Assembly (NCBI GenBank): GCA_003054655.1
Contig: QAYZ01000012.1
Coordinates: 248,001-312,000 of the forward strand
From: Spartobacteria bacterium LR76
GTDB taxonomy: Bacteria > Verrucomicrobiota > Verrucomicrobiia > Chthoniobacterales > Terrimicrobiaceae
Length of the DNA: 64,000 nt
Direction: 5' to 3'
The position numbers and the translations under genes are program-made. Below, in pieces: positions 1 through 64,000 of the stretch. Positions within the stretch are counted from its first letter, which is position 1. Every line of letters starts with the position of its first letter. The notes under the pieces were generated by a model, which worked only from the letters and a program-made list of their open reading frames with translations, ran no database searches and was not told the DNA's origin.

Positions 1-112
1 TTCGTTCCGGCGGGAGCCTGTCGCCGTGACGCAGTTTTTGCTCTTCGATGTACAGCCTGAGTTTGCCGACTGTGTCCTGATATTGGAAAAGCGACGGAGA
101 GCCTGGAGTCAT
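1..112 (-). CDS. GntR-type transcriptional regulator, N-terminus only (runs off the window)
   Basis: Only the first 37 codons are in the window. Read from the ATG at 112, they include LYIEEQKLRHGDRLPPER, which matches the opening of a GntR-family winged helix-turn-helix: helix 1, then the G-D-R-L-P-(S/P)-E-R turn. Proteins of this family bind palindromic operators and respond to a small ligand, often a sugar or sugar acid. The effector domain is off the window. The gene diverges from cassette 1 across about 120 bases, so it is a plausible regulator of that cassette and the GH38 gene behind it (inference). The start is uncertain: the frame stays open upstream, with a TTG at 154, and no clear Shine-Dalgarno sequence precedes either codon. 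Confidence 0.7.
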   Translation of the reverse strand, partial: MTPGSPSLFQYQDTVGKLRLYIEEQKLRHGDRLPPER

Positions 113-211
113 GGCGGGGAAGGGGATCTCGCACTCTTCAAAATGGTCAGCCAAATTGAAAGTTTTTTCCAAACGAAACTTTGATGCGCGTCGGTGGCGC
201 GATAGCTTTTA

Positions 212-238
212 GTCATTCACTCCCCCTGATTGAATGAC
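212..238 (+). promoter_or_regulatory. Inverted repeat overlapping the start codon of the first cassette gene
   Basis: GTCATTCA (212-219) and TGAATGAC (231-238) form a perfect 8-bp inverted repeat with an 11-base loop. The ATG at 234 lies inside the right arm, and no Shine-Dalgarno sequence precedes it. It could be an operator for the divergent GntR protein or an mRNA hairpin hiding the start codon. The repeat is seen; the function is inferred. Confidence 0.4.
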
Positions 239-971
239 CAAACTATCCAGCACACGAGTGGAATGCTCTCAAGCCAAGGGCTCTTCAGCAGCTTTCAGCC
301 TGGTGGAGCTGCTGGTGGTGATGGCGATCATGATCACGATCATGGGCATAGCCGCGCCTGCATTCAGTGGCATCAACCGGGCGGCGAATGTCTCCTCGGC
401 GGCTTATGAAGTGGCGTCGATCATCGAGAACGCACGCTCCTATGCCATGGCGCGCAATACTTATGTATGGGTCGGATTTTTTGAGGAGAACGTCACCGCG
501 ACTACGCCGGGGAGTGCTGGGAAGGGTCGGATCGTGATCGGGGTGGTCGCCTCCAAAGATGGCACCGTGATTTATGATCTGGCCAGCCCCGGGCAGCTTC
601 CTGCGGACCGGATCGCGCCTCTCAACCGGACGGTGAAGATCGAGAACATGCTGTTGAAAACGTTTCCGGAAGGAACAGGCAGCGGGGCGGATTTTGATTC
701 ACGTCCGCCGGCCAACGACGGGGGAACATGGATTGAAAGCAGCGGGGTCTCGCAGACGCCCTTTTCCATGGGGGGATATGTTTTTCAAAAAGCCATCGAG
801 TTCAATCCTCGCGGGGAAGCGCGTATCAACAATGGAGGCAGTGCTTTGCGGCCTGTGGTGGAGATCGGCTTGCTACCGGCACGAGGAGCCGCCGTGGATC
901 CTAATGAAAGCAATCTGGCAGCCGTTCAGGTGAGCGGGGTTGCTGGCAACGTAAAGATCTACCGGAGGTAG
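234..971 (+). CDS. Prepilin-like protein, Verru_Chthon cassette protein D type (GspH-like), cassette 1
   Basis: 245 aa with a type IV prepilin N-terminus: a short polar leader, then AFSLVELLVVMAIMITIMG, with the conserved Glu five residues after the expected cleavage site and one long hydrophobic helix (about residues 20-43). The rest should be a periplasmic beta-rich head. The C-terminus (QVSGVAGNVKIYRR) matches the end of the D protein of cassette 2 (QINPVTGTPLVYRP), which supports the D assignment. By length and gene position it resembles GspH-type minor pseudopilins of type II secretion. It is first in a tight unit: two bases separate it from the next gene. The start at 234 is tentative because of the inverted repeat and missing Shine-Dalgarno; a GTG at 258 is an alternative. 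Confidence 0.8.
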   Translation: MTKLSSTRVECSQAKGSSAAFSLVELLVVMAIMITIMGIAAPAFSGINRAANVSSAAYEVASIIENARSYAMARNTYVWVGFFEENVTATTPGSAGKGRIVIGVVASKDGTVIYDLASPGQLPADRIAPLNRTVKIENMLLKTFPEGTGSGADFDSRPPANDGGTWIESSGVSQTPFSMGGYVFQKAIEFNPRGEARINNGGSALRPVVEIGLLPARGAAVDPNESNLAAVQVSGVAGNVKIYRR

Positions 972-973
972 GG

Positions 974-1438
974 ATGAAGCGAGGGGGCTTCAGCCTGGTG
1001 GAAGTTACGCTTGCTCTCGGGGTGGCCGCCTTCTGTCTGATCGTTGTCTTTGGCCTGATCCCCGTCGGATTGCGAAGCAACCAGGCGGCGGTCGAGCAGA
1101 CGGCGGCGGTTGGCATCCTATCAAGCATCGCCGCCGATCTGAGAGCCACGCCGAGGACGAGTCCTGCCGGGCAGAAGATTGCCTCACAGCGTTACGCCAT
1201 CGACATCCCCGCCAATCCCGTCACCACCCAAAGCGTAGCCACGCTTTTTCTCGATGAGGACGGCAACTGGTCAAAGACGGCAGACGCAAAGTCACGGTAT
1301 CGATTGACCGTCACATTTCCCCCTAATGGGGCGGATAGCCGAAGGGCTACACTCGCACATCTGAAGGTCTCCTGGCCGTCTTCTGCGGCGGAACCCGTGG
1401 GATATGCGGAATCCTTTGTGGCCCTGGATCGCAACTGA
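974..1438 (+). CDS. Prepilin-like protein, Verru_Chthon cassette protein B type (GspI/PilV-like), cassette 1
   Basis: 154 aa with a very short leader (MKRGG) and then FSLVEVTLALGVAAFCLIVV, a class III prepilin cleavage site followed by the N-terminal helix. The conserved stretch GLIPVGLRSNQAA is nearly repeated in the B protein of cassette 2 (GTLPVGLRSAQQS), so both belong to one family. GspI/PilV-type minor pseudopilins have this size and 'FSL(I/V)EV' start. The small C-terminal domain (roughly residues 70-150) is probably exposed in the periplasm. The gene sits two bases after the D gene and 19 bases before the C gene, consistent with co-translation of a four-part complex. Confidence 0.85.
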   Translation: MKRGGFSLVEVTLALGVAAFCLIVVFGLIPVGLRSNQAAVEQTAAVGILSSIAADLRATPRTSPAGQKIASQRYAIDIPANPVTTQSVATLFLDEDGNWSKTADAKSRYRLTVTFPPNGADSRRATLAHLKVSWPSSAAEPVGYAESFVALDRN

Positions 1439-1457
1439 TGTGGGAGAGATTTTCACC

Positions 1458-2411
1458 ATGAGATGGACTCGGGAGGCCTGGCGCGGCTTTAGTCTGGTGG
1501 AACTGCTCGTATCCCTGGCAGTCCTCGCCGTGCTGCTGGTATTCATCAGCCAGATCTTTGGTTCGGCGACGGCAGTGACCGGTTCCCGGAACCAGCGCAT
1601 GGACGCGGACGCCCAGGCGAGGGCGGTGTTTGGCCGGATGGCGGTGGATTTTGCGCAGATGATCCGGCGGCCGGATGTGGACTATTTTCTCAAATCTGAG
1701 GCGAGCGACGCCTCCGGCAGCAATCCCCAGGCGGGCAATGACCGGATGGCCTTCTACAGCCAGGTGCCGGGGTATTCCTCGGCCAGCGCGGCGATGCAAA
1801 GTCCGGTCTCCGTCGTTGCCTGGCGGATCAATGAGAGCGATGCCGGAGGGCCCTTGAATCACCTGGAGCGGCTGGGGTGCGGGCTGGAGTGGAGCGGCGC
1901 ATCCTCCCTCGCTTACACAGGTCCGTCAGGGCCTCTCGTTTCCGCCTCGGGGGATAACAGGATATCCTCCAACTGGCCGGCGGCGGTATCTGCCACCCAG
2001 GCAGATTCCCGCTATGAGAATGCCGGGCCGGAGGTCTTCCGGTTGGAGTATTATTATTTCCTGCGCGGACAGAGTGTGAACGGGATCGCTTACCCTTCCA
2101 TGGCCAGCGCGACGCCATGGGATACACGCATTCCCGGGCGGTCATCGGTCGACGGGCTGCGCGATGTCGCCGCCATCGTCGTGACCATTGCTGTCGTGGA
2201 TCCCAAGAGCCGGCAACTGATCACGGATGAGCAGCTTGCCGCGCTGGCCGACAGGATGAAGGATTTCGATGCTTCCACGATGACCTCTCCTGGCGACCTC
2301 AAGACGCAGTGGCAGTCCGTGATCGAAGACGCCGGGAATGGCATCCCCCCCTCCGCCTCCGCCGCGCTGCACACCTACGAACGCACGTTTTCGCTGTCCC
2401 CCGCCTTTTAA
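1458..2411 (+). CDS. Prepilin-like protein, Verru_Chthon cassette protein C type (GspJ/PilW-like), cassette 1
   Basis: 317 aa from the ATG at 1458, chosen because it gives a normal short leader (MRWTREAWRG) in front of FSLVELLVSLAVLAVLL. An earlier ATG at 1404 would overlap the B gene and lengthen the leader. The head contains RMAFYSQVPGY and NHLERLGCGLEWSG, a pattern I associate with Verru_Chthon cassette protein C. Position and size match GspJ/PilW-type minor pseudopilins. It should be cleaved and N-methylated by a prepilin peptidase encoded elsewhere. Seven bases separate its stop from the start of the A gene. Confidence 0.8.
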   Translation: MRWTREAWRGFSLVELLVSLAVLAVLLVFISQIFGSATAVTGSRNQRMDADAQARAVFGRMAVDFAQMIRRPDVDYFLKSEASDASGSNPQAGNDRMAFYSQVPGYSSASAAMQSPVSVVAWRINESDAGGPLNHLERLGCGLEWSGASSLAYTGPSGPLVSASGDNRISSNWPAAVSATQADSRYENAGPEVFRLEYYYFLRGQSVNGIAYPSMASATPWDTRIPGRSSVDGLRDVAAIVVTIAVVDPKSRQLITDEQLAALADRMKDFDASTMTSPGDLKTQWQSVIEDAGNGIPPSASAALHTYERTFSLSPAF

Positions 2412-2418
2412 ATACCGG

Positions 2419-5400
2419 ATGAAGCCGCGATCCTCACACATCGACCTCGTCGCGAACGGCAGGCCCGAGAAAGGCGTCGCGCTGGTGATCGTGCTTGCGC
2501 TGGTCGTGCTGTTGACGGGCCTGGTGGTCGCGTACTTCTCGCGTTCGATGTGGGATCGGCAGCTTTCCAACAGCAGCCTGCATCAGGCCATGGCCGACGA
2601 GTTGACACGAAGCGCGATGGATATCATCACTGGTGATCTCAAGCAGGAGATCGCCAACGGCTCCACCCGGACGACAGCGGGAGCCACGACGATTTACACG
2701 CCGGTTTCTGCAGCCGGAACGATGCCGGTCAGGAACACGCCGACCAATCCCTCTCCGACTCTGCTGCGTATCAGCACTGCCACGGATATTGGCGCGCCCG
2801 GAGCGGATCATCCGGCCTCTCCGGCCATTTCCACCACGCCGTCGGCAAACGGACGGAGCATTTCGCTCAAGCGGTGGAACAGTCATTACCTGCTGCCCTT
2901 GGGAAATCCTGCAAAACCGCAGGACACGACGCCGGTGAGCAGCGGAGCGGAGGCTTTCACGGCGCCGGGCTGGGTGTATGTGACCAATGCGGGTCCGGTC
3001 AAGCTGGCCACCCCCGACAAGGCCGTTATCGGGCGCTACGCCTACGCGATTTATGACGAGGGGGCGCTGCTGGATATGAATGTCGCCGGGTATCCGTCAC
3101 CGCTTCCCTACGTCTCCGGCCCGACCATGCCGCCAAGCTATGCCTTGAAGGGATCGCTGGCTTTTGCCGATCTGACCCAGTTGAAGGACGCTTCGGGGAA
3201 TTCGTGGATGACGGGAGCCGGGATCAATTCCACTGTCGGATGGCGCGACTACGCCTCCCTGCGCAACGCTTCGGGGCAGCCGGATGGCGTATTCCCTGCT
3301 CTGTCCTTTAGCGGGCCGTCTGTCTACCCGGCGTACGTTGATCTTGCGGCATCTGGCGCGACCGACTCTCCGGATGTGCGGCCCGTGGCGGATCCCAACG
3401 GGCGGACCGATCAGGCATTTCCATCCCGGCAGGCGCTCATCCGCTTCTGCTCGAGCATCGGGACGGAGAATTTCAATCCCAACGCGCTGCAGTATCTGGG
3501 CACGTTTTCCCGTTCACTGAATGCTCCCACGTGGAGTCCGCAGGCCGATGCCAGCAACGGATTCCTGTACAAGACCGACGCGGAGAAGCCGGAGTCGGCC
3601 AATCGCAATATCCCGAATGTGAGGACAAAAAAAGCCTTCACGCGTGCAGATGGCTCCAGAGCGGAGATCGGCGAGGTGCTGGTCAATCAGCGGTTTCCTC
3701 TTAACCGGCTGGCTTTGGTGACGGACTCGGCCACGGCTGCGGAGGGTTCGGATATCGAGAGGTTTTTTGGGCTGACCCGTGAGACGGCCAAGGGCGAGCC
3801 GTGGGTGTATCGAGGCGGAGCTGCGAGCATTGCCACTCTCGACGAGGTTGCCGCCCAAGGGTGGGAGCCCGATTTCTTCGAACTGCTCAAGGCGGCAATC
3901 CTCGCCGGTTCCCTCGGCAAATACAGCGACAACGACAATCATCTCGTCACCAAAACCTTGGATCGAAACAAGGATGTCCAGATATTCCAGATCGGAGCCA
4001 ACCTGATCGATCAGTACGATGCCGACAATCACCCGACCGTAATCGGGTTCGGATCGTTTGATCCCATCTATGGCACGGAAAGCCTGCCATATCTCAATCA
4101 CCTCTATGTCACCATCTTCCGGCCGAATCGCGGCGACCCCCAGTATCCCACTTTGGAGGGCTGGCTTCAGTTCGGACTTTGGAATCCGAATGGAAACGCT
4201 GCCGACCAGACGACCGACAGAAAGTACCGGATCATTGGCACCGACGGACGGGCTTACCTTGAAGCCAGCAGCGGGACGAATTTCCTCTCCGCGCAGCAAA
4301 ACCTCGCCGGACGGTATCTGGAGTTCACCGCCCGCGGTTCCACGTTTGCGGAGCCGCAGTTGTTGATCCCAAGCTCCACCATGACTGGCGGCGTGACTTT
4401 TGCGGGGGTGCCGATCGATGCGACCAATGACTCCTCTGGCTACTTTGGCAGCCCGGCGCAACCTTCCTATGCATCCACCACGACGGCGGTTACGACCACC
4501 TCGCCTTGTTATCTGGTGGGTTTCTACCTTGGTTCCGCGGTCAATCCGATCACGGGGGAACCCGCCAGGGACCGTACGATCACGGGCAATCCCTCCGATC
4601 CGGCGTCGCTTTCGTATTACCACGCCCGCAACGCGCTGGGCAGCGGGGGGCGGTATCCGACATTCGCCCTCCAGTATCAGGATGATGACGGCACCTGGCG
4701 TACTTATGAGTCGGTCCAGGCCCGGAGCTTCTATCTCGATCATTGGTACCAGTACGGCTTCAAAAGCTGCACCACCTGGCTGACTGGAAAGTACAACCTG
4801 AATTCTGGCTGGGGTTCCGACAGTGGCCGTGGCACCTCGGTCGGCAGTGGACTGGCATTTGGTCTCACCGCGCTGAGCGCCATGGACCCGAGGTCAAAGC
4901 GTGGCGGCATGGTCAGCACCATCGGATTGAATGGTCGTCCGATTGTCGCGCAAACGACCATACGGCCCAATAGTTGGGCCAATCGGTTCGATTCCGAGCC
5001 GACATCGAACTCGGGATACCCGAAGAACCCCGCCGGAATCACCATGTGGACCGGATGGAGCACGAACAACACCTTTCAGCCAGCCAAGACGGCGGACAAC
5101 AAGGCGGGGGCGAGCAGCTTCGTCACGGATCTCGATGGAGTCGTGCGGAGGGCGGACGGCGACGAAAGCAACAAGGTGTCCCCTCTCTGGCAGGTGGCAT
5201 CCGGGACGACCGCACAGGCCGTGCGGGCGATGAGGCCGACGATGCTGAACCGGCCATTTCGCTCGGTTGGAGAGATGGGATTTGCCATGCGGGGAGACCC
5301 CTGGAAATCGCTTAACCTTTTCAGCTCGGATAGCGCAGACGCAGCGCTGATGGATTTTTTCACGGTCGTGGACGAGCCTGTGGTCGCCGGGCGTGTCAAT

Positions 5401-5880
5401 CTCAACACTGCATCCCGAGCCGTGCTGTCCGCCATCCTCACTGGTGCGCAGAAAGCCGAAGACGGAACGACCCTTCCTCCCGTCCTGTCCTCCGCCGAAG
5501 CTGGCAAGATCGCCGATTTGATCATTCAGAAACGCGCTTCAGCGCCGTTCCGCAATGTGGCTGAGCTTGCCACCCGGGTGGGCGACGACCTCCCTGCTGC
5601 GTTTGACACCGGCCCCACCAACACGAGCGACGGGTATTTCAAGACGCGCCGGGAATCCGCAATGCGCGCCCTCGTGGATGCGGTCGACACCCGGACTTGG
5701 AATCTCCTGATCGATGTCGTCGCCCAGACGGGCATGTTTGCTGCCAATGCCCCGCAAACGGAGGCTGCGCTCAACAGTTCCTTCATCGTGCAGGGAGAGC
5801 GCCGCTATTGGCTGCACCTCGCGATCGATCGCTACACGGGCGAGGTCATCGCCAGGGAGCTGGAGGCTGTTTATGAGTAG
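2419..5880 (+). CDS. Giant GspK/PilX-like protein, Verru_Chthon cassette protein A type, cassette 1
   Basis: 1153 aa from ATG 2419; the frame is open upstream but ATG 2419 follows the C stop directly and gives a sensible N-terminus. It begins with a polar segment, then GVALVIVLALVVLLTGLVVA, a GspK/PilX-like membrane helix without the usual Glu. Near residues 990-1060 is GRVNLNTASRAVLSAIL, followed by an IADLIIQKR...PFRNVAELA stretch, the helix-hairpin-helix arrangement typical of GspK. GspK caps the type II pseudopilus tip and is usually about 300-330 aa, so roughly 800 aa are inserted here. The shared pattern of DFFTVVDEP then AG-(R/K)-(V/I)-N links it to the A protein of cassette 2. The last codons overlap the next gene by 8 bases. 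Confidence 0.75.
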   Translation: MKPRSSHIDLVANGRPEKGVALVIVLALVVLLTGLVVAYFSRSMWDRQLSNSSLHQAMADELTRSAMDIITGDLKQEIANGSTRTTAGATTIYTPVSAAGTMPVRNTPTNPSPTLLRISTATDIGAPGADHPASPAISTTPSANGRSISLKRWNSHYLLPLGNPAKPQDTTPVSSGAEAFTAPGWVYVTNAGPVKLATPDKAVIGRYAYAIYDEGALLDMNVAGYPSPLPYVSGPTMPPSYALKGSLAFADLTQLKDASGNSWMTGAGINSTVGWRDYASLRNASGQPDGVFPALSFSGPSVYPAYVDLAASGATDSPDVRPVADPNGRTDQAFPSRQALIRFCSSIGTENFNPNALQYLGTFSRSLNAPTWSPQADASNGFLYKTDAEKPESANRNIPNVRTKKAFTRADGSRAEIGEVLVNQRFPLNRLALVTDSATAAEGSDIERFFGLTRETAKGEPWVYRGGAASIATLDEVAAQGWEPDFFELLKAAILAGSLGKYSDNDNHLVTKTLDRNKDVQIFQIGANLIDQYDADNHPTVIGFGSFDPIYGTESLPYLNHLYVTIFRPNRGDPQYPTLEGWLQFGLWNPNGNAADQTTDRKYRIIGTDGRAYLEASSGTNFLSAQQNLAGRYLEFTARGSTFAEPQLLIPSSTMTGGVTFAGVPIDATNDSSGYFGSPAQPSYASTTTAVTTTSPCYLVGFYLGSAVNPITGEPARDRTITGNPSDPASLSYYHARNALGSGGRYPTFALQYQDDDGTWRTYESVQARSFYLDHWYQYGFKSCTTWLTGKYNLNSGWGSDSGRGTSVGSGLAFGLTALSAMDPRSKRGGMVSTIGLNGRPIVAQTTIRPNSWANRFDSEPTSNSGYPKNPAGITMWTGWSTNNTFQPAKTADNKAGASSFVTDLDGVVRRADGDESNKVSPLWQVASGTTAQAVRAMRPTMLNRPFRSVGEMGFAMRGDPWKSLNLFSSDSADAALMDFFTVVDEPVVAGRVNLNTASRAVLSAILTGAQKAEDGTTLPPVLSSAEAGKIADLIIQKRASAPFRNVAELATRVGDDLPAAFDTGPTNTSDGYFKTRRESAMRALVDAVDTRTWNLLIDVVAQTGMFAANAPQTEAALNSSFIVQGERRYWLHLAIDRYTGEVIARELEAVYE

Positions 5881-6511
5881 ACTGCGTTGCTGTATTGCCC
5901 TATCCTTTGTTCTCCTGTCGGTCGTGTGGTCGCCGGGCCAGGAACCGGCGGCGCCCAGGCCGGCGGTCGCAGCAGTCCCGCCGGAACAGGGACGGTGGAA
6001 GATCATCGTGACGGATGCCAAAGGCGAAAAGGCGGGAAGGACGGATGACCGCACGCCAAAAGTCGTGGAGATCGAGATCTGGAGGTCGGGCTCCCGCGCC
6101 CGGATGGTTCAAACGATCTCCAATGGAGCCACCGCGGAAAGCTGGATTGCCGACGACTATCTGCTGAGCCGCTTTCCGGCCTTCCCGGACATTTACGTTA
6201 CCCGGCTCAATGATCGCGCAACGCCTCTGGATGACGGCATGTCGGATTTCCGCGATGCCTTCCCGGGTATGACCTGGCTCGACCCGAAGTATCTCGCAGG
6301 CACGGAAACGAAAGACGGAAAACTCTGCGAACATTACGTGAATCCCGAGGCGGATTGCGAAGCCTGGATCGCGGCGGACTCCAAACTCCCGGTCGCCTGG
6401 CGCAAGGGGTCCCGGGTCTTCACCTATCGATTTCTTCCCCCGGAAAACCTCAGCATGCCCGAGCCCTTTCTCGGCGAGTTGAACAAATATCTCAAAGCCG
6501 ACTCCCAGTAG
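5873..6511 (+). CDS. Small secreted protein of unknown function downstream of cassette 1
   Basis: 212 aa from the ATG at 5873, which overlaps the end of the A gene by 8 bases. A signal peptide is visible (MSRLRCCIALSFVLLSVVWS, then an Ala/Pro-rich linker). The mature part has one likely compact domain with two Cys (LCEHY and EADCEAW) and ends KYLKADSQ. I do not recognise the family. The translational overlap suggests it is made with the cassette, perhaps as an outer-membrane or periplasmic helper, but that is inference. Cassette 2 has no equivalent at the same place. It is followed after 24 bases by the GH38 gene. Confidence 0.7.
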   Translation: MSRLRCCIALSFVLLSVVWSPGQEPAAPRPAVAAVPPEQGRWKIIVTDAKGEKAGRTDDRTPKVVEIEIWRSGSRARMVQTISNGATAESWIADDYLLSRFPAFPDIYVTRLNDRATPLDDGMSDFRDAFPGMTWLDPKYLAGTETKDGKLCEHYVNPEADCEAWIAADSKLPVAWRKGSRVFTYRFLPPENLSMPEPFLGELNKYLKADSQ

Positions 6512-6535
6512 GCGCACCTTTTCCCCATATCCTTC

Positions 6536-9500
6536 ATGTTACCGTCCCATCATCTGCCCCAGCTCATCATCAACCGCATCGACGGCGCGATCCGCAGGCT
6601 TCGCGAGGAGATATGGCAGGGGTTCCTGCCGGTCGATGTATCAGCTACTCCTTCCGGCCCCCAGCAATATGATGTCGCGCAGGCGTGGCGGCAGCCATTG
6701 AGCCCGGTCAGACCTTGCTCGTTTTGGGGAAGGTTGTTTGATCAGAGATGGTATCGGCTCGATATTCCGCCCTCGGGCGGGCCGTTCTGGCTGAACTGGC
6801 GTAGCCAGAGCGAGGACACGCTCTATGTGAATGGCGAGCCGTATTTCGGCTTCGATGTCGGGCATCGCCACGTCCGGTTACCTGCGGGGGCAACTGAGGC
6901 ATGGGTCGAGTCGAATTGCATTCAAAGCGCGATCTGGCACCCGGAAGCCTCGCCCATGGATGCGGCGGGAAGCTATTTTGAAGGGGCCTTTCTTGGCTGG
7001 AGGAATGAAGAAGCCTGGCAGGCCTACAATGATCTGAAATGTCTCTTTGATCTCGCCGCCGACCAGCGCGGACGCGAGGACAGCAGGCTGAGTGCCGGGA
7101 TCGTTCCCTTCGGCTTGCAGGTGCCGATGGAGCGCTTTTCGCCCGCGTTTCGTCTCCTGCTGCGCATCCTGAACGAAGCGGTCGATGCCTGGGACAGGAC
7201 GGGAACGCTGGATGCCTTGCGTGAGCGGCTGGCGGAAGGATATCGGGATTTGCGGGTCGACAAGACCTTCATGCGATGCGTGCTCACCGGCCATGCGCAT
7301 ATCGACCTCGTGTGGCTGTGGCCCGAGCGGATCGGTGAGCTCAAGGCCGTGCATACCTTCTCCACTGTGAACCGTCTGATGGAGGACTATCCGGAGTTCC
7401 GCTTCGCCTATAGCCAGATCGCGAGCTATGAAGCCGTGCGCCGCCGCACTCCGGGGCTTTATCAGCGGGTGAAGGATCGCATGGAGTCCGGCCAATGGCA
7501 GGCCACGGGAGCGATGTATGTCGAGTCCGATACGATCCTCGCCTGTGGCGAGGCCCTGGCACGCAGCTTCCTGCTTGGGCAAAAAGGGTTTCAGGAAATG
7601 ACGGGACGACCTGCCCAGCTCACCTGGCTGCCGGACGCCTTTGGCTACTCGGCCTGCCTTCCCCAGATCATGGCCCAGACCGGGGTGAAGTACTTTTACA
7701 CCACCAAAGTGACGTGGAACTCGATCAATCCCTTTCCCTATAGCAGCTTCATCTGGAGGTCGAATGGCTCGGAGGTGATCGGCCACGTTACGCGGGATGC
7801 GGGCTACAATACCTTTGTCCAGGTGCCGGAGATCCGGGCCTGCGTGCTCGGGCATCAGCAGGGGGATATTCACCAGGAGTGCCTGCTGCCGACAGGCTTT
7901 GGCGACGGAGGCGGAGGGCCCACGGCGGAGATCTGCGAAAGGGCTCGGCGTCTCGGGGCATTGCCCGGGATGCCGGAACTCGCCTGGGACCAGCCGGAGG
8001 CTTTCTTCGAACGTCTGGCGCGCCTGCGCGACCAGCTTCCTGTCCACCAGGGAGAGTGTTATCTTGAGTTTCACCGCGGCACATACACAACCCACGGGAA
8101 TTTGAAGGCTGCCTTCCGGGGATTGGAGCGGGCCATGTGTTGTGCTGAGGCCGTTGCCGTGGTTACGGGGCATCGGTGGGATATGGAGGAATCCTGGTGC
8201 CGCCTGGTGTTTGCCCAGTTCCATGATTACATCCCGGGGAGTTCCGTATGGGATGTCTATGCAGAGGGGTTGCCTGACTTGAAAAAGCATGCCGTCGCGC
8301 AAATGGATCACGCTCACGCCGCGCTCAAGCAGGGGAGCGATGAGAGGGTGTGCGTTTTCAATCCCCACGCGGTTGAGGTTCGACGCTGGATCGAGGATCC
8401 GTCGACAGGCCGCGCCGTGTGGATGACCATCCCTCCTCTGGCTGGAGCCGAAATCGGTTCCTGCGGGAATCCCGATGCCGTACACGTCTCTGGTGGCACT
8501 GTCTCCAATGGACTGGTGGAGTTTCGCCTCGCCGACGAGGGATGGATCGACAGTGTGGCGTGGGAGGGGGCGAAGGTTCCGATCTGCGGCCCATTCGGCC
8601 GTCTCGTGATGTATCCGGATCGACCGGCGAATTTTGAAGCCTGGGACATCGATCGAAACACGCTCTCACTTGGCCAGCCTTGCGAAGGGGTTGCCGCCAT
8701 CGCTCCATGGTCGGACGCGCCTCATCGTGCTGGTTTTCGCGTCCGTCGCTCGATCGGCACGAAGAGCACGGCCGAGGTGATCTTTTATCTGGAGGCGGGC
8801 AGCCCGCACCTGCATGTCGAGGTGGAGCTCGACTGGCAGGAGCCGGAGAAGCTGCTCAAGATGGTCTTTCCGACCCGCTATGCCGGGGCGAATGCCCGCT
8901 ATGGAGCCCCCTTCGGGAGCACCTTGCGTTCGCAGATTCCCGATGGGCTGATTTCCGAGGCGATGTGGGAGGTGCCGTTTAGCAGGCATTTCTCGATCTT
9001 CGACGAGGGAGAGCGCGAGGGAATGTTTGTTGCGACGGAGTCAAAGTACGGCGTTTCCGTGCGCAGCGGAGTGGCGGGTGTGAGTCTCGTGCGCAGCCCG
9101 AGGGTGACAGGGATGGATAATGTGCACGCCTCGGTCTGGCCGCAGCATCTTTCGCGCATCGAAGCGCCCGCCGCTTATAGTGACCTGGGAGCGCATCGGA
9201 TCCGCCTGGTTCTTGGCCGCTACGACATCACCCTCCCCCGTGCCTCACAACCGGCCTCCGTGGCTGAGACGGAATTTACCGCGCCTCTGGTTTATCGCGG
9301 TCGCCCCATTCCTTCGGCTCTCGGCGAGGTTTCCGGGGGGGAGACCTTGATTCCCTGCTGGGCGGCGCCGCTGGATGGCGGGCGCTGGGTCTTGCGTCTC
9401 CATGAGGTGGCGGGAAGGCGAGGCGTGATCCGGATCGCTCCGCCAACCGGATGGACTTTGGAGGCTACCGACCTGTCTCTCGGGACGATCACGGAGCTCG

Positions 9501-9568
9501 GCGAGGGCAATGCGCTTGAGTACGAGCCCTATCAGGTCGCAAGCATCCTCTTCACGCCAGCCGCGTGA
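6536..9568 (+). CDS. GH38 alpha-mannosidase
   Basis: 1010 aa, the usual length for bacterial GH38 enzymes, which remove alpha-linked mannose with a Zn2+-assisted retaining mechanism. Expected metal and catalytic residues are present: HAHIDLVWLWP (H253, D257), the nucleophile in WLPDAFGYS (D367), and the later histidine in QFHDYIPGSS (H563). The order is an N-terminal beta-rich domain (about 1-240), the catalytic barrel (250-520), a three-helix region (530-600) and C-terminal beta-sandwiches. No signal peptide is seen, so it is probably cytoplasmic and acts on imported mannosides. It follows cassette 1 by 25 bases on the same strand, which links the pseudopilin cassette to mannan use. Linkage preference cannot be read from sequence. 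Confidence 0.93.
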   Translation: MLPSHHLPQLIINRIDGAIRRLREEIWQGFLPVDVSATPSGPQQYDVAQAWRQPLSPVRPCSFWGRLFDQRWYRLDIPPSGGPFWLNWRSQSEDTLYVNGEPYFGFDVGHRHVRLPAGATEAWVESNCIQSAIWHPEASPMDAAGSYFEGAFLGWRNEEAWQAYNDLKCLFDLAADQRGREDSRLSAGIVPFGLQVPMERFSPAFRLLLRILNEAVDAWDRTGTLDALRERLAEGYRDLRVDKTFMRCVLTGHAHIDLVWLWPERIGELKAVHTFSTVNRLMEDYPEFRFAYSQIASYEAVRRRTPGLYQRVKDRMESGQWQATGAMYVESDTILACGEALARSFLLGQKGFQEMTGRPAQLTWLPDAFGYSACLPQIMAQTGVKYFYTTKVTWNSINPFPYSSFIWRSNGSEVIGHVTRDAGYNTFVQVPEIRACVLGHQQGDIHQECLLPTGFGDGGGGPTAEICERARRLGALPGMPELAWDQPEAFFERLARLRDQLPVHQGECYLEFHRGTYTTHGNLKAAFRGLERAMCCAEAVAVVTGHRWDMEESWCRLVFAQFHDYIPGSSVWDVYAEGLPDLKKHAVAQMDHAHAALKQGSDERVCVFNPHAVEVRRWIEDPSTGRAVWMTIPPLAGAEIGSCGNPDAVHVSGGTVSNGLVEFRLADEGWIDSVAWEGAKVPICGPFGRLVMYPDRPANFEAWDIDRNTLSLGQPCEGVAAIAPWSDAPHRAGFRVRRSIGTKSTAEVIFYLEAGSPHLHVEVELDWQEPEKLLKMVFPTRYAGANARYGAPFGSTLRSQIPDGLISEAMWEVPFSRHFSIFDEGEREGMFVATESKYGVSVRSGVAGVSLVRSPRVTGMDNVHASVWPQHLSRIEAPAAYSDLGAHRIRLVLGRYDITLPRASQPASVAETEFTAPLVYRGRPIPSALGEVSGGETLIPCWAAPLDGGRWVLRLHEVAGRRGVIRIAPPTGWTLEATDLSLGTITELGEGNALEYEPYQVASILFTPAA

Positions 9569-9588
9569 GTCTCCAGTCGTCCATCACG

Positions 9589-10566
9589 ATGCGTGCGCCA
9601 CTTTGCCTAATCGCATGGCTGCTGCTATGTGTGACTGGTGTATCCTCCGGCACGGAGGACGGAGCGGAACGCATCCTGCGAAATGACCAACTGGAAGTCC
9701 GGGTGATGGTGCCCGACCATCCCGGGCAATACAATCGCGGGACGCGATTCACCCCGATTGCTGCCGTGCTCGGTGTGCGCCGCGATGGCGTGGAGTATCT
9801 TTATCGGCCGGAACCGCACGATCCGATCAACGACCACGCCGGACTGGCTGCGGAGTTTGATCTGTGCATCCCGGATGGTCCTGCCGATGCCCTGCCGTCG
9901 GGATATCAGGAGGCGGCAGTCGGGGATGGTTTCCTGAAAATCGGCGTGGGCGCGCTGCGTAAACCGGCAAAGACTTATCACCTCTTTATGACTCCCGAAC
10001 TGCTGGAGCCCGCTGTGACGACAGTCGATTGGCAGGCGAACCGGGCGGTGTTTCATCAAATCTTCGATGGCAGAACGACTCCCGGTTACTCGTATCGCCT
10101 GGATGCCGTGTTGTCGCTGGAGGGAGCGAGTGTGGTGGTCGATTGGAAGCTCTCCAACACGGGAACGAGACCGATTACCACGCGGCAATATACGCATAAT
10201 TTCTTCCGCATTGCCGATCGACCCGCGGCATCCGGCTACATCCTTTCATTTCCCTATGACATTCAGCCGAAAGGCCTGGAAGGGGGGCAGAAACTCGCTG
10301 GACGATCGATTCATTTTACGGGTGCCATACCCAAGTGGATCAATGCGACGGTAGCGTACCCGGCCAGCTATGCTGGACGAAACATCGTGACTCTCCGTCA
10401 TCCCGAGGCCGGGCGGGAAATCGTCTGCGAGATCTCCGATCCCGGGCTGCGAACCGATATTCACGCACGTGCGGACTATATTTCTCCGGAACAGTTCATC
10501 GAGATCACGCTGCCGCCCGGTGGGTCGCACTCGTGGACTAGAAAATACACATTTCAGGAAGACTAA
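9589..10566 (+). CDS. Secreted galactose-mutarotase-like protein
   Basis: 325 aa from ATG 9589, giving a clean signal peptide (MRAPLCLIAWLLLCVTGVSS). A GTG at 9565 in the same frame overlaps the GH38 stop and would give a longer, less typical leader. The body resembles the galactose mutarotase-like beta-sandwich superfamily (RGTRFTPIAAVLGVRRDG, TTRQYTHNFFRI, then a late ISPEQFIEITLPPGG segment). Members include aldose 1-epimerases and many uncharacterised sugar-binding proteins; I cannot assign catalytic residues with confidence. Position directly after the mannosidase suggests a role in handling the same glycan at the cell surface or periplasm. Confidence 0.7.
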   Translation: MRAPLCLIAWLLLCVTGVSSGTEDGAERILRNDQLEVRVMVPDHPGQYNRGTRFTPIAAVLGVRRDGVEYLYRPEPHDPINDHAGLAAEFDLCIPDGPADALPSGYQEAAVGDGFLKIGVGALRKPAKTYHLFMTPELLEPAVTTVDWQANRAVFHQIFDGRTTPGYSYRLDAVLSLEGASVVVDWKLSNTGTRPITTRQYTHNFFRIADRPAASGYILSFPYDIQPKGLEGGQKLAGRSIHFTGAIPKWINATVAYPASYAGRNIVTLRHPEAGREIVCEISDPGLRTDIHARADYISPEQFIEITLPPGGSHSWTRKYTFQED

Positions 10567-10883
10567 CGGAGCTTTGGGCGTCGCGATTTTTCGAACTTTT
10601 TTGGTAAGGTGAACACCACTTCCCTTCCCCTGATCGAGTCTCGATTGGTTGTACTATTGGTAAGCCAAACGGAGGGATTTTGGTAAACAAGATTTTGAAT
10701 AGCATGCCGATTTGTAATACTTAGGATCAGTACCTCCCCTTGCATCTGAAAAATCCATTTCACCCCAGCGATGTTGTGCCGCCCAGCGTCGGTGCTTTGG
10801 CGGTGAAAAGGAGCGTTGCGAGAGGGCTTCTCGCATCCGCGTTCGGGAGGTTCACCAAACACACCCCAGACCCGGACGATACC
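10567..10883 (+). promoter_or_regulatory. Gene-free leader with repeated TTGGTAA motifs
   Basis: 317 bases without a convincing gene separate the mannosidase unit from the carbohydrate-binding genes. It holds three direct copies of TTGGTAA at 10601, 10657 and 10680. The middle copy is part of a near-palindrome, TTGGTAAGCCAA (10657-10668). A related perfect palindrome, TTGGCATGCCAA, lies at 16002-16013 ahead of the next PEP-CTERM gene. LacI- and GntR-type regulators often use such sites, so I infer an operator region. A reading frame open from 10740 joins the downstream gene but has no signal peptide at its start. Confidence 0.4.
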
Positions 10884-11465
10884 ATGAATACAACTTATCA
10901 CATTGACGCTCCCTCCATTTCTTCGCCGAGGCGAGGCACGCAGTTTCTCATCGTGCTCGGTGCAGCAGTCATACTATCGGCAGGCCTTTTGAGAGCGGAT
11001 GAACTGATCAAAAATGGAGGCTTCGAGGATGGAAGCTCCGGCTGGTGGGGGCCGGGACTCAAGAGTGGCGGGGTGGTTTCGGATCAGGCCGGCGGAGGTG
11101 CCAACTGCCTGAATCTCTCGGAGGGCTTTGTTTGTCAGGACAAGCGCCCGGTCGAGGGCGGGAAGTCCTACAAGATCAGCATGAAGATCCGCAGCGAGAG
11201 CGCTCCCGAGGGATCAGTCTACGTGCAGGTGAGCTTCCGCGGAGAAGGCGTCAAGCCCGGCTGGTACGGGGCTGAAGTCGCCTCGGTCGAAGGCCGCTCG
11301 GAAAAGGCGCTCTTCGTCACGGGCGGCACCCAGGAGTGGAAGGAGTACACCTCTGTCATTGATGCTCCGGCTAATGCAACCGAAATGCTGATCTACCTTC
11401 GGAAACTCGGAGGAACGGCTGGCACGGCCTCATTTGACGATGTGAAGATCGAACCAGCCAACTAG
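10884..11465 (+). CDS. Secreted stand-alone carbohydrate-binding module (CBM4/9-like)
   Basis: 193 aa from ATG 10884. An N-terminal export segment (TQFLIVLGAAVILSAGLLRA) is followed by one beta-sandwich module of about 150 aa beginning ELIKNGGFEDGSSGWWG and ending TASFDDVKIEP. 'NGGFE...W' openings are typical of CBM4/9-like domains that bind soluble or insoluble polysaccharide chains. The module closely matches two copies in the next protein (shared GWWG, CQD, YKISMK, EKALFV and YLRK positions). No catalytic domain is present, so it probably serves as a surface or secreted glycan-binding protein. Eight bases separate it from the DUF4838 gene. Confidence 0.8.
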   Translation: MNTTYHIDAPSISSPRRGTQFLIVLGAAVILSAGLLRADELIKNGGFEDGSSGWWGPGLKSGGVVSDQAGGGANCLNLSEGFVCQDKRPVEGGKSYKISMKIRSESAPEGSVYVQVSFRGEGVKPGWYGAEVASVEGRSEKALFVTGGTQEWKEYTSVIDAPANATEMLIYLRKLGGTAGTASFDDVKIEPAN

Positions 11466-11472
11466 CAAGCCC

Positions 11473-14400
11473 GTGACCGGCATCATTTCCATTCCTAATT
11501 CTGTGAAAAACTCCTCCCGACACGTGCGCGCACTTTCCTGGATGGCCTCTGTGTTCCTTCTTGCAGGGGCAGTCTTTGTTCCGGTCTCCCCAATGCTGGC
11601 GGAGAATATCGTAAAAAATGGCGGTTTCGAAGATGGCCCATCCGGCTGGTGGGGCAAAGGAGTCAAGAGTGGCGGTGTCATCCCCGACAAACCTGCCGCG
11701 GGGACTGGAAGCATGCAGATCGCCGAGGACTTTGTCTGCCAGGATCATATCCCGGTGACTGGCGGGAAGAACTACAAGATCAGTATGAAGATGCGCTGCG
11801 AGGGGGTGCCGGACGGAGCAGTCTATGCCCAACTGAGCTTCCGCGGCGGAGGTGCGAGTCCCGGCTGGTATGGGCCTGCCGTGGCGAATGTGGATGGCCG
11901 CACGGAGAAGGCGCTCTTTGTTGGCGGCGGCACCCAGGACTGGAAGGACTACTCGGTGGTGGTTCGTGCGCCGGATGGAGCGAATCAGATGCTGCTGTAT
12001 CTGCGCAAGATCAATGGCACTCCGGGCACGGCCGCCTTCGATGAAGTCCAGGTCGAGCCGACCAGTGAGGCCGTGACCAAGGCGCAGCCTCCGCCGCTGC
12101 CGCCTGATGGACAGGTCGTGTCCAATGGCGGCTTTGAAAAGGGAGCCTCGGGCTGGTGGGGCAACGGAGCGAAAACCGGCGGAGTGGTGACGGAGATGCC
12201 CGCAGGGGGGCTCCAGTGCCTCAAGGTTGCAAGCAGCTTCTTCTGCCAGGACGGGCGTCCTGTGGAGGAAGGCAAGCGGTACAAGATCACGATGAAGATC
12301 CGTAGCGAGAACGCCCCGGAAGGCTCCGTCTATGTACAGCTCAGCTATCGCGGCGCATCCATCAAGGGCGGATGGTTCGGCCCCAATGTCGTCAATGTCG
12401 ACAAGCGCACCGAGAAGGCGCTCTTTGTCACGGGCGGCACCCATGGCTGGGAGGAGTACTCGTGCGTCGTGCAGGCACCGCCCACTGCGGAGCAAATGCT
12501 CCTCTATCTTCGGAAAAAGGATGGCACGGATGGAGCAGCGTATTTCGACGATGTGAGCATGCTGCCCACGGAGGAACCGGAGACGACGGCAGCCGGGCTG
12601 CGCCGCGAGGAGCTTGCCGCAAAATGGCTGAGTCCTGCGCTGCCGGAAGCAGAGGCTGCCGCGGGACTCGCAGCAGCAGTGGGAACCTCGCCAGTCCCGG
12701 CCCGGCTGAAACTCGCAGAGAATGGCCGGGCGCTCTATCGGGTGCATGTCGGTACGGTCGCCGGCGTGATCGAGCTCAACTCCGCCAACGACCTTGCCGA
12801 CTACCTCGGCAGGATCACCGGAGGCAATTTTCAGCCGCTCTCCCACGATGCACATCCTCTCGATGGTCCGTTGATCGTGGTGGGCCGGGACAATGCTCTC
12901 ACCGCGAAGCTGTGCCCTGATATTGACTATGCCAAGCTCGGCGATGATGGTTTTGTCCTTCGTACCGTCGGACAGCATATCGTCATCGCGGGAAATACTC
13001 CCGGAGGCACGATGTATGGCGTGAACTGGTTCCTCGACCACCTGCTGGGCGTGAAGTGGCTGAGTCCCGACTATACCCACGTGCCCGCTTCTCCGAGCGT
13101 CGAACTCGCGGCGCCAAATGAAACGCAGATTCCGCGATTCAAGTTTCGCCAGATCCTGAGCGTGGAGGGGCAGGACAAACCCTTCGCCGCACGCAATCTC
13201 CTTAACGGAAATTCCCACGGAGCGGCGAGCCTTCTGCCAGCGCCGGAGATTGATCACTGGGATGGCTCGTGGCAGCGCCCGGGTCTCACCGCCAGCTTTT
13301 ATCAGCTCATGCCGCCCAAGCAGTACATGAGCCAGCATCCGGATTGGTTCGCCGGCGGCCAGGTCGCAATGATGAATCCCGAGGTGCGCCAGATCATGGC
13401 CGACGGGATCATCGAGCGATTGCGCGGCGTGCCGAACTACGGCGACTACTGGTTTGGCTTCATGGACAACGACTGGGGATGGGACATGGATCCCGCGAGC
13501 GCGGCGTTTGCCAAAGAACATGGCGGGGCTCCGTCCGCCCCGCGCGTTGACATGACGGTCGACGTGGAGCAGCGGGTTTGCAAGGTATTGCCTGATGCCA
13601 AGCTGGCCTTCAACGCCTACCACTGGAGCTTTACTCCTCCCACCAACATGGCGATCCCTGAGGACATCCTCGTGTATCCGATGACCATTCACGTGGACTA
13701 CAGCACCCCGCTGAACCAGGGACGCAACAAGAAGCTGGGCGAAGACATCGCGGGTTGGAACCGCATCGCCAAGACCATCCTGCTCTGGGATCACGTCACC
13801 AACTTCAACGGATTCATCCAGCCTACCCCGAACATTTATCCCATCGCTGAGAGCATTCGCTGGCTATCCGGTCTGGAGAACGTCTTTGGATACTTCGCCG
13901 AGGGGAGCTGGAACACCAAGAGTGCCGAGTTTGCCTCCCTCCGCGTGTGGCTTATGGGCAGGATGCTATGGGACCCTCAGACCAATATTCAGGGGGCCGT
14001 GGGGGAATACTGCGACGCCTATTTCGGCCCCGCAGGGAAGTACCTGAAGCAATACATCGACCTTATGCATGAGGCATCTGTACGCAGTCGTGCGGCAGTC
14101 TGGGAAAAGACGAATGTCGACAGCGCAATGTTCACCTTGGATTTTATCACCAAGGCGGATGCGTTGTTTGCCCAGGCTGAAGCTGCGGTGGTCAATGATC
14201 CCACCTATCTCAGGCATGTCCGGCAGGCTCGCATGTGCGTCGACTACGTCATCCTCGTGCGCCGCAAGGAATACGCCGGTGCGGCGGCCCGGGAAAAGGC
14301 GGGCTTCGTGCTTGATTACGAAAACCGAAAGGCCCGGTTCAACAAAACCATCGAGGATGAGAAGGTCACTCAATTCCGCCAGGCCAAGACGATCGTGACG

Positions 14401-14934
14401 GGCGAGCTTGCCACTATGATCGACATGGAGCGCAAGGACTCCACGCCTCCGGAAATCGCGCGCAACCTACAACCTGCCGACTGGGTGGAAATCAACGACA
14501 TCGGCTTCAATCGATATTTCGACAAGATCGTGATCACATCTGATCCCCTGGCCTCTGATGGCGGTACGGTGAAGATGCCGGGCGACATCAATGGTCCCTT
14601 CATCCAGCTCAAGCATCACAAGCTGCCGGAGGAAGGTCTCTGGGATATCTATGCCGATGTGCGGGTGGAGGCCGAGGATGGAGCGAGTCCGGATGAGATT
14701 GCCTTTTTCATCGGGAACAATCCTCCCCAGACCGGAGGCATGGGCATCAAGTTCAGCCAGCTCAAACCGGGGCAGTATAACTTGATCAAGACGACCGGCG
14801 GCCCCTTCCGGTTTGATCAGAGTGATGGCAAGATAACGTTTATCCGCGGCGGTGGGTCGAAAAAGGTTAAGAACATTTACGTCGATCGCTTCATCTTTGT
14901 CCGCGCCAAAGAAGGTACAGCCGCGGCCAGATAG
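11473..14934 (+). CDS. Secreted DUF4838-type glycoside hydrolase-like protein with two CBM4/9-like modules
   Basis: 1153 aa. Export signal (SWMASVFLLAGAVFVPVSPMLA), CBM4/9-like modules at about 45-195 and 210-365, then an alpha-glucuronidase-N-like fold (about 420-550; NDLADYLGRITGG, VIAGNTPGGTMYGVNWFLD) and a DUF4838 catalytic-like barrel (about 550-850; GNSHGAAS, YWFGFMDNDWGWD, NAYHW). A C-terminal beta-sandwich covers about 1010-1145. DUF4838 proteins resemble GH20/GH67-type barrels and are common in polysaccharide-utilising bacteria, but few have a known reaction. The acidic residues in MDNDWGWDMD are candidate active-site residues (inference). The start may be GTG 11473 or a downstream codon such as GTG 11503. 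It lies between a CBM protein and the GH130 gene, apparently in one operon. Confidence 0.82.
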   Translation: MTGIISIPNSVKNSSRHVRALSWMASVFLLAGAVFVPVSPMLAENIVKNGGFEDGPSGWWGKGVKSGGVIPDKPAAGTGSMQIAEDFVCQDHIPVTGGKNYKISMKMRCEGVPDGAVYAQLSFRGGGASPGWYGPAVANVDGRTEKALFVGGGTQDWKDYSVVVRAPDGANQMLLYLRKINGTPGTAAFDEVQVEPTSEAVTKAQPPPLPPDGQVVSNGGFEKGASGWWGNGAKTGGVVTEMPAGGLQCLKVASSFFCQDGRPVEEGKRYKITMKIRSENAPEGSVYVQLSYRGASIKGGWFGPNVVNVDKRTEKALFVTGGTHGWEEYSCVVQAPPTAEQMLLYLRKKDGTDGAAYFDDVSMLPTEEPETTAAGLRREELAAKWLSPALPEAEAAAGLAAAVGTSPVPARLKLAENGRALYRVHVGTVAGVIELNSANDLADYLGRITGGNFQPLSHDAHPLDGPLIVVGRDNALTAKLCPDIDYAKLGDDGFVLRTVGQHIVIAGNTPGGTMYGVNWFLDHLLGVKWLSPDYTHVPASPSVELAAPNETQIPRFKFRQILSVEGQDKPFAARNLLNGNSHGAASLLPAPEIDHWDGSWQRPGLTASFYQLMPPKQYMSQHPDWFAGGQVAMMNPEVRQIMADGIIERLRGVPNYGDYWFGFMDNDWGWDMDPASAAFAKEHGGAPSAPRVDMTVDVEQRVCKVLPDAKLAFNAYHWSFTPPTNMAIPEDILVYPMTIHVDYSTPLNQGRNKKLGEDIAGWNRIAKTILLWDHVTNFNGFIQPTPNIYPIAESIRWLSGLENVFGYFAEGSWNTKSAEFASLRVWLMGRMLWDPQTNIQGAVGEYCDAYFGPAGKYLKQYIDLMHEASVRSRAAVWEKTNVDSAMFTLDFITKADALFAQAEAAVVNDPTYLRHVRQARMCVDYVILVRRKEYAGAAAREKAGFVLDYENRKARFNKTIEDEKVTQFRQAKTIVTGELATMIDMERKDSTPPEIARNLQPADWVEINDIGFNRYFDKIVITSDPLASDGGTVKMPGDINGPFIQLKHHKLPEEGLWDIYADVRVEAEDGASPDEIAFFIGNNPPQTGGMGIKFSQLKPGQYNLIKTTGGPFRFDQSDGKITFIRGGGSKKVKNIYVDRFIFVRAKEGTAAAR

Positions 14935-14979
14935 GATTTTTCCCGACTCATCGCCCAAGCAGAAGTCAGGCCGATCAAG

Positions 14980-15924
14980 ATGTTGAATGCCACCCAGATC
15001 CTTAAGCGCCACCAGGCGAACCCGATCATAACGCCCGCGCATATGCCGCAGGCGGCAGTGGTCTTCAATCCAAGTCCGGCCTGGTACCAGGGTCGCACTG
15101 TGCTGCTGCTTTCCGCCTATGAATGGAGCTGGCCGGAAATCAAGAGGGCGCGGGGCGGCTGGGTCGCCATGAGCGATGATGGGGTGCATTTTGAGATTGC
15201 CGCTGAGCCGCTCATTGACTTGATCGGCGCGCCAGCGCCATTTGATAAGCTGAATTGCACCTTGATCGATGCCCGCATCACGCAGATTGAAAATCGGTAT
15301 TATATTAACTCCCCGGTCTATCAGGATGGCGAAGGTCCGTTCACCCTTTTGGGGATGACGGAAGATTTTCAATCCTATCAGCCGATCGAGATCGTTGCTG
15401 CCCCGGTCAATCGGGTGCCCTCGGTCTTTCCCGAAAAGATTGGCGGCAAATATTACCGCCTTGAGCGTCCGGGCCACGATGCCGGGGTGTCGATCTGGCT
15501 TTCGTCCTCCCCGGATCTCGTTCATTGGGGATGCTATCGTCCCGTGCTCAAGCCGGGTTACTCGATCTGGAACATTACGAAGATCGGCCCGACCCCGCCC
15601 ATTCGTACACCCGAGGGATGGCTGGTCATCATGCATGGCGTCTGGGCCTGGCAGGCGGGGGCAAGCCACTATCATATCGGCGCGTTCCTTCTGGATCTGG
15701 AGGAACCCTGGAAGGTGATCGGAAAGACCCAGAGCTGGCTGCTCGCACCCGAGGAAGACTACGAGACCCGCGGCACTGCAAACGACGTGGTGTTCCCATG
15801 CGGCGCTCTCGCCGATCTGGAGGCGGACGAACTGCGTGTTTACTATGGAGCGGCGGATACCCGGGTGGGGCTGGCCACCGGGTCGCTCTCAGCAGTTATC
15901 GAGGCGTGCCGCAAAGGCTGGTGA
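14980..15924 (+). CDS. GH130 family glycoside phosphorylase/hydrolase (mannoside-type)
   Basis: 314 aa with no signal peptide. The five-bladed propeller motifs of GH130 are visible: an early NPIITP, DARITQIENRYYI near residue 97 (its Asp is at the family's catalytic acid position), KIGPTPPIRTPEGWLVIMHG, and a late VVFPCGAL followed by VYYGAADT. GH130 enzymes mostly phosphorolyse beta-mannosides to mannose 1-phosphate, though some subfamilies hydrolyse; the subfamily cannot be settled by eye. With the GH38 mannosidase upstream it supports intracellular breakdown of mannose-containing oligosaccharides. It is the last gene of the unit that begins at 10884. Confidence 0.9.
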   Translation: MLNATQILKRHQANPIITPAHMPQAAVVFNPSPAWYQGRTVLLLSAYEWSWPEIKRARGGWVAMSDDGVHFEIAAEPLIDLIGAPAPFDKLNCTLIDARITQIENRYYINSPVYQDGEGPFTLLGMTEDFQSYQPIEIVAAPVNRVPSVFPEKIGGKYYRLERPGHDAGVSIWLSSSPDLVHWGCYRPVLKPGYSIWNITKIGPTPPIRTPEGWLVIMHGVWAWQAGASHYHIGAFLLDLEEPWKVIGKTQSWLLAPEEDYETRGTANDVVFPCGALADLEADELRVYYGAADTRVGLATGSLSAVIEACRKGW

Positions 15925-16001
15925 TTCGGAACGACGTATCACCAGCTCCCGGCGAGCATTTGTCAGAGTGTGGAAAATAGAGTGTTTCGATGAGCAGGAA
16001 A

Positions 16002-16013
16002 TTGGCATGCCAA
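16002..16013. promoter_or_regulatory. 12-bp perfect palindrome upstream of a PEP-CTERM gene
   Basis: TTGGCATGCCAA lies 101 bases before the start of the adhesin-like gene, in a 190-base gap. It shares the TTGG-N4-CCAA frame with the site at 10657-10668. A regulator operator is plausible but unproven. Confidence 0.35.
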
Positions 16014-16114
16014 ATCCCTAGTTTATCCGGTGGTTGCCCTTTGCATCCGGTTTTCTGCACTTTACCCTTTTGTCAAAGTCGGAGCCAATGGAGCCGCATT
16101 AACCCCCGAAATCA

Positions 16115-18001
16115 ATGAAACTATCTATGAAAACTCCCCCGCTTTCCCGGACTATCGCACTAGGTGCTCTTACGCTTGCCCTTTTGCAGGCTGCCGCTCA
16201 AGCCGACAACGGCACCTGGACAGGTACGGCCAGCGGCAACTGGTCGGATATTGCCAACTGGAATTCCGGCTCCGGCCCGGTGGCGAACGGCGCGACCTAC
16301 ACGGCGGATTTCAACGCCGGATTGACCGGGAACATCATTGTTACCCTTGATGCAGATCGCACGATCGGGAACCTTTCCTTTACTGACACAGTAGGTCCGG
16401 CGAACAACTACTCCATCACCGGTTCCAGCTCCGGCGCTCGTACTCTGACTCTGAATGCCGATGGAACGGGGGGAGGCACTTCAACGATCGCAGTCAATAC
16501 TGGAACTGCTGCGATCGGGGGTTCCAATCTGATCCTGGCTGGCAGCAGCGCCATCAACAAAACCGGTGCGGGAACATTGAATGTCAGTACCGATAACACG
16601 AGCGGCGCATTCAGCGGAGGCATCACCGTGAGTGAGGGGACGCTCGGGATGAATAGCGCAAATGCCTTTCGCAACGTGGCGGTGACGCTCGACAGTAGTG
16701 TCAATAACGCGACCCTGTCGCTGAACGTCAATGCCGCGATGAATGTCGGAAGTATCACGGTGGCAGCGGGAGGGACCGGTACGGCCTCGATCAACTATAC
16801 CATAGCCAACGGCAATACGCTGGCGGGGTCCATCATTCTGAACAAGAGTGCGACGTTTAACACCACCAGCAGTTCCATCCTTATCAGCACGGGCTTGATC
16901 TCCGGGACGGGAGGCATCCTGAAGACGGGGGCAGGAACACTTGCGCTCAGGAGAGCTAATAATACCTTCGAGGGCGGCGTGACGGTCAGCCAGGGTGGAT
17001 TGCGGCTGAATGGAGCGGGAAAGGTTGCAGGCACGGGAGTGATCGTGCTCGGTGATGCGAATACGGGGTCGAACAATGTCAGCCTGAATCTCAATCAGAA
17101 TGGAGGGGCGATTCTCAACGATGCACGTTTTACCAATAATGGTACCGGGGCGGCCATCCTGAGCAGTTATGACACCGACACAGGCGGAGGGACGACCTAT
17201 TCTGGAAACGTGCAGATCGATCGCAATATCGACCTGAGGAATAATAATACTTCGCCGAACAGGAACTTCACCCTTAATGGCACCATTTCGGGGGCGGGTG
17301 GGATTGTTGCCACGGTTACCAATGCCGGAAACCGTCTTGTGATCTCCGGCAGTAACACCTATGAGGGTGGCACTACGGTAAACGCTGGCACCATTCTCGT
17401 CAGCAATACTTCCGGAAGCGGTTTGGGATCTGGCAGTGTGTCCGTAAATACGGGCGGCATCCTGGGAGGCCGGGGTGCCTTTACAGGAAATGTGTCGGTG
17501 GCCTCAGGCGGTACGCTGGCTCCTGGTGAGAGCATCGAATCCCTCGCTTCCGGCGGGGTGTCATTTGCCAGTGGATCGAAGTTTGCCTACGAGGTAAGCT
17601 CCAGCGCCGCATTGAGTGCTGGCGCGGATCTGCAGGTGGTCAACGGCGGTCTCTCCTTGAGCGGAGCCGTGGAGTTGACGCTGACGAACATCGCCGGATC
17701 ACCAGTCGCCTTTGCGGAGAATACCACCTTCACGCTGATTAACTACAGCGGTGCCTGGAATAGTGGATTATTCACTCTCGGCGGCATTCAACTGGCCGAT
17801 GGAGCGACCTTCTCCTTCAACGGACAGAGCTGGGTGATCGATTACAACGCGGCCTCTGGTGGAAGCAACTTCACTACGGACTACATCGGTGGCAGCTATG
17901 TGAATATTACCGCTGTACCAGAGCCGTCCACCTGGGTGCTGCTTGGTCTCGGTCTTGGAGTCGTCATGGTGCGAGCCTGCCACCGTCGGAGCCGTTTTTA
18001 G
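16115..18001 (+). CDS. PEP-CTERM protein with autotransporter-associated beta-strand repeats
   Basis: 628 aa. Signal peptide (residues 1-30, ending QAAAQA), then a long Gly/Asn/Thr/Ser-rich region with repeats of the type 'GGxxKTGAGTLxL...NTFxGGVTVSxG', typical of passenger-domain beta-helices. The C-terminus is PEP-CTERM: VPEPSTWVLLGLGLGV, a hydrophobic helix, and the basic tail RRSRF. Such proteins are recognised by an exosortase (XrtA-like), trimmed, and tied to exopolysaccharide or outer surface. The exosortase gene is not in this window. No outer-membrane autotransporter barrel is present. Its place after the CBM/GH130 genes suggests a surface scaffold or adhesin for the same glycan (inference). 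Confidence 0.88.
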   Translation: MKLSMKTPPLSRTIALGALTLALLQAAAQADNGTWTGTASGNWSDIANWNSGSGPVANGATYTADFNAGLTGNIIVTLDADRTIGNLSFTDTVGPANNYSITGSSSGARTLTLNADGTGGGTSTIAVNTGTAAIGGSNLILAGSSAINKTGAGTLNVSTDNTSGAFSGGITVSEGTLGMNSANAFRNVAVTLDSSVNNATLSLNVNAAMNVGSITVAAGGTGTASINYTIANGNTLAGSIILNKSATFNTTSSSILISTGLISGTGGILKTGAGTLALRRANNTFEGGVTVSQGGLRLNGAGKVAGTGVIVLGDANTGSNNVSLNLNQNGGAILNDARFTNNGTGAAILSSYDTDTGGGTTYSGNVQIDRNIDLRNNNTSPNRNFTLNGTISGAGGIVATVTNAGNRLVISGSNTYEGGTTVNAGTILVSNTSGSGLGSGSVSVNTGGILGGRGAFTGNVSVASGGTLAPGESIESLASGGVSFASGSKFAYEVSSSAALSAGADLQVVNGGLSLSGAVELTLTNIAGSPVAFAENTTFTLINYSGAWNSGLFTLGGIQLADGATFSFNGQSWVIDYNAASGGSNFTTDYIGGSYVNITAVPEPSTWVLLGLGLGVVMVRACHRRSRF

Positions 18002-18022
18002 GGGGTATTCAGATCCTGCAAC

Positions 18023-18062
18023 GCGACGGGGAGCCTTGGTCTGGAAGACCTCGTCCCGTCGC
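18023..18062. terminator. Nested hairpin between convergent genes
   Basis: GCGACGGG (18023-18030) pairs with CCCGTCGC (18055-18062), and inside it GGTCT (18038-18042) pairs with AGACC (18046-18050). It lies between the convergent adhesin gene and cassette 2. There is no U-tract on either strand, so it may be a bidirectional roadblock rather than a classical intrinsic terminator. Confidence 0.5.
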
Positions 18063-18164
18063 GGAGCACCGGGTTGGGGAGGGCGGTATCCGCACCTCGC
18101 ACGGGAGAGAGCGGTTCCGGTCTGGCGGGAGCTGAAGCCGGAGGGTCTGGAGGCGCGCTGCCCG

Positions 18165-21100
18165 CTATGGGGAGAAGGTGGAATTCTCGATGACCCGCCA
18201 TTGGTAGTACTTTTCGAGATTGGGCGGCGTGGGGTCGGCGGTGTAATCGGGGATATCGGTATTTGCCGGATCGAGGAATCTCTCGAGGGTGACCGAGCCG
18301 CGCAGTTCGCCGACGATCTGCCCTTTGCCCTCGGTCCATTTCCCCTGGTCGTTGGCCGGAGGATTCTTCAGGGACTGGACAGTGTAGTGGACGGTGAAGG
18401 TATTCGATTTGGTCGTGAGGCGGGGATAAATATCGGCGTAGGGGCGTTCGCGCACGTTATCGCCCACCAGGGCAAAATCATCCCCGTACCAGCCGGCGTC
18501 GGCGGCGGCGTCTGTGGACCAGGAGTAGCCTTGAGGGACGAGATAGATGTCACAGATCTCCGAGGGAGAGCGGAAGATGTCCCATTTGGCGAATCTTGCC
18601 TTGAACTGCCGGAGCGACCCGTCGCTGTCGCTCAGGTTGAGCGGGAGGCGACCGAGGGCGACGGTGCTTCCGGGAGGCTTGGGGTTAGTGGTAGGAGCGG
18701 TGCTGCCGTAGGGGAGCTTGTAGTAGTTATGTCCTGTCTGTGAGCCATTCAATTGGGCGGCAGCCTTGGGCACTTGGGCAATGAGCTCGGAGCCGAGCAC
18801 GGCGCGCACCCCGGTGCTGCGATCGATGTAGGTGAATGGCACGATCTGGTAGTTCATGTTGATCTTGCCTGCGGTGGAGAAGGGCTCGCTGATGGCGTAG
18901 GGTTCCACGACGGGCATGGTGAAGAGATCCAGCAGCAGGTGGTCTTTGGGACCCTTCGGATCGCGTGGACGGCTGGCTTGCGGGCGGAAGAGGAGAGTGC
19001 GCCAGGGTACGCCCTCCTGTACACCGGTCGGGAGCGAGCCAAACATGACTGCCGACGGAATGATGCGATTGGCGGTGAAGTAGCTTGCGATGCTCGAACT
19101 GGCGCCGTTGACCTGGTTTTCACCGTTATAGTAGGGCGCTGCTCCCGAGCTTGTGTAGATATTGCCCTCGTCCGGTTTGTTTGAGTACGCGCCGTCCCGT
19201 GAGCCAGGGAGGCCAGTGTCCCAATCCCAGTCGGCGGCGGGGGTTGAGGTGTTTGGCACCTTGGGAGTCCAAGCCGGTTCGTAATCTGCTCCCGGCACCA
19301 GCTTGCCGCCGAGACTGACGCCCGGCACGAGATTGGAGGCCTTGGCCTGCATGAGCGTATGGGCCAGCTTTGCCCCGGAGCTGTAGCCTGGCGTGGTGAC
19401 CATGTCCTTGGTACCGTCGGCCGTGACGGTCTCCTTGGCCATGATCAGGCGCACGTCGCCGTCCTTGGCGGCGAGGCTGCGGACGACGTCCGACCTGTAG
19501 CTGCCCGCCGTCGAGCTGTCGGGAATGCCCGTGGCATCGGTGCGAATGACGCCACCCTTGCCAGCGGCTGTGAGGGACCCAGGACTCTGCGCTGCCCATT
19601 CGATGCGTTTATCAAACCCCCACCAATCCTCCACAGTGTTGGTGCCGGCGGTGGCGGTCTGGATCAGATCAGGCAGTGGCAGGGTGATGGAAGGGAAGGA
19701 GATCTGAAAGGTCTGGACCACGCGGCGTGTGCTGGTGCCCTTGGCCTTGACCATGATCTCGGCGACGAAATTTCCGTTGGTGCTGAGGGTGACCGTGCCG
19801 GTGCCATCGGTGGCTGTCGGAACAGTGAAGGGGTTGCTGACGAAGCGGTAAGGAAGATACGAAGTGGAAGAGTTGCTCCAGCCGTTGCGGCGATTATTGT
19901 TTCCGCTCCAGTCGACGCGGGACATGAAATACTGAAAGCCGTTCAGGCCTCCCATCTGGATGACGTCATTGTAACGCGTGGCGGGGCCTTCGGTCAGGAG
20001 ATCGCCGGAGGGAAACGGGCTTTTGTCTAGTCCGGCGGACGTCGTGAACTTCACATTGTTCAGGTCGCGGATGTTGATGCTGACATCGGGCATCATCGTG
20101 TCAAAGCCGAGCATGGGCGAGTTGAGCTCGATGAGGATCATCGCCTGGAGGCGTTTTTCACCGGGATTCAGCAGGGTTTTCGTGCCACCGTAGGTGTCGG
20201 CCAGAGTGGGGTTTGGATTGGTAGTGATGTTGTTGCTTTTGGTGCGGGGATCACTTTCATTACTCGGATCGCCGTTTCCATCGGCGGTGGTGATCAGGAG
20301 CAGCGCGACTTCCGAGATGGTGTACATGCGGCCGAGGCCCTGGGTTGCGCCAATACGCAGCGGGACGACCTGTCCGCCGCCGGTGGCGGCATTTGTGCTT
20401 GGTGGGGTAAACCGCACGGTCGGGTTGCTCGAGCTGGCGTCCGTGACCGAGTGGTCATAGAGATTCGTGGAGCGGATGTAGTCCACCATTTCCGTGAGGA
20501 TCTGGTCTCGCTCGTTGGTATACTTGTATTTTTGGTCGAAGCTTCCGCCGAAGCCGGGGATGTCCCGCGAGGTGAGGTTTTGCAGGTAGCTGTAAAGCTC
20601 GCGGTTGCGGGTGATCTGCGACCAATCATTGGTCGGGCTGGTGGAGTCGTGCCGCTGGAAGTAGTATTGATTGATGGCGGAGCCCGTTCCGGTTGAAGAG
20701 CAGAAAGCGATCAGCTTGTCAAAGGGAGTGGCGAGCTTCGTGGTGTTCGTGGGCGTGGGATTGCGCCCGTATTCGGAATCAATGGGCCAGACGGCGATGC
20801 GGGGAGTGCCGAAGAGCGTGGTCTCCGGGGCTCGGCTGTGGCTGGTGAGCAGAAACTTGCCGGTCTCGACCTGCTGCTGGGTCACAGAAGGGCCGTCGCC
20901 GGGGTTCTGGTTGCGGTCGGGGCGGAAGAGCATTTCGCCCGGGGAGGTGTAGAGGCGGTCGTTCTTGGCGGTGATCGTGGTCGGGATATTGGACTTTGTG
21001 GTGTCGACGGTGCCTCCCTTCGAGCCGTTCATGTCGTCGTAGCGGGGGAGGAGGCTGAAAAATTTCGAGGACGTGCCGGCACCGGTTTGCGTGTTGGCGT

Positions 21101-22082
21101 AGTCCCCCATGGGCATGCCCAGGGCACTGAAGATCTTCGAGAGATCGGTTGTCGCCGGGTGGCCGGGGTAGCGTTGATACTCGCCCTGCACCGGCTGATT
21201 GCGGGAGAAGAGCCTGACGTCGTCCAGCATGCGGAAGCGCGGGACGTCCCAGGGTGCGGAGAGCGCGGTGGTGCCGTTCCATTTGCCAATGCTGCCGGAG
21301 GCGGTATTGACGTTTACCTTGGTCGTCTCGTCATCGGTCCAGAAGGCGACGCGGCCGACGATGGGGTTTTCCTTGGTGGCGCCTGAGATGGTCACGGTCG
21401 AGCCGGATGGGGAGGAGGGAGAGACCATGGTCCCATCGCGCAAGACGTACATCCAGCGCACGGGCATGGGGGCGGGCTGGAGCTGCGTGGCTCCGGGAGC
21501 GCCAGTGATGGAAAAGCCATCGAGGGTCTTGAGGACGCTCGGATTGGTGGCGGAGCCGGGACTCGAGGGGTCGCGGGGGTCCAGGATCGGAAAGCTGAGC
21601 GACTCGGTGCTGCCAAATCCCGAGATGGTGACGGGTTTGTTCAGATCGACCCAGACGGCTGGCTGGCTGGCCCAACTGGCTGGCGGGATGTCGTCGGCCA
21701 GGATATTGCCGCTGCTGGTTGCCGTCGACATCTCAGTGCTCGAGTAGAGGCGATAGATATTGGTGAGGTTTCCCGCGTTGTCGAAAACCCGCACCGCGCC
21801 CGGCTGGGACGCCCAGGTGGAGTCGCCGGTGCTGGTGCCCGTGGTCGCCTCGTTGATCGTGGCCTGTACCAGATTCACGGCGGATTCCGCCAGGAGCCGC
21901 GTGCTGGCGGCGGCGTCGTAGCTCGCCGAGGCAGAACGCTCCGTGCCCGTGCGCACGAGGAAAATGGTCACGAGGGCACCGAGCAGGACGATGATGGCGA
22001 GGACGGCGATGAGGGCGGAGCCGGCGGTCAACTGCCGACGGGCAAAGCAAAGACGCCGTGGGGAATCAAGCAGCCGTTTCAT
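18165..22082 (-). CDS. Giant GspK/PilX-like protein, Verru_Chthon cassette protein A, cassette 2
   Basis: 1305 aa. The N-terminus has a short basic segment and GSALIAVLAIIVLLGALVTI, a PilX/GspK-type membrane helix. The large head contains NPIVGRVAFWTDDETTKVNVNTA and, near the C-terminus, LLLDLFTMPVVEPY followed by GKINMNYQIVPFTYIDR, features I associate with Verru_Chthon cassette protein A. The GspK-like NLNTA/HhH block seen in cassette 1 is replaced here by the NMNYQ block. The start overlaps the D stop as ATGA, so translation is probably coupled. It ends the operon, 160 bases from the convergent PEP-CTERM gene. Confidence 0.88.
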   Translation of the reverse strand: MKRLLDSPRRLCFARRQLTAGSALIAVLAIIVLLGALVTIFLVRTGTERSASASYDAAASTRLLAESAVNLVQATINEATTGTSTGDSTWASQPGAVRVFDNAGNLTNIYRLYSSTEMSTATSSGNILADDIPPASWASQPAVWVDLNKPVTISGFGSTESLSFPILDPRDPSSPGSATNPSVLKTLDGFSITGAPGATQLQPAPMPVRWMYVLRDGTMVSPSSPSGSTVTISGATKENPIVGRVAFWTDDETTKVNVNTASGSIGKWNGTTALSAPWDVPRFRMLDDVRLFSRNQPVQGEYQRYPGHPATTDLSKIFSALGMPMGDYANTQTGAGTSSKFFSLLPRYDDMNGSKGGTVDTTKSNIPTTITAKNDRLYTSPGEMLFRPDRNQNPGDGPSVTQQQVETGKFLLTSHSRAPETTLFGTPRIAVWPIDSEYGRNPTPTNTTKLATPFDKLIAFCSSTGTGSAINQYYFQRHDSTSPTNDWSQITRNRELYSYLQNLTSRDIPGFGGSFDQKYKYTNERDQILTEMVDYIRSTNLYDHSVTDASSSNPTVRFTPPSTNAATGGGQVVPLRIGATQGLGRMYTISEVALLLITTADGNGDPSNESDPRTKSNNITTNPNPTLADTYGGTKTLLNPGEKRLQAMILIELNSPMLGFDTMMPDVSINIRDLNNVKFTTSAGLDKSPFPSGDLLTEGPATRYNDVIQMGGLNGFQYFMSRVDWSGNNNRRNGWSNSSTSYLPYRFVSNPFTVPTATDGTGTVTLSTNGNFVAEIMVKAKGTSTRRVVQTFQISFPSITLPLPDLIQTATAGTNTVEDWWGFDKRIEWAAQSPGSLTAAGKGGVIRTDATGIPDSSTAGSYRSDVVRSLAAKDGDVRLIMAKETVTADGTKDMVTTPGYSSGAKLAHTLMQAKASNLVPGVSLGGKLVPGADYEPAWTPKVPNTSTPAADWDWDTGLPGSRDGAYSNKPDEGNIYTSSGAAPYYNGENQVNGASSSIASYFTANRIIPSAVMFGSLPTGVQEGVPWRTLLFRPQASRPRDPKGPKDHLLLDLFTMPVVEPYAISEPFSTAGKINMNYQIVPFTYIDRSTGVRAVLGSELIAQVPKAAAQLNGSQTGHNYYKLPYGSTAPTTNPKPPGSTVALGRLPLNLSDSDGSLRQFKARFAKWDIFRSPSEICDIYLVPQGYSWSTDAAADAGWYGDDFALVGDNVRERPYADIYPRLTTKSNTFTVHYTVQSLKNPPANDQGKWTEGKGQIVGELRGSVTLERFLDPANTDIPDYTADPTPPNLEKYYQWRVIENSTFSP

Positions 22083-22678
22083 GGACGATAGACGAGGGGT
22101 GTGCCAGTGACGGGATTGATCTGGACGAGGAAATAGTTCGCGGGGAGCGAGGTGTTTCCAGCGAAGACCTCCGGAACGATGGTGAAGACGAGATCCTTCA
22201 TGTCGACGATCGGGGTGACCTCGCCAGAGGGCCGTATCTGAAGAGCGCAGTAGGAGACGCTGGCTCCGCCGAGGGTCATCGAACCGGTCGGCAGGCTGGC
22301 TATGGCGGGAGAGAGCGTGTTGTCTGCGATGGTGACGCTCTGGGGCAGATTCACGATGCGGCGGGCGGGCGACATCTGGCCGCTGTCATCTGCGCGCCAG
22401 AGTTGCGTGGCGGCATAGCCTTTGCGACCGGCGATCTTGATGAGGCGCAACTCGATCACTTGATTCCGGGAGGAGGCGGTCTGGCGGGCGAGGTTTACCT
22501 GATCGGCGACCAACTGGCCTCCGCGAGTCAGGTCGCTGCTTTGCATGACCGAGGTGAGTGCTGGTACGGTGATGACGGCGAGCAGGCCGATGACGGCGAT
22601 CACGACGAGGAGCTCGACGAGCGAAAAGCCTCGCGGGCGAGCGAGACCGGAAACCTGTGCTTGTGATGTTGAGCTCAT
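22079..22678 (-). CDS. Prepilin-like protein, Verru_Chthon cassette protein D (GspH-like), cassette 2
   Basis: 199 aa from ATG 22678, which overlaps the C stop as ATGA; a longer start at 22696 lies within the C gene. The leader ends RPRG and is followed by FSLVELLVVIAVIGLLAVI, a textbook prepilin cleavage site and helix. The head ends YFLVQINPVTGTPLVYRP, matching the end of the cassette 1 D protein. In cassette 1 the D gene comes first, but here it is third, so gene order has changed while content is kept. Confidence 0.9.
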   Translation of the reverse strand: MSSTSQAQVSGLARPRGFSLVELLVVIAVIGLLAVITVPALTSVMQSSDLTRGGQLVADQVNLARQTASSRNQVIELRLIKIAGRKGYAATQLWRADDSGQMSPARRIVNLPQSVTIADNTLSPAIASLPTGSMTLGGASVSYCALQIRPSGEVTPIVDMKDLVFTIVPEVFAGNTSLPANYFLVQINPVTGTPLVYRP

Positions 22679-23727
22679 TGGGCGGTCCGGCTCCATTTCG
22701 ACTCTCGCAGCGGGACGACCGCCGTGAAAATTTTGAAATCGATGCCCTGGTCGGAAAGCGCCTTCGATACGGCGTCGAGATCCGACTGGTAGCGGTCGAC
22801 ATTGGCAAACCGCCCGGAAAGCGCCGACTCGATCTCGGAGGGCGGCGTGGCTGATCCGCGATCCAGACGTGCGGCGGAAGCCTCGCTGATGACGATCATG
22901 GTCAGCTCCACCACGGGAGGAAGCTGGTTGGCGGTGATCGACTGGGGAGTCGACATCGCATTTGCCTGCGAATTGTAGGAAAACGCGCCTCCGGAGAGGA
23001 GGTCCTTGCCTTTTTCATCCTCGGCGGCGGGGAGGCGTGGCCAGGCGATGAAGGCGATCACATTGTCGATGAGAGGAGTGAGCGCGGATGCAGACTGTTT
23101 GTTAGCAATGGGCTGCAGCCACTCCGCCCTGTCCCAGTATTGCTGGATTGTCGTCCGATAGGCGGCCGCGGTTTGCGAGGCCTGGCGGGCCGGCTTGTTA
23201 AAAACCTTTAGGCCTTCGGTGGGTTGAAGCCCGAGCATCAGCCGGTAGCGGTATTTGTCGTTCCCGACGGCGGAGGGCTGGAAATCCTCGCTGCTTCCGA
23301 ACTGAACAAATGCGCTGCAGGCATTCATGAGCCCCCGCGTGGCCCTGAGGGTGGATGACGTGGAATAGGCCTCGGGGCTGACGAAGTAAATCTCCTGTCC
23401 ATAGCCTGCGTTTTGCGTGTTCTGCTGGATGATGAACTGCAGGTCGGACTGGCGAAGATACACCGAGGGTGCGAGCGGGTTGTCGTAGTCCCAATAGGGA
23501 TTCAGCGTGGCCTGGGAGAGATAGCGATTGATCAGGTCGAACCCGGTGCGCGCGGCGGCGGAAGATTCCAGGCCGGCGGTGGAATGCCGGATGGTGGCGG
23601 ACACGGAGTTCGTGACGGCGAGGATGATGCCCAGCAACACGATAAAGACCGCCGAGGCGGCCAGGAGCTCGATGAGCGTGAAGGCGGCCGCCTTGCGAGG
23701 CGCTGCGTTTGGGGTGCTGTGGGGCAT
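22675..23727 (-). CDS. Prepilin-like protein, Verru_Chthon cassette protein C (GspJ/PilW-like), cassette 2
   Basis: 350 aa. Leader MPHSTPNAAPRKAAA, then FTLIELLAASAVFIVLLGI, a prepilin processing site and helix with the conserved Glu. The head includes YGQEIYFVSPEAYSTSS, YRYRLMLGLQPTEGLKVF and DNVIAFIAWPRLP. It corresponds in position and domain plan to the cassette 1 C protein, although the heads are visibly diverged. It follows the B gene by 11 bases and is coupled to the D gene by a 4-base overlap. Confidence 0.88.
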   Translation of the reverse strand: MPHSTPNAAPRKAAAFTLIELLAASAVFIVLLGIILAVTNSVSATIRHSTAGLESSAAARTGFDLINRYLSQATLNPYWDYDNPLAPSVYLRQSDLQFIIQQNTQNAGYGQEIYFVSPEAYSTSSTLRATRGLMNACSAFVQFGSSEDFQPSAVGNDKYRYRLMLGLQPTEGLKVFNKPARQASQTAAAYRTTIQQYWDRAEWLQPIANKQSASALTPLIDNVIAFIAWPRLPAAEDEKGKDLLSGGAFSYNSQANAMSTPQSITANQLPPVVELTMIVISEASAARLDRGSATPPSEIESALSGRFANVDRYQSDLDAVSKALSDQGIDFKIFTAVVPLRESKWSRTAQ

Positions 23728-23738
23728 GCGCTTGAGCG

Positions 23739-24218
23739 CTAGTCGTTCTTTTGCTTCGCCAACAGGAGCGAGTAGACGACCTCCTGGCGATTCGCCTTGG
23801 CGACGCTGGCGGGATAGGAGATGCTCACCTTCACGCTGCGGGCGTTGGAGGAGTTCACGGAGAGACCCGGTGCGTTGATTGCGTTGAGCGTGAAGCTGGC
23901 GACATAGTAGGCGTCGCGCTCCTGCGAGCGGGTGCCGTCCTGGCTGAAGTAAAAGGGATTGTCTGGCAGCGTTGCGATCGTCAGGTCATCAGAGCTGCTG
24001 CTTTCAAAGGAGATCTGCTGCAGGTCGCCCTGGATCTGGCGGGCGATGTTGGCTGCGGCGATCTGGCTGCGGGATTGCTGGGCCGACCGGAGGCCGACCG
24101 GCAGGGTGCCGACCACGGCCATCATGGCAAAAGAGACGATGCCAAGGGCGAGCACGACCTCGATGAGGCTGAATGCCCTGGCGGGCTTGGAAAAATGGGG
24201 GAGGGGTTTTGCGAACAT
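23739..24218 (-). CDS. Prepilin-like protein, Verru_Chthon cassette protein B (GspI/PilV-like), cassette 2
   Basis: 159 aa and first gene of cassette 2. The leader MFAKPLPHFSKPARA precedes FSLIEVVLALGIVSFAMMAV, then GTLPVGLRSAQQSRSQIAA, closely matching the B protein of cassette 1 (GLIPVGLRSNQAA). The C-terminal half (AYYVASFTLNAINAPG, VKVSISYPA) should be a periplasmic beta domain. The promoter must lie in the 24219-24480 gap, which holds an inverted repeat 35 bases ahead of the start. Confidence 0.9.
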   Translation of the reverse strand: MFAKPLPHFSKPARAFSLIEVVLALGIVSFAMMAVVGTLPVGLRSAQQSRSQIAAANIARQIQGDLQQISFESSSSDDLTIATLPDNPFYFSQDGTRSQERDAYYVASFTLNAINAPGLSVNSSNARSVKVSISYPASVAKANRQEVVYSLLLAKQKND

Positions 24219-24481
24219 AGTGTCGGGCCGATCGCGTTAGGGGTGGGATATAGCTAACAATAGGTCGTTTTTGGTGAATCTGTTAGCGGAAATCTGACTA
24301 AAATTATGCGGTTTACAGACATTTCACCCCGGGAAATGAGGAATTAGCCATTTTCGCGCGCCCGATGGGAGGTAAGGCGTGCTTTTCGGCCTGCCGGGGG
24401 AGCAGCCGACCAGGAGGGGGACTTCAGCGTCATCTCGAAATATCGCTCGATGGGGCCGTATTGCAACGGCCGCCGATCGTT
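24219..24481 (-). promoter_or_regulatory. Leader of cassette 2 with a 7-bp inverted repeat
   Basis: No gene is visible. GCTAACA (24253-24259) and TGTTAGC (24281-24287) form a perfect inverted repeat in an AT-rich stretch 35-69 bases upstream of the cassette 2 start. Centre-to-centre spacing is 28 bases, more like a two-site operator than an RNA hairpin. The remaining bases up to the GH16 terminator show nothing I can name. Confidence 0.4.
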
Positions 24482-24516
24482 GAAAAAGGCCGCTCCCCGG
24501 AAGGATCGCGGGGAGC
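24482..24516 (-). terminator. Intrinsic terminator of the GH16 gene
   Basis: Reading the minus strand, an 8-bp GC-rich stem (24516-24509 with 24499-24492, nine-base loop) is followed by GGCC and a run of five T. It lies about 60 bases after the GH16 stop. Confidence 0.75.
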
Positions 24517-24574
24517 TACCGGAGGTATCGCCCGGGAGGCGGGGGGCTGGCTCCCGGAAATGAGGGTGCCCCGC

Positions 24575-25990
24575 TTATTCTGCGCGCCAGATCTTGAGCG
24601 AGCGGAGGGTCATGTCGCCGGATCCATCGGCGTAGTCGGACTTTGGGTCGGCCTTGACCGCGACGTTGGTGAGCGGGTACCAGGTCTGTCCTTTGAAGGG
24701 GTTGGCGTAGCGCATGGTCTCGACCCCGTCGATGAACATGGTGATCCACTCCTCGGTGACGGTAACGGCAAAGGTGTGAAACTCGCTATCGAGGGTATCC
24801 TCCAGCCCGAATGTGCGCATTTTCATATTCATCGCGGGCCGGGTGAAGGTGCGGATGGTGTTTTTACCACCATGGAGGTTGGTCGAGAGGTCGGAGGAGA
24901 ACTTCCATGAACCATTATATCCAAAGCCCTCGTAGACATCGATCTCTGGCGGCCATCCTCCGGTGGGCACCAACCAGAGGGCTGGCCAGGAGCCTTTGCG
25001 GTTGGGCATCCGGACCACCCACTCGACGCTGCCGTATTTGAACTGGGTCTCGGGGGTCTTGTGGCCTGAGAGCATCGTGGCGAGGAAGGGGTAGTACATC
25101 GCCGGAGAGCCGACCTCGACGGGCTTTTCCAGGCGGCGCGACGAGAGGACGAGCCCCTCGCTGGAGCGGCTGAAGCCTCCCATGTCTACCGTGCCATAGT
25201 AGCCTGTCTCGCCATTGCCCACCTGGGTGCGGCCATGGGACAGGGAGGTGGAAAAGGTGTTTGGTCCTCCCTTGTCGTCGTACTGTATGGTCTCGCCCGT
25301 GCCGGAGTAGCAGAGCGCGCCGAGAGGCTCAAACTTGAGCGGCGGGCGGCTGGTGTCTGCGATGGGCTCGTTGGTCGCATCGGCTGCGGCCGTGATGAGA
25401 ATCTCGCTGCCCTGGCGATTGGCGCCGTCGGGAACGGAGGATTGAGTGGCTTTCAGGTTGTTTCCCTCGCTCATGCCGGAGACATCAAAGGTCACCGTCT
25501 TCGTGAGAGGGTCGCCTGGCCGGAAGATGACCGGCTTTGTCATGTCGGGCATGGCCCGGCCACCCTGGCCATTGAACACACGGATGTAGGCGATCACCGT
25601 GTTGGCGCTGGGTTTATCCATGGTGACTGGCACGTGCACCTCGGAGGTGCCGGTCGGGACGTTGAAGCTCTTGATTGAGACGTTGGCGATCGGAGGATAT
25701 TTCTTGCCGCCATCGTAGATGTCCGTGCTGGCTGCCGCGTGCTTGTCGAGTTCGGCGATGATGCGTCCCAGCGCCTGGCTTGCAGACTGCGCGTCTTTTT
25801 TGATCTCGTCGTTGTCCGATTTTTGGACGACCTGGGAAATGGCTTCGCTGGCGGTCCTGGCGTCCGTCTGGAGCGTCTGGACTTGCTCGGGAGTCAGGTT
25901 TTCCGCAGCGAGAAATGGCGCGGCGACGGTAACGGAGAGAGCGGCAAGGATCGCCCCCGGGCGGCATGGAAAACTTCGGGTTGTCTTCAT
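24575..25990 (-). CDS. Secreted GH16 endo-glycanase
   Basis: 471 aa from ATG 25990, chosen because it begins a signal peptide (basic start, then AILAALSVTVAAPFLAAE); the frame is open upstream but without such a start. Residues 36-100 are helical and charged (LTPEQVQTLQ... AELDKHAA), possibly a short coiled coil. A beta-sandwich segment follows, then a GH16 jelly roll at about 245-471. The GH16 signature E-x-D-x-x-E is present as EIDVYE (E349, D351, E354), with SWPALWLVPTGG before it. GH16 enzymes cut beta-1,3/1,4-glucans or galactans; specificity is not readable here. It is transcribed away from the neighbouring PEP-CTERM gene. Confidence 0.88.
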   Translation of the reverse strand: MKTTRSFPCRPGAILAALSVTVAAPFLAAENLTPEQVQTLQTDARTASEAISQVVQKSDNDEIKKDAQSASQALGRIIAELDKHAAASTDIYDGGKKYPPIANVSIKSFNVPTGTSEVHVPVTMDKPSANTVIAYIRVFNGQGGRAMPDMTKPVIFRPGDPLTKTVTFDVSGMSEGNNLKATQSSVPDGANRQGSEILITAAADATNEPIADTSRPPLKFEPLGALCYSGTGETIQYDDKGGPNTFSTSLSHGRTQVGNGETGYYGTVDMGGFSRSSEGLVLSSRRLEKPVEVGSPAMYYPFLATMLSGHKTPETQFKYGSVEWVVRMPNRKGSWPALWLVPTGGWPPEIDVYEGFGYNGSWKFSSDLSTNLHGGKNTIRTFTRPAMNMKMRTFGLEDTLDSEFHTFAVTVTEEWITMFIDGVETMRYANPFKGQTWYPLTNVAVKADPKSDYADGSGDMTLRSLKIWRAE

Positions 25991-26211
25991 GGGAATTTGG
26001 GTGGAGGGAGCGGCGTTATCTGGAAATGCCGCGGACTCGAGATGTGCGGAAAAGGCTGCGGGGTCTGCTATCGCAATAAACCAATAGCACATGGGTGAAT
26101 ATCCGCTTAGGGAAAATAATCTACTTTTTTCTTAAGGCAAGTGAGGTTCCTTACGCGCGCGTGTCTAGTAATGCCTAATGAATCTCAAGGGAAGGTTTCT
26201 TTGGAGAGGAA
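25991..26211. other. Divergent intergenic region between GH16 and the PEP-CTERM adhesin
   Basis: AT-rich around 26100-26145 (AATAATCTACTTTTTTCTTAA), with a short palindrome ACGCGCGCGT at 26153-26162. It probably contains promoters for both directions; I cannot assign hexamers with confidence. Confidence 0.35.
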
Positions 26212-26349
26212 ATGTTCCTCCGCGCTTTCAGGGCTGCGTTCCTGCTGGGGATGAGCGTGACCCTGGGTGGCTCCGAGGCGGCGGGTATGTCGGAAAAACG
26301 CATATATTGGATCGGATGTGAGCCTATACGTTTGCGGGATCTAGGGTAA
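26212..26349 (+). CDS. Candidate 45-aa small protein
   Basis: An ATG at 26212 follows a purine-rich Shine-Dalgarno-like stretch (GGAGAGGA). The frame encodes MFLRAFRAAFLLGMSVTLGG followed by a polar tail ending RLRDLG. The first 20 residues look like a signal peptide or single membrane helix. It ends 36 bases before the adhesin start. It could be a small secreted peptide, a leader, or a chance frame; codon evidence is too short to decide. Confidence 0.3.
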   Translation: MFLRAFRAAFLLGMSVTLGGSEAAGMSEKRIYWIGCEPIRLRDLG

Positions 26350-26385
26350 GCTTGCTGGCAAATGGCTCTCCCCTCCCCACGCTGT

Positions 26386-28026
26386 ATGAACACCTCTTTC
26401 CCTGCAGTTTCTCGAAGAATGGCCGCCGCTCTTTCGCTGGCTGGTTCGCTTGTCGCCGCGGCGTCTCCGGCTCTTGCGGCAGACGGTACCTGGATCTCGG
26501 ATGCCGCTGGCAACTGGAATACCACGAACACGGCTCCCTGGCAGGATGGCATTATAGCCTCCGGGATCGATGCGAATGCGTATTTCAACAAGATCGATAT
26601 CACGGGAGCGCGTACGGTTACGCTGACCGAGAGCATGACGGTGGGTAACCTGTTTTTCGGCGACACCAGTGGAACGCAGGCATGGACGCTGGCGCGTACA
26701 TCGACCTCGGTGTTAACCCTTCAGACGTCTTCGGGGACGCCGACGATCACGGTGGATAACGGCACGACGACGATCAGCGCTGCGCTTGGTGGAACTCAAG
26801 GCTATACCAAGGCTGGAGCCGGCAAGTTAATTCTCACCGGAACTAATACCGGTCTGACGGGGCAGATCACAGTAAATGCGGGTACGCTCGACATCTGGAC
26901 TACGAACTCGATTGGGAGTAATAACATCAATCTCGCATCGGCAACTTCCACGCTGGATAACTCCAATTTCGCGTCGGTTTCGACGACGATTTCGGGCGAC
27001 ATCACTGGCTCGGGGAGAATCATCAAGACAAGCGGAGTGAGCGGACTTGTGCTTGCCGGCAACAATACCTTCTCTGGGGGAGTGGAGATTCAGGCGGGTT
27101 CCGTCGAGGCCGGAAGCGGCCTGAATAATGGCGTCGGTACTGGTACATTGTCATTCAAAGGTGGTGCGTTTCTGTCCACGGATAATAACGCACGGACATT
27201 CACCAACGTGATTTCAATGGGGTCCAATGCCTTGCGGTTTGGTGCTGTGCAGGATGCCGCCACTGGCAAGGGTGATCTGACGTTCGCCTGGACAGGTTCT
27301 ACGGCAGTGGGCGGGAGCAAGAACTGGACTGTGAATAACAGCACGCGGGTTACGTTTAAGAACTCCTGGACGGGAAACTCGGACCATAATATTAACAAGC
27401 TAGGGACTGGAACCCTGGTGTTTGATGGAAACATCACTGGTTCGAGCGGCGTTGGTATCACGGTCAATGCGGGAACCATGTTGCTTAATGGCAGCAAGTC
27501 GACGTCTAACGCCGTAACCGTAAACAGTGGCGGTACATTCGGCGGCAACTCGCCCTCGATGGCCGGCACCTTCACGGTGAATGCCGGCGGCGCGATAGCC
27601 CCTGGCGATGGCGGGATCGGGACGCTGACGGCGACCAACCTGACCTGGAATGGCGAGACCAGCGGCACATTTGCCCAGATGAAGTTTGAACTGAGCAACA
27701 CCGGCGGGCAGAGCACCTCGGCCACGGCTGACCGTCTCGCCCTCGGCGCTGGCATCCTGGCCAAGGGCAGCGGATCGATCTTCACCTTCGACTTTCTCGG
27801 CACGGGTGCTGCGGGCAATACCTACACGCTCATGACCTTCGGCAGCAGCACAGGATTCTCGGTAAGCGACTTTACCTACACCAATCTGACCAGCGGTCTT
27901 GATGGTACATTCGCCCTGAATGGCACGAGTCTCACGTTCACCGTGGTGCCGGAGCCGGCGACCTTTGCGCTGCTCGGAGCGGGTTTGATGGTGATGTTCT
28001 TCGCACGCCGCAGGCATCGTGAATAA
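26386..28026 (+). CDS. PEP-CTERM protein with autotransporter-associated beta-strand repeats
   Basis: 546 aa from ATG 26386 (an ATG at 26362 is also possible). Signal peptide RRMAAALSLAGSLVAAASPA ending ALA. The body has beta-strand repeats such as YTKAGAGKLILTGTNTGLTG and NKLGTGTLVFDGNITGS. The C-terminus is a PEP-CTERM sorting signal: VPEPATFALLGAGLMVMFFA followed by RRRHRE. It has the same plan as the protein at 16115-18001. It is expected to pass through an exosortase and stay on the cell surface. A strong terminator follows 45 bases after the stop. Confidence 0.88.
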   Translation: MNTSFPAVSRRMAAALSLAGSLVAAASPALAADGTWISDAAGNWNTTNTAPWQDGIIASGIDANAYFNKIDITGARTVTLTESMTVGNLFFGDTSGTQAWTLARTSTSVLTLQTSSGTPTITVDNGTTTISAALGGTQGYTKAGAGKLILTGTNTGLTGQITVNAGTLDIWTTNSIGSNNINLASATSTLDNSNFASVSTTISGDITGSGRIIKTSGVSGLVLAGNNTFSGGVEIQAGSVEAGSGLNNGVGTGTLSFKGGAFLSTDNNARTFTNVISMGSNALRFGAVQDAATGKGDLTFAWTGSTAVGGSKNWTVNNSTRVTFKNSWTGNSDHNINKLGTGTLVFDGNITGSSGVGITVNAGTMLLNGSKSTSNAVTVNSGGTFGGNSPSMAGTFTVNAGGAIAPGDGGIGTLTATNLTWNGETSGTFAQMKFELSNTGGQSTSATADRLALGAGILAKGSGSIFTFDFLGTGAAGNTYTLMTFGSSTGFSVSDFTYTNLTSGLDGTFALNGTSLTFTVVPEPATFALLGAGLMVMFFARRRHRE

Positions 28027-28071
28027 GGATTCATGATCCATGGCGTGAGGGGACGCTGCCTGTGATCAATG

Positions 28072-28107
28072 GAGAGGCGCGAGGCAACTCGCGCCTCTCG
28101 CATTTTT
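28072..28107 (+). terminator. Intrinsic terminator after the PEP-CTERM adhesin
   Basis: Perfect 12-bp stem, GAGAGGCGCGAG (28072-28083) with CTCGCGCCTCTC (28088-28099), a four-base loop, then GCATTTTT. The convergent GH1-AraC gene ends 45 bases beyond it. Confidence 0.9.
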
Positions 28108-28152
28108 GGAGGGGATGACTCGATCCCGCTAAGCCGGTCCGGTCGGGAAGAG

Positions 28153-29937
28153 TCAGCGGTCGAGCGTCGGGCGGACCTGTGAGGACCGCGGGTTCTTGGG
28201 CTGCAGGTTGGTCCAGGCAGCGGGGGCGGGGGCTGTCATGCTAAAGAGGCGGCGATAGCGCCCCGGGGTTTCGCCGGTGAGTTTTTTGAAGACCTTGGCA
28301 AAGTGAATGCGGTCCGAGAATCCGCAGGCCTCGGCGACGTCATCGATCGTCTTGTGGCGGTTCTTGAGGAGTTCCCGGGCCTGATCGACGCGTACACGGC
28401 GGATGTAAAGACCGAGCTCGACCCCGGTATGCTGCTTGAACTTGCGCCCGAGATAGTCCGGGTGGCAGCGCAGCTTTTCCGCCAGCTCGCGGATGTTGAA
28501 CTGGGCGGCGAGGTTGGCGTGGATAAAGCGGATGGTTTCCTTCACGAGGAAGGGAGTTTGCTCATCATTGGCGGGAAGGAAGGCGTCGAGCTCCCCTCCA
28601 TTGGACGTGATGACTCCGCGATACATGATGGCGGAATCCTTCAGGCTGCGCCGCTGGGTGGCGTAGTCGACATAGATCAGGCCGAAGCGATGAGAATAAC
28701 CGTTTTGCCATTCAAAATTGTCCATTGCCGACCAGTAGAAATACCCGCGGATATCGACGCCATCCAGGATGGCCCGGCGCACCTGAAGGAGATGGGTGTT
28801 TAGGAAGTCGACGCGCGTCGTATCGTGGACCTTGCCGTCGAGGCTCAGGCTGTCGGCGGTGGCGATGCCGTTCTCCGTGATGACGACCGGCAGTTGATAG
28901 TGTTTGCTGAGGAATCGCAGCCCCCAATAGACCGCCGCGGGAGTTTGTTTCCACGAGCAGGCGGTTTCCACGTGACCCGGAGCAAAGGGCGCGGCCATGG
29001 GCAGGCCGTCCGGCCCGGCCTTTACCGGGGTGCCCTGAAAGATATTGCAGCCGTAGAAGTCGATCGGCTGGTGGATGGTCTCCATGTCCTTGCTGCGGAT
29101 TTTTGGGACGGCGGCACCATAGACCTGCAGGCCGTCCTCGGGATAGCGGCCAAAGACGACAGGATCGCTCAGCCAGGTATTGTTCCAGATGGCACCGGGG
29201 AATACTGTAAAGGTGGCCTTGCGCGCGGCCTCGGTATCGGCGGGTGAGTCCGTGTACGGGTAGAATACCGTGGCCGAGGGCGACCAGCAGATCGATGCGG
29301 GTTTCAAGGTGCGGGCGCGAATCGCCTGCACGGCCCGCCCGTGTGCGAGGAGGGCATGGTGCGTCGCCAGAAGGATCTCGGGTAGCTCCAACCTCAGCCC
29401 GGGGGCGTGCTCCCCGGTGCCGTATCCCATGCCGATGAAGCACTGCGGATCGGAAAGGGTGACCCAGTTTTGCACGCGGTCGGAGAGTTTGTGCACGATC
29501 AGGGTGACGTAATCCTCGAACCATGCCGGGCTGTCGGGATTCAGCCAGCCGCCGCGCAGGAAAAGCTCATACGGATAGTCCCAGTGAAACAATGTGACCC
29601 ATGGGGCGATGCCGGCGGCGAGAAGCTCGTCGACGAGGCGGTCGTAGAAATCTAGCCCCTTTCTGTTCACCGCTCCGACTCCTGCGGGGATGACGCGCGG
29701 CCAGGAGATGGAAAAGCGATAGGCATTGAGGCCGATCTGCGAGAACAGGGAGACGTCCTCGCGATGGCGGCGATAGTGATCGCAGGCCTCTCGCCCCGAG
29801 TGCCCTTCTCTCACGTGCTCCCCGGTGCGGGTAAACATGTCCCAGACGGAAAGGCCTTTGCCCTCCGCATTCCAGGCCCCTTCTATCTGGTGGGCGGAGG
29901 TGGAAGCTCCCCATACGAAATGCTTGGGAAAGGTCAT
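28153..29937 (-). CDS. GH1 domain fused to AraC-type DNA-binding domain; acid/base motif N-E-P replaced by S-D-P
   Basis: 594 aa. Residues 1-440 are a full-length GH1 barrel with AHQIEGAWNAEGKGLSVWD, RFSISWPRV, TLFHWDYP, the nucleophile motif VVITENG (E355) and NFEW. At the acid/base site the usual T-x-N-E-P reads TLSDP (S162, D163, P164): catalytic Glu became Asp, and the Asn that holds the sugar 2-OH became Ser. Residues about 463-565 form an AraC/XylS double helix-turn-helix (FNIRELAEKLRCHPDYLGRK; TIDDVAEACGFSDRIHFAKV; ending TPGRYRR). No signal peptide, so cytoplasmic. It diverges from an intact GH1 paralogue over 180 bases. I infer a one-component regulator that uses a crippled or slow glycosidase as sugar sensor. 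The Asp may keep weak activity, so an active enzyme-regulator remains possible. Confidence 0.9.
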   Translation of the reverse strand: MTFPKHFVWGASTSAHQIEGAWNAEGKGLSVWDMFTRTGEHVREGHSGREACDHYRRHREDVSLFSQIGLNAYRFSISWPRVIPAGVGAVNRKGLDFYDRLVDELLAAGIAPWVTLFHWDYPYELFLRGGWLNPDSPAWFEDYVTLIVHKLSDRVQNWVTLSDPQCFIGMGYGTGEHAPGLRLELPEILLATHHALLAHGRAVQAIRARTLKPASICWSPSATVFYPYTDSPADTEAARKATFTVFPGAIWNNTWLSDPVVFGRYPEDGLQVYGAAVPKIRSKDMETIHQPIDFYGCNIFQGTPVKAGPDGLPMAAPFAPGHVETACSWKQTPAAVYWGLRFLSKHYQLPVVITENGIATADSLSLDGKVHDTTRVDFLNTHLLQVRRAILDGVDIRGYFYWSAMDNFEWQNGYSHRFGLIYVDYATQRRSLKDSAIMYRGVITSNGGELDAFLPANDEQTPFLVKETIRFIHANLAAQFNIRELAEKLRCHPDYLGRKFKQHTGVELGLYIRRVRVDQARELLKNRHKTIDDVAEACGFSDRIHFAKVFKKLTGETPGRYRRLFSMTAPAPAAWTNLQPKNPRSSQVRPTLDR

Positions 29938-30117
29938 GGCGAAAAAATCCAGGGGCAGGGTGGTCAGCTAACGAAGCTGTATCGAAAAGCTATCAAATGG
30001 CCTGCGTGGCGCAACCCGTTTGAAGGTCGGATAATGGCAATAAAATTGTCAGAAACAGCCCTATATAGAGATGCGAAAGTAGCTAAGTTGGTGGTGAACC
30101 CTCATTTGTCATTCGCC
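29938..30117. promoter_or_regulatory. Shared promoter region of the two divergent GH1 genes
   Basis: 180 bases lie between the GH1-AraC regulator and the GH1 enzyme. Two imperfect direct repeats, CGAAGCT (29972-29978) and CGAAAAGCT (29983-29991), are one helical turn apart, the sort of arrangement AraC proteins use. A weak sigma-70-like pair (TTGAAG at 30020, TAAAAT at 30041) faces the enzyme gene with a short spacer. The assignment to this regulator is inference. Confidence 0.4.
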
Positions 30118-31569
30118 ATGTTCCCATCCCGCTCTTCATTTCCGTCGTTCTTCACCTGGGGCGCTGCGGCTGCTGCTTATCAGATAGAAGGGGCCTGGAA
30201 TGCGGAGGGCAAAGGCCTTTCCGTCTGGGACATGATGACCTCCCAACCAGGCCGTATCTGGGCTGGCGGGACGGGGCAGGAGGCCTGCGACCATTTTCAT
30301 CGTTACGAAGAGGACATCCGGCTGATGCAGAGCCTGGGCTTTGACGCCTATCGCTTTTCCATCTCCTGGCCGCGCGTCATTCCGTCCGGCGTGGGGCAGC
30401 CCAATGCCAAGGGCCTGGATTTCTATGACCGTCTGGTCGATTGCATGCTCGGTGCGGGCCTGGAGCCGTGGCTGACACTCTTTCACTGGGACTATCCGTA
30501 TGAGCTGTTCCTCCAGGGGGGGTGGTTGAATGACAATAGTCCGGCGTGGTTTGAGGAGTACACCCGCCTGGTGGTTGACCGCCTGTCGGATCGTGTCTCC
30601 CACTGGATGACGCTGAATGAGCCCCAGTGCTTCCTCGGCATGGGACACCTGACGGGAGAGCATGCCCCTGGACTCAAGCTGGGAATGAAGGAAGTGCTCC
30701 TGGCGGTCCACAACGCCATGCTGTCTCATGGGCGTTCGGTCCAGGTGATCCGGGAGCGGGCCAAACGGAAGCCTGTTGTGGGAATCGCTCCCGTGGGCTG
30801 CATTTCCCATCCGGCCACGGACTCCGCCGCAGATGCGGAGGCGGCGATGCGGGTAATGGCTGAGGTTTATCCCGACAATCTTTGGAATAACGTCTGGTTT
30901 GCAGATCCGATCGTTCTCGGACACTATCCCGAGGCAGGGCTAAAGGCCTACGGACGCAACGTGCCAAAGGTCTCGCCCGGAGACATGGAGACGATCTGCC
31001 AGCCCCTGGACTTTTACGGCTGCAATATCTACTCGAGCACGGAGGTGCGCTCGGGTGAGGGTGGCCGCATCGAGACTGTGCCAGCCGGGCAGGGCGGGGC
31101 GCATACCCACTTTGGATGGAATGTCACTCCTGAGGCCTTGTACTGGGGGCCGAAGTTTCTGGCCGAGCGTTACAAGCTCCCGATCGTCGTCACGGAGAAC
31201 GGACTTTCGCAGAACGACTGGGTGGACCTCGATGGTTGCGTACGCGACTATGCGCGCATCGATTTTCTGAATCGCTACCTCCGTCAGCTCGATCGAGCGG
31301 TGGCGGATGGCGTGGATGTGCGCGGGTATTTCCATTGGTCGATCCTCGATAACTTTGAGTGGGCCGAGGGGTACAAGCATCGCTTCGGCCTCGTGTATGT
31401 CGACTACGCAACCCAGCAGCGCATCCCGAAAGAGTCTGCCTATTGGTTTCAGCGGTTGATGGAAACCAATGGCGATTCGCTTTATGCCAAATGGGATGGC
31501 GCGCGACCTGAGTTGCCGGACTTTACCCTGGACTCCCCGGAGCCGGCGATCCTGCCCGGCGTGAGATAG
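30118..31569 (+). CDS. GH1 beta-glucosidase-type enzyme
   Basis: 483 aa from ATG 30118, the normal GH1 length; the frame is open far upstream, but similarity to GH1 begins just here. Catalytic residues are intact: acid/base in TLNEPQ (E168) and nucleophile in VVTENG (E360). AYQIEGAWNAEGKGLSVWD, LFHWDYP and NFEWAEGYKHRFG complete the glycon pocket. GH1 enzymes release terminal beta-glucose, galactose, mannose or related sugars. No signal peptide, so it probably acts on imported oligosaccharides. It closely resembles the GH1 half of the divergent AraC fusion, so the pair arose by duplication. It appears to head an operon with the secreted protein at 31592 and the GH16 gene. Confidence 0.95.
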   Translation: MFPSRSSFPSFFTWGAAAAAYQIEGAWNAEGKGLSVWDMMTSQPGRIWAGGTGQEACDHFHRYEEDIRLMQSLGFDAYRFSISWPRVIPSGVGQPNAKGLDFYDRLVDCMLGAGLEPWLTLFHWDYPYELFLQGGWLNDNSPAWFEEYTRLVVDRLSDRVSHWMTLNEPQCFLGMGHLTGEHAPGLKLGMKEVLLAVHNAMLSHGRSVQVIRERAKRKPVVGIAPVGCISHPATDSAADAEAAMRVMAEVYPDNLWNNVWFADPIVLGHYPEAGLKAYGRNVPKVSPGDMETICQPLDFYGCNIYSSTEVRSGEGGRIETVPAGQGGAHTHFGWNVTPEALYWGPKFLAERYKLPIVVTENGLSQNDWVDLDGCVRDYARIDFLNRYLRQLDRAVADGVDVRGYFHWSILDNFEWAEGYKHRFGLVYVDYATQQRIPKESAYWFQRLMETNGDSLYAKWDGARPELPDFTLDSPEPAILPGVR

Positions 31570-31591
31570 TAGCATCACCCCCCCACTTCCT

Positions 31592-32404
31592 GTGTCGAAA
31601 CTCTCCCCCATACTTTGCACGATCCTTTCTGCTCTGGTCTTTGCTGGAGTAGTCAATGCGGATCCGTATCCGGTGAACTTTGTGACGCCGCCGTCGGAGT
31701 TCACGGCAGGTTCGCTGGACAAGAACAATGGCTGGAGAGTGGCAAATCAGGCCCCGGCCAACGGGGATTTCGTCATTCAACCCGGTGTCGGACTGATGGT
31801 CGTGCCCAATACGGGCGGAAGTCATGCGCTGGCTTATGCCTTTGTCGCTGACGAACTGATCGCGGGCGGTCGGGATCGGAGTTCGGAGGGTATGCCGTCG
31901 ACCTTCACGGCAAATTTCTTTCTCAAGCAATCAAGCACTGCGGGCAAGGGTGCGCTGCTGGGCCTGGGCTGGGCGCTGTTTATTCCAGCGGGGATGAACA
32001 ATGTGCCCTTCATTGCGACATTTTCGCGGCATCCGGAGATGGGCGGCTACCGGCTGAGCCTGGGAAAGAATTCCGACCAGACCCAGATCGCAGGGGCTGC
32101 GGAGGTGGGGATTCCTGAGGCGGACCTGGGCTTCAAAGACGGAAAGTCTGATCCCCTCCAGCTCTCACTGACGCTGGTCAACATGGGCCAGCCCACCGAG
32201 TGGGCGAGCGTATGCATGTTGACGAATCTGACGACAAAGAAGACGTTCACTTTGCAGAACACGATGAACGCGCCGGGCGTCTACAAGGCGGATGATCTCA
32301 TCCGCACGATCATCAACTTTCGTCGAGCCGGTCAGGATGGCCTCGATGCTGTAGTAGTCACCGAAATCGACGCCGAGCCAGTGCCGGCGCCGACTCTTCC
32401 ATAA
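31592..32404 (+). CDS. Secreted protein of unknown function in the GH1-GH16 operon
   Basis: 270 aa from GTG 31592. A signal peptide is evident (residues 1-23, SKLSPILCTILSALVFAGVV, then NADP). The mature region is Gly/Asn-rich and probably all-beta (GALLGLGWALFIPAGMNNVP, YRLSLGKNSDQ, LQLSLTLVNMG), like a concanavalin-type or surface-binding fold, but I do not recognise the family. It ends VPAPTLP without a membrane anchor or PEP-CTERM tail. Spacing to the GH1 gene (22 bases) and GH16 gene (28 bases) places it in a beta-glucan operon, perhaps as a glycan-binding helper. Confidence 0.75.
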   Translation: MSKLSPILCTILSALVFAGVVNADPYPVNFVTPPSEFTAGSLDKNNGWRVANQAPANGDFVIQPGVGLMVVPNTGGSHALAYAFVADELIAGGRDRSSEGMPSTFTANFFLKQSSTAGKGALLGLGWALFIPAGMNNVPFIATFSRHPEMGGYRLSLGKNSDQTQIAGAAEVGIPEADLGFKDGKSDPLQLSLTLVNMGQPTEWASVCMLTNLTTKKTFTLQNTMNAPGVYKADDLIRTIINFRRAGQDGLDAVVVTEIDAEPVPAPTLP

Positions 32405-32432
32405 CGGAACGCACCAACCCCCTGTTTATCTT

Positions 32433-34415
32433 ATGAAACGCTCCATGCTTCTCGCATGCTGTCTCATCGCAGCATTCTCCACGTCCGTGCCTGCCGCCGA
32501 TGAACCCGCCGCCGGGCCAACGAAATCTCTCCTGCTCCCGGAGGGGCAGACCTCGGTCGATATGGAGAGATTTGCTCCGAGCGGTGCCCAGGTGACGATG
32601 AGTCCCGATGGGAGCGGAGCCCTGATGACCATAGCGGTCGGTAGCGAGCAGTACCCGGGCGTGCACTTCAAGCCGGAGGATGCGTGGGATCTTTCCGCCT
32701 TTGGCTGGGTGGAAGGAACGTTTACCAACCTGGGCACGAAGCCGTCGGCCTGCGCGCTCCGGATTGATGGCCAGTCAGCGGGCGGCGAGTGGGGTTCCAA
32801 CACGGAGCAAGTCACGGTGAAGCCGGGTGAAACGGGCAAGGCGCGAGTCTACTTTGGCTATGCCTATGGCGGGAAACCATCGACCAAGCTCAACCAGTCG
32901 GCCATTTCCAAGGTGGTGATCTTTTGCAATAAATCCGGCGAGGAGCAAAAAATCCGCATCGACTCGATCGTGGCTGGAGGCAAGGCGGGCGAGGCACCTC
33001 CAGTGAAGCCGGAGAATGTCCGCATCACGCCCGTCAACGGCGTGCTCTACGACAAGGGCGTGACCCTGAAGGAGAACCAGACCGAGGGCAAGGAAGGCGC
33101 GGTCGTCACGCCGTCGGCGGACGGAATCGGCATCGAGTTCCCCGCGGGAGCGAGTCCGAAGTGGGCCCTGCTCAAGCCTGAGATCGGGCGCTGGAGCCTG
33201 ATCAACGCGTACGGCGTGAAGGTGGAATTTGTCAATACAGGTGATCAGCCGGTAAAGCTCCGGGTGAAGGTCGGCAGCAATGGCGGCCCGACGGATGCGA
33301 TTGACTCGGAGGTCGTGGCTCCCGGCGCGACGGGAGTGGTCGAGGTGCCCTTTGAGCCCGCCGTGCCGTGGCTGGGGATCAAGGACTCGACGAAGACGAG
33401 CTGGAATGGCGTGAAGGGAACCGGCACGAGCTTCACCAGCGACAACGCCAGCAGCGTCGTGTTTTCCGTGGAAGGCTCGGACAAGAAGCAGGCGGTGACG
33501 ATCAAGTCGGTCGTGGCCGGCGAGCTTTCGCCGCGCCCGATCCCGGATTGGGTCGGCAAGCGCCCTCCCGTCGACGGCGACTGGGTGCTGACGTTTGAGG
33601 AGAACTTCGACGGCAATACGGTCGATTACCGGAAGTGGAATGTTTATACGGAGAACTATTGGGACAAGCGCAGCCACTTCAGCAAGGACAACGTGATCGT
33701 CGAGGGTGGCGAGGCCAAGCTGCGGTATGAAAAGAAGACCGGGTTTCACAACGACGACCCGAGCCGGAAGCAAACCGACTATGCGACGGGCTTCCTCGAT
33801 ACCTACGGCAAGTGGGTGCAGCGGTACGGGTACTTTGAGTCGCGCATGAAGCTGACCAAGGGGCCGGGCATGTGGCCTGCCTTCTGGCTCATGCCGGATC
33901 GCGGCCTCGCCGCCGGTCCGCAGTGGAAGCGCGCCGATACCGGCAACGGGGCGATGGAGTTTGACATCATGGAGCATCTCGGCCGCTGGGGGCGCTACCG
34001 CTTCAATATCGCCCTGCACTGGGACGGATATGGAAAGGGGCACCAGCAGACGGGCAGCCAGACGATCTACTACCAGCCGGACAAGGATGGCTACATCACC
34101 TCCGGTCTGTTGTGGCTGCCGGGATTGGCGGTATTCTACGCGAATGGCCGGGAGGTGCTTCGCTGGGAGACGCCTCGCATCTCGGATGTGCCATCCGATA
34201 TCATGTTTACCAATGTCACAGGCGGATGGGACAACAACGGTATCGACGACTCCAAGATGCCGGATGACTTTGTGATTGATTACGTCCGCGCCTGGCAGCG
34301 CAAGGATCTGGCCTCCGACCTGGATGGCTACAAACTCCCCGAGGGAGCGGTGCCTGGCCCAGCCGCACCGACAGCCACCCCTGCCGCATCTCCGGCTCCG
34401 GCCAAGGCGCAGTAA
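32433..34415 (+). CDS. Secreted multidomain GH16 endo-glycanase
   Basis: 660 aa. Signal peptide (MKRSMLLACCLIAAFSTSVPA), then two beta-sandwich modules at about 30-190 and 200-370 that share 'WxLxxFGWVEGTFTNLG' / 'WSLINAYGVKVEFVNTG' patterns and look like carbohydrate-binding domains, then a GH16 catalytic domain at about 385-630. The GH16 signature is EFDIME (E509, D511, E514), with ESRMKLTKGPGMWPAFWLMP before it and a C-terminal VIDYVRAWQ strand. GH16 members with this plan act on agar, porphyran, laminarin or related glucans; the target is not settled by sequence alone. A Pro/Ala tail ends the protein. A strong terminator follows. Confidence 0.9.
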   Translation: MKRSMLLACCLIAAFSTSVPAADEPAAGPTKSLLLPEGQTSVDMERFAPSGAQVTMSPDGSGALMTIAVGSEQYPGVHFKPEDAWDLSAFGWVEGTFTNLGTKPSACALRIDGQSAGGEWGSNTEQVTVKPGETGKARVYFGYAYGGKPSTKLNQSAISKVVIFCNKSGEEQKIRIDSIVAGGKAGEAPPVKPENVRITPVNGVLYDKGVTLKENQTEGKEGAVVTPSADGIGIEFPAGASPKWALLKPEIGRWSLINAYGVKVEFVNTGDQPVKLRVKVGSNGGPTDAIDSEVVAPGATGVVEVPFEPAVPWLGIKDSTKTSWNGVKGTGTSFTSDNASSVVFSVEGSDKKQAVTIKSVVAGELSPRPIPDWVGKRPPVDGDWVLTFEENFDGNTVDYRKWNVYTENYWDKRSHFSKDNVIVEGGEAKLRYEKKTGFHNDDPSRKQTDYATGFLDTYGKWVQRYGYFESRMKLTKGPGMWPAFWLMPDRGLAAGPQWKRADTGNGAMEFDIMEHLGRWGRYRFNIALHWDGYGKGHQQTGSQTIYYQPDKDGYITSGLLWLPGLAVFYANGREVLRWETPRISDVPSDIMFTNVTGGWDNNGIDDSKMPDDFVIDYVRAWQRKDLASDLDGYKLPEGAVPGPAAPTATPAASPAPAKAQ

Positions 34416-34437
34416 AAAGCTGCCTGCTTCTCTCAAG

Positions 34438-34478
34438 ACCGCTTCCCGACGATCGTGCCGGGAAGCGGTTTTGCTTTT
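34438..34478 (+). terminator. Intrinsic terminator of the GH1-GH16 operon
   Basis: 11-bp stem ACCGCTTCCCG (34438-34448) with CGGGAAGCGGT (34459-34469), ten-base loop, then TTTGCTTTT. It starts 22 bases after the GH16 stop. Confidence 0.9.
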
Positions 34479-34793
34479 CTCGTCATGGACCCGGAGGCCA
34501 TCGGCCTGTCCGGGATCGGTTAAGCGATATCGGGGCGGATTGTGAAGCTCCTAGCGGCACGTTTGCTCAAGCCCGGCAGGTTGCTGCCGACCTGGCCCGG
34601 TCGCGTTGGCTGCTGATAGAGGAAACACATGATAGCCTGCCTCACTGGGCGCAGCTTTTGCGTAGGATTGCGTACTGTACGCCATCTGGCTGCGGATTTG
34701 CCTCTCGAGGCTGATGACGTTTACGGAGGGTCGTTCATTTCGGCTTTACACCGTCCGGGAAATTTATCAGCTTTGCTTGTATAAGTTGATCTT
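34479..34793 (+). promoter_or_regulatory. Leader of a PEP-CTERM gene with a 13-bp palindrome
   Basis: No convincing gene. GCGTACTGTACGC at 34670-34682 is a perfect palindrome around a central T and lies 112 bases ahead of the next gene. A closely related palindrome stands upstream of the PEP-CTERM gene at 57689. Overlapping short hairpins occur around 34577-34600 (CGGCAG/CTGCCG and CAGGT/ACCTG, mutually exclusive). Confidence 0.4.
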
Positions 34794-35564
34794 ATGAAAA
34801 GCGCATTGTGGAAGTATGCTGTGCTGATGCTCTTGGCTTTGGCTGGAATGGCGGCGAGTGGTCGGGCCGAGTTGAGTTTCCAGACGATCAATATGCTTGC
34901 CCTTGGGCAGGGAAATTCCAGCCTGCCTGCCAGCGGACCGCTCACGGCAGGGGCGTTTCCCTACGGTACGCCATCCACCTTTGAGGGCGTCCCGTTCTAT
35001 ATCACGAGCGACGCCAATCAGGTGTGGGCGGCGGCAACGGCGGCCGGGGAGTGGAGCCAGGCTCCTGTGAGCATCACCTTTCAGATGCCGGTGAACAACA
35101 TCTACGGATTCTACACGCTAGCCAATACATGGTGGGGCACCAATGGTCTGACGGCCGTCAAATATACGTTCACCTTCGACGACAATACCTCGTATTCCGT
35201 CTCGCTGACCAATGGCGTCGACCTGCGAGACTTCAATGTCTATGCGGGAAACACCTGGGCGACGACGATCAACGGGACGACGACAATCAATGTCTATGCT
35301 GACCCCGAAACGACCTATCATCTGGACCGCCAGTGGATTGATTTGGCTGCGGCAGGATTCGGAGGGAAAAACCTGGTGAGCTTTACGATCGAGGATACCG
35401 GGGGATGGAACAATAGCCGCATTTTCCTGGCTGCGGCCACAGCGCAGGTGGGCGAGGCTGGTCAGGTCGTTCCCGAGCCGTCTCCTCTCCTCCTCCTGTC
35501 GGTGGCCGGAGGGTTAGCGTTGCTCCTCCGTCGTCGTCTCTCTTCGGTATCCGCGGGAAGATAA
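34794..35564 (+). CDS. PEP-CTERM sorting-domain protein
   Basis: 256 aa. Signal peptide (KYAVLMLLALAGMAASGRA) and a C-terminal PEP-CTERM signal VPEPSPLLLLSVAGGLALLL followed by RRRLSS. The middle is a beta-rich extracellular domain (GVPFYITSDANQVWAAA, VSITFQMPVNNIYGFYTLAN, YTFTFDDNTSYSVSL) resembling domains that bind ligands on the cell surface, with no catalytic motif I recognise. Expected to be exosortase-processed. It is monocistronic as far as I can see, with its own leader. Confidence 0.85.
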   Translation: MKSALWKYAVLMLLALAGMAASGRAELSFQTINMLALGQGNSSLPASGPLTAGAFPYGTPSTFEGVPFYITSDANQVWAAATAAGEWSQAPVSITFQMPVNNIYGFYTLANTWWGTNGLTAVKYTFTFDDNTSYSVSLTNGVDLRDFNVYAGNTWATTINGTTTINVYADPETTYHLDRQWIDLAAAGFGGKNLVSFTIEDTGGWNNSRIFLAAATAQVGEAGQVVPEPSPLLLLSVAGGLALLLRRRLSSVSAGR

Positions 35565-35917
35565 CCTCCCTCAGGAATATCCCTTCCCATCGGCTCACCA
35601 AGTCGGGAAAAGCGAGCGATACGGAGGCTCGCGTGCAGTAGGCTCCGCTCCAACTTTCTTACCTGGAAAGTTTTTGGAAGCGGTGCAGTTCAAGGGGGGG
35701 CGGGAGCGTCTCTTTCCTTAAATCACTGATAGCTTAGTCTCCGGGGAGGTTACTCCTGGAGAGATTGAGTGCAACTGGTGGCATTAAGTGCGCCCGTGCA
35801 GAGGAAATTCACGAAACGGCGGATTTCTTGAATGAAACGGAATTGGGTGCAGTTTCCCCTGATTTTCCCGTGACGGCGGCGGGAGATCTGATTTATAGGC
35901 CCGGCAAAAACTAACCT
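35565..35917. other. Gene-free stretch between two PEP-CTERM genes
   Basis: 353 bases without a supportable gene. The last 150 bases are more AT-rich and end TTTATAGGCCCGGCAAAAACTAACC just before the next start, probably the promoter and leader. I see no clear terminator or operator here. Confidence 0.35.
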
Positions 35918-37024
35918 ATGCGCCGCCTATTTCACACAGCTAGCATTGTTGCCTCGGCAGTCGTATTGACGGCTTCCCTGTCCCAAGCGGACCCGACCTA
36001 CGATACCATCCTGGAACTCAACGACTCGGCTACGGGCGTGCGAGGCACGGATACCACCAACTCCGGCAATGTCATCCTGACGGGAAGCCAGCAGGTCTCC
36101 GGCGTCACCCAGGGGCTGCTCTGGAGCGGCAATCTCTACTCCAACATCGGCACCTACTACACGATCCTGCCCGAGGTCTCGGGCACGCTGAGCGGCTCGA
36201 TCTATTACGGGCCGGATACGCATGCGTTCAACTCCCTCATCCCCGAGGGTCAGATCCGCGCTGTCGGCACCTATCAACTTGACGGGGTGGATGGCACCTT
36301 TGGCTTCATGTACCAGGGCGCCCTCCAGTCGGGCACGTATGCCGTCACGGCGATCAATGTCCAGGATGCAGTCAATACCATTCCGCACAGCACGGCTGGG
36401 AGCATCGTGGTGGGTGCGTACGACAAAGGGACGGCTCAAACCGGCAATTCGTTTATTTTTGACCTCACGGACAGCTCCTTCAAGTCGCTGACGCTTGGCA
36501 ACGAGTCGTCGCTCTACGGAGTGTGGCATGTGGGAGGGGACAAATATGTCATCATCGGCGGGGCCCGTAATCCGGGCGCGGCGGATGCCAATCAGGCGTT
36601 CATCGCCAACTACGACCTCGCGACCAACACGGTCTCCGACAAGACGTTTTACACCTTTAATGATCAGGGTGGCGCAATCTCGCACTTTGAGGGCATCACG
36701 GCGGTGGACGGCGGGTACAATGTGATCGCCACGGTCACAGACAATGGCGATGGCTCGGCGATCGGAGCCGCCCTGGCCTTTATCTCCGTGACCGACGGGG
36801 CGTTCAACCCCAATGCCGTCTGGACGGGCCTTGATGTCAATGGCTCCGACCTCACGACCGGCAATACGGTCTATGAGAATGTCGGCATCGGCGTCTACGC
36901 CACCTCGGGATCGGCCAATGTGAACACGTACACGGCCACTGTCCCGGAGCCGTCGACCTACGCGCTCGTCGCACTCGGCCTTGCCGCCCTGGTCTACGGC
37001 CTGCGTCGTCGCGCCACAGCCTGA
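35918..37024 (+). CDS. PEP-CTERM sorting-domain protein
   Basis: 368 aa. Signal peptide MRRLFHTASIVASAVVLTAS ending SQA, then a propeller-like extracellular region in which each blade resembles 'GNVILTGSQ...GLLWSGNL' or 'DKYVIIGGARNPG'. The end is PEP-CTERM: VPEPSTYALVALGLAALVYG then LRRRATA. Catalytic function is not evident; a surface-binding or structural role is likely. A strong terminator lies just after the stop. Confidence 0.87.
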   Translation: MRRLFHTASIVASAVVLTASLSQADPTYDTILELNDSATGVRGTDTTNSGNVILTGSQQVSGVTQGLLWSGNLYSNIGTYYTILPEVSGTLSGSIYYGPDTHAFNSLIPEGQIRAVGTYQLDGVDGTFGFMYQGALQSGTYAVTAINVQDAVNTIPHSTAGSIVVGAYDKGTAQTGNSFIFDLTDSSFKSLTLGNESSLYGVWHVGGDKYVIIGGARNPGAADANQAFIANYDLATNTVSDKTFYTFNDQGGAISHFEGITAVDGGYNVIATVTDNGDGSAIGAALAFISVTDGAFNPNAVWTGLDVNGSDLTTGNTVYENVGIGVYATSGSANVNTYTATVPEPSTYALVALGLAALVYGLRRRATA

Positions 37025-37048
37025 TCGTCAGATCATTTTGAAACCATA

Positions 37049-37097
37049 GGGCCGGTTGAAATGGGTAACCCCCTTTCAACCGGCCCTTTTCGTTTTT
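37049..37097 (+). terminator. Intrinsic terminator after the PEP-CTERM gene
   Basis: Perfect 13-bp stem GGGCCGGTTGAAA (37049-37061) with TTTCAACCGGCCC (37074-37086), a twelve-base loop and TTTTCGTTTTT. It separates convergent genes. Confidence 0.93.
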
Positions 37098-37123
37098 ATT
37101 GGGCAGCGTTCCGAGTGAGGGCG

Positions 37124-38041
37124 TTACTGTGGTGTCGAGATGGCTGTAGGCCTGTCCTTCGCCGTCGCTTGCGTGGCGGCGGGGGCGATGGTGAAGAGAG
37201 AGGGATCCACCGGATCAATCCGGAACAGCTCACAGCTTTCGCTCATGGAAACCAGCGTCTCGTTGACGCCGAACTGCCGTCTTTCCGTCTTGAGGGGATA
37301 GAAGTAGGAAGCACCTTCATGGGAGGCCTCGCCGAACTCCGTTACGCGGTACTCCTGAAAGCATTGGCCATTGGTGGTGTACGCAGCCCATCGCATCGGG
37401 AAATATCCATGCGCGGGAGACAGGTCGACTTCGTAACGGGAAGTGATGTTCCCCATCGGATCATGCACGTCGCGAATCTCGAAGCGCATGACATCCTGGC
37501 CCGCAATCTTGCGGGGGCCGAGAAGGCGCATCTTGGACAAAGCCCGGTCCCATACGGTATTGGACTTCATGTCTTCCAACTTAACCGACATGGGCTTGTC
37601 GGAGAGAAAGGCTGCGAGGAAGCCAAACTGGTCCATCGCCGATGGACGTGCATCAAAGATATCAAGTTTCTCCTGCGAGTAGATGAGTCCGCGCATGCGA
37701 TCCAGCCTCTGGAAAGAGTGAGTGTCGTAGGTGCGTACCTCGTCGTCCCAAAGCTCGCCGTTTTTTTTGACCATGTCTTCTTCCACCCGAAACATGGCCC
37801 CGGAAAAAACCAGCCTCATTTTTACAGTGTGTCCGGGGCATTCCTGGTGTGTCACACGGTTCACTACGTAATAGGCCGGAGAGAATTCGAAGGTCGTGGT
37901 GGAGGTTGTCGTGATGGCTGGAATGGCTTGAAAAATGTCGCGTAGCTTGAGAAGTCCGGGTGGCAGATTTTCCCCTCCCGCCAAAAGAGTGCTGCCGCAT
38001 GCAAGGGCGGAGAATGCCAGGATAAGAGCCTTTGTGTTCAT
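37124..38041 (-). CDS. Secreted protein of unknown function
   Basis: 305 aa with a signal peptide (MNTKALILAFSALACGSTLLA). The mature part reads as one beta-rich domain: TTTSTTTFEFSPAYYVV, VKMRLVFSGAMFRVEEDMV, AGQDVMRFEIRDVHDPMG, SRYEVDLSPAHGYFP. The alternating strands are reminiscent of periplasmic lipoprotein-carrier-like folds, but I do not recognise a family and no lipobox is present. It stands alone between a convergent PEP-CTERM gene and a 370-base gap. Confidence 0.75.
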   Translation of the reverse strand: MNTKALILAFSALACGSTLLAGGENLPPGLLKLRDIFQAIPAITTTSTTTFEFSPAYYVVNRVTHQECPGHTVKMRLVFSGAMFRVEEDMVKKNGELWDDEVRTYDTHSFQRLDRMRGLIYSQEKLDIFDARPSAMDQFGFLAAFLSDKPMSVKLEDMKSNTVWDRALSKMRLLGPRKIAGQDVMRFEIRDVHDPMGNITSRYEVDLSPAHGYFPMRWAAYTTNGQCFQEYRVTEFGEASHEGASYFYPLKTERRQFGVNETLVSMSESCELFRIDPVDPSLFTIAPAATQATAKDRPTAISTPQ

Positions 38042-38411
38042 AAGAGTGAGAGGAATTTTCCCGCAAAACTCGATGGGAGATGGGAGGGGTTGAGGGGTCG
38101 ATTAATTGCTGAGTAAGCTTAGTTTTAATCTGTCCATGGGTCAATGGCTGATGGGGAAAGGCATAAAGCTGATTCTTTGCATCAGGATGCATGAGCCCTC
38201 TGTAATGCTGAAGGCGGGTTGCTACCATAGTCGTTGCGAGTGCGCGGATTCGCGAGTGTTTTTGCGGGACGGCTTAGCTAATTGAGTCTCGCGATGAATG
38301 GCGGGTTTCGTAATGAAGGAATGCCCGCTTTCGCATTGGTCGTGCTTTGAGGCCGCGAGTCAGCTGCGCAATGATGCCATTGCGCGCGCTTATTGACGGT
38401 GTAGCAGGGGC
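38042..38411. other. Gene-free stretch between the secreted protein and mnmG
   Basis: Both flanking genes are on the minus strand. The part next to 38041 is AT-rich (ATTAATTGCTGAGTAAGCTT near 38101) and probably holds the promoter of the secreted protein. A perfect hairpin at 38366-38385 lies just downstream of mnmG. Nothing else is supportable. Confidence 0.35.
38366..38385 (-). terminator. Hairpin downstream of mnmG
   Basis: GCGCAATG and CATTGCGC form a perfect 8-bp stem with a four-base loop, 27 bases after the mnmG stop on the minus strand. No T-run follows, so terminator function is uncertain. Confidence 0.45.
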
Positions 38412-40295
38412 TTACCCCTCGCTCGCTCGCGACAGATCGCCTCGTGCGACCCAGACGCTGAGGAGGGCGACATCGGCGGGGGTGACGCCGGAGATGCGGG
38501 CGGCCTGGCCGAGGGTCTCGGGGCGGATTTTGGTGAGCTTCTGGACGGCTTCGGCGCGGAGGCCGTTGATGGCGGCGTAGTCGATGCCGGCGGGGATGGT
38601 CTTTCCCTCCTGGCGGACGGTGCGCGCGATGCGGTCCTCCTCGCGGCGGATGTAGCCTTCGTACTTGATGTCGATTTCCACGCAGTCCCACACTTCGGCG
38701 GGGAATTGCGCGTAGAGGTCGGCGGGGAGCTTGTGCGGTTCGCCTTCGGGGCGCTTCAGCCAGGTTTCCAGCGAGACGCCTTCCAGCCGGGTGGTGAGGG
38801 CGAGGGCGCGGAGGGCGGCGATTTGTTCCGTCTTCTGCTGGAAACGGCGGGCGCGCTCGGGGCAGGCGAGACCGAGAGTGATGGCTTTGCCGGTGAGGCG
38901 GAGGTCGGCGTTGTCCTGGCGCAGGAGGAGGCGGTGCTCCGCGCGGCTGGTGAACATGCGGTACGGCTCGGGCGTGCCGCGGGTGACGAGGTCGTCGATG
39001 AGCACGCCGATGTAGGCCTCGTGGCGGCCCAGGACAAAGGCGGGCTGGCCGAGAACTTTCAGCGCGGCGTTGGTGCCCGCCATGAGGCCCTGTGCAGCGG
39101 CCTCCTCGTAGCCGGAGGTGCCGTTGATTTGTCCCGCGAAGTACAGGCCGCCGATGCGCTTCGTCTCCAGCGTGGTGTGGAGCTGGGTGGGCGGGCAGTA
39201 GTCGTACTCGACCGCATAGCCGGGGCGCAGGATCTCGGCATTCTCCAGCCCGCGCACGCTGCGGATGAAGCGGTACTGCACTTCAAAGGGCAGGCTGGTC
39301 GAGATGCCGTTGACGTAAATCTCGTCGGTCTGGCGGCCCTCGGGTTCCAGAAAGAGCTGGTGGGCGTCCTTTTCGGCGAATTTCACCACCTTGTCCTCGA
39401 TGCTGGGGCAATACCGGGGACCAACGCCCTCGATCACGCCCGCGTAAAGGGGCGACTTGTCGAGATTGGCGCGGATGATTTCATGCGTCGTCTCGTTCGT
39501 GTGCGTGATCCAGCACGGGATCTGGCGCACGTCGAGGCGGCCATCCTTCCAGCCATTGAGGGTGAAAATGTCATCCGGGCCGCGCTCGATGGTGTCGGCG
39601 AGATAGCTGAAGACCGGGGCGGGTTCGTCGCCATCCTGGCGTTCGCATTTCGTCAGGTCGATGCTCTTGGCGAGCAGGCGGCAGGGTGTGCCCGTTTTAA
39701 AACGCCCGACCTCAAAGCCGAGCTCGCGCAGGCTGTCGCTCAGGGTCGAGACCGTGTCGCCCATGCGGCCGCCGGTCTGATTACGTAGCCCCACGTGAAG
39801 CAGCCCGCGCATGAAGGTGCCGGTAGTCACGACGACCGAGCGGCCGTTGAAGCGCAGCCCGAGGTTGGTCTCCACGCCGGTGACGACGCCATCCTCCGCG
39901 ATGAGGCTGGTGGCGTTGCCCTGCTTCAGGTCGAGCCGGGGCTGGCGCTCGAGGATGGCCTTGAGACGAAACTGGTAGGCCTTCTTGTCGGCCTGGGCGC
40001 GGGGGGCGCGTACGCTGGGGCCCTTGCGGGCATTGAGCATGCGGAACTGGATGCCTGTCGCGTCGGTATTGATGCCCATCACGCCGCCGAGGGCGTCGAT
40101 TTCCCGGACCATGTGGCCCTTGGCGAGGCCGCCGATGGCGGGGTTGCACGACATCTGGCCCACGGTGTCAGCATTCTGTGTGAGCAGGAGCGTCTCGCAT
40201 CCCAGCCGGGCAGCCGCGAGCGCGGCCTCGATCCCGGCATGGCCGGCACCGAGGACGATCACGTCGTAGGTCTTGGGATAGACAAAGTCGCTCAT
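38412..40295 (-). CDS. mnmG: tRNA uridine 5-carboxymethylaminomethyl modification enzyme MnmG
   Basis: 627 aa, the usual length. The N-terminal FAD-binding Rossmann motif is [19 protein letters not shown], followed by the MnmG signature [20 protein letters not shown] and [16 protein letters not shown] second conserved block, [20 protein letters not shown], and the C-terminal helical MnmE-binding domain (about 540-627) are present. With MnmE (not in this window) it installs the cmnm5 group at U34 of several tRNAs using FAD, NADH and methylene-tetrahydrofolate. It is transcribed alone here. Confidence 0.97.
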
Positions 40296-40439
40296 GGGCA
40301 GCCGTGTACTGTAACGGTTCTGCGGCGGCCCGCAATGGCGGCGAGGGGCGGGATTTTACCGGGGGGATACTCTGAGGGGGCTATCGGAGAAACGAAATTC
40401 TGTTGACTTGGCGTGTAAATGCGGCACGCTCCGCCGTTC

Positions 40440-40526
40440 ATGGATCTTTGGGCCTTCATGTTCCTATCTAGTGCGGTGCTTGGAGGAGTCTGGTGGGTAT
40501 GCCGCCGGGACTCCGACGCATCGTAG
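40440..40526 (+). CDS. Candidate 28-aa membrane peptide upstream of the GNAT gene
   Basis: ATG 40440 opens a frame MDLWAFMFLSSAVLGGVWWV followed by CRRDSDAS and a stop, 11 bases before the GNAT start. Residues 3-21 would form one membrane helix with a basic-polar end, a typical small-membrane-protein plan. There is no clear Shine-Dalgarno sequence, so chance is possible. Confidence 0.3.
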   Translation: MDLWAFMFLSSAVLGGVWWVCRRDSDAS

Positions 40527-40537
40527 CTTTTATTTGC

Positions 40538-41071
40538 ATGGCTTCACATTGGTTAAGATTTGAGTGGGATCTCTCCGGAGTCCCGCAGAACGCAGACGAA
40601 ATCCCTTCTCCCTTGGTGGTGCGAGACGCCACCAAGGAAGAGGAGGCTGCCGTCCTCAAGGTCATTGCCAGCTCGTTCTCTATGGACACGGGCTGGGCGG
40701 ACATTCACAAGCCCCTCCTGGCCAAGCTCACGGGCGAGGTCGAGAAGGCTTTTGAAGACAAGGAGTCGCCCTCCTGCATCGTCCTCCAGTACGGCAACCG
40801 CATCATCGGGTGTTCCGTGCTGAACCTCGACGAGACCGCCGAGAATCACCTCGTCACCGGTCCGTGCGTGCTTCACGAGTACCGCAGCCGCAGCATGGGC
40901 AGCGGGCTCCTCGGAGCCTCGCTCCTGCGCCTCCGCAAGGCGGGGCTGCGCAAGGCTTACGGCATCACGCGCATCAAGACGATCGCTGCGCGCTTCCTCT
41001 ATCCGAAATTTGCCGGCAAATCCGCCGAGTGGGTGACGGAGTTTGAGGCCACGCCGAAGCTCGCCGCCTAG
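40538..41071 (+). CDS. GNAT-family N-acetyltransferase
   Basis: 177 aa from ATG 40538; a GTG at 40493 would add a less plausible N-terminus. The body (about 30-170) has the GNAT order: an N-terminal strand VVRDATKEEEAAVLKVI, SCIVLQYGNRIIGCSVLNLD as strands 2-4, then TGPCVLHEYRSRSMGSGLLG, whose RSRSMGSGLL resembles the acetyl-CoA pyrophosphate loop (R/Q-x-x-G-x-G/A). The substrate is unknown. A stem of five pairs followed by TTTTTT lies at the end of the gene. Confidence 0.75.
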   Translation: MASHWLRFEWDLSGVPQNADEIPSPLVVRDATKEEEAAVLKVIASSFSMDTGWADIHKPLLAKLTGEVEKAFEDKESPSCIVLQYGNRIIGCSVLNLDETAENHLVTGPCVLHEYRSRSMGSGLLGASLLRLRKAGLRKAYGITRIKTIAARFLYPKFAGKSAEWVTEFEATPKLAA

Positions 41072-41094
41072 GGTTCGCGCCCCGGCGTTTTTTC
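41063..41094 (+). terminator. Possible terminator of the GNAT gene
   Basis: CGCCG (41063-41067) can pair with CGGCG (41084-41088), followed by TTTTTTC. The loop is long and spans the stop codon, so support is modest. Confidence 0.35.
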
Positions 41095-41311
41095 TTTCCT
41101 GCGGGGTCGAATCCCGGACGCATCACGTCTTTTCGGCCCCGGTTCGCGGACCATTCGAATGATGGCCTGAGAACTGCTAGTATTCTCGCATGATGAACGA
41201 GTTACGTGCTCTCCCTACCGTTCCCCACATGCCTGCAAGAAGTTGTATGAGCAGAAACCTGCTTTGCACTTGCAAAAACCCGCTTCCGTGGCACTAAAGG
41301 ACTGCGAGTTG

Positions 41312-42763
41312 ATGAAAGGGCTGTTCAAGGATTACGAAGTCGGTGACTTTTTTGACGAGATGTTCTCCGCGCCTGGGCAGGTGCGGCCTCATTACGATCT
41401 CCTCTATCAACGCTTCCAGGAGATGGAAGTGGACGAGTTTGAGCGCAAGTGCGCGCTCGCGGAAAAGTCGTATCTGAATCAAGGCATCACCTTCACGGTG
41501 TATTCGGGCGACGAGGGTACGGAGCGGATTTTTCCCTTCGACCTGATCCCCCGGATCATTCCGGGCAAGGAATGGGACCACGTCGAGCGCGGCCTCGTGC
41601 AGCGTCTCACGGCGTTGAATATGTTCCTGCACGACGTGTACCACGATCAGCGCATTGTGAAAGAGGGCATCGTCCCCTCCGAGATCGTGAACAGCGCGAA
41701 GCACTTCCGGCCTGAGTTCATGGGCTTCGACGTGCCGCGCAATATCTACATCCACGTCTGCGGCACCGACCTCATCCGCGACCGCCAGGGCAACTACACG
41801 GTGCTCGAGGACAATGGCCGCTGTCCCTCCGGCGTCTCCTACGTGCTGGAGAACCGGCAGGCGATGAAGCGCGTCTTCCCCAAGCTTTTCACCAAATACG
41901 CCGTGCGTCCCGTCGACCGGTACGCGCAGGATCTGCTAGCCGCGCTGCGCTATTGCGCGCCGGGCGGCAATCCCGATCCGACGGTGGTCGTGCTCACGCC
42001 GGGTATTTATAATTCGGCGTACTTCGAGCATTCCTTCCTCGCTCGCTCGATGGGTATCGAGATTGTCACGGGCAATGACCTCGTGGTGCAAAACTCGCGG
42101 GTCTACATGAAGACCACGAAGGGCCTCAAGCAGGTCGACGTGATCTACCGGCGCATCGACGACGATTTCCTCGACCCGACCGTGTTCCGCAAGGATTCCG
42201 TGCTCGGCGTTCCCGGTCTCGTGGAGGCGTACAGCAAGGGGTACGTGGCGCTCGCCAACAGCATCGGCACCGGTGTGGCCGATGACAAGGTGACGTACTA
42301 CTACGTGCCGAAGATGATCAAATTTTACCTCGGCGAGGACCCCATCCTGCCGAATGTCGACACCTACCTCACGTCGGACGACACCGATCGCAAGTACGTG
42401 CTGGATAACCTCGAGAAGCTGGTGGTCAAGGCCGCCAACGAAAGCGGGGGTTATGGCATGCTCATCGGGCCGCACGCCACGAAGGAGCAGGTCGAGAAGT
42501 TCCGCGCCGCCATTATTGCCGATCCGCGCGGGTACGTCGCCCAGCCCGTCATCAACCTCTCGCGCTCCCCGTCGTACTGCGACGGTGCCGTCGAGGGCCG
42601 TCATATCGACCTGCGCCCGTACATCATCTCGGGCGAGAAGACGAGCATCATCCCCGGCGGTCTCACCCGTGTGGCCCTGCGCAAGGGTTCGCTGGTGGTG
42701 AACTCCAGCCAGGGTGGAGGCAGCAAGGATACCTGGGTGCTCGATGGTGAGGAGGAGGATTAA
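41312..42763 (+). CDS. Circularly permuted ATP-grasp protein (DUF404/DUF407 type)
   Basis: 483 aa from ATG 41312; a TTG at 41243 in frame is less likely. Conserved features of the type 2 circularly permuted ATP-grasp family are seen: [86 protein letters not shown] and LRPYIISGE. These proteins probably form a peptide-like bond using ATP; substrate and product are unknown. They are almost always followed by an alpha-E protein, as here after three bases. Transglutaminase-like and proteasome-like partners often found beside the pair are missing. Confidence 0.9.
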
Positions 42764-42766
42764 GTC

Positions 42767-43756
42767 ATGCTAAGCCGCGTTGCCGATTCCTGTTACTGGC
42801 TCAGCCGCTACATAGAGCGAGCCGAGACCAGCGCCCGCATCCTGGATGTGAACATGCAACTGCTCCTCGATCTGGAGGATTCCAGTCCCGAGGCGATTCA
42901 GCGCCATTGGCAGCCCGTGCTCGCCACGCTGGAGGACCAGGAGCTTTTCACCAAGACCCACGACACCATCACTGCCGATGCCGTGATGGAGTTCGTCACC
43001 TTTGACAAGAAGAACCCGAGTTCCATCGTCTCGTGCATCGGCAATGCCCGGGAAAACGCCCGCACCGTGCGCGAGCAGATCTCCAGCGAAATGTGGGAGC
43101 AGCTCAACCGCACGTACCTTTATCTGCGCGATGGGGGCGGACGCCACGATTTTCAGGACAGCCCGATCGACTTCTACCGTCGGCTGGTCGACATCCTGCA
43201 CGGGTTCCAGGGAACCACGGATGCGACGATGACGCATGGCGAGGGCTGGGATTTCCTCCAGCTCGGGAAGTATCTCGAGCGGGCGGACTCCACCACCCGC
43301 GTGCTCGACATCAAGTACCACATCCTGCTGCCCAAGGGCGAGCAGGTGGGCGGCCATGTCGACGTGACGCAGTGGATGGCCGTGCTGCGCTCCTGCAGCG
43401 CCATGGAGGCGTACTTCAAGATCAACGTCGGCCACGTCTCCGGCTGGCAGGTCGCGGAGTTCCTCATCCTGCATGACGAGTTCCCGCGCTCGATCCGCTT
43501 CTGCGTGGATCGCGTCGACGGCGCGCTGCATCGCATCTCCGGTTGCGACCGGGCGCACTTCAGCAACGAAGCCGAACGGCTCTCGGGCATGCTGAAGTCC
43601 AACCTCGGCTACACCACCATCGAGTCGGTCTTCCAGCAGGGGCTCCACCAGTTCCTCGACAAGACCCAGGCCCGCCTCAACGAAATCTCCGGAGCAGCCA
43701 CGAAAGCGTACTGCTACTGGATGGACGAGAGCGCGCAGACTCAGGTGCAGGCTTAG
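42767..43756 (+). CDS. Alpha-E domain protein (DUF403 type)
   Basis: 329 aa, almost entirely helical. It begins MLSRVADSCYWLSRYIERAE, the family's opening, and continues with ARENARTVREQISSEMWEQL and GEGWDFLQLGKYLERADSTT, repeats of one helical module. Alpha-E proteins always accompany the circularly permuted ATP-grasp partner and are thought to act in a shared, poorly described peptide-modifying pathway. The gene overlaps the left arm of a 36-nt inverted repeat at its stop codon, and an IS element follows. Confidence 0.9.
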   Translation: MLSRVADSCYWLSRYIERAETSARILDVNMQLLLDLEDSSPEAIQRHWQPVLATLEDQELFTKTHDTITADAVMEFVTFDKKNPSSIVSCIGNARENARTVREQISSEMWEQLNRTYLYLRDGGGRHDFQDSPIDFYRRLVDILHGFQGTTDATMTHGEGWDFLQLGKYLERADSTTRVLDIKYHILLPKGEQVGGHVDVTQWMAVLRSCSAMEAYFKINVGHVSGWQVAEFLILHDEFPRSIRFCVDRVDGALHRISGCDRAHFSNEAERLSGMLKSNLGYTTIESVFQQGLHQFLDKTQARLNEISGAATKAYCYWMDESAQTQVQA

Positions 43757-43791
43757 CGAAGTCGGAAGTGGGATTGCGGAAGTCGGAAGTT
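43756..43791. repeat. Left arm of a 36-nt inverted repeat flanking the IS element
   Basis: This stretch contains GCGAAGTCGGAAGT and, as an internal direct repeat, GCGGAAGTCGGAAGT. The reverse complement occurs at 45350-45385 with 33 of 36 bases matching. It begins at the last base of the alpha-E gene. Confidence 0.75.
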
Positions 43792-44092
43792 CCTCGTCGG
43801 GTTTACTGATGGGGATGCGGAGGCGTTCCGCTGTCCTGTTCGGCTGGCGGCGGGCAGGTTTCCAAACGGAGTGCGTGAGGCTGGTTGGCTGGCTTTTGCC
43901 GGGTTCGGTTTTTTGGGCGATGAAGGTGATGATTGCTTGCCGTTTCGCGGCTGGCCATTTCATCCGTCCATAATGGCGGAGGTCTTGCCTCCCGCCGAAA
44001 AGTCCGGTGCAGGTTCAAAACATCGGTAACACATCAGGTTCAGAACATGGGTAACACTTTTCGGCGTCGAGCCATGCGGGAAGCATGGGGAG

Positions 44093-45247
44093 ATGCCGTG
44101 GAAAGAAAGCCGGAAAATGGATCAAAGAATTGAATTTGCGATGAGAGCGGTAAACGCCGGAAATTTCCGGCGGTTATGCCAGCAATATGGGATCAGCACG
44201 AAGACCGGCTACAAGTGGCGGGAGCGTTTCGTGGCGCAAGGGCTGGCCGGAATGGCCGAAGAAAGCCGGCGGCCCAAGAGCCATGCCAGGGAGCTGGGCG
44301 AAGGGGTGATCTGCGAAATCATTGCGCTGAAAAACGCCCACCGGCACTGGGGTCCCAGGAAGATCCGGGAACTCTACCAGCGCAAGCATCATGGCGAGAT
44401 CCCGAGCGAAAGCAGCTTCAAGCGGGTGCTCGAACGGGCCGGGCTCACCGAAGCGCGCAGGCTGCGGCATCGTGCCGAAAGCGGCCGACTGGCCAGCGGC
44501 TTGAAGGCGAGCGCACCCAACGAGGTCTGGAGCGTGGACTTCAAGGGGTGGTGGAAAGACGCCGCCGGGCTGCGGGTTGAACCGCTGACCGTGCGCGACG
44601 AATACAGCCGTATGATCCTGGAGCTACGCGCCTTGGAAGACGCGCGAGGCCAGACCGTGCGGGCCTGCTTTGAACGCCTCTTCGAGCAGCATGGGCTGCC
44701 GGGAGCCATCCGCAGCGACAACGGAGTGCCCTTCGCCAGTCCCAATGGACTGCTGGGCCTTAGCAAGCTCTCGGCCTGGTGGCTGGCCCTTGGCATTGAT
44801 CTGGAGCGCAGCCGGCCCGGCTGCCCTCAGGACAACGGAGCCCACGAACGCATGCACCGCGACATCCGCCATGAACTCCAGGCGGGCCGCATTGGCCGCG
44901 ACCAGGCCGCCTTTGACCTCTGGCGTCAGGAGTTTAATACCGAGCGTCCTCACGAAGCCCTCGGCATGCGCTTGCCCGCCGAAGTCTACCAGCCCTCCTC
45001 GTGTCCCTTCCACGGCACCCCGGAAGACCTCGATTACGGCTCAATGGATACTCGCCGCGTCCATCGCGGTACCGGCACCATCTGCTTCCAGCGCCAGCTC
45101 CTGCTCATCTCGGCGGCTCTCGGCGGCTGGAGCATCGGTCTGGCTCCCTCCGATAATGACTCCTTGACGTCCACTTCGCCCACCTTCCCATCGGGCAGAT
45201 CAACCCCAAAACCGCCAGCTTTCAAGCCGCCCGATCGGGCGGCTTGA
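44093..45247 (+). CDS. IS481-family transposase
   Basis: 384 aa. The N-terminal helix-turn-helix (NFRRLCQQYGISTKTGYKWR) leads to a DDE integrase core. The acidic triad is visible as WSVDFKG (D149), RSDNGVP (D209) and GAHERMHRDI (E252). NTERPHEALGMRLPAEVYQP is the usual IS481/IS3 ending of the core. About 70 residues follow, including a Pro/Ser-rich tail. It is intact, so the element may still be mobile. The start is ATG 44093; ATG 44117 is an alternative. A perfect 36-bp palindrome spans the stop codon. Confidence 0.92.
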   Translation: MPWKESRKMDQRIEFAMRAVNAGNFRRLCQQYGISTKTGYKWRERFVAQGLAGMAEESRRPKSHARELGEGVICEIIALKNAHRHWGPRKIRELYQRKHHGEIPSESSFKRVLERAGLTEARRLRHRAESGRLASGLKASAPNEVWSVDFKGWWKDAAGLRVEPLTVRDEYSRMILELRALEDARGQTVRACFERLFEQHGLPGAIRSDNGVPFASPNGLLGLSKLSAWWLALGIDLERSRPGCPQDNGAHERMHRDIRHELQAGRIGRDQAAFDLWRQEFNTERPHEALGMRLPAEVYQPSSCPFHGTPEDLDYGSMDTRRVHRGTGTICFQRQLLLISAALGGWSIGLAPSDNDSLTSTSPTFPSGRSTPKPPAFKPPDRAA

Positions 45248-45252
45248 AAGCT
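45217..45252. repeat. Perfect 36-bp palindrome over the transposase stop codon
   Basis: The half-site AGCTTTCAAGCCGCCCGA is followed directly by its exact reverse complement, with no spacer. It can form an 18-bp stem in RNA. No T-tract follows. It could protect or terminate the transposase mRNA, or block readthrough into the IS from outside. Confidence 0.8.
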
Positions 45253-45349
45253 CGCCCTTCCCACCCCAATGTGTAACCTCTAACCCAATCAGGTGTTACC
45301 TATGTTCTGAACCTGATGTGTTACCCATGTTCTGACTGCGCCGACAAAA

Positions 45350-45385
45350 AACTTCCCACTTCCGCGATCCAACTTCCGACTTCGC
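45350..45385. repeat. Right arm of the 36-nt inverted repeat flanking the IS element
   Basis: Reverse complement of 43756-43791 with three mismatches. It lies between the IS right end and the lysA promoter, ending 41 bases before the lysA start. Confidence 0.75.
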
Positions 45386-45390
45386 CAACG

Positions 45391-45419
45391 TTGACACAGG
45401 CGGGCGGCCACCGCATTTT
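45391..45419 (+). promoter_or_regulatory. Likely lysA promoter
   Basis: TTGACA (45391-45396), a 17-base spacer and CATTTT (45414-45419). A transcript starting about seven bases later would begin at or next to the GTG start codon at 45426, which has no Shine-Dalgarno sequence. This suggests a leaderless mRNA (inference). Confidence 0.45.
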
Positions 45420-45425
45420 TCCCCG

Positions 45426-46712
45426 GTGCATTCCTTTTCGTATCGTGACCAGTCCCTCTATTGCGAGGGCGTGAGCCTGGAGAAGATCGCCGACGAGGTC
45501 GGGACTCCAGCCTACGTGTATTCCAGTGAGACGATCCGGCAGAATTTCCGCCGCCTCGACCAGGCGCTCAAGCCGCTCGATCACCTGATCTGCTACGCCG
45601 TCAAGGCCAACTCCAACATCGCCATCCTCGACCTCCTGCGCAAGGAGGGGGCGGGGTTTGACATCGTCTCTGGGGGCGAACTCTTCCGCGTGCAAAAGGC
45701 GGGCGGCGATCCCGGCAAGTGTACCTTCGCCGGGGTGGGCAAGACGGAGCAGGAAATCGAGTACGCGATCCAGGCGGGCGTGTATTCCTTCAACGTCGAG
45801 AGCGAACCGGAACTCGAGCGCATCAACGACGTGGCGGGACGCCTCGGGGTGAAGGCCCCGGTGGCTGTGCGCGTGAATCCCAACGTGGACGCCAACACGC
45901 ACAAGTACATCTCGACCGGCAAGAGCCAGAACAAGTTCGGCGTCGGCCTCGACCGTGCGGCGGAGGTTTACGCCCATGCGGCCACGCTGCCCCACCTCAT
46001 CCTGCGCGGTGTGCAGACGCACATCGGCTCGCAGATCCTGGATGCCGCCCCATTCGCCGAGGCGGCGGCCAAGCTGGTGCCGCTGGTCGAGCACCTGCGC
46101 GACACGTACAAGATCGAGTTTTTCAGCATCGGCGGCGGTCTCGGCATCGTTTACGATGCGGCCCTGGCCAGCGGTGATCCCGCCTGGTGGGCATCCATTG
46201 ACCGCCAGAAGAGCATCACGCCGGAGGCCTATGCAGCCGCGATCGTGCCGATCCTCCAGCCGCTGGGCCTGCGGATTCTGTTCGAGCCGGGCCGATTCAT
46301 GGTCGGCAACGCGGGTGTGCTCCTGAGCACGGTCCAGTATGTGAAGAAGACCCCGGCCAAGACCTTCACCGTTGTCGATGCGGCGATGAACGACCTTATC
46401 CGCCCGGCACTTTACGAGGGGTACCACGAGATCGTGCCGCTGAAGAAAAACGCCAGCGGGCCCGAGCCGATGGATGTCGTCGGCCCGGTCTGCGAAAGCG
46501 GCGACTTCTTTGCCCAGGATCGCACGGTGCCGACGCTCGCCCAAGGTGAACGCATCGCGCTCATGAGCTCGGGCGCGTACGGCTTTGTCATGTCGTCGAA
46601 CTACAATTCGCGCCCCCTCCTGCCCGAGGTGCTGGTCGATGGAGAGAAGTCGGCGGTGATCCGCCAGCGCCAGACGCTGGACGACCTCATCGCAGGCGAG
46701 GTGATCCCGTAA
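45426..46712 (+). CDS. lysA: Diaminopimelate decarboxylase
   Basis: 428 aa from GTG 45426. A PLP-dependent fold III enzyme: the Schiff-base lysine is in CYAVKANSN (K60), then GAGFDIVSGGELFR, the HIGSQI motif near residue 198, GGGLGIVYD as the PLP-phosphate glycine loop, EPGRFMVGNAG, and the C-terminal GPVCESGDFFA with the active-site Cys. It decarboxylates meso-diaminopimelate to L-lysine, the last step of lysine synthesis. With Mpl nearby it fits a meso-DAP cell wall. It is followed by a strong terminator and so is probably monocistronic. Confidence 0.96.
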   Translation: MHSFSYRDQSLYCEGVSLEKIADEVGTPAYVYSSETIRQNFRRLDQALKPLDHLICYAVKANSNIAILDLLRKEGAGFDIVSGGELFRVQKAGGDPGKCTFAGVGKTEQEIEYAIQAGVYSFNVESEPELERINDVAGRLGVKAPVAVRVNPNVDANTHKYISTGKSQNKFGVGLDRAAEVYAHAATLPHLILRGVQTHIGSQILDAAPFAEAAAKLVPLVEHLRDTYKIEFFSIGGGLGIVYDAALASGDPAWWASIDRQKSITPEAYAAAIVPILQPLGLRILFEPGRFMVGNAGVLLSTVQYVKKTPAKTFTVVDAAMNDLIRPALYEGYHEIVPLKKNASGPEPMDVVGPVCESGDFFAQDRTVPTLAQGERIALMSSGAYGFVMSSNYNSRPLLPEVLVDGEKSAVIRQRQTLDDLIAGEVIP

Positions 46713-46756
46713 CGGGCATTCGCTAAAAATCACGCCGCAGACGAGGGACTTTCCCG

Positions 46757-46792
46757 GCGGGCCGTGTCTACGAGGCGCGGCCCGCTTTTTTT
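46757..46792 (+). terminator. Intrinsic terminator of lysA
   Basis: GCGGGCCG (46757-46764) pairs with CGGCCCGC (46778-46785), followed by seven T. It lies 45 bases after the lysA stop and ahead of a convergent gene. Confidence 0.9.
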
Positions 46793-46808
46793 GTCGCGTA
46801 GGGGGCGG

Positions 46809-48026
46809 CTAGAAAAACTTCAGTGCCCGGCGCTCGACTTCGCCGCTCTGGACGAAGTGCTGGCCCTTGAGCCAGCGCTCGATCTCCGAGAGATGCGCTG
46901 CGCCCCACGGGACGATGATGCGCTGAAAGTCGGGGAGGGCGGACTGGATTTCCGCGATGAGCCGGCGGTTGCGGGCGTGCAGGATGTCGTCCCACACCTG
47001 CGCCTGGGCGTCGGAGTCATTGATCGGCGAGGAGGGGTCCTGGAGTTCCAGCAGGATATCGCGCCAGGTCGGGGCCTCCATCAGGCGGGAGAGGGTGATG
47101 ATGTAGGCAATGGTCTTGGGTCGCAGATTGCTGATGTCGACATCGGCGTGGCGGTACTCGTGACTGGTGAAGTTGTCATCGCCCCACTCCTCCATTTCCA
47201 CGGGCGAGTCATCTTTCGGATGATTGTGGAGCTTGGCGCGGGCGTAGGCCTTGCGGGAAAATGTGCTTTCGCTTTGCGCAGTGAGTTGGAAAAGCCGGGC
47301 GACGCGCGTGTAGTCGAGGTGGTTGTCGTCTAGGAGGTTCTTGTCATCCGTCACGCCCTCGAGCAGCACGACGGAGGGATGTTTCGGGTCGGCCTTGGGC
47401 AGCACATCATCGTAAAACTCCTCGGTGGCGATATGCATCATGCCGGAGAGACGAACCTCGCGGTCGCCTTCCTTGAACTGCCGCTCGACCAGATAAAGGC
47501 CATTGGGCCGCAGGCGCACGTACCCGCCGGTCGTCGCGCTGATGAGCGCGGAAACCTCGAAAAAGATCGCCACAAGCGCCACCAAGCTCGCCACCTGGAG
47601 GGCGAACCACCCGATGACGGTGTACTGCCAGCGGAAAAAACGGCCTTCCCGCGCGGCGAAAGGCGCTTTCCATGTATGCCCGGGAGCGCGGAATTTCCAC
47701 GCAAGAAACACGCCGAGCAGGACCTGAAGGATATTCGACGCGCCGGAAACCCATGGCACGACGTGATCGGGGAAGGGCCAGAGCGAGACGTAGACGCCTG
47801 CCCAGAGATAGCCGAGCATCGGAAGGACGATACGCTTCGGCACCAGTTCAGTCGCCAGCACGAGGGCAAGCATCGGGAAGGAGCCGAGGAAAAGCAGGAC
47901 GGCGAAGAGCGCCGAGACGACGGCAAACCCGGAGTGCGGCGCAGCCATCGAGATAACACCCAGCACCCCGGAGGCCATGAAGGCCACCCAGAAGCCATTG
48001 ACTGCGACGCTGAGCATTTGAGGCAT
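46809..48026 (-). CDS. Membrane protein with a C-terminal TraB/TIKI-like domain
   Basis: 405 aa. The N-terminal half has about five membrane helices (for example FAVVSALFAVLLFLGSFPML, and YTVIGWFALQVASLVALVAI near residues 135-155). The C-terminal half (about 170-405) is soluble: MMHIATEEFYDDVLPKADP, PSVVLLEGVTDDKNLLDD, ARNRRLIAEIQSALPDF and IIVPWGAAHLSEIERWL. The 'HxGxEExY', 'LEG', 'RN' and 'GAAHL' positions resemble the TraB/PrgY/TIKI (EreA/ChaN-like) fold, a possible metalloprotease or pheromone-shutdown family. The assignment rests on motif order only. It is convergent with lysA and divergent from the flavoprotein gene. Confidence 0.6.
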   Translation of the reverse strand: MPQMLSVAVNGFWVAFMASGVLGVISMAAPHSGFAVVSALFAVLLFLGSFPMLALVLATELVPKRIVLPMLGYLWAGVYVSLWPFPDHVVPWVSGASNILQVLLGVFLAWKFRAPGHTWKAPFAAREGRFFRWQYTVIGWFALQVASLVALVAIFFEVSALISATTGGYVRLRPNGLYLVERQFKEGDREVRLSGMMHIATEEFYDDVLPKADPKHPSVVLLEGVTDDKNLLDDNHLDYTRVARLFQLTAQSESTFSRKAYARAKLHNHPKDDSPVEMEEWGDDNFTSHEYRHADVDISNLRPKTIAYIITLSRLMEAPTWRDILLELQDPSSPINDSDAQAQVWDDILHARNRRLIAEIQSALPDFQRIIVPWGAAHLSEIERWLKGQHFVQSGEVERRALKFF

Positions 48027-48149
48027 GATTCTAGCAGAACTTTACGGGATCACAATGAAGGGATTTAACCTTGGAAATCCCATTTCGTTCCTCGTCTTGG
48101 CACGTTGCACGCTTGCATGAGGGGAAACCTTCCCATTTACTCCACACCC

Positions 48150-49298
48150 ATGTCCACGGAATCCGCCTCGGGGTACTCCCGCAAAAACCCATTCCCTGCC
48201 AAACTGACGGTCAACCAACGCCTTACCGCGGAAGGTTCGAACAAAGATACCCGCCATTTTGAGATTTCTCTCGAGGGTTCGGGACTCACCTATGAGGTGG
48301 GCGATTCGCTCGGCGTGTTTGCCACGAACGACCCGGAGCTGGTCGAGCTGATCCTGGCGAACCAGGGCTTCAGCGGCGACGAGCCGGTGACGAACCCCGA
48401 CGGCCAGACCGTGACGATCCGCCAGGCGCTCACGAAGGACTACGTCATCACCGAGCCGGCCAAGCAGATTCTCCAGGCTGTGCCGCTCAAGGACGAATCC
48501 GCCGCTTTTCTCAACGACCTCCTTGATCCCGGCCAGAAAGCCTCGCTCGACGACTATCTCTGGGGCCGCGACATTCTCGATGTGCTCGAGGAGTTCCCGG
48601 CGGCGAAGTTCACACCGGAGGAATTCGTCAAGGTCCTGCGCAAGCTCCAGCCGCGCCTGTACTCCATCGCCTCCTCGCAGAAGGCGGTCGGTGAGGCTGT
48701 GCACCTCACGGTGGCTGTCGTGCGCTATAACTCCAAGGCGAGCGACCGCCTCCGCAAGGGCGTCTGCTCGACCTTCCTCGCCGAGCGTTCCGAGGCGGGA
48801 CTCCCGGTTTTCACCCACACCGCGAAGCACTTCCGCGTGCCCGAGGATCTGAATGCCCCGGTCATCATGGTCGGCCCCGGCACCGGCATCGCGCCGTTCC
48901 GTGCGTTTCTCCAGGAGCGCGCCGCCACGGGGGCGACGGGCAAGAACTGGCTCTTCTTCGGCGAGCAGCATGCGGCGACGGATTTCTTCTACCGCGAGGA
49001 GTTTGAGAAATACCAGGAGTCGGGCGTGCTGACGAAGCTCACCACCGCCTTCTCCCGCGACCAGGCCGAGAAGATTTACGTCCAGCATCGTCTGGTCGAG
49101 AACGCCACCGAGATTTACGAGTGGCTCGAGGCGGGCGGGTACTTCTACGTCTGCGGCGATGCCAAGAACATGGCCAAGGACGTCGAGGCGGCTCTCCACA
49201 CCATCGTGGAAAAAGCAGGCGGCAAGACGCCCGAGCAGGCCAAGGAGTACATCGAGGAATTCAAGAAGGCCAAGCGTTACCGCAAGGACGTCTACTAG
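48150..49298 (+). CDS. Sulfite-reductase-type flavoprotein (FAD/NADPH domains only)
   Basis: 382 aa from ATG 48150. It matches the C-terminal two thirds of CysJ/cytochrome P450 reductase: the connecting/FAD domain (YEVGDSLGVFATND; RLYSIASS, the FAD-binding R-x-Y-S) and the NAD(P)H domain (VIMVGPGTGIAPFRAFLQER, WLFFGEQHAATDFFYREE, YFYVCGDAKNMAKDVEAAL, ending KRYRKDVY with the stacking aromatic). The N-terminal flavodoxin (FMN) domain of full-length CysJ (about 600 aa) is absent. It may reduce sulfite reductase through a separate flavodoxin or ferredoxin, or serve another oxidoreductase. No hemoprotein partner is adjacent. Confidence 0.88.
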   Translation: MSTESASGYSRKNPFPAKLTVNQRLTAEGSNKDTRHFEISLEGSGLTYEVGDSLGVFATNDPELVELILANQGFSGDEPVTNPDGQTVTIRQALTKDYVITEPAKQILQAVPLKDESAAFLNDLLDPGQKASLDDYLWGRDILDVLEEFPAAKFTPEEFVKVLRKLQPRLYSIASSQKAVGEAVHLTVAVVRYNSKASDRLRKGVCSTFLAERSEAGLPVFTHTAKHFRVPEDLNAPVIMVGPGTGIAPFRAFLQERAATGATGKNWLFFGEQHAATDFFYREEFEKYQESGVLTKLTTAFSRDQAEKIYVQHRLVENATEIYEWLEAGGYFYVCGDAKNMAKDVEAALHTIVEKAGGKTPEQAKEYIEEFKKAKRYRKDVY

Positions 49299-49333
49299 AT
49301 TCCCCGAGCGCGCGCGTCGTACCCTCTCCCGTC

Positions 49334-50713
49334 ATGCAGCAACATCAGCATGTTCATTTCCTCGGCATCTGTGGCACCGCCATGGGCGCCGTGGCGGCCG
49401 CGATGCGCGACCGGGGCTATGTCATCACCGGGCAGGACGATAACGTCTACCCGCCCATGTCCACCTTCCTGGAGGGCAAGGGCATCACGATCACCAAGGG
49501 CTACCGCCCCGAGGACATCCCGGCGGCGGATGTGATCGTGGTCGGCAACGCCATGACGCGCGGCAACGCCGCCGTCGAGGCCGTGCTGAACCGCAAGCTG
49601 TATTACCTTTCCCTGCCCGAGACGCTGAAGCAGTTCTTCCTGCGCGGCCGCCACAATCTCGTGGTCACCGGCACGCATGGCAAGACGACGACCACGTCGA
49701 TGCTCACGTGGATCTTTGAGAGCACGGGGCAGGAGCCCAGCTATCTCATCGGCGGCATCCCGGCCAATCTCGGCCAGGGGGCGAAGCTGCGCGACTCGAA
49801 GTATTTCATCCTCGAGGGCGACGAGTACGACACGGCGTTTTTCGACAAGCGGTCAAAGTTCATCCACTACCTCCCCGAGTTGGTGATCGTGAACAACATC
49901 GAGTTTGACCACGCCGACATCTACAAGGATCTCGACGAGATCAAGACGAGCTTCCGCCGACTGCTCAACATCGTGCCGGGCAACGGCATGGTGCTGATCA
50001 ATGGCGACGATGCGAACTGCCTCGATGTCGCGGGCAAATGTCCCGCGCCCATCGTGGAGGTGGGCTTCTCGCCCAATGCGGGCAACCACATCGCCAATCC
50101 GCACCAGAAGGGCGGCGAGTCGTTCTTTGAGCTCTTTGGCGCGAAGTTCCAGATTCCGCTCATCGGCGACTTCAATATCCGCAACGCGGCCATGGCGGCC
50201 TCGGCGGCGCATTTCTACGGCATTCCGGTGCCGCAAATCCAGGAGGCGCTGGCGACTTTCAAGGGCATCAAGCGCCGCCAGGAGGTGCGTGGCGTGACGC
50301 GCGGGATCACGGTGATCGACGATTTCGGCCATCACCCTACGGCCATCAGGCAGACGCTCGCCGGATTGCGCGAACGCTACGGCAGCGCCCGGCTGTGGGC
50401 CATCTTTGAGCCCCGGTCGAACACCACGCGCCGCGCGGTTTTCCAGGACGCCTTGCCACAAGCCTTCGTCGATGCCGACGGGGTCTTCATCGCGCGCGTC
50501 GCGCGTCTCGACCAGCTCCCCGAGGCTGACCGGCTGAACCCGGAGAAGGTCGTGGCCGACATCGCCGCGCAGGGAAAGCCCGCCTTTTACGAGCCAACCG
50601 CCGACGATATCGTGGCGAAACTTGCGCCGCTGGCGCAGGAGGGCGACGTTGTGGTGGTCTTCAGCAATGGCGGCTTCGATGGCATCCACCAAAAACTCCT
50701 CGACCGGCTCTAG
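49334..50713 (+). CDS. mpl: UDP-N-acetylmuramate:L-alanyl-gamma-D-glutamyl-meso-diaminopimelate ligase
   Basis: 459 aa from ATG 49334. A Mur-ligase-type enzyme: the N-terminal HFLGICGTAMGAVAAAM and DDNVYPPMSTFLEGKGI segments are typical of Mpl rather than MurC. The ATP P-loop is VVTGTHGKTTTTSML. The central domain contains FILEGDEYDTAFFDKRSKF and NNIEFDHADIY, and the C-terminal domain has VIDDFGHHPTAIRQTL. It reattaches the recycled tripeptide L-Ala-D-Glu-meso-DAP to UDP-MurNAc, saving cell-wall material. It is 35 bases after the flavoprotein gene and overlaps the next gene by 35 bases. Confidence 0.94.
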   Translation: MQQHQHVHFLGICGTAMGAVAAAMRDRGYVITGQDDNVYPPMSTFLEGKGITITKGYRPEDIPAADVIVVGNAMTRGNAAVEAVLNRKLYYLSLPETLKQFFLRGRHNLVVTGTHGKTTTTSMLTWIFESTGQEPSYLIGGIPANLGQGAKLRDSKYFILEGDEYDTAFFDKRSKFIHYLPELVIVNNIEFDHADIYKDLDEIKTSFRRLLNIVPGNGMVLINGDDANCLDVAGKCPAPIVEVGFSPNAGNHIANPHQKGGESFFELFGAKFQIPLIGDFNIRNAAMAASAAHFYGIPVPQIQEALATFKGIKRRQEVRGVTRGITVIDDFGHHPTAIRQTLAGLRERYGSARLWAIFEPRSNTTRRAVFQDALPQAFVDADGVFIARVARLDQLPEADRLNPEKVVADIAAQGKPAFYEPTADDIVAKLAPLAQEGDVVVVFSNGGFDGIHQKLLDRL

Positions 50714-51158
50714 GCCGCAGGCGACTTTCGCGGAAGCCGTCTCGCGGGCTCTCGGCCCCCGTGGCGGCGTACTCCTCATCGACGCGGAGTGCGTGTTGTG
50801 CAACCGCTTCGCCCGCACGGTCATTCGCGCCGACCGCGAGGGGCTGTTTGTCCTGATCCCGAATCACTCCGAGACCTCCGCGCGTCTCCTCGCCGAGACC
50901 TGCATCCCCGAGCCGCCCACCGGCACCATCGTGCTGCTCAAGGGCGGGCGCTCGTATATCTACAGCGACGTCTCGCTCAATGTGTGGGCCGACCTCGGAT
51001 TCCCCTGGTCGCTGACCAAACCCGCCTTCCTCATCCCGCGCGCAATCCGCGATTTCTTCTACAAGCTCGTCGCCGACAACCGCTACCGCCTCTTTGGCAA
51101 AACCACCGCCTGCGGTCTGCTCAGCCCGGAGGAGCGCAGGCGGGTATTGATGGGGTAG
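50679..51158 (+). CDS. DCC-family thiol-disulfide oxidoreductase (DUF393)
   Basis: 159 aa from ATG 50679, overlapping the end of mpl by 35 bases; other starts nearby are possible. The defining D-x-x-C-x-x-C motif is in LLIDAECVLCNRFARTV, followed by DREGLFVLIPNHSETSARLL, TGTIVLLKGGRSYIYSDV and a helical end (FYKLVADNRYRLFGKT). DCC proteins have a thioredoxin-like fold and are thought to be thiol-disulfide oxidoreductases; substrates are unknown. Confidence 0.85.
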   Translation: MASTKNSSTGSRPQATFAEAVSRALGPRGGVLLIDAECVLCNRFARTVIRADREGLFVLIPNHSETSARLLAETCIPEPPTGTIVLLKGGRSYIYSDVSLNVWADLGFPWSLTKPAFLIPRAIRDFFYKLVADNRYRLFGKTTACGLLSPEERRRVLMG

Positions 51159-51181
51159 AAGGGATTTGCTAAGCTAAGCGG

Positions 51182-51562
51182 GTGAGAATTTCTTCCCCCG
51201 GTGGCAGCCGCCAGATTTTGCTGAACCTGCTGGGGTATTTTCTTTTTGTCGTGGTGAGCTATGGGGTGGTTGTCTCCCACGCCTGCCTGTTGAAATGCAC
51301 GCCGGTGGAGACGGTGCTGGAGATTTTCAGCAAGCTCCTGCTGCCGCTGGGGATTTTTCGCTCACGCACGATCAAGGAGGTCCTTGGGCGTATGGTCTTT
51401 TACTGGCTCATTGGGTGCGCCTTGTTCCTGGCCTATGAATTGTGGCTGCACTCCGACTTGTTCCCCCGTGCGTGGCTGGATCAAGAGTCTCTTCGTTGGA
51501 AGGAAGGTCTCCTGAGAAAGCTGCGGGAGAACGCTGCGGCCTTTCCATCGATGAATCGATAG
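51182..51562 (+). CDS. Small membrane protein of unknown function
   Basis: 126 aa from GTG 51182. Two membrane helices are predicted by eye: LLNLLGYFLFVVVSYGVVV (about 13-31) and MVFYWLIGCALFLAYELWL (about 71-89), separated by a loop with VETVLEIFSKLLLPLGIF, a possible re-entrant helix. I do not recognise the family. It follows the DCC gene by 23 bases and could be in the same unit. Confidence 0.6.
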   Translation: MRISSPGGSRQILLNLLGYFLFVVVSYGVVVSHACLLKCTPVETVLEIFSKLLLPLGIFRSRTIKEVLGRMVFYWLIGCALFLAYELWLHSDLFPRAWLDQESLRWKEGLLRKLRENAAAFPSMNR

Positions 51563-51567
51563 AGGAT

Positions 51568-51888
51568 TCAGTCTTCCAGAGTGGCGGCGTCTTCTCGCAG
51601 CCGGGCGGGGAGATCCATGCTTTCATGGAGCACGGAAATGACTCCGATTTCTTCCGTGGAGAGCTGGCGAAAGAAGATGAAATGGTGGCGATGGTGGAAG
51701 TAAAAGACGCCCGGAAGTTGTTCGTCTCCGACGGAACGCCAAAGGGAGCGGGATGTCTGCGCTTTGTTGATGGCAGCGGCAAGGCCTCGCAAATAGGCGT
51801 CAGCCTGCCGGGTTCCCCAGGTTCGTTCGGTGTAGTCCCAGATATCCAGCAGCCGCGCCTGTGCTGAGACAAATATCCTAGCGGCCAC
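51568..51888 (-). CDS. ParE/RelE-superfamily toxin
   Basis: 106 aa with the ParE fold order: FVSAQARLLDIWDYTERTWG (helix 1), ADAYLRGLAAAINKA (helix 2), RSLWRSVGDEQLPGVFYFHH and HHFIFFRQLSTEEIGVISVLHESMD (strands). The conserved Arg and the final hydrophobic-H-x-x-M-D segment fit ParE-type toxins, which usually poison DNA gyrase. Its start overlaps the antitoxin stop by 11 bases, a typical toxin-antitoxin arrangement. Confidence 0.85.
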   Translation of the reverse strand: MAARIFVSAQARLLDIWDYTERTWGTRQADAYLRGLAAAINKAQTSRSLWRSVGDEQLPGVFYFHHRHHFIFFRQLSTEEIGVISVLHESMDLPARLREDAATLED

Positions 51889-52147
51889 GCTTTTTGCTGC
51901 GCTTCCGGGCCTCCGTGATTACCTCCTCGATATCGAGGGGAACAAACGCGCTTTCCTCCGCCACGATGCCAGGAGCAAGTTCCTCGCGCAATGACATCCA
52001 CTTGCGCTGTTCCTCGCGCTCGTAGTCCCGACGCACCAAGTCCCGGATGTATTCACTGGCGGAACTGTACAGGCCGCTCTGGCCGATCCGTGACTGGATA
52101 AACCTTTGTAATTCTCCGGCAAACCGGACATTGACTCCTTCCGCCAT
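51878..52147 (-). CDS. ParD-like (RHH) antitoxin
   Basis: 89 aa from ATG 52147, chosen for the good Shine-Dalgarno GGAGG seven bases upstream. NVRFAGELQRFIQSRIGQSG and YSSASEYIRDLVRRDYEREE match the ribbon-helix-helix DNA-binding domain of ParD/CopG-like antitoxins, and the C-terminal tail should wrap the toxin. A perfect inverted repeat lies 39 bases upstream and is the likely autoregulatory operator. Confidence 0.87.
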   Translation of the reverse strand: MAEGVNVRFAGELQRFIQSRIGQSGLYSSASEYIRDLVRRDYEREEQRKWMSLREELAPGIVAEESAFVPLDIEEVITEARKRSKKRGR

Positions 52148-52185
52148 GGTGAATCCTCCTTTGTTCAGGGTTAACGATGGCGGCT

Positions 52186-52213
52186 GTCCCACAAAAAGTC
52201 AATATTGTGGGAC
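52186..52213. promoter_or_regulatory. Operator-like inverted repeat of the ParDE module
   Basis: GTCCCACAA (52186-52194) and TTGTGGGAC (52205-52213) form a perfect 9-bp inverted repeat with a ten-base spacer directly upstream of the antitoxin gene. Antitoxins of this class repress their own operon at such sites. Confidence 0.65.
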
Positions 52214-52326
52214 GGAGAGAAGCTCCTTTGGAGAGGAGCCGCCTTTGTTTCGCTATCTGCTGGTGGTGCGGGTTGGAGCCTCCGGCGGTGTAGGGGAACG
52301 GACCCTTGGGCTGCGGATGCTTTTTC

Positions 52327-53487
52327 TTAGCACCGCAGCAACTTCAGATAGCTGGCCGAATTAAGCAAAGTCCCGCAATACCCGCGGTCCCCCATGGCGA
52401 TGTCGGCGACGAAGTCGGTGAGGCGCTGGCCGTGGTGGCGGAAGGCCCAGGCGCGCAGGCGGGGGTGGTGGTACAAGAATCGCGCGAGGAAGCGGGCGGC
52501 GCGGAGTTCGTTGAGAATGGCTGGGCGCAGGAGGCTCAGGTAGCGATTTGCGGCGGTGGCGGGATCAAAGCGCGATTCGAGGAGTGCCGTGGCGGCGAGC
52601 TGGCCGCTGAGGAGGGAATTCGAGATCCCCTCGGCGGTGATGGGGTCGACGAGTCCGGCGGCGTCGCCGACGAGGAGGATGCGGCCCCGTGCGAGAGGCT
52701 CCCGGCGGGGCGCGAGAGGAATGAGCCAGCCGTGGCGCTCGATCTTCACGATCTCGCCGAGAGGGAAGCGCGACATGTATTCCTCGAGCCGTTTTTGCAG
52801 ATCGCGGTAGCGCGGGGTGACGCTGAGGATGCCGATCGAGAGATGGTCGTGCTTCGGAAAGACCCAGGCGTAGCCCGACTCGATGACATCGAAGTCAAAC
52901 CGCGCGTCGTCCTGGATGCGGGCAAAGTCGCCGGGAGCCACCGTCACCTCCCATTCCAGCGCCGGGGCGAGGTGCGGCAGGTCGGACCAGCCTCCCGCCT
53001 TTGCCACCACGCTGTGGATGCCATCGGCTCCGATGACGAAGCGGGCTTGAAATCGGCGCGTGTCGCTTTCCAAAGTGACGCCGTCGGCGGTTTCCGAAAT
53101 GCGGCGGATCGGGCAAGACTCGACGAGTTCGGCTCCGGCATCGCGGGCGGCGAGGGCGAGGCGGTGGTCGAGCTCCGGCCGCATGGTCATGTGAACGAGC
53201 GGTTCCGGTCGCGTGGCAGAGAGAGTGGGACCGCCGCTGAGAAAGTTGAGAGCAATGGTGCGAAACTCCCGCTCGACGGCGAGGTCCGCGGCCTCGGGCA
53301 GCCGACGGTACGCACGCCCGAGCACACCGCCGCCACAGGTCTTGTAGCGCGGCAGAGCGGCTTTATCGAGGAGCGCCACACGAGCACCCCCCTCGGCGAG
53401 GAGCCGGGCGGCGGTGCTGCCGGCCGGGCCTGTGCCGACGATGGCGACATCGTAGGTTGGGACGGGATCTGGACTCTCGAGGTGCAA
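52327..53487 (-). CDS. Geranylgeranyl-reductase-family FAD oxidoreductase
   Basis: 386 aa. N-terminal FAD Rossmann motif VAIVGTGPAGSTAARLLAEG, then the family signature KTCGGGVLGRAY (Cys in C-G-G-G), VIGADGIHSVVAKAGG and GRILLVGDAAGLVDPITAEG, which bind FAD. YAWVFPKHDHLSIGI is also characteristic. These enzymes reduce double bonds of isoprenoid chains, for example in quinones or lipids, or belong to related monooxygenase-like groups. The exact substrate is unknown. It stands alone on the minus strand. Confidence 0.88.
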   Translation of the reverse strand: MHLESPDPVPTYDVAIVGTGPAGSTAARLLAEGGARVALLDKAALPRYKTCGGGVLGRAYRRLPEAADLAVEREFRTIALNFLSGGPTLSATRPEPLVHMTMRPELDHRLALAARDAGAELVESCPIRRISETADGVTLESDTRRFQARFVIGADGIHSVVAKAGGWSDLPHLAPALEWEVTVAPGDFARIQDDARFDFDVIESGYAWVFPKHDHLSIGILSVTPRYRDLQKRLEEYMSRFPLGEIVKIERHGWLIPLAPRREPLARGRILLVGDAAGLVDPITAEGISNSLLSGQLAATALLESRFDPATAANRYLSLLRPAILNELRAARFLARFLYHHPRLRAWAFRHHGQRLTDFVADIAMGDRGYCGTLLNSASYLKLLRC

Positions 53488-53695
53488 GCTGTCGCTACCT
53501 AATGCGCGGACTTTCCCCCGGCGAGGAAAATTCCTCCAAAAAGGCTGCCCGGTGATTACCCGGGTACGCGTGGGACTGGGAGGGATGATGGACGTTGCGA
53601 TACAACGCGTTTTTGAGGTGCCGACAGTTTATCGAAGGAAATTTGCTCCGAAATTAGCGGCTGACGGGAGGCGTGTTCTCCCGTATTCGTGAGGT

Positions 53696-54373
53696 ATGCA
53701 GTGCTCTCCCGAAACACGGCGCAAGGTCCTGTTGCTGGATGATCATCCCATCGTCCTGCTCGCGGTAAAGACGATGCTGTCGGACTGCGCGGATTTTGAG
53801 TTGTGCGAAACGCCGAAGCCGGGGCATCCGCTGCTGGCCTGGGTGGAGCGGCAGATGCCGGATCTGGTCATCCTCGACCTGCTGCTTGATGGGCGGAGCG
53901 GGCTGGACCTGCTGCCGGGTATCCTGCGAGTGGCTCCGTCGGCCCGGGTGGTGATATATTCCAGTCTCGATGAGACGCGTCACGGGCTCCGGGCTTTCCG
54001 CCTGGGCGCCAAGGGCTATGTGATGAAAAGCGCGCCGCACGAGCAACTGCTGGAGGCTCTGCGCAAGGTGGCGGCAGGCGGATTGTTTGCCAGTGAGAGC
54101 ATGCTCCAGCTCCTCATGAACGAGGCGGCTGGAGGAGAGATGAGCACCGAAGGTTTGGACGGGCTCACCAGCCAGCAGTTGCATGTGTTTCGCCTGCTGG
54201 GCGAGGGCTACGACACTGGGCAGATCGCGGCGCGCCTCGGCGTGAGCCCGGAGACGGTGCAGAGCCATCGCGAGCGCATCAAGCAGAAGTTCCATCTGCT
54301 CCCGGGCGGGGATCTCGTGTGCAGTGCGGAGGCGTATTGCGAGAGAGAATCCTCAAGCAGGCGGGAGTCTTGA
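53696..54373 (+). CDS. NarL/LuxR-type response regulator
   Basis: 225 aa. Receiver domain at about 8-125: VLLLDDHPIV (acidic pocket), phosphoacceptor in LVILDLLLDG (D61), the Ser of VVIYSSLDE, and the Lys of YVMKSAP. LuxR-type HTH at about 150-215: LTSQQLHVFRLLGEGYDTGQ and VSPETVQSHRERIKQKF. It pairs with the histidine kinase that begins inside its last codons, so the two are co-expressed. Target genes are unknown. Confidence 0.92.
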   Translation: MQCSPETRRKVLLLDDHPIVLLAVKTMLSDCADFELCETPKPGHPLLAWVERQMPDLVILDLLLDGRSGLDLLPGILRVAPSARVVIYSSLDETRHGLRAFRLGAKGYVMKSAPHEQLLEALRKVAAGGLFASESMLQLLMNEAAGGEMSTEGLDGLTSQQLHVFRLLGEGYDTGQIAARLGVSPETVQSHRERIKQKFHLLPGGDLVCSAEAYCERESSSRRES

Positions 54374-55734
54374 AAGCGACCGGACAGAGCTGGGGAAAGG
54401 CCTCCCCCGAAAGTCGGCGGCAATTCCTGGAGGAGATCACCCCGGGGAACCTCACACGCATGGCGTGGGTCGCCGGAGTTTACCTACCCATCAGCGCCAG
54501 CGGGCTGGTGTATAACCTGATCTACGTGCGGCTGCATGAGATGACTTTCTGGGCGCTCTTCGACATCGGGCTGGGAATCATCTCCCTTTCCCTGGCGCTG
54601 GTGCTGAGAAAGGCGAAGGGCTTTTTTCAGACAAGGCTGTGGGTGATCCGAGTCTACTACGCGTATTGCCTCGTCTCGATGACGGGGTATTACTTCAGCA
54701 CGCAGGCGACGTATCCGAATAATCCCGTGTACGTCCTGGGCCTGCTGATCCCGGCGATGCTCTTTCGTCTGCCGCCGCTGGATTTTCTCATCCTGCTGGG
54801 GGCGACCCATGCCGTCTATCTGGCGGAGCTGTGGACCTCGGCAGGCCCCGAGGGAATCTCCGCCATGGCGCTCTTCCTCGGCACGGACAGCCTGGTGCTG
54901 GCGGTCATCGCCGCGTGGACGCTCTTTTCCAAGGACTGGCAGTCCTTCCTGCGCAGCCGTGCCCTGCGGCGGGCCAATGAGGGGCTGCTCAAGGTGACGG
55001 AGGATCTGAACGAGGTGATGCTCCTCGCCGCCCACGACATCAAGGGCCCGCTTCTGAACATTCGCAGCTTGTTTCGCATTTTGGGGACGAAGCCGGAGTG
55101 GCGGGCCGAGTCCTATCGCGAGGTCGTCGAGGAGTGCGACAAGGCACTGACCGATCTCGTCGAGCTGGTCGGCGGCATGCTCGAGACGCATGAGATCGAG
55201 CAGGGGGCGAGGGAGCCGGAGATCCGGCCTGTGCCGATGGGCGAACTGCTCGCGGCTGTGCGCAGGAATCTGCTGGCTTCGGCTGCGGCCAAGGGCTCCG
55301 AGATCATCATCGACCAACCCGCCTCGGCGGAGCCCTGGCCGACCGATCCCGCCCTGTGCCAGCGAGTGGTGGAAAACCTTCTGAGCAATGCCATCAAGTA
55401 TTCGCCGCCGGGCTCGACGGTGCGCATCGAGTGGCGCAGGGACCCTGACCTTTGCCGGATCGATGTGCGAGATTGCGGGCCGGGCATCCCGGAGGATATC
55501 GGGCCGGAGCTCTTTGAGAAATTTCACCGCACGGGCAATCAACCGACTGCGGGAGAGTCGAGCAGCGGCCTGGGGCTCTTCATCGCGGCGCGCCTGGCGA
55601 AGCTTCTGAATGGCACGATCTCGTACTTCCCCAATCCCGGAGGCGGTGCCGTGTTCCGGCTGGAGCTTCGTCCCTGGGAGGATACGGCGGGTGGTGATTT
55701 TCCCGACGAGAAGCGCGGAGGTGCCGGAGGATAG
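54319..55734 (+). CDS. Membrane sensor histidine kinase
   Basis: 471 aa from GTG 54319; a TTG at 54370, overlapping the regulator stop, is an alternative. About six membrane helices fill residues 45-205 (for example MTFWALFDIGLGIISLSLAL, VYVLGLLIPAMLFRLPPLDF), with no large periplasmic domain, suggesting an intramembrane sensor. The kinase core follows: H-box LLAAHDIKGPLLN (H239), N-box VVENLLSNAIKYSPPG, G1 DCGPGIPEDIG, F-box ELFEKFHRT and G2 SSGLGLFIAARL. It phosphorylates the preceding NarL-type regulator. The D-I-K after the His is unusual compared with the common H-E-L. Confidence 0.9.
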   Translation: MQCGGVLRERILKQAGVLKATGQSWGKASPESRRQFLEEITPGNLTRMAWVAGVYLPISASGLVYNLIYVRLHEMTFWALFDIGLGIISLSLALVLRKAKGFFQTRLWVIRVYYAYCLVSMTGYYFSTQATYPNNPVYVLGLLIPAMLFRLPPLDFLILLGATHAVYLAELWTSAGPEGISAMALFLGTDSLVLAVIAAWTLFSKDWQSFLRSRALRRANEGLLKVTEDLNEVMLLAAHDIKGPLLNIRSLFRILGTKPEWRAESYREVVEECDKALTDLVELVGGMLETHEIEQGAREPEIRPVPMGELLAAVRRNLLASAAAKGSEIIIDQPASAEPWPTDPALCQRVVENLLSNAIKYSPPGSTVRIEWRRDPDLCRIDVRDCGPGIPEDIGPELFEKFHRTGNQPTAGESSSGLGLFIAARLAKLLNGTISYFPNPGGGAVFRLELRPWEDTAGGDFPDEKRGGAGG

Positions 55735-55770
55735 CTTGAGTCGTCGCGGCAGATTTGTTTGTATCGGGGC

Positions 55771-56853
55771 GTGAAGAAGCTCCCCCTTCTCTTGGCGGTG
55801 TGCGTGGGTTTTGCAGCCTATGTTTCCCCGGTCGCGGCCTGTACGCGCGTGGTGCTAAAACTCGACGACGGCACGGTGCTCACAGGGCGGTCGATGGACT
55901 GGATGGATGACATCCAGAATAACCTCTGGGTCTTTCCCCGAGGCATGAAGCGCGATGGCGCGGCGGGTGCGGGCTCCATCAAGTGGGAATCCAAATACGG
56001 GAGCGTGATCACGACGATCTATGAAATCGCCACAGTCGACGGCATCAATGAAAAGGGCCTCGTCGCCAACACTCTCTATCTTGCGGAGTCCGAGTACGGT
56101 GCGGTCGGCGACAAGCCCGCGCTGTGCATCTCCCTTTGGGCGCAATACGTCCTGGACAACTTTGCCACCGTCGCCGAGGCGGTGGCGGCGCTGGAGAAGG
56201 AGCCCTTTCGCATCGTCGCGCCGAAGCTGCCGGACGGTTCGCCTGCCACGGGGCACCTCGCTCTTACTGACACCTCAGGCGACTCGGCCATCTTTGAATA
56301 CATCGACGGCAAGCTCGTGATCCATCACGGCGCGCAGTACACCGTGATGACCAACTCGCCGGAGTATTCGCAGCAGCTTGCCATCGAGAAGTACTGGAGC
56401 GAGGTGGGAGGAACGAACTTCCTGCCCGGGACGGCGCGCGCGGCGGATCGTTTTGCCCGCGCATCCTTCGGCATCCAGTCGGTGCCGCGCGGCATCGACA
56501 AGAGCTTCATCAATGCCGTGCCCGGGCAGGACCTCGCGGTGCAGGGTGTCGCCTCGGTGATGAGCGTCATTCGCTCGGTCAGCGTACCGCTTGGCCTCAC
56601 CACCCCGGGGGAACCCAACATTGCCTCCACCATCTGGCGGACGGTTTCCGACAGCAAACACCTGACGTATTATTACGATTCCGCGACGGTTCCGAATACC
56701 TTCTGGATCGACCTGACGAAGCTGGATTTCTCGCCCGGCGCAGGCGTGAAGCGGCTCCTGCTCACCGGTGGCAAATACTATGCCGGTGAGGCATCGGAGC
56801 ACCTCGAGCCCGCGCAGGCATTCACTCCCCTGGGCGCCACGGCGGCAAAGTAG
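55771..56853 (+). CDS. Choloylglycine-hydrolase/penicillin-V-acylase-family Ntn amidase
   Basis: 360 aa from GTG 55771; TTG 55759 would add four residues. A signal peptide (KKLPLLLAVCVGFAAYVSPV) ends at A-A before CTRVVLKLDDG. That Cys is the expected N-terminal nucleophile of linear amide C-N hydrolases, exposed by signal peptidase. GRSMDWMDD, NEKGLVANTLYLAES, GHLALTDTSGDSAIFEYIDG, YTVMTNSPEY and a late WRTVSDSKHLTYYYDS provide the Arg, Asp, Asn and oxyanion positions. The family cleaves bile-salt amides, penicillin V or N-acyl-homoserine lactones; the substrate here is unknown. The exported form suggests periplasmic action. Confidence 0.9.
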   Translation: MKKLPLLLAVCVGFAAYVSPVAACTRVVLKLDDGTVLTGRSMDWMDDIQNNLWVFPRGMKRDGAAGAGSIKWESKYGSVITTIYEIATVDGINEKGLVANTLYLAESEYGAVGDKPALCISLWAQYVLDNFATVAEAVAALEKEPFRIVAPKLPDGSPATGHLALTDTSGDSAIFEYIDGKLVIHHGAQYTVMTNSPEYSQQLAIEKYWSEVGGTNFLPGTARAADRFARASFGIQSVPRGIDKSFINAVPGQDLAVQGVASVMSVIRSVSVPLGLTTPGEPNIASTIWRTVSDSKHLTYYYDSATVPNTFWIDLTKLDFSPGAGVKRLLLTGGKYYAGEASEHLEPAQAFTPLGATAAK

Positions 56854-56855
56854 GT

Positions 56856-57317
56856 ATGACGCATGCCTCGCGCATCGTCTGGACCGGCAACCGCGGCGAG
56901 GGCACGGCGCATTACCGGAGCTACGACCGCACATGGGACATCGCGGTGCCCGGCAAGCCGGTGATCTCATGCTCGAATGACCCGCTCATCGGCGGCGATC
57001 CCGCAAAGATGAACCCTGAGGACCTGCTGCTTTCCGCGCTCTCCGCCTGCCACATGCTCTGGTATCTGCACTATGCCGCCGATGCGGGCATCGTCGTGAA
57101 GGCTTACGAGGATGAACCCCTTGGGATCGCCGAGACCGGCCCGGGCGGTGCGGGGAGATTTGTCTCCGCCACGCTGCGTCCCCGCATCACCGTGCGCGCC
57201 GGGACGAATCTGGCGGAGGCGCGGAAAATACACGACCGCATCCATGAGGTGTGCTTCATCGCACGCTCGGTGAGCTTTCCCGTCACCTGCGAACCGGTCT
57301 TCACCGTGGAAGCGTGA
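56856..57317 (+). CDS. OsmC/Ohr-family protein
   Basis: 153 aa. The family's order is seen: N-terminal strands WTGNRGEGTAHYRSYDR, GGDPAKMNPEDLLLSALSAC with the first catalytic Cys in the long helix (ALSACHMLWYL), and the second Cys in HEVCFIARSV. Such proteins reduce organic hydroperoxides using the Cys pair and a thiol partner. It starts two bases after the amidase stop, so the two genes are likely co-transcribed. Confidence 0.88.
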   Translation: MTHASRIVWTGNRGEGTAHYRSYDRTWDIAVPGKPVISCSNDPLIGGDPAKMNPEDLLLSALSACHMLWYLHYAADAGIVVKAYEDEPLGIAETGPGGAGRFVSATLRPRITVRAGTNLAEARKIHDRIHEVCFIARSVSFPVTCEPVFTVEA

Positions 57318-57688
57318 TCCTGTTGAATCCTGGATGCTAATTGATGGGGATTGGATTTCCTGCGTTATGCAACCGGATGTTCATCCTTTCTTTGCTTTTG
57401 AAAATGGGGATTTGGCTTTGCGTATGATACGCAAGCTGTTGGATTTTTGGAGATTTCCTGGCGAAATTTTCAGGTGGGGATTGTCTTTGATCTAAGTGGA
57501 TTTTCTAAGGATTTCTTATTTTCAGGGAGTCCGTTGAGCCAGTATTTATAAGGCTTGGCGCGGGGCTGTGGGTGTTTGTGGATTTTTGATCATTGCGGAT
57601 TTTGGGGCCGGTTTCCTCATTCGGAATGAGGCGGGGGTCCATTGGGGTATTGACAAAAATCTAATGATTAGTACCGGATGGCAAAGGC
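57318..57688 (+). promoter_or_regulatory. AT-rich leader with several palindromes upstream of two PEP-CTERM genes
   Basis: 371 bases without a supportable gene and clearly richer in A/T than the surroundings. Palindromes: GCGTATGATACGC (57420-57432), CCTCATTCGGAATGAGG (57615-57631, central G), and CTAATGATTAG (57661-57671) just after TTGACA (57650-57655). The first is a relative of the 13-mer at 34670-34682 ahead of another PEP-CTERM gene. Confidence 0.45.
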
Positions 57689-58342
57689 ATGAAGATCTTC
57701 TCCCCGCTTCTCGCTTGTGTCGTTGTGCTCGGATGTTCCGGTCGTGCGCTTTCGACGGAGTATTTGTCGAATCTCTCGGAAAGTACCTCGGGAACTCTGG
57801 TCGTCGACGGATCGCGCAAGGTCGCCCAGTCCTTCTGGAGCGGCAGCGGCAGCTACAGCCTGATATCCATCATTCTCCTGATGTCGCCGGAATCAGCGAA
57901 CAGTGATCCTCTGCATGTCTCCCTGTTTTCTTCCAGCGGGGAAGAGGTGGGATCGTGGCTCGGGGATTTGGGAACAGGCGATCCTTACAGCAGCGCCGGT
58001 GGCCAACACACGTGGACGCCTGGGGCTTCGATCAATCTCTCCAGCAATACAAAGTACTGGATCGTTCTCGATACAACAGAGAGCGAGCACGGCTACGCAT
58101 GGAACTACACCTCGAGCATGAGTGCGTCCTCGGAGGATGGATGGTCCATCCCGGCGACGAACACGTATGCAGTCGATACCGGGAGCGGGTGGAATTACTC
58201 GGATGGGAGACCTCAGCAGATCGCGGTAACCGCATCGGTGGTTCCAGAGCCTGGCTCTGTCTTTCTTGTCTCTGCCGGTGTGCTGGTTTGTCTCGCCGTG
58301 GTACGTCTGTGGCGGCGGCAGGCTGATGCAGCACCCCTTTAA
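57689..58342 (+). CDS. PEP-CTERM sorting-domain protein
   Basis: 217 aa. Signal peptide MKIFSPLLACVVVLGCSGRA, an extracellular beta domain (VDGSRKVAQSFWSGSGSYSL, LHVSLFSSSGEEVGSWLG, YWIVLDTTESEHGYAWNYT) of the 'choice-of-anchor' type common among PEP-CTERM proteins, then VPEPGSVFLVSAGVLVCLAV and a basic WRRQ tail. The Cys in VLGCSGRA falls near a lipobox-like position but the context is weak. It is probably co-transcribed with the next PEP-CTERM gene, 18 bases downstream. Confidence 0.85.
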   Translation: MKIFSPLLACVVVLGCSGRALSTEYLSNLSESTSGTLVVDGSRKVAQSFWSGSGSYSLISIILLMSPESANSDPLHVSLFSSSGEEVGSWLGDLGTGDPYSSAGGQHTWTPGASINLSSNTKYWIVLDTTESEHGYAWNYTSSMSASSEDGWSIPATNTYAVDTGSGWNYSDGRPQQIAVTASVVPEPGSVFLVSAGVLVCLAVVRLWRRQADAAPL

Positions 58343-58360
58343 AACCCTGTGCTTCCCCTC

Positions 58361-59113
58361 ATGAAAACATCCACCATCCTCGCCGCATCCGCCGTCATCC
58401 TGGGTTCTCTCCTGTCTGCGCCTAGCGGCTGGTCGCAAATGACCTGGAGCGCCCCGGTGAGTATCTCGGGGGATTCCGATGTCAGCACCACCGGATTGTT
58501 GACTTATGCCTATGTTTTCGGGGGCACGGGAAGCGTAACCAGCCAGACGGTGAATGGCGTGACCTTCTCACCCTTTGCCATACCCGGGCAGGAGTCCGGT
58601 TCGCTCACAGTGGGGAATGCGACGCTTTCTGCCACCGAGTTTAACTGGAACGTCACGTCCAGTGACCAGGCCCCCTACGCCAATCTTTCGTCGGATTACC
58701 AGGGGCTATTGGGGGAGAATGCCTTCTCCCATGGGGGCGCGCTGACTCTCACCCTTGGCGGACTCACGGCGGGCCAGACTTATGAAGTCCAGATCTGGAT
58801 CAACAACAGCTTCAACTCCGCTGTCAACTACAGTGCGACGGTCTCGGATGGCAGCCAGGGTTCCTCTGCTGTATCAGGCAATACGAGCGGCCAGATCGGC
58901 GGCCTGGGACAGTACGTCATCGGGGTGGTGACCTTGGGCGGTGAGCAGACTGATCTGCAACTGACCCTGTCCCCGGTATCCGCCGACGCAGGAGTAAATG
59001 CCGTGCAGATTCGAGCCGTTCCGGAGCCCGGCGTTATCAGCTGTGCGCTGGTCGGCTCGGCAGTGGTGGGATGGATGGCCCTGCGGCGTGCTCGCCGTTC
59101 TACGGTGAGCTAG
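58361..59113 (+). CDS. PEP-CTERM sorting-domain protein
   Basis: 250 aa from ATG 58361 (GTG 58349 is an alternative). Signal peptide TSTILAASAVILGSLLSAPS. The body is a beta-sandwich (VNGVTFSPFAIPGQESGSLT, GLTAGQTYEVQIWINNSFNS, QTDLQLTLSPVSADAGVNAV). The C-terminus is a slightly degenerate PEP-CTERM: VPEPGVISCALVGSAVVGWM then ALRRARRS. It forms a pair with the previous gene; both should depend on an exosortase encoded elsewhere. Confidence 0.82.
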   Translation: MKTSTILAASAVILGSLLSAPSGWSQMTWSAPVSISGDSDVSTTGLLTYAYVFGGTGSVTSQTVNGVTFSPFAIPGQESGSLTVGNATLSATEFNWNVTSSDQAPYANLSSDYQGLLGENAFSHGGALTLTLGGLTAGQTYEVQIWINNSFNSAVNYSATVSDGSQGSSAVSGNTSGQIGGLGQYVIGVVTLGGEQTDLQLTLSPVSADAGVNAVQIRAVPEPGVISCALVGSAVVGWMALRRARRSTVS

Positions 59114-59257
59114 GCAGGCAGGGCCATCCGCACCCGTCCGTATGCGGGAGATTCGCGGGGTGCGTTGATCGCCGTGCCGTCGGGGGTTTTCCCGCCGACC
59201 ACTAAGTAATTTTTGTGGTGAATGGCTTACGGCTGCGGAACAAGCGAGGCGTCTCTG

Positions 59258-60289
59258 TTACATCGCGACGATCTCGACGCGGCGGTTCTTGGCGCGTCCG
59301 GCGTCGTCGGTATTGGGCGCGACGGGGGCGGCCATGCCGACGCCCACGGGGATGATCGCGGCGGCGGGCACCTGATATTTTGCGGCGAGGGCTGCGGCTA
59401 CAGCGGCGGCGCGGCGCTTGGAGAGATCCTGGTTGTGGTCGAGTCCGCCCTGGTTGTCGGTGTGGCCGACGATGAGGAATTTCTTGCCGGGTGCGGCATT
59501 GATGGCGGCGGCCATCTCGGTGAGAGCGGCGTCGGAGTCCGGCTTGATCTCGGCCTTATCGGTGTCGAAGTACACGCCGTAGATGGCGACGCGGCCGGTC
59601 TTGGCGATGGACTGCTCGATCTCGGCGGCCTTCACCACGGACATGCGCTGATCCATCGGTTTCGTCTGGAGGACATCGACGCGGAGGATGCAGTTGCCCT
59701 TCTGGATATCGTGTTCCTTGGCCATGGTGCTGTACCCGCTGCCCGAACCATCCTCGATGATGAAGGCGTAGAGGCTGATGTAAATCGGCGCGCCATTCGG
59801 CCCTGTGCCTTCCAGGGCGGCGTACCGCTGCTGGCTGTGGTTGAACTCATGCAGGTACTGGAGGCCATCGGTCTTCTTGGCCTGCGGAAAGATCTGGGCG
59901 ACGAAGCGATTGTACCCATCGTCAAGGTTGTCATCGGCGGCGGTGAAGAGTGTCTTGTAGCCCGCCTCGCCGAGCAGCTCCTGGTATTGACGCACCGCCT
60001 CGAGGGTGGAGGCGTCGCCGGGGAGCTTGTAGTAGATGGTGGTGCGCTGGCCTTCGACGACCTGCTTCTTCGTGTCCTTGAAGCCGGAGGTATTGTAGTC
60101 AAACTGCACCTTCTCCAGCGCGATCGGCATCTCGTCAAATTTCGCAAACCCGTACCAGATGATCTCCGAGCCGGTGATGCGCTTGAGAAACTCGGGGTCC
60201 TTCGCGCCTTTCACATCGGCGGCGGTGGCAGGGAGGACGGTGAGAAGGCCGACGGCGGCTGCGAGAGAGAATACAGTGTGGAGCTGCAT
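59258..60289 (-). CDS. OmpA-family outer-membrane or periplasmic protein
   Basis: 343 aa from ATG 60289, chosen for its AGGAGG Shine-Dalgarno and following signal peptide (MQLHTVFSLAAAVGLLTVLP). The frame is open upstream but lacks both features. Residues about 30-225 are a domain I do not recognise (ITGSEIIWYGFAKFDEMP, TTIYYKLPGDASTLEAV). The C-terminal OmpA domain (about 240-343) binds peptidoglycan: GVYFDTDKAEIKPDSDAAL, FLIVGHTDNQGGLDHNQDLS, KRRAAAVAAAL and KNRRVEIV. It probably tethers the outer envelope to the wall. Confidence 0.88.
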   Translation of the reverse strand: MQLHTVFSLAAAVGLLTVLPATAADVKGAKDPEFLKRITGSEIIWYGFAKFDEMPIALEKVQFDYNTSGFKDTKKQVVEGQRTTIYYKLPGDASTLEAVRQYQELLGEAGYKTLFTAADDNLDDGYNRFVAQIFPQAKKTDGLQYLHEFNHSQQRYAALEGTGPNGAPIYISLYAFIIEDGSGSGYSTMAKEHDIQKGNCILRVDVLQTKPMDQRMSVVKAAEIEQSIAKTGRVAIYGVYFDTDKAEIKPDSDAALTEMAAAINAAPGKKFLIVGHTDNQGGLDHNQDLSKRRAAAVAAALAAKYQVPAAAIIPVGVGMAAPVAPNTDDAGRAKNRRVEIVAM

Positions 60290-60437
60290 AGCGCCTCCTG
60301 TGGCCCATTCCCCGCCGGGCGTCAAGGCCGAGATTCCCTGGGGCAGAGGCTCGGAAATCAGCCGGGGGCCCTTTTGGCGCGCTGTGGATTGCCCGGCGGG
60401 CTTGCTGACTCCCGTACATAGTGATACATCAAGAAGC

Positions 60438-60689
60438 ATGAGCACGATTCAGGCGATACTCGATGTCGAAGCCGATGGCAGCGTGCATCTCCCGTTGCCG
60501 GAGGAGTTGCGGCACGGCAAGGTTATGATCGTGGCGACTCTGACCAAAGTGACCGAGTCAAAGCCTTCCACGCATGCGGTCGATTTCCTGAGAAGGATCT
60601 CGGCGCGCGGCGGCATTTCCAGCATCGCCAACCCGGCGAATTGGGAGCGTGAAAATCGTCAAGATCGCACTCTGCCCGGGCGCGAGTAA
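60438..60689 (+). CDS. VapB-like antitoxin
   Basis: 83 aa from ATG 60438. MSTIQAILDVEADGSVHLPL resembles the short N-terminal DNA-binding strand of AbrB/DUF2281-type antitoxins, and the tail is polar. Assignment rests mainly on its place: its stop overlaps the PIN toxin start (TAATG). TACAT occurs twice exactly ten bases apart just upstream (60415 and 60425), possibly part of its operator. Confidence 0.7.
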   Translation: MSTIQAILDVEADGSVHLPLPEELRHGKVMIVATLTKVTESKPSTHAVDFLRRISARGGISSIANPANWERENRQDRTLPGRE

Positions 60690-61060
60690 TGAGGTTACTC
60701 GATAGCAATATCATTATCTACGCGACCCTTTCTGAAAATGAATGGCTGAGAGAGTGGCTGGAAACAGAGCCGCTGGCCGTTTCGCAAATATCCCGGGTCG
60801 AGATTCTCGGGTATCATCTGCTCAAAGAAGAGGAACGCCGCGATCTGGCGGGTTTTTTGGATGCTCTGCTGGTCATGCCCATCACGACTGAAATCACTGA
60901 TCGAGCGATAGCTCTGCGGCAGCAGCGGAAAATGGGACTTGGTGATTCCCTCGTCGCCGGGACTGCGATTGAGACCGGATGCGAACTGGTGACCCGTAAC
61001 GTGGAAGATTTCCGATGGGTGGAGGACTTGCGTGTCATCAATCCATTCGAATCTCGCTAG
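60689..61060 (+). CDS. PIN-domain toxin (VapC-like)
   Basis: 123 aa. The four acidic residues of a PIN ribonuclease are seen: RLLDSNIIIY (D6), QISRVEILGY (Glu near residue 36), MGLGDSLVAGTAIE (Asp near 87) and VTRNVEDFRWVEDL (Asp near 106). VapC-type toxins cleave tRNA or rRNA when freed of antitoxin. It overlaps the antitoxin gene by one base, and is probably translated by coupling. Confidence 0.87.
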   Translation: MRLLDSNIIIYATLSENEWLREWLETEPLAVSQISRVEILGYHLLKEEERRDLAGFLDALLVMPITTEITDRAIALRQQRKMGLGDSLVAGTAIETGCELVTRNVEDFRWVEDLRVINPFESR

Positions 61061-61119
61061 CCTGACTTTTTCCTAGCGGAGCGGGGGAAAACGGGGGACA
61101 TTTTGGGGCATCCCCCATC

Positions 61120-61785
61120 GTGAAAATCTTGATTGTTGAAGACCAGGAGCGCCTTGGGCGGTTTCTAAAAAAAGGCATCGCCGAGCATGGCTACACGACG
61201 ACGTGGGTGCGGACGTGCGCGGAGGCGCGGGATGCGCTGGCGGAGGCTTCGCAGGATGCGATCATCCTCGACCTCGGGCTGCCGGATGGCGATGGGCTGG
61301 ACTTGCTGCGGGAATGGCGGCGGGCGGGATTCAACGAACCCGTGCTCATCCTGAGCGCGCGCGATGCCGTGCAGGACCGCATCCGGGGGCTCGATCTCGG
61401 CGCGGATGATTATCTGGCCAAGCCCTTCAGCCTGGAGGAACTCCTCGCCCGCGTCCGCTCGCTCCTGCGGCGGCAGTCGGCATCAAAGGATACGGTGCTG
61501 GAGCATGGGCCGCTACGCATGGACCTCGTGGGCCGCGCGGTGTCGCTGCACGGCAGGCCGCTCGACCTGACGAACCGCGAGTTTGCGCTGCTCGAGACCT
61601 TCCTGCGCAACCCGGGCCGCACGCTCACGCGCACGCTGATCTGCGAGAAGATCTGGGAGTCGAACTACGACGTGGATACCAACCTCCTGGATGTCTATAT
61701 GAGCAAGCTGCGGGCGAAGCTCGAGTCGCCCGGCGGCGAGCCGCTCTTCAAGACCCTGCGCGGCGTGGGGTATCAGCTCCTATGA
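61120..61785 (+). CDS. OmpR-family response regulator
   Basis: 221 aa from GTG 61120. Receiver domain: ILIVEDQERLG, phosphoacceptor in AIILDLGLPDGDG (D51), LILSARD and YLAKPFSLEELLAR. C-terminal winged helix about 125-220: LDLTNREFALLETFLRNPGR and YDVDTNLLDVYMSKLRAKLE, ending TLRGVGYQLL. This matches regulators of the CusR/QseB/TctD group. It overlaps the kinase start as ATGA. Confidence 0.95.
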   Translation: MKILIVEDQERLGRFLKKGIAEHGYTTTWVRTCAEARDALAEASQDAIILDLGLPDGDGLDLLREWRRAGFNEPVLILSARDAVQDRIRGLDLGADDYLAKPFSLEELLARVRSLLRRQSASKDTVLEHGPLRMDLVGRAVSLHGRPLDLTNREFALLETFLRNPGRTLTRTLICEKIWESNYDVDTNLLDVYMSKLRAKLESPGGEPLFKTLRGVGYQLL

Positions 61786-63131
61786 GAACGCTGGGAGCCC
61801 GCCTTGCGCTGTGGTATTCCCTTGTCTCCACGGTCACGCTCTTTGGCCTGCTCGCGGCGGGGTATTTCCTGCTGAACCGCCACCTCGAGCGCGGCGTGGA
61901 TTTGCAGAACGCGGCGGAGTTTCACCGTCTCATCGCGAACGGGTCGCTACCCCAACCGGGGGCGGAATCGCCGGGCTTCCTCGTCGAGGTGCGCGATGCG
62001 CGGGGCGCGGTGCTTTATCGCTCGGCGGCGCTGGGCGTGACGGTGCTGCCGGAGGCAGGCAAAACCGTGACGATCGGCGCGCTGGGGCGGCATCGGGTGG
62101 GGGTGTTTCAGAAGGACGGCGCGACGGTGAAGGTGGCGGTGGCGCTGGAGCCGGTGCGGCAGGTGATGCTCGGATATGCAGAGATCAGTCTGGTGCTGAT
62201 CTGTCTCGTGCTGCTCATCAGCCTCATCAGCGGCCTGGCTTTGAGCCGGGCGGCGCTGCGTCCTGTGCGTGCGATCCAGGAGACGGCCAATCGCATCCGC
62301 CTCGACAACCTGAGCGAGCGCATTCCGGTCGGGGATTCGCAGGATGAGATCGCATCGCTGGCGGAGCTGCTCAATGAGATGTTTGACCGGCTGGAGACGG
62401 CCTTTGCGGAGGTGCGGCGGTTTAGCGCCGAGGCCTCGCATGAACTCAAGACGCCGCTGTCCCTGCTGCGTCTCCAGGCGGAAAAATTGCTAAACGATGG
62501 ACGCCTCGGCGCGGAGCAGGACGAGGCCGTGCAGGAGCAACTCACGGAGATCAACCGCATGCAGCACATCATCGAGGATCTGCTCTTTCTCTCCCGCGCG
62601 GAGGCCCAGGCGATCAAGCCCCGTCTCGTGCGGCGCAATCCGCGAGAGTTTCTCGGTGAATTGACTGAAGACGCGGCGCTGCTGGCCGAGCAGGCGGGCG
62701 TGCAGTTCCGCGCACAAATCGCGCCGGAGGGCGAGGCGGCGTTTGATGCGCAGTGGATGCGCCAGGCTTTGCTGAACCTGCTGACGAACGCCTTCCGGTA
62801 TTCGGGGCGCGGGTCGCTGGTGACGCTCGGCTCGGAGTTCACGCTCGACGCCTGGCGGCTGACGGTGGAGGACGAGGGGCCGGGTGTGCCGGAGGCGGAC
62901 CGGAGTCGCATTTTTGAGCGGTTTGTGCGGCTCGACGATGCCGCAGAGCGCGGGACGGGCTCCGGGCTCGGGCTGGCCATCTGCCGCAGTGTGCTGGCTA
63001 TGCACGGTGGAACGATTCAGGCTGAGGCGGGCAAGCGAAAGAGCGGGCTGCGCGTGGTGTGCGAGATTCCGCTCGGCGGTGCGCCGCGTACGATGGATCG
63101 GCTGCCCGAGCGCGAGCAGGCAGCGGATTAG
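61782..63131 (+). CDS. HAMP-containing sensor histidine kinase
   Basis: 449 aa. Two membrane helices (about 10-30 and 135-158, LVLICLVLLISLISGLALSR) flank a periplasmic domain of about 105 residues. A HAMP linker (LRPVRAIQETANRIRLDNLS) follows, then the H-box FSAEASHELKTPLSLLRLQA (H220), N-box RQALLNLLTNAFRYSG, DEGPGVPEADRSRIFERFVR and GSGLGLAICRSVLAMHGG. The plan fits CusS/QseC-type kinases, which sense metals or envelope signals; the stimulus is not readable. It is translationally coupled to its regulator. Confidence 0.94.
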   Translation: MRTLGARLALWYSLVSTVTLFGLLAAGYFLLNRHLERGVDLQNAAEFHRLIANGSLPQPGAESPGFLVEVRDARGAVLYRSAALGVTVLPEAGKTVTIGALGRHRVGVFQKDGATVKVAVALEPVRQVMLGYAEISLVLICLVLLISLISGLALSRAALRPVRAIQETANRIRLDNLSERIPVGDSQDEIASLAELLNEMFDRLETAFAEVRRFSAEASHELKTPLSLLRLQAEKLLNDGRLGAEQDEAVQEQLTEINRMQHIIEDLLFLSRAEAQAIKPRLVRRNPREFLGELTEDAALLAEQAGVQFRAQIAPEGEAAFDAQWMRQALLNLLTNAFRYSGRGSLVTLGSEFTLDAWRLTVEDEGPGVPEADRSRIFERFVRLDDAAERGTGSGLGLAICRSVLAMHGGTIQAEAGKRKSGLRVVCEIPLGGAPRTMDRLPEREQAAD

Positions 63132-63137
63132 GAGATA

Positions 63138-64000
63138 CTAGCGCAGGATCACGAGATTCCACCAGAGGGGGCCGATGCCCATCCAGATGGCGAGATTCAC
63201 CACCGAGATGATGAAGCCGATGCTCCACCAGGTATTCTGCGAGACATAGGCTCCGGCGAAGTACACCGGGGCGCAGCCTGTGCTGTAGTGGGTGAGCCCG
63301 GCGTTGAGATTGGACAACACGGCGAGCGTCCAGGCGGCGAGGGCGGGCGGCACGCCGAGGACGACCGCCGCGCCGAGAAAGGCCGGATAGAGCGCGGAAA
63401 TCTGCGCGGTGAGGCTGGCGAAGCCGTAGTGCGCGTAAAAGTACAGCAGCGCGAGCACCGCCATTGCGAACGGCCACGGCCAGCCCGCGAGGTGGCCAAA
63501 GGCATCGTCGAAGAGCACCTTGAATGTCCCCTGCCGGCTCATCTCATCGGCCATCATGAGCAGCGGGGCGAACCATACCAGCACCTCCCAGGCGCGGCGG
63601 TTGCCGAGGAGTTCGTCCCACTTCAGCACCTGCGTGAGCAGCAGGGCGGAGATGCCGGTGAGGGCGACAACGGTATTGCCCACGCCATGCCATGGTGAGG
63701 TGATCCAGCCGAGGATGACGAGAAACAGGATGACGAGCAGCGTGATCTCCTGACGGCTGAGCGGGCCGAGGTCGTCGAGCTTTGCCCGGGCAAAAGCCTG
63801 CGCGTGGCCCGTATCCTGGAGCTGGGGAGGGGCGAGGTTATACAATATCCACGGAATGAGGGCAAAGGAGACGAGGCCGGGAACGCAAGTGGCGAGCGCC
63901 CATTTCATCCAGGTCAGTTCGACGCCCGCGATGTCGAGGGCAAACTTGGCGATGAGCGGATTGCCCACCATGCTGGTGAGGAAGAGCACGGAGGCGAGGT
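63138..64000 (-). CDS. DASS-family (SLC13) anion:sodium symporter, C-terminal part
   Basis: At least 287 codons; the frame remains open to the window edge, so the N-terminus is missing. SVLFLTSMVGNPLIAKFALD is the first conserved S-N-x/T motif region, and AHYGFASLTAQISALYPAFL plus NAGLTHYSTGCAPVYFAGAY contain the second, with the family's late T-x-Y-x-x-x-x-x-P-V pattern. About eight hydrophobic helices are visible. Relatives move dicarboxylates such as malate, citrate or 2-oxoglutarate. It is convergent with the kinase gene, with six bases between stops. Confidence 0.9.
   Translation of the reverse strand, partial: LASVLFLTSMVGNPLIAKFALDIAGVELTWMKWALATCVPGLVSFALIPWILYNLAPPQLQDTGHAQAFARAKLDDLGPLSRQEITLLVILFLVILGWITSPWHGVGNTVVALTGISALLLTQVLKWDELLGNRRAWEVLVWFAPLLMMADEMSRQGTFKVLFDDAFGHLAGWPWPFAMAVLALLYFYAHYGFASLTAQISALYPAFLGAAVVLGVPPALAAWTLAVLSNLNAGLTHYSTGCAPVYFAGAYVSQNTWWSIGFIISVVNLAIWMGIGPLWWNLVILR

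Follow-up and report, generated by a model that had tools for sequence, protein, structure and literature searches.

The open reading frame at 2419-5880 (+) of a 64,000-nucleotide stretch of the Spartobacteria bacterium LR76 genome (the whole analyzed stretch is called the window here) is a genuine, oversized GspK-like gene. Its product, a giant GspK-like minor pseudopilin of 1153 aa (cassette gene A-like; ATG at 2419, stop at 5880), is homologous to GspK, is encoded in a cassette of pseudopilin-like genes, carries a modular head that some relatives have lost and is linked to a fifth gene, E; about 20 such cassettes are present in the genome. Full-length homologues were found in two congeneric genomes (95-96% protein identity, conserved gene order), and the gene is therefore not a chance ORF. 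An alternative in-frame ATG at 2338 would give a protein of 1180 aa and an overlap with the preceding gene (end at 2411). The term "giant" is justified because the canonical GspK of the same genome comprises 304 aa. The earlier note on this DNA had described a 1153-aa giant with a GspK-like N-terminus and a C-terminal NLNTA...PF block. The ORF, the profile matches and the conservation in the congeneric genomes showed that this description is real, and the block was located at approximately residues 994-1044. Hereafter, we call the protein P0001 and its paralogs in the LR76 genome P0001-like.

The N-terminus of P0001 consists of a prepilin leader (residues 1-19; 2419..2475, +), with predicted cleavage after G19 (junction G19/VALVI), and a long pilin helix (residues 20-80; 2476..2658, +). 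Position +5 is Ile instead of Glu, and Glu at +5 was absent in all 71 aligned relatives, as in GspK. The NCBIfam GspK model NF037980 matched residues 17-83 (E 1.3e-6; 28.2 bits against a cut-off of 130) and Pfam T2SSK (PF03934) weakly matched residues 1020-1053 (E 0.034; 15.0 bits against a cut-off of 24.2). Neither curated cut-off was reached, and P0001 is not a GspK in the strict sense of these families. When the profile of the 71 relatives was compared with that of 31 canonical GspKs of the same order, two collinear matches were observed, one in the N-terminal helix (E 4.7e-7) and one in the NRPFRSVGEL...NLNT block (E 1.3e-6; 2.4e-8 as a segment). In P0001 the latter corresponds to NRPFRSVGEM...DFFTV...GRVNLNTA...PF (residues 944-1044; 5248..5550, +), the probable counterpart of the GspK alpha-domain and helix-hairpin-helix (HhH). 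A third, weak piece at 205-221 (E 0.006 as a segment) was also in order; here GRYAYAIYDEGALLDMN (residues 205-225; 3031..3093, +) is the positional counterpart of GEWHVRILGEASRININ of canonical GspK. Neither the segment 440-560 (middle alpha-domain) nor the C-terminal strands significantly matched the GspK profile.

The AlphaFold2 model of P0001 (pLDDT 79.9, pTM 0.85) begins with the long N-terminal helix; strands follow, then an alpha-rich region between pilin strands, a beta-rich head at approximately 558-870, helices and C-terminal antiparallel pilin-sheet strands (residues 1093-1151; 5695..5871, +; strands 1093-1107, 1122-1137 and 1143-1150). Searches of solved structures by single sequence or by profile returned nothing meaningful. 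The top PDB match of the fold in Foldseek was XcpX, the GspK of Pseudomonas aeruginosa, and this match was weak (E 0.028, prob 0.41, low TM-score). The proposal of a GspK-like tip protein was thus supported by both ends, which match GspK profiles in collinear order, and the comparison of folds, which might have returned no GspK or PilX structure for the ends, placed XcpX first.

Directly upstream of 2419-5880 are three genes for GspH-, GspI- and GspJ-like minor pseudopilins, forming an H-I-J-K-like cassette. The GspH-type protein (cassette gene D-like, 245 aa; 234..971, +) matched TIGR02596 with E 5e-11 (43 bits, cut-off 70) and GspH with E 0.0026, whereas the GspI/PilV-type protein (cassette gene B, 154 aa; 974..1438, +) matched TIGR02598 with 51.9 bits against a cut-off of 51.4. 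The GspJ-type protein (cassette gene C-like, 335 aa; 1404..2411, +) matched TIGR02599 below the cut-off (E 1.2e-8) and gspJ with E 4.5e-6, and its GFxxxE motif scored above the cut-off. We asked whether P0001 could be unrelated to GspK, with a pilin-like N-terminus and a helix-hairpin-helix that are convergent or generic, as its failure to reach any curated GspK cut-off might suggest. This is disfavoured and very improbable, given that two profile matches, independent and collinear, both have E < 1e-6, that Glu5 is absent as in GspK, that XcpX is the top PDB fold match, and that the partner genes are GspH/I/J-like. Homology of P0001 to GspK is well supported.

The length of the stretch between GTESLPY (552-558) and LNRP (943-946) was bimodal among the 71 relatives: 60 have 307-606 residues there, while the other 11 have 2-49, mostly a Pro-rich linker. 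One natural headless relative, L182, has 690 aa. In a tree built from the core only, the headless forms nested within the giants and two changes were needed; the head was thus lost at least twice. These natural headless relatives and the two losses identify a pilin body with a separable extra module. The ten paralogs of the LR76 genome were 40% identical to one another in the core and 22% identical in the head; residues 351-557, with 37% identity, are approximately as conserved as the core. The earlier suggestion of an inserted head therefore held for one removable, fast-evolving module at approximately residues 558-942 (about 385 residues; 4090..5244, +; boundaries GTESLPY to LNRP), but not for the proposed extent of 800 residues (60-990), because 351-557 is core-like. 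The supposed 800-residue insertion thus resolves into a single module of 385 residues and conserved expansions of the core.

The head is predicted to be a beta-sandwich, both in the AlphaFold2 model of P0001 and in that of a compact homologous head of 304 aa (pLDDT 77, pTM 0.80). It matched no Pfam family and no PDB sequence, and none of the Foldseek matches against the PDB and viral models reached E 0.001. The search for carbohydrate-binding domains that had been suggested for this region accordingly recognized neither a carbohydrate-binding nor another known fold (Pfam, PDB and Foldseek). Scattered, weak, beta-rich Foldseek matches of low probability to pore-forming toxins, ApaG-like proteins and arrestins were rejected as relatives of the head, and no function was read from them. 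CBM29-type matches of the whole model were likewise set aside, being weak (E about 1) and absent among the best matches of the isolated head. The proposed binding of a substrate or surface by the head would be consistent with its fast divergence, its removability and its link to the gene of a putative secreted partner.

This partner gene is the fifth cassette gene, E (212 aa; 5873..6511, +), whose product has an apparent Sec signal peptide and no Pfam family match. The first 8 nt of the gene, beginning with its ATG, overlap the end of A with its stop. Gene E adjoined 74 of 95 giants, mostly overlapping the stop of A, but was next to none of the 11 headless forms; Fisher's test gave P 5e-7, an optimistic value because the test treats relatives as independent. 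Beside the remaining 21 of 95 giants no gene E was found. Only nine matches to gene E were detected in the LR76 genome, each directly downstream of a P0001-like gene (9/10), and the TIGR02600 loci scanned in this genome lacked gene E. The sole P0001-like gene of the ten without E downstream is L079:8547-12149; its relatives L101 and L113 also lack it. Because headless relatives lack E too, the head and E appear to work as a unit. A structural or regulatory role of this unit would also fit that pattern: head and E might cap the pseudopilus, set its length or stabilize the enlarged core, without binding a substrate, and GspK is regarded as controlling how long the pseudopilus becomes in characterized systems (PMC6211770). 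However, the head diverges far more rapidly than the core, unlike a structural cap, and the presence of approximately 20 diversified copies in a genome favours specificity; we consider such a role unlikely.

The LR76 genome encodes 10 P0001-like and 11 TIGR02600 giants (about 20 cassettes). The match of P0001 itself to TIGR02600 was confined to residues 19-86 (N-terminal 68 positions; 28.5 bits), and the membership cut-off of 332.3 bits was not reached. The two types were nevertheless homologous in the N-terminus (E 3.5e-15) and in the PW.TL..LLDLF..AGKINMN block (E 8e-6). The TIGR02600 model has a length of 1296 positions, and giant size is a family trait already implicit in it. A second giant in the window (1305 aa; 18165..22082, -) is a bona fide TIGR02600 Verru_Chthon cassette protein A (888.8 bits against 332.3), and its cassette spans 18165-24218 (-; A 18165-22082, D 22079-22696, C 22675-23727, B 23739-24218). 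We also observed a third kind of giant prepilin-like protein (L262:8006-11878, 1291 aa), in which GspK matched only the N-terminus (E 1.6e-5); it has an HhH-like stretch near the C-terminus, and neither of the two profiles (TIGR02600, P0001) matched it. Scanning 84,980 species yielded 79 loci, all in Verrucomicrobiota. The P0001-like family was patchy, being present in 12 of 26 genomes of the same family and in 4 of 115 genomes across the phylum (strict threshold, six candidates scored per genome).

One complete T2SS operon is present in the LR76 genome (core operon in L224) and comprises G, H, I, J, D, E and F besides the 304-aa K; the gene at 2419-5880 is not part of this operon, which has the separate, small GspK. 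Because one complete operon with a small GspK stands against approximately 20 cassettes, the most likely role of the cassettes is to provide alternative tip complexes for shared T2SS machinery, on which these complexes would be assembled. On the other hand, the genome encodes five secretins and several PilT/GspE-type ATPases, which counts against assigning the cassettes to one machine. Two tandem GspE-type ATPase genes (L090:13566-15260; G000:C11:583577-586439) lie a few kb from a TIGR02600 cassette.

A carbohydrate locus lies directly downstream of the P0001 cassette (6536-15924, +), encoding GH38, CBM4_9, DUF4838 with CBM4_9, and GH130. In LW23, a D-B-C-A-E cassette keeps DUF4838/CBM4_9 and 9565-type neighbours at 53% identity of A. 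Among 79 neighbours of cassettes, LacI regulators and many families of glycoside hydrolases, lyases and esterases recurred, a count that is not scaled to the genome-wide background of hydrolases. A pulG-like pseudopilin of another member of the Verrucomicrobiota, with 67 homologues in that genome, is over-expressed on alginate (PMC13274419). Further, two PATR-repeat proteins with PEP-CTERM tails (16115-18001 and 26362-28026, +) adjoin the TIGR02600 cassette of the window, and the LR76 genome contains approximately 100 PEP-CTERM matches. A PEP-CTERM protein was located within 5 kb of 6 of 10 P0001-like cassettes (P about 0.013). The idea that PEP-CTERM proteins are dedicated cargo was left as weak because no PEP-CTERM enrichment was detected near TIGR02600 cassettes.

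GspI-J-K form the pseudopilus tip, and GspK itself is regarded as a modular pilin (PMC6211770; PMC8179133). We propose, at roughly even chances, that each cassette encodes an alternative tip complex for the pseudopilus and belongs with a glycan-degradation locus. P0001 would be a GspK-type minor pseudopilin enlarged by the removable head of about 385 residues and by smaller, conserved additions to the core, and would form the tip complex together with the products of the upstream GspH-, GspI- and GspJ-like genes; the head would therefore lie at the outermost end of the filament. Gene E, whose translation is coupled to that of A and whose occurrence goes with that of the head, may encode a periplasmic or secreted partner that contacts the head. 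Each tip might be adapted to the proteins or surfaces that matter for the adjoining carbohydrate-degradation locus. More tentatively, a single T2SS machine could be served by approximately 20 interchangeable, locus-specific tips, in which the head and E set the exported protein or the contacted polysaccharide.

The same neighbourhoods could point to a role outside the cell, in which the head, displayed on a short type IV pilus-like filament, would act as an adhesin or bind glycans and tether the cell to polysaccharide instead of serving as a secretion tip. Modular tip pilins with grafted vWA, lectin or beta-sandwich modules are widespread (PMC8179133), the cassettes adjoin glycan-degradation genes, and the genome encodes multiple components (secretins, ATPases) of type IV filament machines. 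However, the core of P0001 is closer to GspK than to type IV pilus pilins and no carbohydrate-binding fold was recognized in the head, and we regard this role as possible but doubtful.

The interpretation as alternative secretion tips matters because T2SS substrate recognition is an open question in the field. One machine operon, about 20 diversified tips and relatives that lack both head and E make tip-based specificity directly testable. Further, an unexplained cassette of Verrucomicrobiota (TIGR02596/98/99/600) is now linked to tip proteins of the GspH-I-J-K type, and a fifth component is added. Our literature search found no paper naming a cassette of the 2419-5880 type. As far as our searches reached, four points are new: the relationship to GspK, the mapping of the head's limits together with its natural loss, gene E, and the arrangement of one operon with many tips.

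Among known systems, P0001 shares with Verru_Chthon cassette protein A (TIGR02600) the logic of a four-gene cassette, the homologous N-terminal 270 residues, the C-terminal block and the size class, whereas similarity between the two is undetectable in the middle or head. With GspK (XcpX and PulK of T2SS; PF03934, NF037980) it shares the prepilin N-terminus without Glu5, the long helix, the NLN/HhH block and the gene position after H-, I- and J-like genes; an alpha-domain inserted in the pilin sheet may also be common to both. In contrast to GspK, P0001 is 3.5 times longer, with the head at approximately 558-942 and an enlarged core; it scores below the curated cut-offs and is of a type encoded in about 20 diverged cassettes outside the T2SS operon. 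The modular minor pilins (PilB/PilC of S. sanguinis, CofB/TcpB and ComZ; PMC8179133) likewise have a module added to a pilin body and are expected at the tip. They differ in that the carrier here is a GspK-type pseudopilin, whose head has no recognized fold and which is present in approximately 20 copies in one genome. In ComZ (PMC8179133) the extra domain is carried as an insertion, as is the head of P0001. The tip pilin CofB works with a secreted partner, CofJ (PMC8179133), an arrangement comparable to that of A with its predicted secreted partner E.

Follow-up and report, generated by a model that had tools for sequence, protein, structure and literature searches.

Members of the Pfam family DUF4838 (PF16126) are scarcely described: in the literature that we searched, DUF4838 is named very rarely and PF16126 finds no mention, and many of the matches to GH163 are probably to GH16_3, because the search ignores the underscore. 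A table in PMC9870897 labels another DUF4838 protein as GH163, and the available part of PMC10154615 reports that a Bacteroides thetaiotaomicron GH163 enzyme cuts GlcNAc-beta-1,2-Man in N-glycans, in the breakdown of which both GH38 and GH130 enzymes take part. Given the published GH163 label, the reaction of a DUF4838 protein is not wholly unknown, and the original prediction for the locus described here put the case too strongly in calling it so. Among better characterized glycosidases, GH115 and GH67 both have a flexible barrel loop and have no active-site residues in common, as stated in the portion of PMC3879575 available to us; a shared fold therefore tells little of the sugar. Glycoside hydrolases are also common in exopolysaccharide (EPS) operons, where PslG is in addition a physical part of its own machinery (available part of PMC6813494), and AlgL clears periplasmic alginate (available part of PMC8829089).

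A modular, putatively exported protein with a predicted glycosidase-type core

The window considered here is the whole stretch of DNA that was analysed, 64,000 nucleotides of the genome of Spartobacteria bacterium LR76. One of its genes encodes a DUF4838 protein with the following layout:

11473..14934, + strand: predicted exported DUF4838 protein (single open frame, 1153 amino acids, GTG start)
11473..11601, + strand: signal-peptide-like N-terminus, about residues 1-43 (translation inspected by eye)
11605..12063, + strand: CBM_4_9 module 1, residues 45-197 (PF02018)
12109..12570, + strand: CBM_4_9 module 2, residues 213-366 (PF02018)
12691..13128, + strand: N-terminal alpha/beta domain of GH67/GH115/GH84 type, about residues 407-552 (Glyco_hydro_67N, profile A2, model)
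13144..13971, + strand: glycosidase barrel, about residues 558-833 (Pfam DUF4838 at 529-863, model, fold searches)
13987..14430, + strand: helical region, about residues 839-986 (DSSP on model)
14482..14904, + strand: C-terminal beta sandwich, about residues 1004-1144 (DSSP on model; barely covered by the fold search)

The Pfam match to DUF4838 (E 9e-47, residues 529-863) covers positions 1-325 of the 325 in the profile and scores 160.2 bits against a curated cut-off of 26.6. CBM_4_9 is matched in two stretches (E 5e-15) that are 58% identical to each other, Glyco_hydro_67N falls slightly short of its cut-off (E 8e-5), and GH20b and NAGLU_N match weakly. Reading frame, Pfam matches and model together bear out the predicted arrangement of two binding modules, an alpha-glucuronidase-N-like domain, a barrel and a C-terminal sandwich. 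The protein is the only PF16126 match in its own genome; it is 94-96% identical in two other genomes of the genus searched, and its core has relatives of 42-63% identity in four phyla (as given in record titles), so that the gene is not a chance occurrence. A promoter scan of the region returned one site, fewer than in shuffled sequences (mean 3.2), and terminator-like sites were uninformative.

A model of the whole protein from its single sequence was set aside (mean pLDDT 35.5), and the core was refolded with alignment A1 (pLDDT 84.2, pTM 0.86); this confident model predicts that the core has a glycosidase-type fold. Structural alignment ranks GH115 (Z 17.2) above GH84 (14.3), GH20 lacto-N-biosidase (13.4) and GH67 (13.2), the top match being the GH115 chain 4zmh_B (rmsd 4.9 over 504 residues), which indicates a GH115-type fold, a statement about fold and not function. 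Foldseek with the same model gave a best E of 1.3e-22. The original prediction had proposed GH20 and GH67 for comparison; a glycosidase-type fold was found with both among the matches, and a non-hydrolase fold, the outcome it had named as contrary, thus did not arise. At the level of sequence, a PDB search with the DUF4838 protein alone or with profile A1 gave no match, and the wider profile A2 matched the N-domains of GH115 (E 3e-13), GH67 (E 1.5e-9) and GH84, the GH115 match being confined to the N-domain and the first barrel strand. The GH115 family PF15979 has no match in the DUF4838 protein up to E 0.1, and none in its own genome either. No solved GH163 chain is among the structural matches listed, which is no argument against GH163.

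An invariant aspartate and a switch at the strand ends

The original prediction had singled out the stretch MDNDWGWD (residues 664-671) as a source of candidate catalytic acids. The residues discussed below are these:

13165..13167, + strand: E565 (core E186), paired with D206 of GH115 BoAgu115A in the profile alignment; E in 17/17 subfamily members
13462..13491, + strand: MDNDWGWDMD, residues 664-673, with D667 as proposed catalytic acid and D665/D671/D673 as subfamily acids (conservation)
13792..13794, + strand: H774 (core H395), end of a strand, where other DUF4838 proteins have Tyr (conservation)
13900..13902, + strand: E810 (core E431), candidate second carboxylate at the end of a strand (conservation)

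Conservation was counted in 17 of 25 distinct sequences of the protein's subfamily (delimited below; membership assigned by locus) and 40 of 46 other DUF4838 sequences, after sequences at least 90% identical had been dropped; at individual positions, one or two of these 40 lack a letter. D667 (core position 288) never varies among the 55 non-redundant sequences that have a letter at this position (17/17 in the subfamily, 38/38 in the others), which makes MDNDWGWD the likely site of a catalytic acid, as had been suggested; we propose D667, on a putatively mobile loop, for this role. Core residues 287-291 have pLDDT <50, which places the proposed catalytic loop with the regions that the model predicts least reliably.

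Several further acids are invariant within the subfamily, which differs from other DUF4838 proteins at the strand ends, with D665, H774 and E810 in place of Q, Y and usually Q. Core position 395 is H in 17/17 subfamily members and Y in 38/39 others, and position 431 is E in 17/17 as against Q in 26 and E in 10 of 39. The commonest signature elsewhere is Q286-Y395-Q431 (21 of 40 others); at these positions, 15 of the 17 subfamily members read D-H-E. The others often have E430-Q431 where the subfamily has A/G430-E431, so that what looks like a new Glu at 431 could be the neighbouring one shifted by a single position.

Proteobacterial relatives lie in exopolysaccharide clusters

The DUF4838 protein belongs to a sharply bounded subfamily: in the tree it falls in one clade of 24 rows with support 100/100, and of 387 genomes searched in the phylum, four reach at least 973 bits, the next best 555. 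Members have signal-peptide-like N-termini on inspection. Around the DUF4838 gene, EPS synthesis genes were present in all 18 proteobacterial loci examined, a setting that the earlier sequence-only reading missed. Relatives of GT2a, GT1 and GT2b from the Burkholderia pyrrocinia cluster occur in 16 of these loci, and in every one the Wzy-like gene of that cluster, the Wzx gene or both are represented by a relative. (The 18 do not include locus L015, a fragment at a contig edge whose DUF4838 match falls in a 209-aa frame and where no B. pyrrocinia cluster gene was detected; L017, L089 and L090, whose DUF4838 proteins fall outside the subfamily, do not count as loci of the subfamily; and L055, at 4.3 kb, is too short to reveal neighbours.) In B. 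pyrrocinia itself, the DUF4838 frame overlaps the preceding and the following gene by 4 bases each, and the proteins of this group keep the barrel with no CBM detected.

Within Burkholderiaceae, the subfamily enzyme is present in 8 of 299 genomes and the adjacent glycosyltransferase GT2b in 9, all 8 being shared (Fisher 6e-15, a value that ignores relatedness, seven of the eight genomes being close Burkholderia kin). Genome G132 has GT2b without the DUF4838 enzyme; there it lies in another EPS cluster and is followed by a 578-aa Tat-signal-like protein that has no Pfam match and chance-level PDB matches only. Among EPS-cluster proteins scanned, a subset of the cluster genes, there is a GDP-mannose enzyme of ManC type in Devosia and no UDP-glucose dehydrogenase or other uronic-acid gene.

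The PVC members are placed differently. None of the seven PVC subfamily loci has any of the B. pyrrocinia cluster genes, and the best counterpart of GT2a in the genome of the window is 31% identical over 105 aa, that is, not close. Two Wzz-family matches elsewhere in this genome suggest that the bacterium may make some EPS itself. The window gene lies outside any EPS synthesis cluster and is flanked by mannose-active enzymes instead:

6536..9568, + strand: GH38 alpha-mannosidase-family protein (PF01074 E 6e-66; solved alpha-mannosidases E 1e-79)
9565..10566, + strand: ORF333, without Pfam match; in Lentisphaerae and LW23, homologues also occur close to the DUF4838 gene
10740..11465, + strand: stand-alone CBM_4_9 protein (PF02018 E 1e-9)
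14980..15924, + strand: GH130 mannoside-phosphorylase-family protein (PF04041 E 3e-42)

The gene thus lies between a CBM protein and a GH130 gene, as predicted. The stand-alone CBM_4_9 protein, directly upstream, shows 52-60% identity to both CBM modules in the DUF4838 protein, and initiation from the ATG at 10884 would give it a better signal-peptide-like start. GH130 begins 46 bases downstream, and the nearest solved chains to its product are TM1225 and UhgbMP. ORF333 homologues are 48%, 50% and 45% identical in loci L002, L003 and L013. GH38 and GH130 adjoin the DUF4838 gene in this genus only, different genes surround the relatives in Lentisphaerae, Planctomycetota and LW23, and no uronic-acid gene is present among the neighbours scanned; for these reasons, the narrowing of the substrate by neighbours to a mannose- or uronic-acid-decorated polysaccharide is weak, although the mannose-active genes themselves are in place. 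For the uronic-acid half, the support is the predicted fold.

A putative exopolysaccharide hydrolase of makers and eaters

We give roughly even odds (about 0.5) to the reading that the protein belongs to a distinct DUF4838 subfamily of exported glycoside hydrolases whose substrate is a bacterial exopolysaccharide, and that the PVC bacterium feeds on this polymer or on one like it. In other bacteria, the closest relatives sit inside slime-making clusters, and hence slime makers and slime eaters may both rely on a single type of enzyme. In alpha- and betaproteobacteria, where the gene is part of an EPS cluster, the product would be a cell-envelope enzyme like PslG or AlgL that trims or clears the polymer made by its own cluster; in the Verrucomicrobiota bacterium, with no EPS cluster beside the gene, it would act outside the cell. 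There the CBM_4_9 modules would hold the enzyme on the polymer while the barrel cuts, and GH38 and GH130 would dismantle mannose-containing pieces. D667, on a flexible loop at a barrel-strand end, would be the proton donor, and the second carboxylate would come from E810 or from E565, which takes the place of GH115 D206. Points that speak against this reading are the genus-restricted GH38 and GH130 neighbours, the occurrence of GT2b without the enzyme in G132, the lack of CBMs in the B. pyrrocinia group and the Wzz-family matches in the genome of the window.

A bolder form holds that the subfamily active site has changed from HexNAc-dependent, substrate-assisted to two-carboxylate chemistry, that the enzymes are dedicated hydrolases of one widespread, undescribed mannose- or rhamnose-containing proteobacterial EPS eaten by PVC bacteria, and that the genes mark makers and consumers; we regard it as doubtful. 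If true, one gene family would mark an uncharacterised EPS system in alpha- and betaproteobacteria together with its PVC consumers, and DUF4838/GH163 would have a second function with clear candidate residues. Enzymes that cut one particular EPS can serve to disperse biofilms and to reveal which bacteria make a given slime and which ones eat it.

Instead, the protein could be a GH163-type enzyme of the ordinary kind, active on N-glycans or other glycans that contain HexNAc, in which case DUF4838 would cut a beta-GlcNAc bond by substrate assistance, GH38 alpha-mannose and GH130 Man-beta-1,4-GlcNAc. GH84 and GH20, both among the fold matches, use substrate assistance. The proximity of the GH130 protein to TM1225 and UhgbMP fits such a division of work, as do the GH163 label given to DUF4838 (PMC9870897) and the B. 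thetaiotaomicron activity with its GH38 and GH130 partners (available part of PMC10154615). We nevertheless consider it unlikely, given the placing of close relatives within EPS synthesis clusters, the exchange of Q286-Y395-Q431 for D-H-E, and a Pfam scan of proteins from the window that returned no match to GH92, GH20, GH18 or a sialidase.

Somewhat less probable still is an inverting, alpha-glucuronidase-like enzyme that takes uronic-acid side chains off a polysaccharide in the manner of GH115 or GH67. That GH115 provides the best solved matches and a profile match in which E565 takes the position of D206 (the proposed acid of BoAgu115A), and that GH115 and GH67 have a flexible barrel loop (available part of PMC3879575) would suit it. 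Set against these are the missing PF15979 match, the restriction of the sequence match to the N-domain and first barrel strand, the lack of a uronic-acid gene among the EPS-cluster proteins scanned, and the differing active sites of GH115 and GH67, which make the fold a poor guide to the sugar (same source). A non-catalytic glycan-binding or scaffold protein of EPS machinery, retained for its CBMs and barrel cleft, would explain the several CBM modules and recall the physical role of PslG (available part of PMC6813494), but is highly improbable with D667 invariant in 55/55, several acids invariant in the subfamily, and the B. pyrrocinia-group copies retaining the barrel with no CBM detected.

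Comparison with known systems

Compared with GH115 (BoAgu115A, SdeAgu115A), the protein has the same succession of parts (an N-terminal alpha/beta domain, then barrel, helical region and sandwich), a flexible barrel loop in the model, and in the profile alignment an acidic residue at the Asp-206 place, Glu (E565) for Asp; it differs in its 12-14% identity in structural alignments and in having no PF15979 match. GH115's own further residues are Arg-328 and Asp-332 on the mobile loop and His-422, and the sequence alignment stops at the first barrel strand. GH67 and GH84 share the N-domain plus barrel (Z 13.2 and 14.3), with a weak sequence match that lies mainly in the N-domain.

PslG, AlgL and BcsZ belong to GH39, PL5 and GH8, respectively, and thus to other enzyme families; the likeness is that of an exported polysaccharide-cutting enzyme inside an EPS cluster, which for the proteobacterial relatives means a known position with putative export and cutting, the window copy lying outside such a cluster. 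The Bep cluster Bcam1330-Bcam1341 of Burkholderia cenocepacia is likewise an EPS cluster of Burkholderia, and its genes include those for export, kinase, transporter and glycosyltransferase functions. It was rejected as the cluster in question: its published gene table, in the part available, has the beta-helix protein Bcam1339 and no glycoside hydrolase or DUF4838 protein. With PF16126/GH163, to which the B. thetaiotaomicron endo-beta-GlcNAcase acting on complex N-glycans belongs, the protein shares the same Pfam family over its full length and the invariant Asp at core position 288. It differs in its CBM_4_9 modules, and its subfamily in the EPS-cluster setting in Proteobacteria and in the D-H-E set that stands against mostly Q-Y-Q, a contrast drawn with other DUF4838 sequences.

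The DUF4838 gene and its neighbours

The DUF4838 gene of Spartobacteria bacterium LR76 is a single open frame that translates to 1153 aa with a start that is signal-peptide-like by inspection, and the product is putatively exported. It belongs to a run of closely spaced genes:

6536-9568, GH38, first of the run
9565-10566, ORF333, overlapping GH38 by 4 bases
10740-11465, stand-alone CBM_4_9 protein, ending 7 bases before the DUF4838 gene
11473-14934 (+), DUF4838 protein
GH130, beginning about 45 bases past the DUF4838 stop

The original prediction gave the protein two binding modules, an alpha-glucuronidase-N-like domain and DUF4838, and Pfam recovers all of these (two CBM_4_9 modules, a GH67 N-domain just below threshold and a full-length DUF4838 domain). 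Because the stand-alone CBM shares 52-60% identity with the two internal modules, they look like products of duplication. Within its own genome (a 4.75-Mb assembly in 16 contigs), the gene is the sole match to PF16126, the Pfam family of DUF4838; a relative in a Verrucomicrobia MAG has 94% protein identity.

Predicted fold of the core

We modeled the core (residues 380-1153) from an alignment of 15 sequences, obtaining a pLDDT of 84.2 and a pTM of 0.86. GH115 alpha-glucuronidases rank first among structural matches (Foldseek E 1.3e-22; VIA-align Z 17.2; rmsd 4.9 over 504 residues and 12% identity to the best of them), followed among solved folds by GH84 (Z 14.3), GH20 lacto-N-biosidase (13.4), GH67 (13.2) and GH138 (12.4). 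The comparison with GH20 and GH67 proposed earlier thus finds both, with GH115 higher. Given these matches, the modeled core is very probably a glycosidase-type barrel, preceded by an alpha/beta domain at the N-terminal end and followed by a helical region and then a sandwich domain at the C-terminus. Its sugar specificity is not readable from the fold alone.

A bounded, rare subfamily

The window protein falls in one clade on a long branch (24 of 29 tree rows, support 100/100), referred to here as the subfamily. Nested within it are a clade of five (100/100) from the PVC group, to which Verrucomicrobiota, Lentisphaerae and Planctomycetota belong, that includes the window protein, an alphaproteobacterial clade (99/99) and a clade of eleven betaproteobacterial rows (97/99); Sulfuriferula, LW23 and genome G889 lie at the base, where the tree does not resolve their placement. 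At E 1e-60, 46 of 387 genomes of the phylum match, and just four (the LR76 genome, two Lentisphaerae and G889) reach at least 973 bits, the next score being 555. The subfamily is similarly rare elsewhere, occurring in 8/299 Burkholderiaceae genomes and, in the order to which Rhizobium nepotum belongs, in 2/397 genomes that were already among the known relatives. Separately, the Lentisphaerae genome GWF2_50_93 (locus L002; G058/G993) holds 20 matches to profile A1, the alignment used for the core model and searches; one of them, at locus L089, scores 555 bits, and its neighborhood includes pilin-like genes together with a CBM relative and a distant relative of GH130.

Candidate active site and residue switch

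Residues were counted in non-redundant DUF4838 sequences (17 subfamily and 40 others), with per-position totals giving the sequences that have a letter there. The MDNDWGWD stretch, earlier put forward as a source of catalytic acids, remains a good candidate: D288 within it (core numbering; D667 of the protein) is invariant (17/17 and 38/38) and sits directly past a barrel strand in the core model. Residues 287-291 form one of three model stretches with pLDDT below 50, as might be expected of a flexible loop with a catalytic role like those that PMC3879575 describes in GH115 and GH67. In a profile of the wider family, E186 (E565) aligns with Asp-206 of the GH115 enzyme BoAgu115A, cautiously proposed by its authors as the catalytic acid (PMC3879575); position 186 is Glu in 17/17 subfamily sequences, and of the 38 others, 13 have Asp there and 5 have Glu.

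Three further positions set the subfamily apart. Position 286 is Asp in 15/17 subfamily sequences versus Gln in 29/38 others, position 395 (H774) is His in 17/17 versus Tyr in 38/39, and position 431 (E810) is Glu in 17/17 versus Gln in 26/39 and Glu in 10/39. The D-H-E combination occurs in 15/17 subfamily sequences and 0/40 others, and we infer from these alignments that it may mark a changed mechanism. Position 431 is the least certain of the three, since many other DUF4838 proteins read E430-Q431, with a Glu one residue away.

EPS clusters around the proteobacterial relatives

On two Burkholderia pyrrocinia plasmids, the genes that RefSeq annotates around DUF4838 encode an undecaprenyl-phosphate glucose phosphotransferase, tyrosine phosphatase, polysaccharide export protein, tyrosine autokinase, flippase, hypothetical protein, three glycosyltransferases (labeled here GT2a, GT1 and GT2b), a GT4 and a pyruvyltransferase. 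There is a 4-base overlap between the DUF4838 frame and the gene on either side. The hypothetical protein, which we label Wzy-like, has six hydrophobic stretches and drew no match in a Pfam scan. Searches with the B. pyrrocinia proteins (E 1e-10, half of the query covered) place all three glycosyltransferases at 16 of 18 proteobacterial loci (the exceptions being Devosia and Chthonobacter), a Wzy-like relative at 17, and a Wzy-like and/or Wzx relative at all 18, loci that represent about ten lineages and include nine from close Burkholderia. Other cluster members vary: Caballeronia has nucleotidyltransferase and dehydratase proteins resembling RmlA and RmlB, Devosia has a GDP-mannose enzyme of the ManC type, three alphaproteobacteria have pyruvyltransferases, Ciceribacter has an acyltransferase and Paraburkholderia has YjbH. 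No uronic-acid enzyme was found among the 20 EPS-cluster proteins scanned in all.

Across the 299 Burkholderiaceae genomes, GT2b is present in nine, including all eight with the enzyme (Fisher 6e-15, uncorrected for relatedness among the genomes). In the ninth, GT2b belongs to another EPS cluster, and the following slot holds an exported-looking protein of no known family. This Tat-signal-like 578-aa protein (locus L096, 8927-10663), from the sole Burkholderiaceae genome with GT2b and without DUF4838, resembles a right-handed beta-helix by eye and is perhaps another polysaccharide-cutting enzyme.

PVC loci

The B. pyrrocinia EPS-cluster genes were found at none of seven PVC subfamily loci (L001, L002, L003, L007, L013, L091 and L092, with L092 and L003 being one and the same contig). 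The LR76 genome has no close relative of GT2a, and its two Wzz-family matches lie away from the DUF4838 gene. In each of the four PVC groups examined (the window genus, Lentisphaerae, Planctomycetota and LW23), pilin-like genes lie upstream of the DUF4838 gene; genes of this kind are plentiful across these phyla, so the association is suggestive at most. ORF333 relatives adjoin or sit close to the DUF4838 gene in Lentisphaerae and LW23, and GH38 and GH130 stand beside it in the window genus only. PVC members and Sulfuriferula have two CBMs and most proteobacteria have one, with none detected in proteins of the B. pyrrocinia group; these numbers agree loosely with the EPS-hydrolase reading given below.

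Other glycosidase-linked genes in the window

28153-29937 (-), GH1 with a C-terminal AraC-type DNA-binding domain, divergent from the next
29764-31569 (+), ordinary GH1
234-5880 (+) and 18165-24218 (-), minor-pseudopilin-like gene sets with N_methyl motifs and large GspK-like proteins
16115-18001, 26362-28026 and 35918-37024 (+), PEP-CTERM proteins, two with PATR repeats, interspersed with glycosidase genes

The GH1-AraC fusion reads SDP in place of the GH1 acid/base motif NEP. SD is present in 3/3 fusion copies compared, one of which also lacks the nucleophile Glu, and NE is kept in 17/17 other relatives; judged by these residues, the fusion seems to be a glycosidase that has lost its activity and become a sugar sensor controlling the neighboring GH1. 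Two genomes of the window genus each have two full-length matches. The pseudopilin sets adjoin glycosidase genes (GH38/DUF4838/GH130 and GH16, respectively), and the large 2338-5880 protein has a 53%-identical relative directly upstream of the LW23 DUF4838 gene.

Interpretation

The simplest overall reading, to which we assign a probability of roughly 0.5, is that the subfamily would serve to hydrolyze a single type of EPS and that bacteria of the PVC group would apply it to the same or a similar polymer. EPS hydrolysis is the probable role in Proteobacteria; that the window bacterium targets the same kind of polymer is a more tentative proposal. For the window copy, a GH163-type role in N-glycan breakdown is a serious rival, because GH38 and GH130, the families encoded beside it, also act there (PMC10154615); a table of PMC9870897 labels a DUF4838 protein GH163, and PMC10154615 describes a B. 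thetaiotaomicron GH163 that cuts GlcNAc-beta-1,2-Man in N-glycans. The DUF4838 family is already known, and what appears new is the residue switch and the EPS association, neither of which was found in print in the open-access papers searched on DUF4838, PF16126, GH163 and EPS hydrolases. An EPS hydrolase would have familiar company: as described in PMC6813494, EPS operons commonly hold glycoside hydrolases and the activity of PslG supports EPS synthesis, and AlgL is reported to clear the periplasm (PMC8829089).
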